Origin: Halogeometricum pallidum JCM 14848 | Lineage (GTDB): Archaea > Halobacteriota > Halobacteria > Halobacteriales > Haloferacaceae | NCBI RefSeq assembly: GCF_000337095.1 | Contig: NZ_AOIV01000035.1 | Coordinates: forward strand, 66,509-108,441 | Direction of reading: 5' to 3' | Length of the DNA stretch: 41,933 nucleotides | Shown: positions 1-41,933 of the stretch, piece after piece | Layout of the letters: each line of letters opens with the position of its first letter | How positions within the stretch are numbered: position 1 is the first letter of the stretch | The notes under the pieces: model-generated | What the model was told of the DNA's origin: nothing | The model's input: only the letters and a program-made list of their open reading frames with translations | Databases searched by the model: none | Program-made: the position numbers and the translations under genes

Positions 1-662
1 TTCGCGACGAGTCGCGAACTGAGTGTCTCGCGCAGTTCGTCGATTCGATCACCAGCACGCTCTGTTCCGAACAGGAAGAGAATGAAAACAGGTTCACTTT
101 CTCCGAGGTCACCGACGCTCTGAAGCGCGGCTAGTAGCTGCTCGAAGGTCCGTGTATTCCGAGCTGCATCCTCAAGCTGATCGACCTGAATAATACACGC
201 GATATCGAGGGCCTCGAGCTGGTCGGCAACCTCCTCGACAATCTGTCGAACTTCGTCTGTGGCGTGAGGATACGACTCTGGAATATCGAGGTCATCGTAC
301 TCATTGAGCTCGTCGAGAAGGCGCGTATAGAAGCGACGTGTCGTGATGGACTCCACTTCGCGTATTCGAGCGACTCGGAACTCCTCGCTCCGAGGACCAT
401 CTGAAAGAGCATCGTACACGAGATCACGGAAGTGAGATTTCCCAGCGCCCCGTTCATCGATGATCGAGATGTGGCCTGCTCGATTTAGGATGTGGCTCGC
501 AACCTCATTAAGAAGATCTTGATTCGCACGTACCGCTATACTCGCGTCAGGAAGTGTCTCAGCTGTGAATGGAATCCGATCTGGCTTGATTCCGAGTTGA
601 TTCGCATAGGCTTCCTGTGCCTCCTCTGTTTTATCGAGGGCTTCTGTGAATTGATCGCTCAT
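1..662 (-). CDS. P-loop ATPase, partial (C-terminus outside window)
   Basis: The reading frame opens with ATG at 662-660 and stays open for 220 codons to the left edge, so the protein is incomplete. It starts MSDQFTEALDKTEEAQEAYA. A phosphate-binding loop is visible near residue 71 as DERGAGKSHF, a Walker A variant with D in place of the first G. Around residues 140-155 there is a hydrophobic strand ending in acidic residues (CIIQVDQLED), a plausible Walker B/Orc1-like position. The fold looks like an AAA+/Orc-type ATPase, but no winged-helix domain lies inside the window and I cannot name a family. A TATA-like stretch (about 685-695) and a 22-bp palindrome (702-723) lie upstream. It is divergent from the SbcD-like gene at 958. 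Confidence 0.7.
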   Translation of the reverse strand, partial: MSDQFTEALDKTEEAQEAYANQLGIKPDRIPFTAETLPDASIAVRANQDLLNEVASHILNRAGHISIIDERGAGKSHFRDLVYDALSDGPRSEEFRVARIREVESITTRRFYTRLLDELNEYDDLDIPESYPHATDEVRQIVEEVADQLEALDIACIIQVDQLEDAARNTRTFEQLLAALQSVGDLGESEPVFILFLFGTERAGDRIDELRETLSSRLVA

Positions 663-701
663 AGTGGCTCCACATACTGAACCGACTTAAATCTAATTTG
701 A

Positions 702-723
702 ATCTTAATCTTAAGATTAAGAT
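702..723. repeat. Perfect 22-bp palindrome, AT-rich
   Basis: The half-site ATCTTAATCTT is followed immediately by its exact reverse complement. It lies 40-61 nt upstream of the ATPase start at 662, so it could be an operator or activator site for that gene. It shares CTTAATCTTAA with other intergenic elements in this window (near 16398, 16722, 17402, 23795 and 30377). Confidence 0.7.
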
Positions 724-846
724 ATTCATTTCGGTTACTCGGCGGATTGAGTATCTATCGAAATCGGGATATCTGGAATATGAGGCCGCTAATCCTCTGG
801 GAATCTCAAGTGAGATCACTGGTTCTGAGTACGATATTAGAGTGGC

Positions 847-888
847 TTAACCAACAATTGGAGTATGAGCATTAGCTACGTTGGTTAA
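847..888. repeat. Inverted repeat TTAACCAAC / GTTGGTTAA (copy 1)
   Basis: The arms at 847-855 and 880-888 are perfect 9-bp reverse complements separated by 24 nt. The same arms recur at 17448-17486, and both sites share CGTTGGTTAATT (879-890 and 17477-17488). It lies in the 663-957 gap between two divergent genes. It could be a regulator site or part of an element boundary. Confidence 0.6.
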
Positions 889-957
889 TTCGGAGTGGTT
901 TGTCGTACTTATGTTGAACTGGAAACATTGATATGATCTCACATAACAGTCAACCGA

Positions 958-2310
958 ATGGGAGTTACGTTCCTCCACACTGCAGATTTCCATCTCGGAA
1001 GTCCTCTCCGCGCTGTGGAAGCGGCATCTGAATCATTGGCTGAGCGCCTGCAGCGAGCGACGCACGAAGCCCTCCGTCGAGTCATCCAGGTCGCACTCGA
1101 CGAGGATGTCGACTTCGTCGTTGTCGCTGGCGACCTCTACGATCAGCAAGCGCGCTCCGTCTACGCGAATGAATTTCTCGTCAATCAATTCGAGCGGCTC
1201 GAAGACGCCGAGATCCCGTGTTATGTCGTCCACGGGAATCACGATCCATTAGGAGCAGGGGCAGAGAAACTCCCCTTACCCGAGAACGTCCACGTGTTCG
1301 GTGCAGACGACGTCGAGACGGTCCTGTACCCGAACGACGACGAGCCGGAGGCTCGCATCATGGGCCAATCCTATGGAAGTCAGTGGGAGAGCAACTCTCT
1401 GTACTATCACTACACACCGCCAGACACAGCAATCCCGAATATTGGCCTACTCCATACAGGCCTGAATCCGGATGGTCGACGGTACGCCCCCTGTGGACCA
1501 AGCGACTTAGCACAAAAAGAGATCGACTACTGGGCGCTCGGGCATATTCATACACCACGGCTCGTTGACGGAGCGCCAGCAGCGTACGCTGGTATACCAC
1601 AGGGACGAAATATTGGCGAAACTTCCGTCGGCGGGTGTTTGCTCGTCGACGTGGATGCAGGTGGCGACCCTGACATCGAGTTCGTTCCAACGAGCCCCAT
1701 CGTCTGGCAGGAAATCGTGGTCGACCTCGGCACTGCGAACACAGACGACGATGCTCCCCTTCGCAACCTTGCAGATGCGGAAGGGTACCTCGAGGAGCGT
1801 ATGTTAGACCTTCGGGTAGCGGACCAGGACTCTCTCACTGACGCCCTTCCGATGCCGGTGGCTGAAACTGATTGGATGCCAGAGGGGTTTGTATGTCGAT
1901 GGACGCTGACCGGCCGTGGAGAGCTGTCTAAAGCGCTCAATGAGGAAGCAACGGATGTGCTTGCCAACCAACTGCGGGATCGAAGCAGTAGTGGCTCACC
2001 CTTCGTGTGGACCGAATCTGTCCGTGATTACTCTGCACCACCGCTTCCAGACCTTGAGACGTTAGTAGAATCGGACGAGATTATTAGCGAACTCGTTGAG
2101 CTTTCCAACGAGATTCGAGGGGACGACGCGGCACGGGCTGAGCTGCGAGCGAAAACAGGTGACGTCTGGAAGTGGCGTACGGACGAAGAACACGAAGACG
2201 TTTCAGAGGAACGGATTGCGTTGGACGACAAACGACTAGATGACCTGATTGACCGCGCCGTCACTCGGTCAATCGACGAACTTGCGACACGGAGGGACAA
2301 TGCGAATTAA
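958..2310 (+). CDS. SbcD/Mre11-like metallophosphoesterase nuclease (YhaO type)
   Basis: 450-aa calcineurin-like phosphoesterase of the SbcD/Mre11 family, expected to be a Mn-dependent DNA nuclease. The metal-binding motifs are complete and in order: D10-x-H12, GDLYD at 58-62, GNHD at 93-96, H166, and GHIH at 195-198. The C-terminal 200 residues are acidic and charged, as expected for a capping or partner-binding region. The gene overlaps the next one, a Rad50/SbcC-like ATPase, by 11 nt, which is the usual SbcCD or YhaON arrangement and implies coupled translation and a complex. The likely role is processing of DNA ends, in repair or in attack on foreign DNA. The start at 958 places DxH close to the N-terminus, as is normal for the family. 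Confidence 0.85.
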   Translation: MGVTFLHTADFHLGSPLRAVEAASESLAERLQRATHEALRRVIQVALDEDVDFVVVAGDLYDQQARSVYANEFLVNQFERLEDAEIPCYVVHGNHDPLGAGAEKLPLPENVHVFGADDVETVLYPNDDEPEARIMGQSYGSQWESNSLYYHYTPPDTAIPNIGLLHTGLNPDGRRYAPCGPSDLAQKEIDYWALGHIHTPRLVDGAPAAYAGIPQGRNIGETSVGGCLLVDVDAGGDPDIEFVPTSPIVWQEIVVDLGTANTDDDAPLRNLADAEGYLEERMLDLRVADQDSLTDALPMPVAETDWMPEGFVCRWTLTGRGELSKALNEEATDVLANQLRDRSSSGSPFVWTESVRDYSAPPLPDLETLVESDEIISELVELSNEIRGDDAARAELRAKTGDVWKWRTDEEHEDVSEERIALDDKRLDDLIDRAVTRSIDELATRRDNAN

Positions 2311-5203
2311 GAACTTCGATCTGGATGATTTCGGATGCTTCAGGCGAGCTCGACTCCAAAATGTCGATGATGGATTGACCGTCATCGCTGGCCCACAACG
2401 AGCGGGGAAAACGACGTTTATGGAAGCGGTTCGCCATCTGGGCTATGGGATTTCTCGTGGTAATGGTCTCCCGCCAGCAACGGACCAGTATGACCTCACG
2501 GCCGACGTCGTCGTCAACGGCGCTGAATACGAGCTGGCACTCACTGGCTATGGTGATCCTGCACTAGCGCCTGTCAATGGTGCTCCCGATCGAGTACTCT
2601 CGGATGTGTTCGGCAATCTGGGGTCAGCACAGTACCAGCAACTCTTCACCATTAGTCTCGACGAACTCCGGCGAATGCCAACGAGTCTTGATGATGACGT
2701 TAGCCTGTCTGCAATCTTACTCGGTGCGGCGTATGGCGACGTTCTCAAAATCCCTCAGATTCAAGACGTATTCAGCGATCGGGCGAAATCGATCGGAGGC
2801 AAACACGGACGCGATGTCTATGACCTCAAGGAGCCAATTAATGAGATCCGGTCGGGAGTCGATGCGCGAGACGACGCCGTCGCCCAAGTCGACGAGCACG
2901 ATCGGAAGCAGGCTGCTCGTGGCGATGTGAATTCTCGCATCACGGAACTTGATGAGGAGATTGCTGATCTAACAACGGAACAAACCCGCCTCAACACGGT
3001 CCTCACGGAATACGAGGAGTTCGAGACGCTTCAGGAGCTGAATCTCGAACTTGATGGGGCTGACCTTGACAAAGTCGATGCGTTCCCGACAGACCAACTT
3101 GACCGCGCTCGGCAACTGCAAAGTCAGCTGGCGGAATGGCAGGAGGAACTGACGACTGCGGAAGAAGAGTTCGCTCGACAGGTTAGTGCGGAGGACCACG
3201 AAACGTATCGCGACCGGGTACTGGATGCCACGTCTACGATACGGGCGTACAACAGGGAAATTGCTGGCTGGCGTGAGCGGGTAAATTCAGTACAAGAGCA
3301 ACTGTCTGAGCTTGCGAAAGAGCGTCGAAAACTTCGCTCCCAGGCTGCGGACTTACAACCTGGATGGGATAGCGAATCCTTGCTTGACCGAATTCGTGAT
3401 ATTGAGACCGATCTGTTCTCTCGCGATGAAGTTCGGTCGATTACGCGCTCCTGTGAAGATCTCAAATCCGAATTAGATGAGGTTGAGCGCAACCTGAACG
3501 AGAAAACGGCTCGTCACGAACAGCTGGAACAGGAGATTGACACTGCAACCGACTCATCATCTGAGGCGTCTCACACACTTCGTGACCAGCTTCCCGTCGC
3601 TGCAGGTGGGACGGTAGTCGCGCTGATTGTGGGGAGTGCGGTGGGTGTTGTTGGTGGTGCGATTCCTGGTGTCGTCATCACGCTCGTGATAACCCTGATC
3701 GTCGGCACGTATGCCGCGTCACGGCTTGAATTCGAGTCCCCTGAAGTCGATGGCGTATCTGTCGAGACGCTTCGAGCAGACAAACGCAGCCTGACTGCCG
3801 ATATTGAAGGACTGCGCTCTCGAAAAGCGGGTCTCGAAACAGAGTATTCGACCGCGACCGAGCAATTGGACTCCCTCCGAGAGAAGCTCGGACTCTCAAA
3901 CGACACGAGTCCTGCTGCCGTACGAGAGTTCTATGCTGACATCTCCTCGCTCCGAGGCGATCTCATGACGCTGGAAGGAGACGTCGAAGCCCTCGATGAG
4001 AAGGAGGAAACCCTCCGTTCAGACCTCGCAGCAGTCGCCGATACCATGTCCGAACTCGGTGTTTTCGATACTGACGATATCGACCCGCTCGAAGACGCAG
4101 AGAAATTGTTCGCGACGGTCGAAAATACCGAAGACGACCTCGACCTCGCACAGGCGGTTACAACAGCCCAACGGACCGTCACCAGTCACAAAGATGACCT
4201 CCGTGATCTCTTAGCCGAGTGGGACGATGCACCAGATCTCACCACTGCTGATTCAGCTACTGTCGTTCGTACGGCCGACCAGTTCCTCGAACGCGGTGAG
4301 AGGGTCACTGAGCTCGTGGAAGCGCGGGAACAGCGCGACGAGATTCGCGTCCGACTCAAGCGCCGACTGACGGCGTCAGCCATCGAACCAGCGTTTGAGT
4401 CGTACCGCGATTCAGAGGACGACGATGACGACTGGGCGCTTGCTGCGTTCGAGTGTGTCGTTGAGGAGCACGCTAATAGAAAGGCGATCGAGGAGCGACT
4501 CGATACGATTGGGGAAACCATCGAGAGCCTTGAAACGGAACGATCGGAGTGTGTTGAAGACCGGGTTGAACTCACGAAAGAACTCGAAGAGCTCGCCTCC
4601 GATGACGATGTCCGCGAGGCACATGCGACGATCGAGGCGGGGCGACGTCGACTCGAACCGCTTGCCGAGGAGTATGCGACGTCTCGCATCGCCGAGTACC
4701 TGCTGAACGAACTCCACGAACGATTCATTGACCGGACAACTGGGCCACTTCTCGACGAAGCCAGCGAGATTTTCGCGCGAATCACCGACAACGCCTATAC
4801 CGAGGTCGACTCCACGAACGAGTTCGACAATCTCGACTTCCAGTCGGTGCTCGCTGATGGCCAGACACAACGTACCGCGGAATTATCGCGAGCCACTGCC
4901 GAACAGCTGTTCCTCGCGATTCGCCTTGCTCGGATTCGTCGCCATGAATCGTCGCTCCCCGTGTTGCTCGATGACTCGATAACAAACTTCGACCCCGCTC
5001 ACCACGTTCGAACGCTGCAGACGATCTCCGAGTTGGCGGATACGAACCAGGTTTTCCTGCTGACGTGCCACCCGGAACTTCTTGAACGAGTCGATACGCA
5101 CACAGATAGCGCCCAGTACTGGAGTCTTGACGATGGCCAGTTCGATGGGCCCTACTCTGAGCCGGACGAACCCTGCGGACTGCTGGAGCCAACCTGGTCG
5201 TAG
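2300..5203 (+). CDS. Rad50/SbcC-like ATPase with central membrane segments (YhaN type)
   Basis: 967-aa SMC-like ATPase. Walker A is GPQRAGKT at 31-38. Two long coiled-coil stretches flank a central hydrophobic region (about 430-475) rich in V, G, I and L, which looks like two transmembrane helices. The C-terminus carries the signature-like ELSRATAEQLFLAIRLAR, then Walker B LPVLLDDSITNFD. The membrane segments separate it from classical Rad50 and match YhaN-type proteins. I chose ATG 2300 because Walker A then falls at the usual distance from the N-terminus and a GGAGG lies at 2291-2295, inside the end of the nuclease gene. With the upstream phosphoesterase it should form an ATP-driven nuclease, possibly tethered to the membrane. 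Its TAG stop directly abuts the stop of the next, convergent gene. Confidence 0.82.
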   Translation: MRIKNFDLDDFGCFRRARLQNVDDGLTVIAGPQRAGKTTFMEAVRHLGYGISRGNGLPPATDQYDLTADVVVNGAEYELALTGYGDPALAPVNGAPDRVLSDVFGNLGSAQYQQLFTISLDELRRMPTSLDDDVSLSAILLGAAYGDVLKIPQIQDVFSDRAKSIGGKHGRDVYDLKEPINEIRSGVDARDDAVAQVDEHDRKQAARGDVNSRITELDEEIADLTTEQTRLNTVLTEYEEFETLQELNLELDGADLDKVDAFPTDQLDRARQLQSQLAEWQEELTTAEEEFARQVSAEDHETYRDRVLDATSTIRAYNREIAGWRERVNSVQEQLSELAKERRKLRSQAADLQPGWDSESLLDRIRDIETDLFSRDEVRSITRSCEDLKSELDEVERNLNEKTARHEQLEQEIDTATDSSSEASHTLRDQLPVAAGGTVVALIVGSAVGVVGGAIPGVVITLVITLIVGTYAASRLEFESPEVDGVSVETLRADKRSLTADIEGLRSRKAGLETEYSTATEQLDSLREKLGLSNDTSPAAVREFYADISSLRGDLMTLEGDVEALDEKEETLRSDLAAVADTMSELGVFDTDDIDPLEDAEKLFATVENTEDDLDLAQAVTTAQRTVTSHKDDLRDLLAEWDDAPDLTTADSATVVRTADQFLERGERVTELVEAREQRDEIRVRLKRRLTASAIEPAFESYRDSEDDDDDWALAAFECVVEEHANRKAIEERLDTIGETIESLETERSECVEDRVELTKELEELASDDDVREAHATIEAGRRRLEPLAEEYATSRIAEYLLNELHERFIDRTTGPLLDEASEIFARITDNAYTEVDSTNEFDNLDFQSVLADGQTQRTAELSRATAEQLFLAIRLARIRRHESSLPVLLDDSITNFDPAHHVRTLQTISELADTNQVFLLTCHPELLERVDTHTDSAQYWSLDDGQFDGPYSEPDEPCGLLEPTWS

Positions 5204-5584
5204 CTATCCAGATTTGTTCTCTGCAAGCTCCTTCGCCCGGTGCAGTCGTTTCTGGAGGTCGTCCCGAGGTGAGGAAGCGTTGTTGAGATAACGCTCGATG
5301 ATTTGAACCTCATCGTCGTATCGGTTCTCCTTCCGATAGACGATCGCAAGATGTTTGTAATACCACGGTGCCGGATCGCCCACTTCAGCCTGTTCTGTTT
5401 GCTCAATACACCAGAGAAGCAACGATTCGGCTTCGTCGTGGCGCTGCTCTCGCTTTAGCTGTTTGATCGTATCGACTGCATCGGTATAGTGATTAAACGA
5501 ACCGACCGAGGAAGCCGTCGCTGAATCCTTCTTTGGGCTATCATCTCCGTTGCTTCCGAGTGCACGCAGTAATCGGCGGAACAT
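5204..5584 (-). CDS. Small TPR-like protein
   Basis: 126 aa. After a charged, low-complexity N-terminus (residues 1-30) there are helical pairs resembling tetratricopeptide repeats, for example the run from LKREQRHDEAESLLLWCIEQ and the later YYKHLAIVYRKENRYDDEVQ. It is probably a protein-protein adaptor with no catalytic role visible. It is transcribed toward the Rad50-like gene. The two stop codons touch (TAG at 5201-5203, CTA at 5204-5206), so transcripts would overlap at their 3' ends. Haloarchaea carry many small TPR proteins and I cannot assign a partner. Confidence 0.6.
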   Translation of the reverse strand: MFRRLLRALGSNGDDSPKKDSATASSVGSFNHYTDAVDTIKQLKREQRHDEAESLLLWCIEQTEQAEVGDPAPWYYKHLAIVYRKENRYDDEVQIIERYLNNASSPRDDLQKRLHRAKELAENKSG

Positions 5585-6051
5585 GGTTTCTCGCGTTATA
5601 TCTTCCTCATCGTATAGTCGTGTGGTAAACTACCCCACCCTACCCGGAAGGTCTATCGGTTCTTCATGCGCGAGACCGGGGACGAGAGTTGGGGAGAGCA
5701 GCAAACACGCAAGAAAGTAGTATCGACAAGTAACCCACCTGCGACCGGTTCTTTGGCGGAGTTCAGAACCGAATTGAGAACTTCTACAGGTTCCTCCAGT
5801 TCGTAGCAAGAGAAGTTGGATTGGACGGACCTTCGTTTAACGACTTGGATCTGAAATAGCGGAGGGGATCATGAGAGGTACCAAACTTTGTCTGTTCAAG
5901 CAGACTGGAGCTTTTGTCTCCGCCTACCGAAGCGGACTGACGGGATACGCAGCAAGATCTTACGGCAGGTTACTTTAGCCGTGAATATCCATTCCTAAGA
6001 AAATAATTATATCCAGAAGATATATATTTACGAACTGTCATTGACTACTAT
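5585..6051. other. Intergenic, 467 nt, possible decayed coding remnant
   Basis: No complete gene is visible. On the + strand from about 5737 to 5859 a frame of about 40 codons reads CDRFFGGVQNRIENFYRFLQ and ends in TAG. It has no convincing start and I do not recognise it, so it may be a relic. The last 60 nt hold the TATA element of the next gene. Confidence 0.35.
6021..6030 (+). promoter_or_regulatory. TATA box of the GmrSD-like gene
   Basis: TATATATTTA is centred about 27 nt before the ATG at 6052. This is the archaeal TATA position for a leaderless transcript. No Shine-Dalgarno sequence precedes the start. Confidence 0.55.
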
Positions 6052-8301
6052 ATGGCATCTGTTGAGCAACAACAGCTCGGAGATCTCTTCCCTCGGTCTG
6101 TATTTGAGATACCATCATACCAGAGAGGATATTCATGGACGGAGACACAAGTACGAGATCTATTGGAAGACATCGAGTACTCGTTTCAGGAACGTAGTTC
6201 GGGTGCTGGCGACAGTGAGTTCGTCCACTACTTTGGTACCGTCGTTCTTCAGAACAAGGGTGTTGAAAAGGGACAGACGGAGACCTTCAGTTCCTATAAC
6301 GTCATTGACGGTCAACAACGAATAACGACCGTTTCCGTGTTGATGGGGTGTCTCTACGAAGAGCTACAGAATATAGCCCAGAGAGACATGAATGAAGATC
6401 ACCAGGTCCCACCAGATCGGTTGGCGCAGGACTGTCGAGACGACTTTATCTGCAAGCACGGAACGATCAGATTGTCTCTTGATTCGATCAACAATGAGAC
6501 GTTTGAAAATCTCGTTGTACACAATGACTCAACCAATACCGTTCCAGGGGAGAACATCGCTCAGCGTCGTCTTATTGAGGCAAAAGAGACCATCAGAAAG
6601 TGGCTTGACGAGAAAAAAGAAGGATATCGGGAAGATAACCTGGATGCTGATGAATATTACCACTTTCTGAAGGAACTGGGAAGAACTATACGAAATTCTC
6701 TCGAAGTCACTACATACGTTATAGAAGACGAAACAGAAGCAGGTAGATTATTCGAGGTTGTGAATGACCGAGGAAAGGATCTCACAACGCTAGACCGCAT
6801 CAAAAGTTATCTCGTATATTGCTCGTCACGTCACGACGATAGCGACCTCTCCAACAAGGTCTATCGGAAGATGGGTGAGGTGATCCGAAATATCACAGAA
6901 CACGGGGGATCAGATGAGGACTTGGAAGTATTCGTCAACAACCACTGGATGGTCTTTACCGGTGAAGTCAACCGTTTCCGTGGCAAGGAATACAACGAGA
7001 TACACAGGCGGATAAAGTATCTTGAGAAGCACGCTCAAAGGAATCTTAGTCAGGATTCGATGCGGGCATGGATAGAGGCATATTTAGCAAGTATCACAGC
7101 CTGCTCCGAAGCATATGCGAAGATAGAGAATCCGAATCTGATCCGGGGTGATATTGAGTATGCTCAATCGATAAAGAGTAGTCTTGATGCAATCAACCAG
7201 ATGCCGGTTTCCACCAACTTCTACCCCATTCTCATGGCATCTCTCTGTCGGTTTGGCATTAGCGAAGAATTTGACTTGATAACTAACCTCTGTGAGAAAT
7301 TTTCATTTCGAGTATATAATGTTGCAGACAGAAGGGCAGACGCTGCAGGCAACCCTCTCCGACGAAATGCTTACTGGATTGAGTGGGCAGGCAAAAACGA
7401 ACAGGCAAGCGAAGTATTCTCTGGAGAGGAGACACCCATCTGGTACGACAACATTGACGAGGCCCTCTCAGAGGCTTGCAAAATGTTCGAGACACAGATG
7501 GGCAAGCACTGTACTGACTCCTACTTCCGAGACTGCCTGACGAGAGATGATATTTTCGACGGAGCAACAGAGAATGATGGATGGACGGGTGTAAGAAACA
7601 GAGAAGCAGTCCGCTACCTCCTCTACAAGTATGAAAAGCACCTCCGGAAAGAAGGAGTACATTCGACGATCACTCAGATACCCAGTTTCAGTCAGTGGAA
7701 GCAAGAGGGTATCACAATCGAACACATCTATCCGCAGACCCCAGAAGACGACAACGATGAAGGGCTTGATGGCGTAGTTCACTCGTTAGGAAATCTAATC
7801 CTCCTGGGTCCAAAAGATAATTCGGGGGCAGGGAACCTGAGTTACCATGAAAAGTACGAGAGCATTTACACTGGCTCAGACATGCGGATGATAGAAGAGC
7901 TACCGACCCCCGATGAGGGCTGGGGAGTAGAGCAAATCCGTGAGCGTCGAGATAAAATCGTGAAGTTTGCCTTAGAGGAGTGGGGCAACCTCAGCAGTGC
8001 CTATGTACACGTTAGCAGCGTGCCCGACAATATGGACCAGGATGATATTGCTCAAGTCGCCCATGATATCCGCTTGGATTGTAGTACCAGGAAGCACTTC
8101 AGAGTGCCATCGGTCCGGTTCAGTCAGCACGGTGTCAACGGTGAGGATGGATGGGAAATTGTGAACAGCTGTCCGAATTGTGATGGTACTCTAGTCAAAC
8201 TGAAGTCGACAAATGAATGGAATGCTGAATGTGATGGCTGCGGTGCGAGGCTACCGGACCCAGTGTTCAAGTTCAGGAAAAGCGACTACATTATAACGTA
8301 A
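6052..8301 (+). CDS. DUF262/DUF1524 (GmrSD-like) type IV restriction protein
   Basis: 749-aa single-chain GmrSD-family protein. Known members use an N-terminal DUF262 NTP-binding part and a C-terminal DUF1524 HNH nuclease to cut modified phage DNA. DUF262 is shown by IPSYQRGYSW (20-29) and by DGQQR at 86-90, the ParB-like NTP-binding motif. The DUF1524 HNH motif is ITIEHIYPQTP with catalytic H558, then GNL with N581. A C-terminal zinc ribbon follows, with C707, C710, C727 and C730 (CPNC...CDGC). This ribbon is not part of the basic family and may help bind DNA. It has its own TATA box and no partner gene. The base composition is visibly lower in GC than the flanking helicase genes, which suggests separate acquisition. 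Confidence 0.88.
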   Translation: MASVEQQQLGDLFPRSVFEIPSYQRGYSWTETQVRDLLEDIEYSFQERSSGAGDSEFVHYFGTVVLQNKGVEKGQTETFSSYNVIDGQQRITTVSVLMGCLYEELQNIAQRDMNEDHQVPPDRLAQDCRDDFICKHGTIRLSLDSINNETFENLVVHNDSTNTVPGENIAQRRLIEAKETIRKWLDEKKEGYREDNLDADEYYHFLKELGRTIRNSLEVTTYVIEDETEAGRLFEVVNDRGKDLTTLDRIKSYLVYCSSRHDDSDLSNKVYRKMGEVIRNITEHGGSDEDLEVFVNNHWMVFTGEVNRFRGKEYNEIHRRIKYLEKHAQRNLSQDSMRAWIEAYLASITACSEAYAKIENPNLIRGDIEYAQSIKSSLDAINQMPVSTNFYPILMASLCRFGISEEFDLITNLCEKFSFRVYNVADRRADAAGNPLRRNAYWIEWAGKNEQASEVFSGEETPIWYDNIDEALSEACKMFETQMGKHCTDSYFRDCLTRDDIFDGATENDGWTGVRNREAVRYLLYKYEKHLRKEGVHSTITQIPSFSQWKQEGITIEHIYPQTPEDDNDEGLDGVVHSLGNLILLGPKDNSGAGNLSYHEKYESIYTGSDMRMIEELPTPDEGWGVEQIRERRDKIVKFALEEWGNLSSAYVHVSSVPDNMDQDDIAQVAHDIRLDCSTRKHFRVPSVRFSQHGVNGEDGWEIVNSCPNCDGTLVKLKSTNEWNAECDGCGARLPDPVFKFRKSDYIIT

Positions 8302-8611
8302 CTGAGCGAAATCCATTCCGACATATATAGAAGTCTTTGATTGGTTTGACATCAACGGATTAAATATTTATATTGCTGGTGTTCAGCCCGGGTACAGAAG
8401 CCCCCAAAATCGCAATGCGAGCTGGCGAACACCATTGGGAGCTCCGCTGGTTCAGTTGTATGACATAGCTTCCCAAACTATGGGTGTAGGTTGTAGCATC
8501 CTCTGTCGGGTTCTTCATTGACCGGCTTGGCACTCTGTTCTCTTCTTGAGCTGGGATATTCTATCTCAAGTCTGCTGAAGACTTATCAAGTGTGATGTAG
8601 ATAACGGTACT
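8302..8611. other. Intergenic, 310 nt
   Basis: I see no gene here. It contains short AT-rich stretches just after the GmrSD-like gene and a TATA-like box at its right end for the AddAB-like operon. Confidence 0.5.
8581..8590 (+). promoter_or_regulatory. Probable TATA box of the AddAB-like operon
   Basis: ACTTATCAAG lies 22-31 nt upstream of the ATG at 8612. This is the expected TATA position for a leaderless haloarchaeal transcript. The match to the consensus is moderate. Confidence 0.4.
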
Positions 8612-10690
8612 ATGTCTGCAGTTGGTCACTTGGTGACAGAACTTCCTGGGGTGCTTCATCTGTTCTCTCCAACTGGACCCCCACTTGAGGAGCGAGTCGC
8701 ACCTATCTTCACCGAGTGTCTGAGTGAACACGATGTCAGCGATATCCTTGTGTTGAAGCGGTTTCCAACTGGCATCGAGACGTTTACCGATGTCTTGGCG
8801 ACTCACGTCGACTCCGTTGAACGACCAGAAGTGATGTCGCTCACGCGGTTCGCACGGACAATCCTCGAATCAAGCCCAGAGAACCCGACACTCGTCTCTC
8901 AGCATGAACGTGCTGCAGTTCTCGCGTCGGTCCTCTCTGGGTACGAATGGACCGACTTGTTTCTGCAACAAGCGTCGGCATTCGATGCCTTCGAAGACGA
9001 CGTCGGCCGTTTCACCTTGGCAGCAGCGTGGCAAAACCAGGATGTGGATACGAACGATCCCGCGCTTGCTGAATTATTTGACTTCACAGCTCATCTACAG
9101 GAGGTTCTTGCGACGAACGAGTATGCTGAACGTGCGAGCATCATCCCACGAGCGTTAGAGTACTTGGAAGCGGAGACCGCACCTTCGCCAATTCTCGACC
9201 GGTTCGATCTGATTCTGACAGTAGAGGTCGAAGAGTTCTCCGCCCTGGAACGCCGATTCTTGGCAGCCGTGTCGACGGACACTGAACTGGTGTGTGTCGG
9301 AGAACGACATGGGAGTATTCAGCGGGTCCGGAACGAACCTGGAGACATCACCGACCATCTCCAGATGGAAACCTTCGTCCACGATTCCTCGTCTCCCATC
9401 TCGGGCCCTGCCCAGGTAGCAGCGCATCTCGCGACCGGCGAAGCGCCGAAACCGGAAGCTACGGACGGTCTCTTCGAGATAACCGAGGAAACGTTCGCCG
9501 ACCAGGTACAGACCGTCGCAGAAGAAATCGAACGCCGGCGAACGACAGAGGGGTGGTCGTACGACGAGTTCGCGGTTGTCCTCAAGGATTCGAGTTCCCC
9601 TATCCAAGAGACCGTTCGCATCTTACAGCAAGCAGGCATTCCGACAGCGTCGATCACCACGAGTGCGCTCTCTGATGACCCTGCCGCCCGGGAGCTGTAT
9701 CATGTTGCTCGATATCTTAAGTCGGGCGGAGACGACCAATCCCGAACGCTGCTCGAAGCCAGAGTGCCGGACTTCACGATGATTCTCGACGATGACGAGC
9801 TGGCGACTGCATCGGTTTCGGACGCTTTGACGACTTGGGTCCTCGACACTGATCTCAAGCAACGAGTCGCTTCGACCGAATCACGGCTGGAAGCTCGTAT
9901 CCAGTTCCAGCACATCAAGCGCGTTCTCGACCTCGCACGGTTCGTTGAGGACTGCCCGCTACTGGACTCTTCGTGGGACGCGTTCTGTCAGGCACTGGAG
10001 CGAGCATTCCGATACTCCGCGCCCGACTTCTACAGCGAGGTCGACGTGAAGGAGGGTGGGGTCCTCGTCGACTCTGCTCGTGTGGTCAAAAACGCTTCCT
10101 GGAAAGCGGTGTTCGTCTTGAACGTCGTCGAGGAGGAGTACCCTGCAGTCCCACGGTTTTCGTCGCTCTTTCCGATTGCGCAGCTCAAATCGCTTCCCGA
10201 ATATCCAGCTGTCACGAGTCCGACTCGAGACGAGGTTCGTGCAACGTTCCCGACCGCTGACGACGACATCGAACACCCGTTCTCGGCGTACTATACCGAG
10301 CTGAGTCGACGGCTCCTCGCGGTTGGAGCCAACGCGGCGACGGATCAACTGTACTTCTGTACCTATGCAGAGAACGCAGCAGATCCAGGAAAGTACAAGC
10401 AGCCGTCTCGCTTCTTGCAACAGCTCCGGGATCTGTTCGAGTTCGACTTGATCACCCACGAGGACGTCCATAGCCAGGGTCGTGCTGCAACGAGGGTTCT
10501 CTCCAGCGTTGAGCGTACTCTCCAGGACGTACGGACCGCCCCCGTCACTGGCGACGAGGTCGACCTGAACGCGATTGAGACGCAGTTCGGCGCGATTCAG
10601 CAGCTGTTGGATGAGACAGATGACCCCGGACTTGAAGCCGCATTCGAAGCGCATGTCGACTTCGCTGAAGGGAGGGTTCGCCGTGACTGA
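8612..10690 (+). CDS. AddB-like inactive helicase subunit
   Basis: 692-aa protein with the layout of a superfamily 1 (UvrD/AddB-like) helicase but no Walker A lysine motif. The N-terminus (LVTELPGVLHLFSPTGPP) replaces the P-loop region. Later helicase-like segments remain, such as DFYSEVDVKEGGVLVDSARVV and FVLNVVEEEYP (about residues 470-515), which resemble the AddB/RecC region aligned with UvrD motifs V and VI. In AddAB the AddB chain carries a dead helicase that reads sequence plus a C-terminal Fe-S nuclease. Here the nuclease is a separate overlapping gene immediately downstream. The likely role is the structural or recognition subunit of a three-part helicase-nuclease. Assignment to this superfamily rests on order, context and weak motifs. 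Confidence 0.6.
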   Translation: MSAVGHLVTELPGVLHLFSPTGPPLEERVAPIFTECLSEHDVSDILVLKRFPTGIETFTDVLATHVDSVERPEVMSLTRFARTILESSPENPTLVSQHERAAVLASVLSGYEWTDLFLQQASAFDAFEDDVGRFTLAAAWQNQDVDTNDPALAELFDFTAHLQEVLATNEYAERASIIPRALEYLEAETAPSPILDRFDLILTVEVEEFSALERRFLAAVSTDTELVCVGERHGSIQRVRNEPGDITDHLQMETFVHDSSSPISGPAQVAAHLATGEAPKPEATDGLFEITEETFADQVQTVAEEIERRRTTEGWSYDEFAVVLKDSSSPIQETVRILQQAGIPTASITTSALSDDPAARELYHVARYLKSGGDDQSRTLLEARVPDFTMILDDDELATASVSDALTTWVLDTDLKQRVASTESRLEARIQFQHIKRVLDLARFVEDCPLLDSSWDAFCQALERAFRYSAPDFYSEVDVKEGGVLVDSARVVKNASWKAVFVLNVVEEEYPAVPRFSSLFPIAQLKSLPEYPAVTSPTRDEVRATFPTADDDIEHPFSAYYTELSRRLLAVGANAATDQLYFCTYAENAADPGKYKQPSRFLQQLRDLFEFDLITHEDVHSQGRAATRVLSSVERTLQDVRTAPVTGDEVDLNAIETQFGAIQQLLDETDDPGLEAAFEAHVDFAEGRVRRD

Positions 10691-11597
10691 TTCCGACTCG
10701 TCGCGACCGTTGTCTCCTTCCCGACTGGGAACGTACACTCGGTGCCCGCGTCAGTACGAATATAAGCACGACCTCTCTGTCGAAAACCCCGATCAAACGC
10801 GCCAGCATTTAGACCGTGGACTAGCGCTGCACGGCACCATTGAACATGTCTGTGAGACTATGGCTGGAGAGTCGGATGAAGAGATTCGTGCTGTCGCGCT
10901 TGATGCCTTCGACGACGAGTGGGACTCCCAGACGAGTCGTACTGAATATACTACTAGTGCCCACTACGAGTATGATGAGCAACTCGCTCGTGCAGCGATT
11001 GAGGCCTACTTCTCGACCGGACCCGGAGTCGGTCACGTGCAGGGATCAGTTCTCACGGAAGTCGAACTCGAATGCGAACGAGATGGGATCCTTCTCCACG
11101 GGTACGCTGATAACGTCGTCCGTACGGACGATGGCCTTCAGGTCATCGACTACAAGCCATCCGTCAGATACGAACTCTCGACGAGCGACCGCGCAAAGGA
11201 AAAGCTCCGCGAGCACCTTGCCGGCGAGGACTATCACCCTCGTCTCGTCAAGAGCGCGATTCAGGCGGCGACCTACATTGAGGGGATTCAGAATACATCC
11301 GTTTACGAGCCGGGGATGGAGATCGTCTTCACGTACTATGGGTTGCTTGCCAACACAGATATAGAAAAGAGTACTGCCGGCGTCCAGCCCCGTGTCTCGG
11401 GCTATGGTCGCAACGTTGAGGAAACCTACTACAGCGAAGAAGAAACGATCTGGGGACTGATTCAGCGGGCACACGATGGGATCCGTGAGGACAACTACGA
11501 GCCCATTCGGTGGGACGCGATCCGCGAGAATGCCTGTGACCGGTGTGATTACCGTTCTATGTGTACCGATGCACTCGCAGAGGAGGTGCAGTTCTGA
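10683..11597 (+). CDS. Cas4/AddB-like Fe-S PD-(D/E)XK nuclease
   Basis: 304-aa RecB-family nuclease. Four cysteines in the Cas4/AddB pattern (C21 near the N-terminus and C285, C288, C294 at the C-terminus) should hold a 4Fe-4S cluster. The active site is GYADNVV (D143) followed by VIDYK (D156, K158), with an upstream histidine in LALHGTIEH. I chose GTG 10683 because a GGAGGG lies at 10671-10676 and because this start puts C21 in SRLGTYTRCPRQYEY, the normal N-terminal motif. It overlaps the AddB-like gene by 8 nt and touches the helicase gene (TGATG), so all three are probably translated together. Together with the upstream gene it looks like an AddB split into two chains. Confidence 0.82.
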   Translation: MTDSDSSRPLSPSRLGTYTRCPRQYEYKHDLSVENPDQTRQHLDRGLALHGTIEHVCETMAGESDEEIRAVALDAFDDEWDSQTSRTEYTTSAHYEYDEQLARAAIEAYFSTGPGVGHVQGSVLTEVELECERDGILLHGYADNVVRTDDGLQVIDYKPSVRYELSTSDRAKEKLREHLAGEDYHPRLVKSAIQAATYIEGIQNTSVYEPGMEIVFTYYGLLANTDIEKSTAGVQPRVSGYGRNVEETYYSEEETIWGLIQRAHDGIREDNYEPIRWDAIRENACDRCDYRSMCTDALAEEVQF

Positions 11598-14500
11598 TGT
11601 CGCCTTCTCCCTCTGAAGACGACTCCGACGAAGAGCCGTCGCCGCGGATTCCCCAACAGCGCATTATCGAGTCTAGTGAGTACCCAATGCGAGTGTTGGC
11701 CGGGGCCGGGACCGGTAAGACGTTCACGATGGTTCGGAAGGTCGAACACCTGATCGACGAACACGACGTCTCACCGGATCGAATCCTCGCATTGACGTTC
11801 ACGAACAAGGCTGCAGCCTCGATGCGCGAGAAGCTGAATGAGAAGCTTGGCGCACCGGGATATGACGTGAACGCGTACACCTATCACTCCATCTGCCACG
11901 ATATCCTTCGAGAGTATGCGTATCACGCTGAAATCGATCCGCAATTCGATGTCGTGAATAACGCTGATCGAACTGCCCTCATTCACGAAGCGCTCGACGA
12001 AATCACCTATCGATTCACCAGTCCTGAAGTCTACGGTCCCGATTCACATGCCGATGGGGCTGCAGGCAGCCTGCTCAAATTCATCTCCACGATGAAGAGC
12101 AAAGGGATCTCGCCGAGTACCATCGAGACATTCCTTGGTGACGCTGACCGACTCCTGGAACTGGAGGCACTTGTCGACCGAATTGTCGACCGGGCGAATG
12201 AGACAGTCCGGGTCAGCTGGCGGGCCCCGTCTGCAGACCGCCTCGAAGAGATGCGTGACGGCCTCGCAGACCTCCAACAATCGATAGAAGACGAACGAAC
12301 CGCGCTCGGCCAAACCGGTGTTGAACAGTCGGTTGCGACGTTTCTGTGTGGCATGGAGGAGACCTGTACCTCTCTCGCAGAGCTATTAGAAACGGAGGAG
12401 GCGTCGATCATCGATGATGAGCACAAGCCCGCGTTCCGTCTGCCAGCTTATCTGTTCGGGACGTACGCCAGTCCACCGAGCGGTATCCCCGATTCGATGT
12501 CTGTCACGCTCACCGGGAAACTTCGATCGTTCGTCGAGGAATGCCAGGAAGCAGCCGATCTGGTCGCTGGCTATACGGCGTACGAGCAACGCCTTCACGA
12601 GGCATCGCTGGTTGACTTTGCTGACTTGATCGGTGCGACGCTCGATCTTCTTGAGGACCCGAACATCCGTGCCGAAATTGCGGGACAGTATGATTACGTG
12701 TTCTGTGACGAATTCCAGGACACGGATGCTGTCCAATTCGAGCTGGTCGACCAGCTCGCGGACGATGACAAACTGTTCGTGGTCGGTGATGATGACCAGG
12801 CGATCTACGAGTGGCGTGGGGCGGCAGTCGAGAACATCGGGCACCGACTCGAGGAGCGCTACGAGACGCTGATACCAGAAACGCTTGAGGAGAACTTCCG
12901 CTCCAAGCAACCGATTCTGGATGTCGCGAACAACGTCATTGCACAGCTAGAGGCCCGTGGAAGCGAGAAGGAACTCACCGCGGTCGGTGACGCTGCGAAT
13001 GCGAGCGATGGTATTGCGACGATAACGGCAGCAGAGGACGATGAAGAGCAGGCTGAACAGATTGCGACTGCGATCGGCCGTCTCCTTGCAGGGTCACTCA
13101 GTGACGTCGATGAAACGTACGGTGCAGGCGATATCGCACTTCTCGTACGGAAAAACCGCCATGCAAAGCCGATTGTACGGGCGCTTGAAGAGCGCGGCAT
13201 CCCGTATCAACTCGCTGGTGGACTCGCGGCTGATTCGGTTGGTGTTGAGACCGTCCTCGCGTATCTCAAAGCACTCGCGAACCCAGCGGACGAGGTCAGT
13301 CTGAATCGTGTGTTGACGATGCGCTATCGGCTTCACGACGTTGACCTCCGACTACTAAACACAGCCTCTGATTCGTTATCGGAGGCATTGCAGTCGCTTC
13401 CACTCGACCAGTTTCGTGAGCCAGAGCGCGTTCGTCGTGCCCGCGAAGATTTCCAGGCGCTGCGTGCCAAGCGAGAGATCTACTCCGTAGCTCGTCTGTT
13501 CCGTGAGTTGAAGGAGCAGACAAATATCGACTGGTACTTGTCACCACAAGAACGACGAGACCTACGGACCTTGGAGTCACTTATCGACTCCTTCGGAGAG
13601 GGGGCGCTCCAGCCAGCATTAGATGAGTCGTTCCTTGAGCTGCTCTCCCTCATGGAGTCACTTGACGATAGTGTCGCTGGCGTACAGGACCAAGCTGAAA
13701 CAGTGAGTGACGCGGTCAACATCATGACTGTACACAAGAGCAAGGGACTGGAGTTCCCGGTCGTCTTTCTCCCGAACCTTTCTGCTGACCAGTGGGAACC
13801 GAGTACGCGCTCGTACGATACTCTCGGCCACACGCTCGAAGAGACAGCTGCTACCCCGCTTGACCAGGACTTCGAAAAGCGTGACGAGTACGAAGCGCGC
13901 CGCATTTTCCACGTTGCCATGACGCGTGCGGAAGAACAGCTCGTACTCGTTGGTCGACACGCCGACGACGGCGGAGTTGATGACGGTGATCTCTCGCTAT
14001 CGTTCATCGACTCCTGGCTTCCCGAGCAAATCCCTTGGCGAGCCACCGGCGCATCCTTCCCCATCTGGCAAGAGGTTACCGCTGGACTTCCACCGACGGC
14101 CACAGATTGGACGGACGAGGTTGCTCCGATCGATGGCGGCGTGGATCCGACGATCTCTGTGAACGGCGAATCCGTACCCCAGTCAGTGGCCCGGGACCGC
14201 GTTCTAGCACTTGCGCGTGGTTTATTGAACGGGGACCTCGATTCTGTCTCACCTGCAACGGCTGGATTTGCCGTTGAGGCGCTGTCGACGGATGGTGGTC
14301 CTGCGCTGAGTCACCGGCACAGCTATACTTCACTCGAGAAGTACAGCCAGTGTTCTCGGCGACACTATCTCGATTATCTTGTTCGTGCATTCGAGGATCC
14401 CCAGCGAGGTGACACCGGTTCCAACACCGTGTCGATTCGTGATACGGGTATCCTCTTCCACGATACCGCTGAGCTAGCTGCGAAACGGAGTCTTACATCA

Positions 14501-15028
14501 CCCGAGAAGTGGAACGATGTCTGCGACGAACTCGGCCGCCAGGGGAGTTACTCGGCAGGTATCGTTGATCAGGCTAAGGGTTGCATCGATCGGTACTTCA
14601 GCACTGAGGCAAGTTCGTGGGAGATCCTTAGTGCAGAACGGTCATTCACGCTCGACATTGATGGTCATACGATTACGGGGAAAATTGACGCCGTCTATCG
14701 CAACTCGGCTGGCAACCTCGTCGTCCTTGATTACAAGGCGACCACGATGCAGCGCTCGCTCGATGACAACCTCCAGTTGCCGATCTACCTGCTCGCCTGC
14801 CAACAGCTCTTCGACGAACGAATCGATGAAGCTGGCTATGTCTATGTCGGGTCGGTTGGCCCCGACATGAGTACTCGGACGTTCTCTGATGATGAATTAG
14901 CGCAGTGTCGACAAGACCTCCTCACACGGTTACAAGCGGCTGAGGACTCGACCTTTGATGACTATACTGCGGGCGATCACTGCCAGTGGTGTCCTCACCG
15001 TAGCCTGTCCTGCAGCCAAACTCACTAA
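11597..15028 (+). CDS. AddA-like UvrD helicase fused to Fe-S PD-(D/E)XK nuclease
   Basis: 1143-aa superfamily 1A helicase-nuclease. Helicase motifs in order: Q motif PQQ (19-21), Walker A AGAGTGKT (35-42), motif Ia LALTFTNKAA, Walker B CDEFQD (D371, E372), motif III VGDDDQAIYEWRGA, the TVHKSKGLEFPVVFLP motif, and MTRAEEQLVLVG. The C-terminal RecB nuclease has GKIDAVY (D1031) and VLDYK (D1045, K1047). Cysteines C919, C1129, C1132 and C1139 would bind an Fe-S cluster, with spacing slightly different from AddB. Classical AddA nucleases lack the cluster, so this chain combines an AddA helicase with an AddB-like nuclease. I start at ATG 11597, overlapping the TGA of the previous gene. It probably unwinds and degrades DNA ends with the two upstream products. 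Confidence 0.87.
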   Translation: MSPSPSEDDSDEEPSPRIPQQRIIESSEYPMRVLAGAGTGKTFTMVRKVEHLIDEHDVSPDRILALTFTNKAAASMREKLNEKLGAPGYDVNAYTYHSICHDILREYAYHAEIDPQFDVVNNADRTALIHEALDEITYRFTSPEVYGPDSHADGAAGSLLKFISTMKSKGISPSTIETFLGDADRLLELEALVDRIVDRANETVRVSWRAPSADRLEEMRDGLADLQQSIEDERTALGQTGVEQSVATFLCGMEETCTSLAELLETEEASIIDDEHKPAFRLPAYLFGTYASPPSGIPDSMSVTLTGKLRSFVEECQEAADLVAGYTAYEQRLHEASLVDFADLIGATLDLLEDPNIRAEIAGQYDYVFCDEFQDTDAVQFELVDQLADDDKLFVVGDDDQAIYEWRGAAVENIGHRLEERYETLIPETLEENFRSKQPILDVANNVIAQLEARGSEKELTAVGDAANASDGIATITAAEDDEEQAEQIATAIGRLLAGSLSDVDETYGAGDIALLVRKNRHAKPIVRALEERGIPYQLAGGLAADSVGVETVLAYLKALANPADEVSLNRVLTMRYRLHDVDLRLLNTASDSLSEALQSLPLDQFREPERVRRAREDFQALRAKREIYSVARLFRELKEQTNIDWYLSPQERRDLRTLESLIDSFGEGALQPALDESFLELLSLMESLDDSVAGVQDQAETVSDAVNIMTVHKSKGLEFPVVFLPNLSADQWEPSTRSYDTLGHTLEETAATPLDQDFEKRDEYEARRIFHVAMTRAEEQLVLVGRHADDGGVDDGDLSLSFIDSWLPEQIPWRATGASFPIWQEVTAGLPPTATDWTDEVAPIDGGVDPTISVNGESVPQSVARDRVLALARGLLNGDLDSVSPATAGFAVEALSTDGGPALSHRHSYTSLEKYSQCSRRHYLDYLVRAFEDPQRGDTGSNTVSIRDTGILFHDTAELAAKRSLTSPEKWNDVCDELGRQGSYSAGIVDQAKGCIDRYFSTEASSWEILSAERSFTLDIDGHTITGKIDAVYRNSAGNLVVLDYKATTMQRSLDDNLQLPIYLLACQQLFDERIDEAGYVYVGSVGPDMSTRTFSDDELAQCRQDLLTRLQAAEDSTFDDYTAGDHCQWCPHRSLSCSQTH

Positions 15029-15155
15029 GCTGCTGTCGATTTTTCGACTCACCTCGAACTGGTCATTCGCTATTGTTGTCGACGCCAGCTTAGCCGCAAT
15101 TCCAATATCGGTTTCAAATCAATTGCTTCGTTAGAAAATATCGACCAAGAAGCAC

Positions 15156-16244
15156 TTAGGAAAGGTCCGTTATCGTCTTCTTGTCGTGGTCTGTGAGGAG
15201 CTGGACGTCGTATTCGTCCTCCATCGTAGCAATGTTCTGGAGGAGTTCAAGGGCTATGTTTTCGTTACCCTTCTTGAGGTGGTACTTGGCCTGCTTCCGC
15301 TGAACCTTGGCAACGCCTTTTTTGCCATCGTGCCATGGAAGAATCTCCATGTAGTACATCTTGGCTTGGTTGAGATTTGCCCACCACTCGTCGGTGTCAC
15401 CCTCTTCTTTCCATATCTCTTTGGCAAGCTTCCAGTGTGTCTCTCCGAGTTCCCGAGCCACCGGCTTTTTCTCGTTCTCGCTGTCCGCAAGCTCGTAGGC
15501 CTCCTCAAGAAGTTCTAGAGCCTCCTCCAGATTCGCCTCTTTTCCACTTGCTCGAAGTTCTTCATAACGATCCTTGCGTACAAGTTCTTCGCTCCGCCAC
15601 ACTGTTTCACCGTCAAAATTTATTGCACGGGACCGAGAGTCACCATCCAGCAGATACAATACCTCTTCGCCATCGTAATTTTCAAACTTCTGTGGTGGGC
15701 TGTTCAGATTGGCCGTCTCGTATTCTGTCACAATTCCCCCTGTATCAACGTCGAAGATGTACACTGTCCGATCTGGGTTGTGGGTCGCCGTTGAAGCGTA
15801 TCGTCCGTTGTCAGTAATCGCACACCTCCAGATATTTGCGTCGAACCCGTGTTCAACGATCAGCTCACCATTAGAATCGACGATAACAAGCGTCCCACCT
15901 AGATCCTGGTCGGTAGCGTCACCGATGTCAGTTACTACGATAGTTCCATTGTTGGCTACAGCAGCATCCTCTACACGAGTGACGCTGAAGGCGTGTGCAA
16001 CTTGGCCTGAAGAGTTCACTAGCACAATTGGTGCGCCATCATCTGATCTAGAACTGGCATAGAGGCAGTGCCATTCACCATTGGGAGATTCCACCGACTG
16101 GAACATCACTCTTGATCCACGGAAGGTACCGGAGATAAACTCAGAATTCAAAGAATCTTCAATTACTATCTCGGGACTCGGTTCCGCTTCCTTTTCCAAT
16201 TTGGAGGAAGAGCGCTTACCGAATATCTTGTCAAACATTCCCAT
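15156..16244 (-). CDS. Beta-propeller/TPR protein
   Basis: About 362 aa. The first ~220 residues hold propeller-like blades of the form NNGTIVVTDIG, GTLVIVDSNGELI and NGRYASTATH...TVYIFDVDTG, as in WD40-like or PQQ-like folds. The last ~150 residues are helical with TPR-like pairs (LEEALELLEEAYELADSENE, ALELLQNIATMEDEY). No enzyme motif is seen. I start at MGMFDKIFGK (16244, or ATG 16238) rather than further upstream because a TATA-like box lies at about 16266-16277. A longer frame exists but would run through that promoter. It is paralogous in its propeller to the gene at 20000-20932. Both are probably binding or sensor proteins, with function unknown. Confidence 0.65.
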   Translation of the reverse strand: MGMFDKIFGKRSSSKLEKEAEPSPEIVIEDSLNSEFISGTFRGSRVMFQSVESPNGEWHCLYASSRSDDGAPIVLVNSSGQVAHAFSVTRVEDAAVANNGTIVVTDIGDATDQDLGGTLVIVDSNGELIVEHGFDANIWRCAITDNGRYASTATHNPDRTVYIFDVDTGGIVTEYETANLNSPPQKFENYDGEEVLYLLDGDSRSRAINFDGETVWRSEELVRKDRYEELRASGKEANLEEALELLEEAYELADSENEKKPVARELGETHWKLAKEIWKEEGDTDEWWANLNQAKMYYMEILPWHDGKKGVAKVQRKQAKYHLKKGNENIALELLQNIATMEDEYDVQLLTDHDKKTITDLS

Positions 16245-16265
16245 ATGGACTGTTGACAATCCTGG

Positions 16266-16277
16266 GTGTTTAAACAT
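16266..16277 (-). promoter_or_regulatory. TATA box of the propeller/TPR gene
   Basis: Read on the minus strand, ATGTTTAAACAC lies 22-33 nt upstream of the ATG at 16244. This fits a leaderless transcript and helps decide the start. Confidence 0.4.
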
Positions 16278-16397
16278 ACTGTCGAAGAAACAGCCCGATA
16301 TTTTCGACATGGACCATGATCGCCAAGATAACACCCCACCACCAGACCTGATCACAGTGAAGCAGACTGATTGTATCTCTGGCATTCTCTGCCGCTC

Positions 16398-16422
16398 ACT
16401 TAACCTTAATCCTAATATTAAA
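16398..16422. repeat. AT-rich element, diverged copy of the CTTAATCTTAATATT family
   Basis: It reads ACTTAACCTTAAT then CCTAATATTAA and matches the family with a few changes. It lies about 155 nt upstream of the propeller/TPR gene start. Confidence 0.45.
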
Positions 16423-16721
16423 CCCTGCTACTATCTCTATTTTAATCTCGGAGCCCCTAGAATCTCGTCCGTCATAGCAAGTTCGAGCGTCCTCAGTTAC
16501 TCAGGAATGACACCGCTCGTGGATCTCAAAGAGGTAGAAGGTATTCAATGGTACAGGTAGTGGGAATATGAGTTCCATCCCTGTAGTCTGTTCGCTGAGG
16601 GCTACTATGGTCGCTCTTAGCTACCGATACTGTTGTAGATTTTGGTGAGTCTATATTGAACGGCGAAGTATGGCGAGGTCAAGCACGCAAGGCTGAATCC
16701 CGATTGGTGTGGTATAATCTC

Positions 16722-16736
16722 AATATTAAGATTAAG
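16722..16736 (-). repeat. 15-bp element, left arm of inverted repeat around MuF-like gene
   Basis: On the minus strand it reads CTTAATCTTAATATT. The identical 15-mer occurs on the plus strand at 17402-17416. The two copies are inverted and enclose the single gene 16833-17396. Confidence 0.65.
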
Positions 16737-16797
16737 AACTCGGATTACTGTCTGAATCCATTTGATAAGGATTCGAGCGAACACTTTTCTATTCGTG

Positions 16798-16808
16798 TAA
16801 ATAATTTT
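16798..16808 (+). promoter_or_regulatory. TATA box of the MuF-like gene
   Basis: TAAATAATTTT lies 25-35 nt before the ATG at 16833. It supports this start over the longer upstream frame. Confidence 0.45.
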
Positions 16809-16832
16809 GTGTTAACAACTCACAATCCTACT

Positions 16833-17396
16833 ATGGGACTCATTGACCGGCTGTTTGGGAATACTCGTACGTCCGAGGAAGAACCGTCAGAGACGATTCC
16901 ACAGTACGACTGGAACGATGTTGACGCCCGTTCTGAGACGATACACCAACATTACGAAGATATACCGGAGTCTCAGGCTCAGGAAATCGCTGAAATTCTC
17001 TGCAGAAAACTGACCGAGGGCAATTATAGTATGCGAGGAATCGCCGACGAGGTAACTGAGCACACGGGATTGGATAAAGATCGAGTATTCACGATCATAG
17101 GATCGGAAAGTGCCGCGATGTCAAACCTGAGACGGGTGCAAAGCTATTCGTCCCGAGCTGATTCCCAAGAGTACGTCTACCAATGGATGGGCCCCGATGA
17201 TCATCGAACGACAGAAATCTGTGCTGGCATCAAACGAGACATCGACTCTCAAGGTGGGGCTGTTCCGCTCACAATGCTTCAGTCACTTCTCGAGGAGCAT
17301 GCGAGTCAACACGAGAATGGAACGCCAGAACGTGCATCTGAATTCCTTCCCCACCGTGGGTGCCGTCACGTTCTCACCCGATACGTCGACTTCTGA
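16833..17396 (+). CDS. MuF-like (phage head morphogenesis domain) small protein
   Basis: 187 aa. The C-terminal two thirds follows the pattern of the phage Mu gpF / SPP1 gp7 family: a helical segment with the (R/S)xE...N..R...Y pattern (GSESAAMSNLRRVQSY), then YQWMGPDDHRTTEIC with W, D, R and C, a GGAVPL segment, and a terminal PHRGCRHVLTRYV resembling the family's H-P-x-C-R end. The N-terminus MGLIDRLFG resembles the start of the divergent propeller gene (MGMFDKIFG). In phages this domain sits near the portal and can carry a toxin, but no other virion genes are nearby. It may be a domesticated or cargo gene. I chose ATG 16833 because of the TATA box at 16798-16808. A perfect 15-bp inverted repeat flanks the gene. 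Confidence 0.6.
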   Translation: MGLIDRLFGNTRTSEEEPSETIPQYDWNDVDARSETIHQHYEDIPESQAQEIAEILCRKLTEGNYSMRGIADEVTEHTGLDKDRVFTIIGSESAAMSNLRRVQSYSSRADSQEYVYQWMGPDDHRTTEICAGIKRDIDSQGGAVPLTMLQSLLEEHASQHENGTPERASEFLPHRGCRHVLTRYVDF

Positions 17397-17401
17397 GCGA
17401 A

Positions 17402-17416
17402 CTTAATCTTAATATT
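17402..17416 (+). repeat. 15-bp element, right arm of inverted repeat around MuF-like gene
   Basis: CTTAATCTTAATATT begins 6 nt after the end of the MuF-like gene. It is the exact reverse complement of 16722-16736. Confidence 0.65.
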
Positions 17417-17447
17417 ATGGTTAATTGGCTTTCTGTGGCGCTGGTTC

Positions 17448-17486
17448 TTAACCAACGAACGACGCCGAGAGCTTCTCGTTGGTTAA
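17448..17486. repeat. Inverted repeat TTAACCAACGA / TCGTTGGTTAA (copy 2), terminator-like
   Basis: The 11-bp perfect arms at 17448-17458 and 17476-17486 are separated by 17 nt. It lies directly after the integrase stop codon (17488-17490), so it could act as a transcription terminator for the converging genes. It also repeats the inverted repeat at 847-888, with CGTTGGTTAATT identical in both. Confidence 0.65.
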
Positions 17487-17487
17487 T

Positions 17488-18612
17488 TTATTCGCTCAGT
17501 AGATCATCGACCTGCCGCGCAGTCTCTGTAGCTTGGATATCAGAGTAGGATTCGTGGGTTGTCTCGATGCTGGCGTGACGGAGCGCTGACTGCGCGAGTT
17601 CAGCATGATCGTTAGCGTAGAGTTCGTGACCCAGTCCTCGACGAGCGCCGTGAGGTTTCAGATAGTCACCGTCGACGACGATGTCGGCATCCTCACAGAG
17701 CCGCTTCATCAGGTTGCGTGCTCCGTTCGTCGAAATTGCTGGAGGGACGACACCGTGTTCTCGGAGTACCGTATCGATGTTGTCGCTCTCGAGGATGGTC
17801 TCGATCTCATCGTCGGGAACGTCCCGCTTCGACAGCTGCTCGCGTACGGCGCGATATCTCGAGGGAGCGTGTGCACTGGGAAAGGCCGGCTATTCGTCAG
17901 TTGGTGGATCGAGGACGGTCTTGTACCGTTCAAGCGCCGTCGCAGCCTTCTCAGGGAGCTGGGCATACTCGTACTCGCATGACCTCTCGAGAACGCGGAC
18001 GGCACCAGCGTCGAGCTGGACGTCCCTCCAGGCGATGCCAGTGCGTTTCTCGTCGGACGGCTCGGCGAATACCTCTGCTCCACGGACACCCGAGAAAGCC
18101 AAGAGATAGACGATTGCTCGGTCGCGGTAGGCCCGTTCGCGAGAGACGTCTGCCTCGTCGTCGAGCGCACGCTGGACTCGTTTGTCGACGTAGCGCAGGA
18201 TCGTACGCCGTTGTTCTTGTCGCCAGAACTGGCGATCCGCATCACCGAGGTCTTCTGGGAGTTCATCGGTCGCGCGCTTGGCCTTTGCAGGGTTCGTATC
18301 CAGGAGTTCGTCAGCGACACAGAAGGAGAGGAACGCACGAACGTACGCGTAGTAGGTCGTCGCGGTGCTCGCTTTCAGGTCCCCGGTACGAACACGGCGC
18401 TTGAGGTGGCGGGCGTACCGTCGACAGTCGAGGATGTCCAGCTCCTTGAGGGCCGTTACTCCCCGCTTCTCGTATAGCTAGGACTGCCACGTCACGAGGG
18501 TCGACTGGAAGTTCTTCCGGGAGTTGCCAGCCTCGACACTGTCGAGATACTGCTGGATGGCCGTCTCGACCGGCGTTCTCCCGGGTATAGCGTCGCCCTC
18601 GTCGAGTTCCAT
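17488..18612 (-). pseudogene. Tyrosine recombinase (XerC/phage integrase type), broken by two in-frame TAG codons
   Basis: From ATG 18612 the frame runs 374 sense positions to TAA at 17488-17490 without a frameshift, but it is interrupted by TAG at 18478-18480 and 17890-17892. The N-terminal SAM-like domain (HLKRRVRTGDLKASTATTYY) and the catalytic domain are intact in sequence. The latter has the first Arg in FSGVRGAEVF, HGARR (H-x-x-R) and LRHASIETTHESY with the Tyr nucleophile. The second TAG sits in PPTDE-stop-PAF, where relatives usually have Trp, so one base change would explain it. Other genes in the window end normally at TAG, so readthrough as an amino acid is unlikely. The product is probably dead, leaving a relic of the element that delivered nearby cargo. 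An operator-like inverted repeat precedes it. Confidence 0.8.
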
Positions 18613-18648
18613 GGTTCGTTCTCGACCGATGGCGGCGACCCACGTAAA

Positions 18649-18682
18649 TTTACTGTGTACAACTCGTCTAATACACAGTAAA
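18649..18682. promoter_or_regulatory. Operator-like inverted repeat TTTACTGTGTA / TACACAGTAAA
   Basis: The perfect 11-bp arms at 18649-18659 and 18672-18682 have a 12-nt spacer. It lies 37-70 nt upstream of the integrase start, in the gap shared with the DUF2971 gene. It is a likely binding site for a dimeric regulator, or an excision-factor site. Confidence 0.55.
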
Positions 18683-18841
18683 ATCGAAAATGAAATTCCG
18701 CCAAATTCGGCAATCCTGAGCCTCCTAGCACCTAATCTGGCAATATTAACCTGTATGATGATATATGGAAATGAGTGGGTATTGAAGTTCTGCGACTCTA
18801 TCCCGTGGCCTACAAGTAGGGAAAAGTACAAGTTTGAATGA

Positions 18842-19972
18842 ATGACGAGAGGTAGTTCCTCACGCCGCTCTGTCACCGGTAAGAGTACCGAGTGGATGAT
18901 TCCCTCGGACCCTATGGTAATCAGGCGATATAAACCGCTGAAATATTTCGCTGATACATTGGAGAACGGTTTCCGCGCAGGTCAAGCTGCTGAATATGAA
19001 AAACGGGAGGGACAGGCGTCACAGCCTGCTCGAGAGCGCGAGCGTCATCAGTCACAAAATTCCTCGTCTAAGATACTCAATAATGGAGAAGAAGTCGACT
19101 ACGCGAGCGGAGTTGAGAACGCTAGGCAGAGTGCTCGTCACAACTACTATGCGAATTGTTGGCGACTTGGGACTGATGAAAACCGAGATATCTGGGAAGA
19201 ATATGCAGATCTTCGTGAAGGTGTAGCTATTGAGACCACGTACGAGCAAATAGAGCAGCACGTTGCACCTGACGAAGACGACCTCTATATGGGAATTGTC
19301 CGGTATCTAGACTACGAGGAGGAGCACACGCCGACTATGGGGTTCTACACGCTATATTTCTTCAAACACCGTGAAATGGATTATGAGCAGGAATTTCGGG
19401 TATTGGTAAATCGAGGAGGGAACCCTGTAACGTTCTTGGATGGTCGTGAAACCCCAGAGGAGATGATTCCGGACAATTCGGGTGCAATATTTCTCTCTGC
19501 AGATATGGATGCGTTGATAAATCGTATAATTATAGCTCCGGATGCGGATGAAGAGGTTCGGGTCCAAGTTGAAGAGACACTGAATGAGTATGGAGTGTCG
19601 GCACCAGTAGTTTCGTCCCAGTTGGCGAATCCACCGACTCATCATGACACATATGATGCTGAGCTAGGTGGTGCGGCTAACTACGGAGGAAGCGAAGAGT
19701 ACCTAGAGGATTTATTTCACGAGTACGTTGAGGAGACAGACTGGGATGTGTGGAGCACGGTAGATGTGGTCCAGCTTAACCAGAAGGGTAATTTGCACCC
19801 GCGTACCATGTTCATCGAATGTTTCCGATATACTGGTGACCCGCCCGATCGTGAAGTATACTGTCAGGAACATCTGAACTACGAAGTTCGTGCTCACCGA
19901 TATGAGGACGGCGAGTGGGTCAATACATTCTGGAATGATGCTGCCGAAGAGACTGACGGTCTGAACGAGTAG
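18842..19972 (+). CDS. DUF2971-family protein
   Basis: 376 aa. Residues 25-215 resemble DUF2971: RRYKPLKYFADTLENG at the N-terminus, NCWRLGTDENRDIWEEYADL then REGVAIETT (105-133), a MGIVRYLDY strand, and YFFKHREMDYEQEFRVLV. DUF2971 proteins are common in defence islands and mobile elements, but their reaction is not known to me. The C-terminal ~110 residues (from about 265) are a separate region I do not recognise. No membrane segment or signal peptide is seen. The gene stands alone between a broken integrase and a propeller gene. The start at 18842 could instead be the later M19 or M25. Confidence 0.6.
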   Translation: MTRGSSSRRSVTGKSTEWMIPSDPMVIRRYKPLKYFADTLENGFRAGQAAEYEKREGQASQPARERERHQSQNSSSKILNNGEEVDYASGVENARQSARHNYYANCWRLGTDENRDIWEEYADLREGVAIETTYEQIEQHVAPDEDDLYMGIVRYLDYEEEHTPTMGFYTLYFFKHREMDYEQEFRVLVNRGGNPVTFLDGRETPEEMIPDNSGAIFLSADMDALINRIIIAPDADEEVRVQVEETLNEYGVSAPVVSSQLANPPTHHDTYDAELGGAANYGGSEEYLEDLFHEYVEETDWDVWSTVDVVQLNQKGNLHPRTMFIECFRYTGDPPDREVYCQEHLNYEVRAHRYEDGEWVNTFWNDAAEETDGLNE

Positions 19973-19999
19973 TCTTATTTCCCACCCCTATAACATTCG

Positions 20000-20932
20000 T
20001 TACCGCGTCCGTTCCACCTTCGTAACAGGATATGCTGCCGACGATGATTTGCACTCTTCGCAGAACTCATACTCCCCTTTCACCGCGTTCTGTGGGTCGT
20101 CAATAATCAAATCTGCAGTAAGCGGTTCTACTTTTTCGCCGCAACCCATCACTAATTCCACGCCTGGAATTCGAAGTGCCCCATCTACTTCTTCCAGTAC
20201 TTCATCGGGAATGAAGTGCCACTCCCCAATCGACGAGTCCGGAACGATCGCAATTCCCTCCAACTGCATCGCATCTAACTGTGCCTCTACGGGAATCTTA
20301 TCCAATACTTCCTTCCGCCTTGGGTCAACATCTAACGTCGAATCAGGACCGATGTTGTATGTCTCAACGATTCTCTTGTCTCCGCGGGATGTAAACTGAA
20401 GATGGCCGAGAACGCTGGTAGACACGTTTTCGGTACGGCCAAGATATCGCCCGTTTTTAGTTTTATAGATGTGAACTGCGTTGTCCGGGAACGCGGTAGC
20501 AACAGCAGCGTACTGACCATCGGGTGAGATCGCTAACGCTGCAGTGTTACTCTCAAAGGACTCTTTCAAAAGCTGCGTGCCGCTAGAATCGAACAAATAG
20601 AACGTATCGCCCCGATCGCCTAGCGCTGCTATCGTTCCATCATTCCCAGGAACCGCTTCCGAGATGCCAGTAACTTCGATTACTTGAACGACCTTGTGGG
20701 AGTTAACAAGGCAGATTCCGGCTGGTTCATAACCGCTTGAATATTCCCGTCCATCCTCTGCCCAGCACGCAATGTACTGTCCATCGTCTGATGGAACACC
20801 GTAAAAATCTCGACACCTATCCGGGAAGAAGGATCGATAGGATTCTGAATCGAATAGTGCCCACCCCCCGGTCTTGTCATAGATGAGGTCCTTGGCGTCA
20901 CATATCTCCATACGTACCTTATCGTCTCTCAT
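20000..20932 (-). CDS. Beta-propeller protein with C-terminal cysteine motif
   Basis: 310 aa. Blades such as NDGTIAALGDRGDTFYLFDSSG and ISPDGQYAAVATAFPDNAVHIYKTKNG match, position by position, those of the protein at 15156-16244, so the two propellers are paralogues. Instead of TPRs, this one ends in a region with MGCGEK and FCEECKSS, which could bind zinc. No catalytic motif is evident. It diverges from the tandem nuclease at 21003 across a 70-nt promoter region and may be functionally linked to it. Function is unknown. Confidence 0.6.
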   Translation of the reverse strand: MRDDKVRMEICDAKDLIYDKTGGWALFDSESYRSFFPDRCRDFYGVPSDDGQYIACWAEDGREYSSGYEPAGICLVNSHKVVQVIEVTGISEAVPGNDGTIAALGDRGDTFYLFDSSGTQLLKESFESNTAALAISPDGQYAAVATAFPDNAVHIYKTKNGRYLGRTENVSTSVLGHLQFTSRGDKRIVETYNIGPDSTLDVDPRRKEVLDKIPVEAQLDAMQLEGIAIVPDSSIGEWHFIPDEVLEEVDGALRIPGVELVMGCGEKVEPLTADLIIDDPQNAVKGEYEFCEECKSSSAAYPVTKVERTR

Positions 20933-20960
20933 CTGAATCCCACCATGGGACTCAAAGGGA

Positions 20961-20977
20961 TAATCTTTTTTAGATTA
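20961..20977. promoter_or_regulatory. Divergent promoter with palindrome TAATCT-N5-AGATTA
   Basis: The 70-nt gap between the divergent propeller and nuclease genes contains TAATCT, five T, then AGATTA. The AT-rich core is about 26-37 nt before ATG 21003 and about 30-45 nt before the propeller start. It probably contains the TATA elements of both genes, and its symmetry suggests shared regulation. Confidence 0.45.
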
Positions 20978-21002
20978 CTTACCAGAGGACAGTGACAACT
21001 TA

Positions 21003-23003
21003 ATGGCCGCATTTATCGAGGCTCTGCTGAAGGAACGGCTCTGGTACTGGTTAGAGACTCAGAAAGAGATGGAGGTTGAGGGTGAGGTGAATCTTGGAAC
21101 CGGACGAATCGATCTGATTGCAAAGACGCCAGACGACGAGATCTGGGGGATTGAGTTGAAAAGCAAATCTGGAGTCGGTTTTGGATCCACTCTTTATGAC
21201 CAGAGCCATCGGTACATGGAGAGTGGTGCTCTGGATCGGATTTTCTTCGCATCCCATGCCGTTGATGGTCTCCAGAATGTTCTCAATGGGTCGAACAAAC
21301 CAGACATCGGCATTTTAAATCAGACCAGTCAGAAGCTGTGTGCTGGTATCGCTGCTGGAGAGTATACACGGGAAACCGTCGATCATGCGATTGAACAGAC
21401 GCTCCCGGAGGAGTTTCTGAATCGTCGCACTTCGGCGGCCGCTACTATTCGGAAGTATATCTCCTCCAAACTTGATGGGCCAGTGGCGGACTCAAAATCC
21501 TCAATTCCGTTGACACAGGCTATGACCGAGCTTCAACGAGCCCGCTGCCCCACGGAGATGGGAATTATCCATATCCCGCTCAATCTCAGAGAGAGTGTCC
21601 TCTACGACATTGAGAAAAATATCGATCCAGACCAAGCCTATGAACCCCATATTTTGCGCGATGCTGAGTTCCTCTCTCGCGAGACCGACCCCGTGTTCGC
21701 GCGACGTGAAGAACCGTGGGTACGTCATTGTATCTGGCGAGAGTATGGGGGTCTTCCCGAGGCATATCTCCCTAATGTACGGGAGTCGGACCAGGCGTTC
21801 CGCCCGATAGATCTCCTCGCATTCTCAGAAAGCCCAGACCCAACAGATGCTGTCGAGGCCCCAGATCTCAACGAGGTCGTTGGTGTTGAAGCAAAGGGTG
21901 AATCATCCTTTGGTGGGGACCGAATGATCCGGCAGCTCTCTGAATTTCTCCAGACAAAGACCCTATCTCGGCTCTATCTTGCAGTTCCTCAATCCCTCGA
22001 AGAGGAGAGTCTAAACGTTCTATCTCTGCACGAGGAACTGGATGAAGTAGGGATCTTGGTCGTAGATGAGGACGGGACCGTCAGCCTTGCTCGGCGAGCG
22101 ACGAATATGATCCCTCAGCACGATGGTTACATGAATAGATACAGGCCCAGAAAACTCGGATATGGGGATATCGCCCTCGAACGAGGAAAGGATGTCATCT
22201 CTCCCTTTATTACTGAAGAAGAAGCAGAACGTTTGAAGAACTCAGATGCAGCCGAGTATGCACAGGATCTCCTGACCGACAATTCAGAATTAGCGGATAC
22301 AACTGGCTGGATCTCTGCATCCTTTTCAAACTCACTCCGGCCGCCAGAGTCTGAGTTTAAACAAGGGAAGACAGCTCGATCGTATCTCCTCAAAGGGCGG
22401 TCTGCCGATCCCTATCATGATGGCATGGACCCGTTCGAAAACCCATCAGAGATGAAACAAGGCTATGTTCGCCTCACTATCACCGATTTCGAAGCGGATG
22501 GAGACTTTGCTCTCAAGCTTCACTTTGGACGCGGGTCGTGGGAGGGAGGTTACATCTGGTTAGCTGGTGACGAGGTTAAACAACTGAAGGCTGTGCTGGT
22601 ATCGCTTGAGACAATTTCTGGCGGCGAGGTCCCTGGTCAGGGGAAAGTCCTCGATCTAGAGACCTACCCGTTCGACCGTGCCGAGAACGAGCCTCACCGG
22701 GTATCCGGCAGCTCTGGCGAAGAAGAACCATTAATACTGCAGATTACTTCTTCGAACGAAGACAACGTGTTCGCAAAAATGCGCCTCGGAGAAGGTGATG
22801 CCGAAGGGGTTGATATTGAACTCACCAAACCGCAATGGCTTGACCTTATTGCCACAATCGACATACTACAAACCGGCAACCACCGCGAACTACCGGGTGA
22901 ATATAGTTCGTATCCCCGTATCGGCCCTAGTGGGGAAGATACCTGGAGCCTTGGGACAGACATAGAGAAACAGAACAACCCTGATCCTCTTCCAGAGACG
23001 TAG
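21003..23003 (+). CDS. Tandem PD-(D/E)XK nuclease with duplicated C-terminal domain
   Basis: 666 aa. Two restriction-endonuclease-like domains are visible. The first has D37 (RIDLIA) and ELK at 51-53. The second has D270 (FRPIDLLAF), EAK at 296-298 and Q311 (MIRQLSEF), the usual order D, ExK, Q. The C-terminus has two related stretches, about 488-537 and 577-624, each a strand (YVRLTITDFE / PLILQITSSN), a strand with F..K..(F/L)G.G, an EGGYIWL / EGVDIEL segment and a helix. This looks like a duplicated small nucleic-acid-binding fold, perhaps PC4- or Pur-like, which is a guess. The likely role is DNA or RNA cleavage in defence. I do not recognise a named system with this layout. Confidence 0.7.
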   Translation: MAAFIEALLKERLWYWLETQKEMEVEGEVNLGTGRIDLIAKTPDDEIWGIELKSKSGVGFGSTLYDQSHRYMESGALDRIFFASHAVDGLQNVLNGSNKPDIGILNQTSQKLCAGIAAGEYTRETVDHAIEQTLPEEFLNRRTSAAATIRKYISSKLDGPVADSKSSIPLTQAMTELQRARCPTEMGIIHIPLNLRESVLYDIEKNIDPDQAYEPHILRDAEFLSRETDPVFARREEPWVRHCIWREYGGLPEAYLPNVRESDQAFRPIDLLAFSESPDPTDAVEAPDLNEVVGVEAKGESSFGGDRMIRQLSEFLQTKTLSRLYLAVPQSLEEESLNVLSLHEELDEVGILVVDEDGTVSLARRATNMIPQHDGYMNRYRPRKLGYGDIALERGKDVISPFITEEEAERLKNSDAAEYAQDLLTDNSELADTTGWISASFSNSLRPPESEFKQGKTARSYLLKGRSADPYHDGMDPFENPSEMKQGYVRLTITDFEADGDFALKLHFGRGSWEGGYIWLAGDEVKQLKAVLVSLETISGGEVPGQGKVLDLETYPFDRAENEPHRVSGSSGEEEPLILQITSSNEDNVFAKMRLGEGDAEGVDIELTKPQWLDLIATIDILQTGNHRELPGEYSSYPRIGPSGEDTWSLGTDIEKQNNPDPLPET

Positions 23004-23165
23004 CTGTCCTCTGTAACTACTAGGGGTCCCCTTTTGCGACGTAGACTTAATCAGGCTAGCGCTCACTTTTCAGCGGTTCTTGGGCTTCGATTTTCTGACG
23101 AGAAAGTAACTAATAGATTATCAATTTACAGCACATTTTATCGTATAGAAATCTATTCTGGATGG

Positions 23166-23631
23166 CATGAACGCGAAAAACGGGAAAGTTTGACCTACAT
23201 GTGGTGGATGTTCTCGAGGCTGGGGAGACTGCTGACGGGGCCCGCGAACTCATTGCTAACGTCCTCGACGAACACGCACTCACCCGACCCATAAGAGCCT
23301 GATATCTACCAAGATTATGAAGACCGGTGCCACATTCGCGATTACGGTCGAGGATTCCGTCCACCGGCATGGAATCAACGTGGTGGTTCACTCGAAGCAC
23401 AACACGTTCTGAACCGAGGAAGCACCAAAGGCATGGATTTGAGGATCTCTCTATCCTTCACGTCGACGTGTAACCGCCAGAGCAATCTCTTGATGGAACC
23501 GACGTCAGTCGCAACGGGATAAGTAAAGACGCGATTGACTCCGCACATGTACAGGGCAAGCATATCGGGCAAGTTCTGGGAGAGCTGTATGTCGATGGAC
23601 TCGATAACGGGGACACTGCCCTTGTTCGATA
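23166..23631 (+). pseudogene. Decayed GHKL-type ATPase gene
   Basis: Fragments in different frames, in the right order, suggest one former gene: an N-terminal FDLHVVDVLEAGETADGARE followed by LIANVLDEHAL (N-box-like), then HIRDYGRGF (G1-box-like), VVVHSKHNTF, TEEAPK, and HGFEDLSILHVDV-stop-PPEQSLDGTDV, ending near TALVR-TAG at 23631. Frame changes and stops occur repeatedly, so no product is expected. The pattern fits GHKL-fold ATP-binding proteins (Hsp90/gyrase B fold). It lies between the tandem nuclease and the Argonaute and shows that this island has lost genes. Confidence 0.55.
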
Positions 23632-23794
23632 GATGACCTCGAACGGTTGATTTCGCATTATGCTACAGGGGACATTGATCCCTTTTCGACCTCGACCGTC
23701 TATTCAACCGTCCTGAAGAGCTGTATAGCGGATTCACTTCTACCCGTACAGTCCTTCCGCGTCTGAATAGTGGTTGGACAGCGGCTCTGACAAG

Positions 23795-23817
23795 CTTAAT
23801 ATTAATATTAGCATTAA
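23795..23817 (+). repeat. AT-rich element upstream of Argonaute
   Basis: CTTAATATTAATATTA followed by GCATTAA. It shares CTTAATATTAA in the same orientation with the element at 30377-30400. The two enclose the Argonaute, PLD-ATPase and DUF4143-ATPase genes. Confidence 0.5.
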
Positions 23818-23912
23818 ATGGCAGTAGTATTGCCTCTGGTGCACTAATTCAACGAACTTGATTCTTATTGAGTCTCTATGGTCAAAAGATACATCTCGTT
23901 TCATCTTTTCCC

Positions 23913-23922
23913 TAGAATTAAG
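23913..23922 (+). promoter_or_regulatory. Probable TATA box of the Argonaute gene
   Basis: TAGAATTAAG lies 28-37 nt before the ATG at 23950. It sits inside the longer open frame that begins at 23878, which argues for the downstream start. Confidence 0.4.
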
Positions 23923-23949
23923 TTATGCGGTGTGTACTTATGTTTGAGG

Positions 23950-26469
23950 ATGAACACCAAGGACGACATTGCTCACAAGCAGCCGATAACAATCGAGGTT
24001 CAGGTCCTCAAGGAACTCGACAAGCCTAGCCCGAAGATGGCAACTCGTCTTCTCGTCGCTGACCGTGCTGGGAATCGGTTCCCCCTAGCGATCTGGAAGA
24101 ACAACGCACTCTCGGATTACGACTGGACGATCGGCCAATGGTACCGACTCGAGAACGCACGCGGAAATGTCTTCAACGGGAAACAGAGTCTGAATGGCTC
24201 GTCGAATATGCGTGCGACACCCCTGGAGGCATCAGAGGAGGACGAGACGAGGGCCGACGATGTAGGGCGTGTTGACACCATTCTCGGAAACTTGTCGCCT
24301 AATCAGGCCTACCTCTCGCTCTTCCCGATCAGTCGGTCCTTCGATACCCTCTCGGTCTACGAGTACTCGATTGAAGCGGCTGAGGCCTTTGAGGATGATC
24401 CCGATACAGTCACCTACCAATGTGCTGGTCGGCTCCGTCGAATTACTGGCGCAGGCGTCGCGTATGCGGGCCCGATGCAGATCGTGTCGACCCGGAAACT
24501 CCCGGATAAACTCGCGGACCCGTTCTCGCTGAGCGAACCGACGGAGCGAGAACTGAAAGCAGCTGATGCCCGGGATCGTCATCGAATCGAGCGGCTCCTC
24601 AAATCACTCGTCAAAGCTGCAATCGACGACTCGACGTACGACCCGTACCAGATCAACCGAATTCGTGCGCGAACACCCGCGATCACTGCCGGAGATGGGC
24701 TCTTCGAGGCGTGTTACGAGTTCGCCGCACGGGTTGATGTCATGCCATCAGGTGATGCATTCGTGGGCATCGAAGTGCGCTACCACGCGCGGAGTCAGGT
24801 CACTGCTGACGTCTACGAGGACAAGACTGGCGAGTTAGTCGGAACTATCGTCGAGCACGACCCCGAGCGGTACAACGTCAGTGGGACTGGACGAGTAGTG
24901 GGATTCACCGACCACTACTTTACCGATGCTCTCGACGAACTCGGCGGCCTCTCACTTGCAGACTGGTACGCTCAGAAGGATCGCGTTCCCGAAGGCGTCC
25001 TCGAGGCGCTTCGTGAGAAAAATCCACGGCTCGTCGATATCCAGTATCAGGAAGACGAACCTGCTCAAATCCACGTGCCAGAACTGCTCCGAGTCGCACC
25101 ACGCAAGGAAGTGGTCAAGGAATTGGACCCAACCTTTCATCGACGGTGGGACCGCGAGGCAAAGATGCTACCAGATAAGCGGTTCCGCCACGCTATCGAG
25201 TTCGTCGATCATCTCGGCAGCCTCCCCGACATCGATGCGACGGTTGCTCCAGAGCCTCTCGGTCCGAGTCTGTCCTACATGTCGACAGCCGTCGATCGCG
25301 AGGAGAATCTCCGATTTAAGGACGGACGAACGGCTACCACTCCGTCGAGCGGGATTCGCTCAGGGGTCTACCAACAACCCACGAGCTTCGATATCGCGTA
25401 CGTCTACCCCACGGAGAGCGAACAGGAGAGTAAGCAGTTTATCTCGAACTTCGAGAACAAGCTTTCACGATGTCACTGCGAGCCAACGGCAACGCGTCAT
25501 GTTCCCTACGAACTCGGCGGTGAACTCAGCTACCTTGCTGTCATCAACGAACTGGAGTCGGTAGACGCTGTCCTTGCTGTCGTCCCGCCACGGAACGACG
25601 ACCGAATTGCAGCTGGGGACATCACCGACCCCTACCCTGAATTCAAGAAAGGGCTCGGAAAGCAAAAGGTCCCGTCACAGATGGTCGTGACCGAAAACCT
25701 CGACACGAGATGGGTGATGAACAACACTGCAATGGGGCTCATTGCAGGTGCTGGTGGTGTTCCATGGCGCGTCGACGAGATGCCCGGTGAAGCGGACTGT
25801 TTCATTGGCCTCGACGTCACTCGCGATCCGGAGACGGGGCAACATCTCGGTGCTAGTGCGAACGTGGTCTACGCTGATGGTACAGTCTTCGCCTCGAAGA
25901 CTCAGACACTACAATCGGGAGAGACGTTCGACGAACAATCCATCATCGACGTCATCAAAGACGTCTTCCAGGAGTTTGTTCGACGCGAAGGACGGTCACC
26001 CGAGCACATCGTCATCCACCGCGACGGTCGGCTATTCGAGGACGCAGATGAGATTCAGGCACCGTTCGCAGACTCGGGCGTCTCAATCGACATCCTCGAC
26101 ATCCGAAAGAGCGGTGCTCCACGTATCGCCCGGTACGAGGATAACTCGTTCAAAATCGATGAAAAGGGCAGGCTGTTCATCTCCCAAGATGATACCCACG
26201 GGTTCATCGCGACCACTGGGAAACCTGAGTTCGATGACTCGGATAACCTTGGGACCCCGAAAACGCTACGCGTTGTTCGACGTGCGGGCGACACGCCGAT
26301 GCTGACGCTCCTGAAGCAGGTGTACTGGCTGAGTGAAGCCCATATCGGAAGTGTCTCGCGGAGTGTTCGGCTTCCGATTACGACCTACTACGCAGACCGC
26401 TGCGCTGAGCACGCCCGAGAGGGCTATCTACTCCACGGTGAACTGATCGAGGGGGTTCCGTATCTGTAG
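23950..26469 (+). CDS. ago: Long prokaryotic Argonaute, NgAgo-like, with N-terminal OB-like domain
   Basis: 839-aa nucleic-acid-guided nuclease. Residues ~10-92 form a small beta-rich domain (ITIEVQVLKEL...FPLAIWKNNALSDY...YRLENARGNVF) resembling an OB fold, as found at the N-terminus of Natronobacterium gregoryi Argonaute. N/PAZ-like regions follow. The MID region contains KQKVPSQMVV, where guide 5'-end binding is expected. The PIWI domain has all four catalytic acids: D622 (FIGLDVTRD), E658 (SGETF), D692 (HRDGR) and D816 (TTYYADRC). Their spacing is close to NgAgo, so it should be cleavage-competent. I start at MNTKDD (23950) because the TATA-like box falls inside the longer frame. A PLD/ATPase gene follows 64 nt later on the same strand, so the two are probably a unit against plasmids or viruses. 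Confidence 0.92.
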   Translation: MNTKDDIAHKQPITIEVQVLKELDKPSPKMATRLLVADRAGNRFPLAIWKNNALSDYDWTIGQWYRLENARGNVFNGKQSLNGSSNMRATPLEASEEDETRADDVGRVDTILGNLSPNQAYLSLFPISRSFDTLSVYEYSIEAAEAFEDDPDTVTYQCAGRLRRITGAGVAYAGPMQIVSTRKLPDKLADPFSLSEPTERELKAADARDRHRIERLLKSLVKAAIDDSTYDPYQINRIRARTPAITAGDGLFEACYEFAARVDVMPSGDAFVGIEVRYHARSQVTADVYEDKTGELVGTIVEHDPERYNVSGTGRVVGFTDHYFTDALDELGGLSLADWYAQKDRVPEGVLEALREKNPRLVDIQYQEDEPAQIHVPELLRVAPRKEVVKELDPTFHRRWDREAKMLPDKRFRHAIEFVDHLGSLPDIDATVAPEPLGPSLSYMSTAVDREENLRFKDGRTATTPSSGIRSGVYQQPTSFDIAYVYPTESEQESKQFISNFENKLSRCHCEPTATRHVPYELGGELSYLAVINELESVDAVLAVVPPRNDDRIAAGDITDPYPEFKKGLGKQKVPSQMVVTENLDTRWVMNNTAMGLIAGAGGVPWRVDEMPGEADCFIGLDVTRDPETGQHLGASANVVYADGTVFASKTQTLQSGETFDEQSIIDVIKDVFQEFVRREGRSPEHIVIHRDGRLFEDADEIQAPFADSGVSIDILDIRKSGAPRIARYEDNSFKIDEKGRLFISQDDTHGFIATTGKPEFDDSDNLGTPKTLRVVRRAGDTPMLTLLKQVYWLSEAHIGSVSRSVRLPITTYYADRCAEHAREGYLLHGELIEGVPYL

Positions 26470-26533
26470 CCACCCCTCGGCCAATGGTGAGCGGCGATCT
26501 CATCACTGAGTCCGTTTAAACCCACACAAACCC

Positions 26534-28591
26534 ATGAACTTTAGCACACCAATCACGGTCCCACGCAGTGACGGCGACGACACGGTCGAAATCAAGATGG
26601 AGCTCGCGATGATCCGGTCGTGGCGCTCGTTCGTGAAGTACTTCGGGGAGGCACGGACCATTCGTACTGTCACCTACTCGCAGTCGCCCCAGATCATTCA
26701 CGAAGTATTCAACCACGAACAGCTCGACATCGATTTCCTTGAAGTGGTTATCGGTGATTACCGCCAGAGCGAGTATCGGAAAGATCTGCAGGGAGACGTT
26801 GACCTGGCAGCACAGCTAAACCATCTACTCCAAGATGAGCAGCTCCAGCTGTTCACCCTTGATAAGCAGGTGACGCTTCATTCAAAGCTATACCTGATCG
26901 AGAATCGCGATGGTAGCCGTACACTCATCCTTGGGTCGCCCAACCTCTCGAAGCAAGCGTGGGAGGGAAACCAGACGAATATGCTGGTTGCCTTTTCAAC
27001 GGATGGTACTTCGGTTATCGACACTTGGTTCGAGAAGTTCTACGAAGCGCATCGAAAGCAATGTGAGGTGTTCATGAAGGACCTCACAGAGCGACTTGAT
27101 GCTGCCGAGACACCAGAGGAGCGAACGGAGGAACTACACCTCTGGGTTGACGGAACGACGCCGTCGAACAACCCCACTGGTGATCTTCACCGCCGTATCG
27201 TCGATCTTCTCGACGAAAACGACGAGCGAATCCGGCGGGTCAACGTGGCTTCTGATCCGGACGAGGCAGACGAAATCGTCGCGCTCTCAACCGATGGCTC
27301 TGGAGATGTCGATCCGACAGATGTCGGACCGAGTCAACAGATCCGACTCTCTCCACAAGGCCTCGAAGACCCGGTTAAAAGCGCCAAACCTACGCTTACG
27401 CGTCACAACGTTGTGGTGAAACCAACGGAACTCTGTGGATCGCCAGCTGGCTTCGCCCGCTATATGCGGTCGTTCAATGATGACTTCCCAATAATGTGGG
27501 TCAACGAGGATGAGCAGTCGGTCAGAATGCAGGTGGATAATACCACGCTGGAACTTACTTCTGCCCCTGACCACACCTCGGAAGTCGACGATGCACTAGC
27601 GCATCTCGAATCCTACATTGAGACGATCCAGCGCTTTGGAGACACCAAGTACTCGGAGGCCACGATGGCGCATTTCTATGAGGCACTGATATACTTTTTC
27701 TGGGCTCCATTTGCGGATCACTTCGCGAATCATTACGCTGGTACCCCCGGCGCTGAACTTGACAAGGACCTCCCCTTCCTCTACATTCATGGTGGAAACG
27801 ACTCCGGCAAGGGGATGTTCATCCGGTTTGCGACTCGGCTCATCTCGAATGGGTATGTAGCAGAACCTGTGGAAGGAACGCAATTCACGAAGGACGCGAT
27901 CAACCGGTGCCGAGGGTCGAATACTGTCTTCCCATTCGTCGTTGACGACGTCGATAAGGGTAATGTTGAGCGCGACATCGTCAAGACCTACTGGGAAGGG
28001 GGCTGGGATGGTTCAGTTTCGTTCCCTACGTTCATTTTCACCAGCAACCACACGAAGCCCAAGTCGGAGTTCCGTACCCGAATGAAGGTCCTCGACTTCG
28101 ACGTCATGTTCGACGTTACTGGTGATCAGCGCGAGCAAGCCGCTCGGATTGCAAACGAACCGAACCGACTCTTCTCTTGGTTCTCGCACTTTATGTTCGA
28201 ACAAGAGCTTTCACTTCCGGATCGGTCGGACAAGTTAGCTGTCGCTCGAGATGTCTTCAAACAGCTGTACGAGTTTGCTGGACGTGACGAACCCGACTAC
28301 TTCCCGTCTGAAGGCCCTGCCGAGGACATCTATGATCATGGTCGGCGAGTGTGGCGACACGCACACGAGAGCGATCTGTTCACCCTTGAAACACGGAATG
28401 GAGTTATCCGTGCGGACTTCTCCGCTGAACTTGAGTCACAAGACGTCTGGAAGTACCAGAAGCTCGTGCCCGCAACGATTCGGGCAGAAAAGCAACGAGC
28501 ACGGATAGAGTTTAGTCAACCTGAGCGGTTCTTTGAGTGGACTGGTATCAAACCCAAACGCGGGTTTTTGCAGCGTCTGGGATTCAGATAG
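26534..28591 (+). CDS. PLD-like phosphodiesterase/P-loop ATPase fusion
   Basis: 685 aa. The N-terminal ~180 residues look like a phospholipase D-type nuclease or binding domain: HSKLYLIE (H116, K118) then LGSPNLS (N137), a single HxK...GSxN motif. A charged linker (about 180-270) leads to a second part with Walker A GGNDSGKG (420-427, G in place of S/T), a Walker B-like FPFVVDDVDK and a sensor-like TFIFTSN, as in SF3/AAA+ ATPases. A single HKD motif implies dimerisation or a non-catalytic role. It follows the Argonaute by 64 nt on the same strand and is the best candidate partner, perhaps loading, unwinding or cutting DNA once Argonaute finds a target. I know of no characterised pair of this exact form. 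Confidence 0.72.
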   Translation: MNFSTPITVPRSDGDDTVEIKMELAMIRSWRSFVKYFGEARTIRTVTYSQSPQIIHEVFNHEQLDIDFLEVVIGDYRQSEYRKDLQGDVDLAAQLNHLLQDEQLQLFTLDKQVTLHSKLYLIENRDGSRTLILGSPNLSKQAWEGNQTNMLVAFSTDGTSVIDTWFEKFYEAHRKQCEVFMKDLTERLDAAETPEERTEELHLWVDGTTPSNNPTGDLHRRIVDLLDENDERIRRVNVASDPDEADEIVALSTDGSGDVDPTDVGPSQQIRLSPQGLEDPVKSAKPTLTRHNVVVKPTELCGSPAGFARYMRSFNDDFPIMWVNEDEQSVRMQVDNTTLELTSAPDHTSEVDDALAHLESYIETIQRFGDTKYSEATMAHFYEALIYFFWAPFADHFANHYAGTPGAELDKDLPFLYIHGGNDSGKGMFIRFATRLISNGYVAEPVEGTQFTKDAINRCRGSNTVFPFVVDDVDKGNVERDIVKTYWEGGWDGSVSFPTFIFTSNHTKPKSEFRTRMKVLDFDVMFDVTGDQREQAARIANEPNRLFSWFSHFMFEQELSLPDRSDKLAVARDVFKQLYEFAGRDEPDYFPSEGPAEDIYDHGRRVWRHAHESDLFTLETRNGVIRADFSAELESQDVWKYQKLVPATIRAEKQRARIEFSQPERFFEWTGIKPKRGFLQRLGFR

Positions 28592-28629
28592 TCTGCACGT
28601 ATTCTTTTCACTATCCAACCTTTGTGCGG

Positions 28630-30228
28630 CTATGCAAGCATGAGATAGAACCAGTATGGAATACGTACGATCGGTGTCTCTTCAAGAACTTCCACTGGCT
28701 CTGACAAGGTCGCAGTGTCACCTGCAACAACAATACCAAGCGGAGCTTCGTAAGTCTCAATGAACTCTGCAACTGCATCTGTTGTTGGCTCCATCGAACC
28801 CGCTCGATAGCCTAGTCCGATAGGAACAGGGACACCTGCACACTCGAACACGAAATCGACCTCACCTTCCGTTCCTGGCCAGTACTCGACTGTCGGTTCA
28901 GCTGGTGGATCGTAGTCCTCGAATTCATACCCCGCGGAAAAGTTCATATTGAAACTGAGACGCATCGAGTGGTCAAAGGCTGCTACATGTGCCAGCTTCG
29001 ATTCAAGCTGATAGTCGTTGAGGACCTCACTGGGTGTATGGCCGGTATAGGCATTGACGAGCGCCGTATCACGTAGGTAGAGTCGAATAGAACGTGGACG
29101 GCTGTTATCGTATTCTGGGGATGGAGTGAGAAGGAATAGCTTACTGAGGGCTTCAAAGTAGCTCTCTCGAAGTGTTCGTCGATCAACGTCGAAGAGTTCA
29201 GAAATACGGTTGTATTTGAACGGTGTTTCCAGATCTGCCGCCACGAGTGCACACAGTCGCTCTAAGTCTGCAATGTTCTTCACTGCATCTAGGCCTGGTA
29301 TCTCTTGGTAGAGAGAGAGCCGTACGTCTTCGCGGCGCTGTTTGTAGGCATCTTCTGAGAGCTTTGATGCAGAATCGACTCCTTCTGCTTCGTAGCTGAG
29401 GATCCCACCAAGTGCGAGGTAGTGCGCCACCTGCGAACGAATACGACTCGCATCGGCCTCTACAGAGTCATAGAGTTCGCATAACGCCTCGAAAAATTGC
29501 ACTGGGTCATTCGTCCGACAGGCGTTTGGTAATCCGGTCTCACCTCGACGAATTAGTGAGGGTCTCAGCCGTCTCTCGTCTTCTTCGAGTTTCGGGAAGA
29601 CACTCTGAATATGGTCACGGAACTTTTCGGGGAAAATCGGCCAAACCGAATATCGATCGGCATCGAATCCAACTCGTTTGAGCTCTCGGTTGATCTGAAC
29701 CTCTGCACTTGCAGTGAGAATCACATGCCGGTCTTCTGCTTCTTTGAGTAGCGACTTAACTTCCTCACCCCATCCTTCTAGAGACTTATTCGGATGTTCA
29801 ATCCGATGCACGTCGTCTAAGATGATGTACTGTGGCGCTTCGTTCTCGAATACCTGGCTCAGAATACGTCCCTCGTAATAGTTGACTGCACGTCGTAGCT
29901 GGTCATTTGACTGGAGCTGGTATAGCGGGTTTGCGTCGAAAGGAATGTAGAGTACGTTTTGAGGCGGGATCTCGTCTTCTTTGATCCGCTGGCGGATAAA
30001 CTGATTAATGAGTACGGTTTTCCCGACTCCTCTTTGTCCAACTAACGCATACACATCGTATTTATCGGGTTCTGGTTTGGATCCGTAAGGTGATGCAAAT
30101 CGATAAAAGTCACTTTTCTTCTGCGTTGGAATGGTTAATTCGTCAAGTGCGCTCACACCGTTTCTCCACCAGGGGTTGTGACGATGGAGGTTAGATAGAA
30201 GCGAGTTGTCGATTGTGTCTTTTGTCAT
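28630..30228 (-). CDS. AAA ATPase with DUF4143-type C-terminus
   Basis: 532 aa. Walker A is GQRGVGKT (64-71) and Walker B is YIILDDVHRIE. The sequence continues through a sensor region (HVILTASAEVQINREL) into a winged-helix-like part (YNRISELFDVDRRTLRESYFEALSKLFLL) and the DUF4143 region (RPRSIRLYLRDTALVNAYTG). DUF4143 usually ends in a PD-(D/E)XK-like fold with VDF...K. Here GTEGEVDFVFECAGVPVPIGL keeps E-x-D but has no lysine, so it is probably not an active nuclease. Such proteins are widespread in archaea with no agreed function. It converges on the Argonaute operon, so it is not co-transcribed with it. Confidence 0.75.
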   Translation of the reverse strand: MTKDTIDNSLLSNLHRHNPWWRNGVSALDELTIPTQKKSDFYRFASPYGSKPEPDKYDVYALVGQRGVGKTVLINQFIRQRIKEDEIPPQNVLYIPFDANPLYQLQSNDQLRRAVNYYEGRILSQVFENEAPQYIILDDVHRIEHPNKSLEGWGEEVKSLLKEAEDRHVILTASAEVQINRELKRVGFDADRYSVWPIFPEKFRDHIQSVFPKLEEDERRLRPSLIRRGETGLPNACRTNDPVQFFEALCELYDSVEADASRIRSQVAHYLALGGILSYEAEGVDSASKLSEDAYKQRREDVRLSLYQEIPGLDAVKNIADLERLCALVAADLETPFKYNRISELFDVDRRTLRESYFEALSKLFLLTPSPEYDNSRPRSIRLYLRDTALVNAYTGHTPSEVLNDYQLESKLAHVAAFDHSMRLSFNMNFSAGYEFEDYDPPAEPTVEYWPGTEGEVDFVFECAGVPVPIGLGYRAGSMEPTTDAVAEFIETYEAPLGIVVAGDTATLSEPVEVLEETPIVRIPYWFYLMLA

Positions 30229-30567
30229 TTCTCTATCTTTGACCTCGTGATGATACTCGTTTTGCTAATTCACTTGTTTGGCGGACCTTCCAGCGCTTAT
30301 TAGACAATTTAACGTAGATAATCAGGTTAGCATTATTAGTCTTTCTAAAACACAGTCCCGGACGCTCAGATCGCTAACTTAATATTAAAATTAACCTTAG
30401 ACCTTGGGGTCGTTCTGGTTCACCATCCTATATCAGGCTTAGAACTCGATGGTCGATGGAATTTGAAGAGAGTATAGGAGTTCTATATCGTAGGCTAGTC
30501 CTCTAAATCAGCGATTGCTGTCACAGGTGCCCGCTACTGCTATCAGGTTCACCCTCTATCTTTTTGT
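30229..30567. other. Divergent intergenic region, 339 nt
   Basis: No gene seen. It holds the AT-rich element at 30377-30400 and upstream sequence of two divergent genes. I see no clear TATA box for either. Confidence 0.45.
30377..30400 (+). repeat. AT-rich element right of the Argonaute block
   Basis: ACTTAATATTAAAATTA followed by ACCTTAG. It shares CTTAATATTAA with 23795-23805 in direct orientation. It is about 150 nt upstream of the DUF4143 ATPase start. Confidence 0.5.
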
Positions 30568-31065
30568 ATGATGGAGAGATACGGTGCTGATCTGGTCTCT
30601 AACCAGACGAGAGAACACCACTTTACGGAACCTGTCGATGTCGAATCGACCAGGTTCAACACGCAACGGTATATCCACCGTATCCCTGTTAACTGGCTCA
30701 CGGCAACGGACCCATCGTACAATCTCGACACCTACGAGTTCTACTTGGAGAACCGCGATGTCTTTCCGGACGCGGTCGAGAGCCATCGGGTCGAATCAAT
30801 TGAATTCGAGTATGCCAAGGAATCGGTCGGCGACGGCACGGGCAAACCATTCAGAGTTAACCTCGTCGCCACTCCTGACGAGGACGGTGGGCCTGGTGGA
30901 AAAGCAGGTGAGGGATGGAAACGGTATTCTCGGACCCATTATTTACTCTGGCTGCTCAATTACGACGAGGATGTTTACGAGGTCGTCCGGATTACGCCAA
31001 CAGACGAACGAGACGGTCTCCTTGTCTTCATCCAAGAAATCCTCCCACATATACCCTCCGAGTAA
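30568..31065 (+). CDS. Unrecognised acidic small protein
   Basis: 165 aa, acidic and soluble, with no signal peptide or membrane segment. Strands such as RYIHRIPVNWLTA and KPFRVNLVATPDE and a C-terminal YEVVRITPTDERDGLLVFIQ suggest a compact alpha/beta fold. I do not recognise a family. A second ATG at 30571 could be the start. It sits alone between a divergent ATPase and a convergent nuclease gene. The codon usage looks haloarchaeal and the frame is long for chance, so I accept it as a gene. Confidence 0.55.
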   Translation: MMERYGADLVSNQTREHHFTEPVDVESTRFNTQRYIHRIPVNWLTATDPSYNLDTYEFYLENRDVFPDAVESHRVESIEFEYAKESVGDGTGKPFRVNLVATPDEDGGPGGKAGEGWKRYSRTHYLLWLLNYDEDVYEVVRITPTDERDGLLVFIQEILPHIPSE

Positions 31066-31332
31066 CGGCTCCATTGCTCGCAGAGGTTTCGTTGCTAAGA
31101 ATGGTTACCTCACGACATCGCTGGCAATTCAACTCTGTGAGGTAACTCGGTAATCGATTGGTCTCTGCGTGCCGAGTTCCGTTGGAAAGAGAAATTCTAG
31201 GGGTCTGAGCCTCTCAGGGCTAGTCCGAGTCCGCCGCAGTCAGCACGGACGCATCTCAGCAGCCCTCACCCAGTGTGATACGTAGACTGGCAAATCAACC
31301 CGATTCACTGCCCTTGCGCCGTGCTTTTGAGT

Positions 31333-32370
31333 TCAGTATTGGTGTTCAAAGCTCAACTCAGCGGACTCATAAGAGTACGATTTGACGCCGCACTCGTCAC
31401 AGTGCGAGCGAAGTTTTGCTGGAGGTACGTACATCTGCCCTCCTGATTCCTCTTCGATGTGGTGGAGAAACGCGACAGCGATATCCCGGTTGTCTCCCTC
31501 ATCGTTCACCTCAACGACCATTGCTAAATCCGGGTCGTCGTAATCCGGTTTGATGACGTAATCACCAGGCGTGAATGGATTCTCAGCAAGCTCTAGATTC
31601 GTGTGCTTGTACGTGTAGAGTTTGATGTCCTGATCGTCGCAGTAGGATGCGAGCTTCGCCGGATGGATCTCACGCCAGTTGCCAGGTCCCTCATCAAGCA
31701 TGTTCGGGAACGCAACATTCACTGCCTCGCCGTCCATCTCCTGCCCGTACGCGGTCGTATTTTTCTCGGGCGGTAATACCTCAACAACCACCGCAACTGA
31801 TGCATCATCATCCCCGCTCTTCACCACACGGTCACCTGGCGAGAACGGATTCTCAGGTTTCTGATTGAGGTGCGCCGTGTTCGGGCCCAAGTCGTGTAAC
31901 TCGTTCATCGGTCGAGCAGCGAGATGAGCGAGTTTTTCCGGTTCTTCACCGGAGTATGCCTCCTGGGTCTTGACCTTCGACTTCAGCGTTTCAGTCCGCT
32001 CCCACCCGAGCAGAATGAGCGCATCCTCGTTGTCCCGATGCCAGACCATCACGATGATGTCGTCGTCCGGGTCGTTCTCTAAGATGTTCGCAGGACGGAA
32101 CGCCGAGACGTCACGTGACGTCTTCACGTCGATCTCGTATCCGAACACCTCAAAATCGTATCCAGAAAAACTCTCAGGGTTACACCGACGGATCGCCTCC
32201 TCGTTCTTCCACTCCCACATCTCTACCGGCAGGTACTCCCGGCAGAACTGCTCAAATGCGAGTTCCCCGAGATTACCAATACGTTTGACGTCTCGATTTT
32301 CGGCACCTTGAATAACCGCCTGGTGATGGGCACGTTCCCTGTCCATCTCATCCGGTGTATAGAGATACAT
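31333..32370 (-). CDS. PD-(D/E)XK nuclease with two C-terminal repeat domains
   Basis: 345 aa. The N-terminal ~130 residues look like a restriction-endonuclease fold: IGNLGELAFE (E36), GYDFEVFGYEIDVKTS with D72 and D81-x-K83, then an IIVMVWHRD strand. After it come two copies of a ~80-residue unit, about 172-258 and 262-342. Each starts ENPFxPGDxV(V/I)K and contains an AVVVEV/AMVVEV strand, a V(N/A)VAF strand, PAKL(A/R)S(Y/H)CD and a Y-T/S-Y end. The repeats may bind DNA or a modified base, which is inference. A TATA-like box precedes the start. It reads in the same direction as the next nuclease and BREX, after a 110-nt gap. Confidence 0.7.
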   Translation of the reverse strand: MYLYTPDEMDRERAHHQAVIQGAENRDVKRIGNLGELAFEQFCREYLPVEMWEWKNEEAIRRCNPESFSGYDFEVFGYEIDVKTSRDVSAFRPANILENDPDDDIIVMVWHRDNEDALILLGWERTETLKSKVKTQEAYSGEEPEKLAHLAARPMNELHDLGPNTAHLNQKPENPFSPGDRVVKSGDDDASVAVVVEVLPPEKNTTAYGQEMDGEAVNVAFPNMLDEGPGNWREIHPAKLASYCDDQDIKLYTYKHTNLELAENPFTPGDYVIKPDYDDPDLAMVVEVNDEGDNRDIAVAFLHHIEEESGGQMYVPPAKLRSHCDECGVKSYSYESAELSFEHQY

Positions 32371-32394
32371 TATAGTCTGTCAGATTGGTATGTT

Positions 32395-32404
32395 GATATA
32401 TTTT
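32395..32404 (-). promoter_or_regulatory. TATA box of the repeat-domain nuclease
   Basis: Read on the minus strand, AAAATATATC lies 25-34 nt before the ATG at 32370. It suggests that this gene has its own leaderless promoter. Confidence 0.5.
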
Positions 32405-32480
32405 GCTCTTGGCCGACCTCTATTCTCTCCCTGAAGCGTCAAAACCTTGTACCGGTGGGCAGACATCCCTTCTGATACGT

Positions 32481-33569
32481 CTATCGCAGTTCTTCTTCCA
32501 AGACCGGTGTCAGTTGTTTGTGGAACTCTGCCAGCCGCCCGACCGCCCACTCTTTGAGCTCCTCGTCATCCAGCGCGTCGTCCAGCCGGCCAACCTCGCG
32601 TTTGACGTAAAGCCGCGTGTACCCGCTACTGCCATACTCCTCGGAGTAGATCTCCTCCGGCACGTCCAGTGCACTGTCTTTGATTGCCGACAGCATCGTC
32701 TCGAGCATCACCTCATTCCGTACGGAATCGTCGAACTGGAAGTTCATCACGACATGGAGTTCCTTGTCTCCGGGGTTACCCTTAAAGTGCCAGACGAACT
32801 CGACATCCGAGTGCCCAGCTGGGATCGTGAGCCAGCTATCGCTGCTGGCACTCCTACTCGTGACGCCGGGCAGTTCCTCCTTGAATCGCTCGAGTACCTC
32901 GCCGAAAAACCGACGGTACTTCTTCTGCTTCGGCGACGCCTCCCGCTCCTTGATTTCCTGTGTCTCGTCGGCACCAATGATCGTTGGCACGAACATCTCG
33001 GCGTCGTCCCGCTCGTAGTAGTCAAACTCAACGCAGTTGATCTTCAGGTCGTGGGTGTCCCGCAGCCAGCGCGTCATCCTCCGCACGTCGTCGGTAATCG
33101 TATACGCGACCAGCATAAGCTGAGGCGACTCCAACCCCTCGGTAAACTCCCGCTCGAAGTCATTGATGTCGAACTCTGAGTCCTCCTCGTGGTCGAACGC
33201 CTCATAGAGTTCCTCCAGCGACTCATAGTCAGTAAGGTCGAAAAACTCGTCCTGATCCAACCGGGCCAGCGAGGACGCGTAGTCAAAGAGTTGGGTCACG
33301 GCCGATCGCGGGGATCGGTCGCGCTTGAACTCGATCGTCGTGAGTGTCCCCCGCTTATCGCACACGAGCAGGTCTGGCTCCTTGCCCGTTGGCAGCTGGA
33401 TTTTACTCCCGAGAACGACGTTCTCTCGGGTCGTCAACGTCCCCATCACCAACCTCGGATCGCTGTGGATCACTTCGTGAAGATCGCCCTCCAGATGTTC
33501 CTCGCTATACTCCACCTCTTCGAGGTACTCGATCTCGCCCTCCTCGCGGCGGAAGCCGATTAGTGACAT
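32481..33569 (-). CDS. NucS/DUF91-like PD-(D/E)XK nuclease
   Basis: 362 aa from MSLIGFRREE (ATG 33569). The nuclease core is near the N-terminus: E32 in LHEVIHSDPRL, D66 in EPDLLVCDKRG, E80-F-K82 in TIEFKRD, and Q93 in VTQLFDYAS. This E, D, ExK, Q order matches NucS/DUF91-like endonuclease domains. The last ~200 residues, with FVWHFKGNPGDKELHVVMNF and LYVKREVGRLDDALDDEE, are an alpha/beta region of unknown role, possibly for specificity. A longer frame begins at 33659, but the MSLIGF start gives the normal short lead to the nuclease core. It is downstream of brxHII on the same strand across a 392-nt gap and may be an accessory to BREX or independent. Confidence 0.7.
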   Translation of the reverse strand: MSLIGFRREEGEIEYLEEVEYSEEHLEGDLHEVIHSDPRLVMGTLTTRENVVLGSKIQLPTGKEPDLLVCDKRGTLTTIEFKRDRSPRSAVTQLFDYASSLARLDQDEFFDLTDYESLEELYEAFDHEEDSEFDINDFEREFTEGLESPQLMLVAYTITDDVRRMTRWLRDTHDLKINCVEFDYYERDDAEMFVPTIIGADETQEIKEREASPKQKKYRRFFGEVLERFKEELPGVTSRSASSDSWLTIPAGHSDVEFVWHFKGNPGDKELHVVMNFQFDDSVRNEVMLETMLSAIKDSALDVPEEIYSEEYGSSGYTRLYVKREVGRLDDALDDEELKEWAVGRLAEFHKQLTPVLEEELR

Positions 33570-33961
33570 TACTGATGGATTCGGACGGTCATTCAAAGGG
33601 TCTTCCGAGTCAAATAGACATTTGAGAGGCGGATGCAAAGGATGTTCGAGTTTGAACACACAGCGAGCCCGATCTTGGGCGTTGTACTATTGGAGAAGAA
33701 CTGCGCGAACAACCTACTCCAGAAGAGTCCGCTTCGGTTCCGGGGCTGCAGGGAAACAACAGAGCGAATTGGAGATTAACGTCACACCGATCGGCCAGAT
33801 TGTGTGTTCACGCTCGGCGATCGTGTGAACTCAAATGAAAGCGAACGGGAGGAGTTTCGTTCTCTGTTAGGGGTGTGCCTAGGGGCACGTGATCAAAACA
33901 CTCCACATACTTTCGCGTAGCCGTTTCCCCAGAAGCGTGGTGTGTGGGTCGGTCGTTCACA
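33570..33961. other. Intergenic, 392 nt, between brxHII and nuclease gene
   Basis: No gene supported. It contains a short hairpin, GTGCC-N4-GGCAC, at 33875-33888 that could end the BREX transcript. I see no clear promoter motif for the nuclease gene. Confidence 0.4.
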
Positions 33962-36871
33962 CTACACTGGAAGAGCGAAACAGAGATTTTCAACCTCGGG
34001 TGCCAGCGAGATGACTTGCGCCTTCCGCTGCAGTTCACGCCGACGTTTCTCGATCCGTCCCTCCAACTTCGACAGTCGGTCACGCTGTCTCCGGATCGCG
34101 ATGTCCATGTCCGACCCCGCTTTGGCTTTCCGCTCGTAATCCGCGATGAATGTCTCGATTCGCTCGCGCTCGGCTTCCGCGTAGGCCTCGAGATCATCGA
34201 GCTCTTGCTGCGTCTCCTCTCTACGGCGATCCTGGAGTTTGTCGCGTTGTGATTCGACACGCTGACTCACGTATCGGTCGGCCGATGAACGCATCTCGCT
34301 TTGGTGTTCGAGGAGCGTGCGTACACGGTCTCCATTCGGGGAGTCCTTGATCGTATCTCCCTCGATGATTCGTTGACCAAGGCGCTGCTGGGGATCACGA
34401 TGTGCCGCATCGACGAAGACGGGGAGAATCTCCTCGCGGATTACCTCGCCCGTCCCATCCTCGAATCTGACGCGGTAGTTGTAGGTTATTCCCGGTTCGT
34501 CGACGAACGGGAGCAGCTTGAGCCCCACAGCACCTTGCTCACTGTCGAGTACCCGCTGCATCAGTTCTTGGACGAGATCTGCATCGGGAGAGATGTACTC
34601 GATTCCGTCGTGGTCCATCGCGAACTCACGGTTGAACGTGAACGGTCCGTACGGCTCACCGTCACGCGAGCGTCGAAGCGAGTCGGGCAGTTCTGCACGG
34701 AAGAGGTTGTTTCCAGCCTTCTCGACGTCTCCACCCAGCGCGGAAATCCCCAGCTCGAAGAACTGTCGGATGTCAGCTTCGCTACCGTAGACGTCCTCGG
34801 ACTGGTCCATCACCTCCTGGATCTTCCGGCGGCTCTCCTCGTCGAACGTGCTGGTGTCGATGAGGCTCCGTTCGTACCACTCCGCGAGGGTCCGCTGTCG
34901 CTCGTCGATGAGCTCTTCGAGCTCCTCCTTGGTCGCACTCGCTGGTTCGTCGTTCCGAATGGACTCCATGATGAGCGAGTCGACGTTGATGTCGTCGAGC
35001 ATCCCCAGCACGTCAGCAGTGTTCCCCAGCTGGCCGCGGATGTTCTCGACCTTCTCCTGGAGCATCTCGAACACCTCGCTCTCGCGGGTGTCCTCGAACG
35101 AGAAGTTCCACACCTTGACCTCCTTCTCTTGGCCGTAGCGGTGGAGGCGACCGATGCGCTGTTCCAATCGATTAGGATTCCACGGCAACTCGTAGTTGAC
35201 CATGATGTGGCAGCTGTGCTGGAGGTCGATCCCCTCGCTGGCTGCGTCGGTCGCGAAGAGCAAGCGGGACTGGCCGTGATTGAACTCGTCTTCGATGCGA
35301 GCGCGGTCTTCCTTGTCGACGCCGCCGTGGATGACGAGAATCTCGTCGGCCCACGGTTCGTCCTTCACCAGTTCGAGGATGTAGTCGAGTGTATCGCGGT
35401 ACTCCGTGAACAGCAGTACCTTCTCGTTGGGTTGTTTTTCGAGCAGTTGCTGGATGTACCGCCGAACCTTCTGGGCCTTCGAGTCGACAGGGATGCCCTC
35501 CGCGAGCGATACGAGGTCTCTGAGCGTCTCGATCTCCTCTTCGAGTTGGGCGTCGCTCTCGGTGATCGTAAGCCCTGCAAGCTCCTCTTCGGCCTTCTGC
35601 TGGTCCTGCTCGTCGAGGTCCTCTCCCTCGAGATAGGCGGAGGCCTCTTCGGACAAGGATGTCGCCGTCGTCTGCTGGTCCACGAGGTTCGCGAGTCGGC
35701 GGCTGAGCGTCGCCTTGATCGCTCCGATACTGCTGACGAGGCGCTTCTGCATCAGCGCCATCGCGAAGCCCACAGCAGGCTCGTTGAGCTGCTCAGAGCG
35801 GTTGTAGACGTGCTTGACGTAATCCGTGACCGCACGGTAGAACTGGCGCTCTTCGTGAGTCATTTCGACCGGGATGGTCCCGACCTCTCGGTTCGGGAAG
35901 ATGCGTTCGCCGTCGTCGTCGTAGATGGTCTGCTTCCCGCGACGCATCATTACGCGGTCGACCGCCTCTTTCGAGAGGTCTTGGTCCTCGGCGACGAGGA
36001 AGGGGTCGATGTACTCGATGAGCGAGCGGAACGCCTCGCCCTTGCCGTCGTGTGGCGTCGCACTCAGCAGGAGCAGCGAGTCGGAATTGTCGGCGACACG
36101 CTCGACCATCTTCGAGGTCTTGCTCGGCGATTCGCCGCGCTTGGCCGCCTTGTGTGCCTCGTCGACGACCACGACGTCCCAGAACGCGTCGTCGAGTTCC
36201 TCGCGGAACTCTTCCTGACGGAGGAACGCCATACTCGTGACCAGCTGCTGGTGGTCCTGGTCCCAGATGTTCGCCTCCTCACCGAGACGACGGCGTTCAC
36301 CTTCGACCCACTGCCGATCCGCTGGTGTGAGGCTGATGTCGAAGAAGCGGTCCATATCGCGGATCCACTTCTTCTGGAGATGGGCGGGGACGACAAACAG
36401 GACGCGGTCGGCGCGGTTGCGTGCTGTGAGCTCTTTGAGGATAAGCCCCGCCTCAATGGTTTTCCCCAGCCCGACGTCGTCGGCGATGAGTGCTCGCTGT
36501 CGGAGCTTCTGCATCACCCAATTGACGCAGGCGAGCTGGTACGGTTCGAGGCGGACCAGTGAGTTAGAGATGGAGAGGAGTTGGCCCTGCTCGTGAGCGA
36601 TCTGGAGCTGGAGCGCCTGTGAACGGAGGTCGAACCACTCTGCAGAGACTGATTCGTGGTCAGGATGTAGCTGAGTGGCCGTTGCAGGTTCGAGCGCACT
36701 GAGTTGGTCCTGCTTCCGCTCGATCTCCACGTCGTCGATACAGACGGTCTTGACGCCGGCGTCCTCGACATAGGCCCGCAGGTACTCGAGGTCGCCGACG
36801 GCGTACGTCTTGATGACCTCGGCGGGGTTGTCGTTGAGGAGGATTTGATCCCCTGACTCAAACCTGCTCAT
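33962..36871 (-). CDS. brxHII: SNF2/HepA-like DEAH helicase, BREX BrxHII type
   Basis: 969-aa superfamily 2 ATPase. Motif I is DDVGLGKT (131-138), motif II is DEAH (237-240), motif III is in LLLLSATPHDGKG, and motifs V/VI are in ATDAASEGIDLQ and NRLEQRIGRLHRYGQ. The long C-terminal tail is coiled coil (RVESQRDKLQDRRREETQQE onward). It resembles RapA/HepA and the BrxHII helicases of BREX loci. DrmD of DISARM is similar, but the PglZ and PglX genes upstream on the same strand point to BREX. Type 5 BREX, reported from Halobacteria, uses brxHII with pglX and pglZ. It is the last BREX gene here, 30 nt after an AT-rich inserted gene. Confidence 0.78.
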   Translation of the reverse strand: MSRFESGDQILLNDNPAEVIKTYAVGDLEYLRAYVEDAGVKTVCIDDVEIERKQDQLSALEPATATQLHPDHESVSAEWFDLRSQALQLQIAHEQGQLLSISNSLVRLEPYQLACVNWVMQKLRQRALIADDVGLGKTIEAGLILKELTARNRADRVLFVVPAHLQKKWIRDMDRFFDISLTPADRQWVEGERRRLGEEANIWDQDHQQLVTSMAFLRQEEFREELDDAFWDVVVVDEAHKAAKRGESPSKTSKMVERVADNSDSLLLLSATPHDGKGEAFRSLIEYIDPFLVAEDQDLSKEAVDRVMMRRGKQTIYDDDGERIFPNREVGTIPVEMTHEERQFYRAVTDYVKHVYNRSEQLNEPAVGFAMALMQKRLVSSIGAIKATLSRRLANLVDQQTTATSLSEEASAYLEGEDLDEQDQQKAEEELAGLTITESDAQLEEEIETLRDLVSLAEGIPVDSKAQKVRRYIQQLLEKQPNEKVLLFTEYRDTLDYILELVKDEPWADEILVIHGGVDKEDRARIEDEFNHGQSRLLFATDAASEGIDLQHSCHIMVNYELPWNPNRLEQRIGRLHRYGQEKEVKVWNFSFEDTRESEVFEMLQEKVENIRGQLGNTADVLGMLDDINVDSLIMESIRNDEPASATKEELEELIDERQRTLAEWYERSLIDTSTFDEESRRKIQEVMDQSEDVYGSEADIRQFFELGISALGGDVEKAGNNLFRAELPDSLRRSRDGEPYGPFTFNREFAMDHDGIEYISPDADLVQELMQRVLDSEQGAVGLKLLPFVDEPGITYNYRVRFEDGTGEVIREEILPVFVDAAHRDPQQRLGQRIIEGDTIKDSPNGDRVRTLLEHQSEMRSSADRYVSQRVESQRDKLQDRRREETQQELDDLEAYAEAERERIETFIADYERKAKAGSDMDIAIRRQRDRLSKLEGRIEKRRRELQRKAQVISLAPEVENLCFALPV

Positions 36872-36901
36872 TATTTGATCAAACTGCTAACCTGTATCTA
36901 A

Positions 36902-37759
36902 CTATGCCGACAGATCCTTTATTAGCTCGTTTTCGGCAGCCACGAGCGAGTAATACGATTCACCAGCCACGGAGAATCCTTCCACATATTGATTGTAATG
37001 GGTGTTTTTCCCAGCATACTGTTCTAAGTAATCCAAATAACTGACCCCTGCCAGAACAGCGTTTTCCATATCTGCGACAGACCCACTTAACAGGTCATCG
37101 GCTGATTCAACATGTATCTTGTACGCAGCATCCTCGTTCATATATTCCTGTAGATACTCAATATGGCGATCACAAGCATTGATATAGTCCTCTAAATCAT
37201 TTAGTGACTGAATTCGGTCGTCGGAAGGAGAAGCAACCGAATTCTGGCTCCGGATATCTACAGGCCCCTGAACTGCATATGAACGGAATTCGTCGTCCCT
37301 GACTGCGAATTGCTCAAGATGATTGATATACGACTCAAGTGAGCTGATCAAGAACTCGGCTGCTTTCTCCTGAGTTTCCAATTCGTCGCAGAAGCTATAG
37401 AATTGGTTCATATAGGACTGAAACTCATCATCCTCAAATGACTCTAAGTAATGTTCATATTCGGATAAAAGAAGGAGTTGTGATTGAAGATATCGGGAGT
37501 AGGTTTCATCTTGGAGTCCAAGCGTTGACGGGTCCTTCCATCCATCTAAACCATTGATATTTGTAGTTGTCTCTATATCTTCCTTCTCAAAACGTTGTGA
37601 GATCCGGTCTTTGATTATGGGAACTGCGGCATCAAGCACGATAGTAGAAACTGCGTTTTTTACAATACTAGAACTAACAGCCTTCTTTGCGGCCGATTTT
37701 GTTGCAGAAGATTTGGCAGCATGTTTAGCGATTTGAATTACGCTTGATATACCAGGCAT
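36902..37759 (-). CDS. Unrecognised helical protein inserted in the BREX locus
   Basis: 285 aa. The N-terminal ~60 residues are rich in A, K, S and I (IAKHAAKSSATKSAAKKAV) and may form an amphipathic helix. The rest is helical with recurring YL..Y/YI..LEQ units (YSRYLQSQLLLL, YEHYLESF, YINHLEQF, HIEYLQEYM, YLDYLEQYAG), which suggests a helical repeat. No enzyme motif is visible and I know no family. Sampled lines are about 35-47% GC against about 65% in neighbouring pglZ, and a TATA-like box lies just before the start, so it looks like a later insertion with its own promoter. It may be an effector or modifier attached to BREX, or an unrelated passenger. Confidence 0.6.
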   Translation of the reverse strand: MPGISSVIQIAKHAAKSSATKSAAKKAVSSSIVKNAVSTIVLDAAVPIIKDRISQRFEKEDIETTTNINGLDGWKDPSTLGLQDETYSRYLQSQLLLLSEYEHYLESFEDDEFQSYMNQFYSFCDELETQEKAAEFLISSLESYINHLEQFAVRDDEFRSYAVQGPVDIRSQNSVASPSDDRIQSLNDLEDYINACDRHIEYLQEYMNEDAAYKIHVESADDLLSGSVADMENAVLAGVSYLDYLEQYAGKNTHYNQYVEGFSVAGESYYSLVAAENELIKDLSA

Positions 37760-37780
37760 ACCCTATCTACAGATATACAC

Positions 37781-37790
37781 TAATATAAAC
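37781..37790 (-). promoter_or_regulatory. TATA box of the inserted BREX-locus gene
   Basis: Read on the minus strand, GTTTATATTA lies 22-31 nt before ATG 37759, within the 58-nt gap after pglZ. It implies independent transcription of this gene and possibly of brxHII. Confidence 0.5.
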
Positions 37791-37817
37791 ATATCTGATA
37801 TTTCGGATGGCGGGCAA

Positions 37818-39968
37818 TCATTCCTGAGTAATTGTGACGAAGTTCAACACGAACTCCTGTGGGAGGACGCCGCCGTGGTAGAACCGCGCGTCAGGGAGGC
37901 CCTGGTTGCGGAAGCGCTGTATCGGATCGGCGAGAATACTGACCCTGGCATCGTCATCGAGGTAGCCTAGGTGAGTGTCTTCGTCGAGTAGGACGCCTGG
38001 TGCGTCGTCATCGAGATCTGTTCCGGAGACCCACCGTCGGGTCACCTGTTCGGCGTTGTCCGGTGGGTGGAGGTCGTCGATATCGACGTGCTTCGGCAGC
38101 GAGACGAAGCCGTGGTCTGAGAGGATGTACGCACGGTCCCACTCACCCTTCCGCAGTTTTTCACAGATGATGCGAGAGATCGCTTCGATGCGATCGCTGA
38201 ACAGCTCCTCGAAGTTCGTCAGCTCCTTCTCACCCGTCTCGTCGATGTCGTTCCAGTAGTAGGCGACACGGGTGTTGCTCCAGCCCACCTCGTCCTCAGC
38301 GTCCTGCATGATGTAGCTCCAGCCGTCGTTCTCGAGGAGGGTCTGGCGACGGTGGTTCGTAATCTTGCGATCGTTGCGTTCGGGGACGAGTTCCCCGTCC
38401 TGGAGTTCGATGTTGAAGCTGAACTTACTGCCGGGCGTGAGCGCGGCCTTCCCGAACTCGGTATCGGATGGGAGCGTGCCAACCCACGTGCTCTCGTCGA
38501 CTTCGAGCTGGGGAAGCTCGCGACGGATCGAGTCGGCGAGTTCGTGGGCGAGGTCGAAGCGCAACGCGTCGACGATGAACAATGCGACGCTCTGGCCGCT
38601 CTGGAGGTGCTCCTGCTCCTCGGCGAAGAACTGGTGAGCATGCTTCTCACCGACGAAGGGTGAGCCAGCTTTGATCTGGTCAACGACGAGGTCACCGAGG
38701 TCGGTGAGGTACTCGAGGTACCGCGATTCGGTTAGGGAGGAACGAAGCCCGTCGAGCGTCGCCGTCGCCGGGTGTTCCTCTGGGAGTCCGGTCTCCGGTT
38801 CGCCGGAGACGATGAGGTTGAAGACGGCGTTGTCGATCTGCCAGGTCCCCCCATCGACGTCGCCGTAGAGATCAACGACGTCACTGGTGTCGCCGCGCTC
38901 TTCCCATGTCGCGAGTTCGTTCGCAAGGGTGGCCACGTCGATGGCCTGCTCCCAGACGTTCGTCCACGGAACGTCGCCGTAGGTCGAGTCGAGCCGATCG
39001 TGACGCTGCTTCGCCTGGGTGACACACGTCTCGTACTCGCCGCTGTTGAACGACTGGGTCCACTCGTCCCAGAGCCGGTGTTCGAGCGAGGCGTCGACCG
39101 GACAGTCGACGAGATCCCACGGCTCGTCGTAGGTGCGTAGGACGTCGTGCCAGAACCGCTGGTCCGGATCGAGGTAGACGTTCGCCAGTTCACGTTTCTG
39201 TGCGGTCTTGCTCAGCACCGAGCGGAGCTCGGGTCTGGAGATTCCGAACCCAGTGCTCGGTTCGGGTTGATACTCCACCGGGAGCAGCGACTTGTCGAGC
39301 CCTTCGTCGACGAGCCACTCAGCGACCGCCCAACGGCGTGTTCTCTCGACGATGGTCCAGGCGTCGGACTCGCCCTCGACGGACTTGACGCCGTCGTCAA
39401 CCAGCAGGTCACGGATCTTCAGCAGCTCGTCGCCTTCTGGAAGATTTCGAGTACCGTGTTCGAGGACGAACTGCACGGGATCGTCGTGGCCGTCCAGCAC
39501 GATCTTCGTCTGCAGACCCTGGAGGGATGGGAGCCCGCCTTCGCCGTTGAGTTCCTCGTAGAGCGTCTGTGCGACCTTCTCACGGTCCTCGGCGTCCTCG
39601 TAGGCGCTGCGGATTGTCGCCGCTTGGAGGCGATCGCCCTCGAAGCAGCGTGCCGCGAGCTTGCCGATGTGTTGCTCAACGACACCACCAGTGTGTTCGA
39701 CGTCCCTGAACCAGTCTATGTCGCCGCTGCTGGGCTGAGGAATGTACCAGACGGTTCGATCTCGTGGTGCCTCTGCACGGAGTTCTAACGGCGTCTGCTC
39801 GGCGGCACGGAACTCACAGCGGAGTTGCGTGCTCGCGTGCTTGACGATGTCTCGGAGGTAGCCACCGTCGTCCCACCAGAGGATGACGGGGTCCTCGTCG
39901 GCTGCTTCGTCGACGGCGGTCTCGATGGCGTCGTGGGCACACTCTGGGAGGGTCTTTGTCGCAGGCAT
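37818..39968 (-). CDS. pglZ: PglZ-domain phosphatase/phosphodiesterase-fold protein of BREX
   Basis: 716 aa from MPATKTLPEC (ATG 39968), which begins 2 nt after the stop of the preceding gene. A longer open frame upstream overlaps that gene and is not needed. The PglZ core is in the C-terminal half: SVALFIVDALRFDLAHEL (D467, R470, D472), then STWVGTLPSDTEFGKAAL, and a late AYILSDHGFVSLPK with D and H. These match the alkaline-phosphatase-like metal-site pattern of PglZ. PglZ is the hallmark protein of Pgl/BREX and is required for BREX activity, where it works with PglX and the BrxC/PglY ATPases. The remaining core genes would lie beyond the right edge. Confidence 0.87.
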   Translation of the reverse strand: MPATKTLPECAHDAIETAVDEAADEDPVILWWDDGGYLRDIVKHASTQLRCEFRAAEQTPLELRAEAPRDRTVWYIPQPSSGDIDWFRDVEHTGGVVEQHIGKLAARCFEGDRLQAATIRSAYEDAEDREKVAQTLYEELNGEGGLPSLQGLQTKIVLDGHDDPVQFVLEHGTRNLPEGDELLKIRDLLVDDGVKSVEGESDAWTIVERTRRWAVAEWLVDEGLDKSLLPVEYQPEPSTGFGISRPELRSVLSKTAQKRELANVYLDPDQRFWHDVLRTYDEPWDLVDCPVDASLEHRLWDEWTQSFNSGEYETCVTQAKQRHDRLDSTYGDVPWTNVWEQAIDVATLANELATWEERGDTSDVVDLYGDVDGGTWQIDNAVFNLIVSGEPETGLPEEHPATATLDGLRSSLTESRYLEYLTDLGDLVVDQIKAGSPFVGEKHAHQFFAEEQEHLQSGQSVALFIVDALRFDLAHELADSIRRELPQLEVDESTWVGTLPSDTEFGKAALTPGSKFSFNIELQDGELVPERNDRKITNHRRQTLLENDGWSYIMQDAEDEVGWSNTRVAYYWNDIDETGEKELTNFEELFSDRIEAISRIICEKLRKGEWDRAYILSDHGFVSLPKHVDIDDLHPPDNAEQVTRRWVSGTDLDDDAPGVLLDEDTHLGYLDDDARVSILADPIQRFRNQGLPDARFYHGGVLPQEFVLNFVTITQE

Positions 39969-39970
39969 GA

Positions 39971-40513
39971 CTATTTCACAGCTTTCTGTCTCACCGCTTC
40001 GAGCAGTTCTTCGCGTGTCTCCGTGCCAATTCGAGCAACTCCCACACGCTGGTAGGTGAGTACCGTACACCCCTTGGCTTCGAGTGCGTCAAATTCGAGT
40101 GCATCAAGAGAGCTCCTGGAGGCGCTAAGGCACCAGATAGAGCCCGGTTTAGCTGCGTTGACAAGGTCGTTCCACACCTTTCCGGCTGTGTTCTGAAAGA
40201 TGTCGGTCGACAACATCACGACCAACACATCGGCGTCGTCTGCAGCTTCGAGGAGTTCAGTTTTCGCTTGTTCAACCATCTCGCTACGCCTCATTGGCTC
40301 TTGTCTCTCATCAGATACTGCTGACAGTATCTCTTCGCCACCGATGACACCGTATGTTTCTGACAGCACGTGCAGATGAGCATCGGTGAATTCAGCAAGT
40401 TCGTCGTGAAGACCAGCTACCATTCCAAAGAGCCCTTCGTAGTACTCCTTGACCGGGCGGTTGCGGTTCTCTGCAGTCGTGTTTGACCCTTCTGTGAAGA
40501 TGTGGGCCTGCAT
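39971..40513 (-). CDS. Unrecognised alpha/beta protein between pglX and pglZ
   Basis: 180 aa. It looks like a Rossmann-type or similar alpha/beta domain: a strand HLHVLSETYGVIGG, then ADVLVVMLSTDIFQN, GSIWCLSASRSSLDAL and GCTVLTYQRVGVARIG, alternating with helices. No clear catalytic motif is seen. Its ATG overlaps the pglX stop by one base (TAATG) and its stop is 2 nt before pglZ, so it is translationally coupled to both and is likely a real BREX component in this lineage. It is not recognisable to me as BrxA or BrxB. Confidence 0.65.
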   Translation of the reverse strand: MQAHIFTEGSNTTAENRNRPVKEYYEGLFGMVAGLHDELAEFTDAHLHVLSETYGVIGGEEILSAVSDERQEPMRRSEMVEQAKTELLEAADDADVLVVMLSTDIFQNTAGKVWNDLVNAAKPGSIWCLSASRSSLDALEFDALEAKGCTVLTYQRVGVARIGTETREELLEAVRQKAVK

Positions 40514-41862
40514 TAGATCACCTGCTTGCCCACGATCTTCGGAACAATATTGGCATCAACGAGTGGCGTAATGTTGATTTCGACGCCGTGATCTCGGTTC
40601 GGCTGGTACCCAGCCGTCGTAATCTCTGAGAGCGCGCGAACAGCCCAATCAGACGGGATCTCCTTCTCAACAGCCTGACATCGGTCGTCAATCTCCTGGG
40701 CTAGCGCTTTGAACTCTGCAAGTGGCGGGAGGTCGCCAACACTCTCCTCATCTTCGGTCATCGCCTCCAGATACTCTGTATTTACAATTGAAGAATCGTC
40801 AAGGCCCGTCGCGAGCGAAGCGAGTAAGCGTTCATCTTCGGTCAAATTCTCAAACGGTTGGCCATCGTCGTCCAGAAGATCTGTACCCTCACGCTCGAAG
40901 TAGTAGGTCATGAATAGGATCCCTGTGCTGGAGTAGTGGTCTGAACCCTTAAGCCGCCAATGAAAGTAATTAAATAGGTCTGCCAAGTGCGATTCGACCG
41001 GCTTATCAACTGGCTTGGCGTATTCCATGCAGGCTCGTTCAAGTTCTTCAAGAGCGTCAATCCACTCGTCACGCCATTCGTCGACAGCCTCCCAGAACTT
41101 GTCGGAGAATGTATTTTTAAACCACTTCTCTCCCCTGCGCTCTCGCAATTCCGCTAGCGTGTCCACGCGTTTTCGGGTTTCTTCACGGAAGGAAGCGATC
41201 TTGGGGGCCAGTTTTTCAACGCGCTGGCGATCCTCATCGTCGAAATTCCGCTTATTGGTGCTCCCCAGTTCCTGAATCACATCCTCGAAGACGCTAATTT
41301 GATTGAGTCCACTCGTGCAGCGCTCGTATTTCTCAGCTGCCTCAGCCTGCTCGCTTGTAGATAGTGAGTCGTCGCTCCGACGACGGTTCGCGGTGCTGCG
41401 GCGTTCTCGTAGCTCGGCTTTCCGAGGTTCTAGATACTTAGACGTGAGTCTGTCGAGCATTCCAGAGTTGAGGCTGTGATAGTCGACGAAGCACGCGAAT
41501 CCCTCGTCCGTTGAGTCGGCGATGGTTCGTTCGGTGGTGAGTTTCCAGACTATTGGTGTGCTATTCATTGTATTGACGTGATAGTCGAACAAATGGTCCT
41601 CAATGAATGCCCGAAGGTTGGGATACGCCTCTTCGCCAGCGGAGACAGTCCCAAGAACATCATCAACCTCGACCAGACGGTCCTGTGCTTCCTCACCGTA
41701 GGTTTCCTCGAAACAGTTAATGATACAATCGAGCATGTCAGGTTGCTCGTCGACACCGTAGAGGGGGATGATACCGTCGTCTTCCTCTTGGACGGACATC
41801 ATCGCAAAGTGGTGAATCAGATCCTTGACTTGCTGCTCAATGTTCAGTACCTCACAAAGCAT
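40513..41862 (-). CDS. pglX: PglX C-terminal part (BREX adenine methyltransferase), frame-disrupted
   Basis: 449 codons from ATG 41862 to TAA. The sequence resembles the C-terminal half of PglX: KDLIHHFAMMSVQEEDDGI, FVDYHSLNSGMLDRLTSKYLEPRKAEL, a long helical region, FNYFHWRLKGSDHYSSTGILFMTYYF, and the ending TAAGYQPN-like TTAGYQPNRDHGVEINITPLV. The methyltransferase domain itself (the NPPY region) is not inside the window. An in-frame TAA lies three codons before the ATG, and the matching upstream coding sequence is in another frame (41852-41933). The gene is therefore split by a frameshift, either natural, a sequencing error, or a two-chain form coupled through the 11-nt overlap. PglX marks host DNA at N6-adenine and is needed for BREX defence. 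Confidence 0.72.
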   Translation of the reverse strand: MLCEVLNIEQQVKDLIHHFAMMSVQEEDDGIIPLYGVDEQPDMLDCIINCFEETYGEEAQDRLVEVDDVLGTVSAGEEAYPNLRAFIEDHLFDYHVNTMNSTPIVWKLTTERTIADSTDEGFACFVDYHSLNSGMLDRLTSKYLEPRKAELRERRSTANRRRSDDSLSTSEQAEAAEKYERCTSGLNQISVFEDVIQELGSTNKRNFDDEDRQRVEKLAPKIASFREETRKRVDTLAELRERRGEKWFKNTFSDKFWEAVDEWRDEWIDALEELERACMEYAKPVDKPVESHLADLFNYFHWRLKGSDHYSSTGILFMTYYFEREGTDLLDDDGQPFENLTEDERLLASLATGLDDSSIVNTEYLEAMTEDEESVGDLPPLAEFKALAQEIDDRCQAVEKEIPSDWAVRALSEITTAGYQPNRDHGVEINITPLVDANIVPKIVGKQVI

Positions 41863-41933
41863 CGCCAGTTAGCCTGACCTGAGCCACCTGTTCTGTTGTA
41901 ATGAGTCGTCGCTGCTGGTCAAGCAACGCTGAT
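41852..41933 (-). pseudogene. pglX: End of the upstream part of pglX, in another frame (partial)
   Basis: Starting at 41932, the frame reads SALLDQQRRLITTEQVAQVR then LTGDAL and stops at TGA (41852-41854). This joins naturally to CEVLNIEQQVKDL of the next frame, so it looks like the continuation of the same protein. The overlap with the downstream ATG is 11 nt. The rest of the gene lies beyond the right edge. Confidence 0.6.

Follow-up and report, generated by a model that had tools for sequence, protein, structure and literature searches.

The haloarchaeal APAP system, named by Cheng et al. in 2024 for its two genes, ago and agaP, pairs an Argonaute (Ago) with a PLD protein (PMC11442185). 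The two genes are co-transcribed in Natrinema pellirubrum, and the N. pellirubrum pair is active as a two-gene insert in another species, Haloarcula hispanica. In that host AgaP is toxic without Ago, and mutations of its PLD catalytic residues abolish the toxicity. Restriction of plasmids requires the PLD but not Ago catalysis; an ssDNA virus is restricted only with catalytically active Ago, and AgaP strengthens the effect. At an MOI of 10, viral DNA is suppressed and there is no signature of abortive infection (PMC11442185). DndCDEA-PbeABCD (PMC6459918), likewise a haloarchaeal defence, has PLD-helicase (PbeA) and SMC-like (PbeC) proteins, but it is phosphorothioate-dependent and has no Ago; AgaP matches PbeA in the PLD part only (9.8e-4). 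A link between prokaryotic Argonautes and the processing of DNA ends is also on record: the guides of CbAgo, SeAgo and LrAgo depend on RecBCD/AddAB, with RecBCD influencing how pAgo guides are made, and AddAB comes down with TtAgo in co-precipitation (PMC10269773). The enzyme in those cases is a host housekeeping one, whereas in many relatives of the locus described here the resection genes adjoin Ago.

The stretch of Halogeometricum pallidum JCM 14848 DNA analysed here (41,933 nucleotides of contig NZ_AOIV01000035.1; the window) almost certainly encodes a new, divergent member of this already known kind, an APAP pair. The preliminary description of the locus knew of no characterised system with such a partner; the assays of APAP in H. 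hispanica (PMC11442185) make that statement outdated, and the reading of the partner as unknown was rejected on the strength of the same paper. Both systems are haloarchaeal and combine a catalytically intact long-A Ago with an adjacent PLD protein encoded on the same strand, and the intergenic gap in the window, 64 nt, lies inside the published range of 31-64 (PMC11442185). The homology of the window AgaP is drawn from full-length alignment and a tree with Ago-linked homologues, the type AgaP being known by description. The differences are of three kinds. The published AgaP has ~49 residues between HxK and GSxN, whereas the window protein has 15; the window copy falls in a separate clade that shares ~33% identity with split-motif members; and the publication describes neither a C-terminal motor nor resection neighbours, save for "a helicase-encoding gene" near some operons. 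The name APAP comes from the association of Ago with a PLD protein and does not depend on the motif spacing. The spacing is 14-15 in 69 of 84 AgaP relatives and 44-61 in the other 15, all on one branch; the split motif thus looks like a subclade insertion, judged from the alignment, and the window pair is filed as an APAP variant.

Argonaute and AgaP of the window

The Ago open reading frame spans 23878-26469 on the forward strand; homologue alignments begin at the ATG at 23950, and from there (23950..26469, +) the gene encodes an 839-aa long-A Ago with OB and PAZ/MID/PIWI domains, assigned from Pfam, PADLOC, alignment and profiles. Pfam Piwi matches at 1.7e-16, and PADLOC pAgo scores 1089 bits over residues 76-839. 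The DEDX tetrad is complete (D622, E658, D692 and D816), CpAgo aligns over the region that contains it, and DEDD is invariant in 47 haloarchaeal Agos, save two with truncated C-termini. Profile searches assign residues 1 to ~115 to an SSB/RPA-like OB domain, with matches to Teb1 (4e-6), 2kbn (1e-4) and single-stranded DNA binding proteins (0.01). These profile matches assign the window Ago to the OB-containing, NgAgo-like class; the N-terminal OB domain claimed earlier is borne out by them. OB domains of the Ago type also occur at loci L235 and L242-L246, fused to Mre11-like phosphoesterases and to PolB/RNaseH-like exonucleases, and to an SF2 helicase of 1575 aa that bears HNH repeats. These fusions fit a shared role in binding ssDNA or DNA ends and are consistent with the Ago OB domain being a promiscuous haloarchaeal ssDNA-binding module. 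In a second Ago clade, mostly OB-less, a DUF2797 gene lies directly upstream of Ago or overlaps it, often by 4 nt (L074, L135-L140, L115-L117); its product is possibly another dedicated Ago partner.

AgaP (26534..28591, +) follows Ago on the same strand and comprises 685 aa, divided by domain matches, an AlphaFold2 model and alignment into an NgoAVII/Nuc-type PLD nuclease (~1-186) and an MCM/SF3/D5-like AAA+ motor (~320-608). The preliminary description had the catalytic acids of Ago, the 685-aa PLD/ATPase protein and the same-strand gap right in every residue and length. AgaP has a single, compact PLD motif (H116, K118, G134, S135, N137; HxK-15-GSxN; PLDc_2 6e-8), and its motor carries Walker A residues G420, G425 and K426, followed by D472 and a sensor-like N505. 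The PLD, Walker A, D472 and N505 residues are invariant across 84 AgaP homologues except for G134 in one, and in the motor G425, K426, D472, N505 and R516 are all invariant in the homologue alignment.

A sequence search of the PDB with AgaP gave no match, and the fold was reached solely through the AlphaFold2 model (pLDDT 85, pTM 0.70). In structure comparison, residues 1-186 of the model match the NgoAVII R-protein (4rct), SauUSI (7clg) and Nuc; the best match of residues 320-608 is the SCCmec Cch helicase 5dgk (Z 13.3), and others are MCM8/9 (Z 9.6), the SaPI5 primase-helicase (9.2), poxvirus D5 (9.1) and MCM2-7 (Z 9-10). NgoAVII and SauUSI, ATP-dependent PLD restriction enzymes that rank near the top of the structural matches to the PLD part, likewise couple a PLD nuclease to a helicase motor. 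Their motors are of the SF2 type, whereas that of AgaP is MCM/SF3/D5-like. The C-terminal part, with its AAA+ fold, Walker A and B motifs and sensor Asn and Arg, has in model and alignment the features of a ring helicase, and AgaP is most simply read as a PLD nuclease on a putative MCM/SF3/D5-type ring motor, which would be expected to form hexamers and unwind DNA. The AAA+ and PLD matches, which lend support to the earlier claim of a nuclease joined to a helicase-type motor, speak for the fold of AgaP, not for its activity. IMG/VR viral contigs contain no AgaP relative, and a viral origin is unsupported. AgaP relatives do occur in MAGs labelled "bacterium" and "Bacteroidetes" (L157, L158), as possible binning errors or as real transfer.

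Resection genes in the window and among its relatives

The preliminary description was silent on DNA end-resection genes, which are the commoner neighbours of AgaP. In the window, domain profiles identify an Mre11/SbcD-like phosphoesterase (c30, 958..2310, +) and a Rad50/SMC-like ATPase (c63, 2249..5203, +). Further downstream lie the two parts of a putative split AddB, an AddB/UvrD-like helicase part (c8, 8612..10690, +) and a PD-(D/E)XK nuclease part (c9, 10575..11597, +, with its true start perhaps at a GTG at ~10680), and an AddA/RecB-like UvrD helicase with a C-terminal PD-(D/E)XK nuclease (c5, 11561..15028, +). The matches of c5 to PF00580 (7e-65), PDDEXK_1 (9e-28) and TIGR02785 (3e-54, under the equivalog cut-off) qualify it as AddA; c9, whose four conserved cysteines recall AddB/Cas4 and which matches TIGR02786 (6e-5), is a probable AddB-type nuclease part in a separate ORF. 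The AddB match of c8 stands at 1e-3, and UvrD, AdnA and AddB folds come from a low-confidence model (pLDDT 57); structure alone was dropped as proof of AddAB identity for c8 because the model is too weak. Unrelated genes separate the AddBA cassette from Ago, which lies 8.9 kb further downstream, so that AddBA and Ago-AgaP are not one operon in the window.

The same cassettes recur in a genome of another family (G186), where c30-c63-c8-c9-c5, at 88-94% identity, lie upstream of a matching Ago-AgaP pair (Ago 96% and AgaP 95% identical to the window copies) together with c4; the distance from AddBA to Ago is there 15 kb. In the window c4, an AAA_14/DUF4143 ATPase (PADLOC PDC-S01; 28630..30228, -), is convergent with AgaP and lies 38 nt beyond it; it lies near 22 of 24 OB-Agos. 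Not all of the window island is shared. In the window a gene for a GmrSD type IV restriction protein is inserted after the Rad50-like gene and before the AddB-like one (6052-8301), a position at which G186 lacks it (L236), and BREX-type genes (33962-40070, -), a BrxHII-like helicase (2029 bits) and PglZ (1256 bits), are absent beside the G186 copy of the Ago pair. Since the block is conserved without these genes, it moved together or was kept together, and its members may function jointly. The window also holds candidate defence genes, PADLOC PDC-S31 and PDC-S11 (DUF4268), at 18842-19972 and 32481-33659, and a SIR2-like and HerA pair stands beside the G186 Ago locus (L236 16159-19126).

Beyond these two copies, at least two DNA-resection genes lie within 12 kb at 50 of 93 AgaP loci, annotated with a simple gene caller that relies on acidic composition and may leave spurious or missed ORFs. 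Two machines alternate near AgaP: split AddB (c8 helicase-like, c9 Fe-S-type PD-(D/E)XK) with AddA (c5), or Mre11-Rad50-NurA-HerA. The order Ago-AgaP-AddBhel-AddBnuc-AddA is found at 13 loci of one AgaP clade in several families, with usual gaps of 63, 5, -4 and -4 nt and with Ago decayed in two. Other layouts are Ago-AgaP-Mre11-Rad50-NurA (L072), Mre11-Rad50-NurA-HerA-AgaP-Ago (L073, L074), AgaP-Ago-AddB-AddA (L123), AddB-AddA-Ago (L128, L132) and Ago-helicase-Mre11-Rad50 (L124); at L131 Ago stands between an Mre11/Rad50-like pair and AddA-AddB, and at L087 c30 and c63 come directly after AgaP. Counted more strictly, 45 of 84 full-length AgaPs have a resection module within 12 kb and 39 do not; for Ago the module is that close in 29 of 47. 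In 28 of the 84 AgaPs and 24 of the 47 Agos, a resection gene stands in the same run of same-strand genes. When AgaP is collapsed at 60% identity, resection genes are present in 8 of 12 clusters and Ago in 6. For NurA, 24 of the 84 AgaPs have a copy within 12 kb, against less than 1% expected by chance from NurA genome counts (~1.2 copies per genome). Across genomes an extra, second NurA co-occurs with AgaP (p=5e-10), and the link persists among Ago-free genomes (p=7e-10), both by Fisher tests that ignore shared descent. On the tree the window clade retains AgaP and its sister clades have AddAB or Mre11-Rad50-NurA-HerA; within a large 37-row AgaP clade the strand and distance of the resection genes vary. 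An MrfA-like helicase and an RNase_H_2/HHH protein also recur beside AgaP or Ago, sometimes with ThiF/JAB (L081, L085, L089-L094, L129-L133).

Association of AgaP with Argonaute and with resection genes

The 391 haloarchaeal genomes searched include 94 with an AgaP relative and 53 with a true Ago; the two occur together in 39 genomes where 12.7 are expected (p=1e-16, Fisher, with shared descent ignored). The preliminary description took the partner to be dedicated to Ago, and named an AgaP found mostly without Argonaute as evidence to the contrary. That is the distribution observed, 55 of the 94 AgaP genomes having no Ago. The association is strong within the OB-Ago group, where 21 of 24 have AgaP no more than three genes away, but the claim of a dedicated partner fails for the family as a whole, in which Ago is that close at only 26 of the 93 AgaP loci. 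After the 95% identical copy, the closest AgaPs are 66-67% identical and come from genomes in which no Argonaute was found. Where Ago or AgaP is decayed, the neighbouring resection genes are mostly still open (L066, L071, L095, L099, L086, L122), a sign of separable loss. That many natural genomes carry AgaP but no Ago is paradoxical, given the toxicity of AgaP alone in one host; resection proteins may restrain AgaP where Ago is absent.

These facts allow several readings. The locus may be an APAP-type defence that works with a dedicated, private DNA end-resection machine, a coupling that is read from gene order and that we judge to be evenly poised between right and wrong. It is favoured by the 13 tight five-gene loci, the independent layouts, the Ago-free NurA link, the G186 cassette, the predicted fold of AgaP, the OB fusions and the bacterial precedents for TtAgo and RecBCD. 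Counting against it are the many AgaPs that lack a module, the tendency of defence islands to gather genes by chance, the distance of the cassette from Ago in the window and in G186, the activity of the published pair as a two-gene insert, and the weak model of the AddB helicase part. A rather unlikely alternative is that only Ago and AgaP form the system, as published, and that the resection genes are separate defence or repair modules sharing islands and plasmids. The two-gene insert does restrict plasmid and virus in H. hispanica (PMC11442185), the window Add cassette is not adjacent to Ago, and the island harbours BREX-type and GmrSD genes as well. This account is harder to reconcile with the close packing of these genes on one strand in several families (5-nt gaps, 4-nt overlaps), with recurrence in unrelated layouts, and with linkage of AgaP to resection genes where Ago is missing.

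Another reading, also rather unlikely, has AgaP working chiefly with resection complexes, as an independent restriction module of PLD and helicase to which Argonaute is one of several interchangeable target-finding add-ons. The 55 Ago-free AgaP genomes fit this, as do the AgaP-Mre11-Rad50-NurA-c11-HerA arrays without Ago at L062-L064, whose AgaPs are the 66-67% identical ones, and a tree that requires no fewer than 7 changes in association with Ago and 21 in the type of resection machine. The near-constant retention of AgaP by the OB-Ago group, the toxicity of AgaP without Ago in H. hispanica (PMC11442185) and the many AgaPs with neither Ago nor a resection neighbour speak against it. Distinctly improbable is a toxin logic, in which AgaP would be an unspecific nuclease acting as a poison, Ago would keep it in check, and infected cells would be killed or arrested: AgaP alone is indeed toxic through its catalytic residues, but viral DNA is suppressed at an MOI of 10 with no abortive-infection signature (PMC11442185), and the Ago active site is intact, whereas short and long-B pAgo systems are catalytically inactive.

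The architecture of Ago and AgaP, the invariance of their active sites and the operon linkage are established by this analysis. The boldest form of the coupled-resection reading is a single genetically encoded loop of Argonaute, PLD/ring-helicase effector and private AddAB or Mre11-Rad50-NurA-HerA machine, which we put forward tentatively, as having somewhat less than an even chance. In the steps envisaged for coupled defence, invader DNA, once opened or broken, would be unwound and resected by the AddAB-like or Mre11-Rad50-NurA-HerA machine to ssDNA and short fragments. Argonaute would hold the ssDNA through its OB domain, load fragments as guides, and nick or mark matching DNA; AgaP, held inactive by its partner, would be licensed at the marked DNA, translocate and cut. 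The cuts would provide the resection machine with new ends, and the loop, feeding itself, would act preferentially on invader DNA present in many copies.

The literature searched, mostly open-access articles, contains no paper on Ago with dedicated resection operons, and as far as it shows, the coupling of Ago and AgaP to a private resection machine seems new; so does the resemblance, in the model, of the nuclease partner AgaP to a ring-helicase motor. How catalytically active prokaryotic Argonautes obtain their guides and open double-stranded DNA is a long-standing question, for which bacterial evidence implicates RecBCD/AddAB, but as a host enzyme. Loci with a resection machine next to Ago, and a nuclease/helicase gene between, make the question testable in genetically tractable haloarchaea, and they offer Ago a salt-adapted, mesophilic helicase-nuclease partner, as predicted here.
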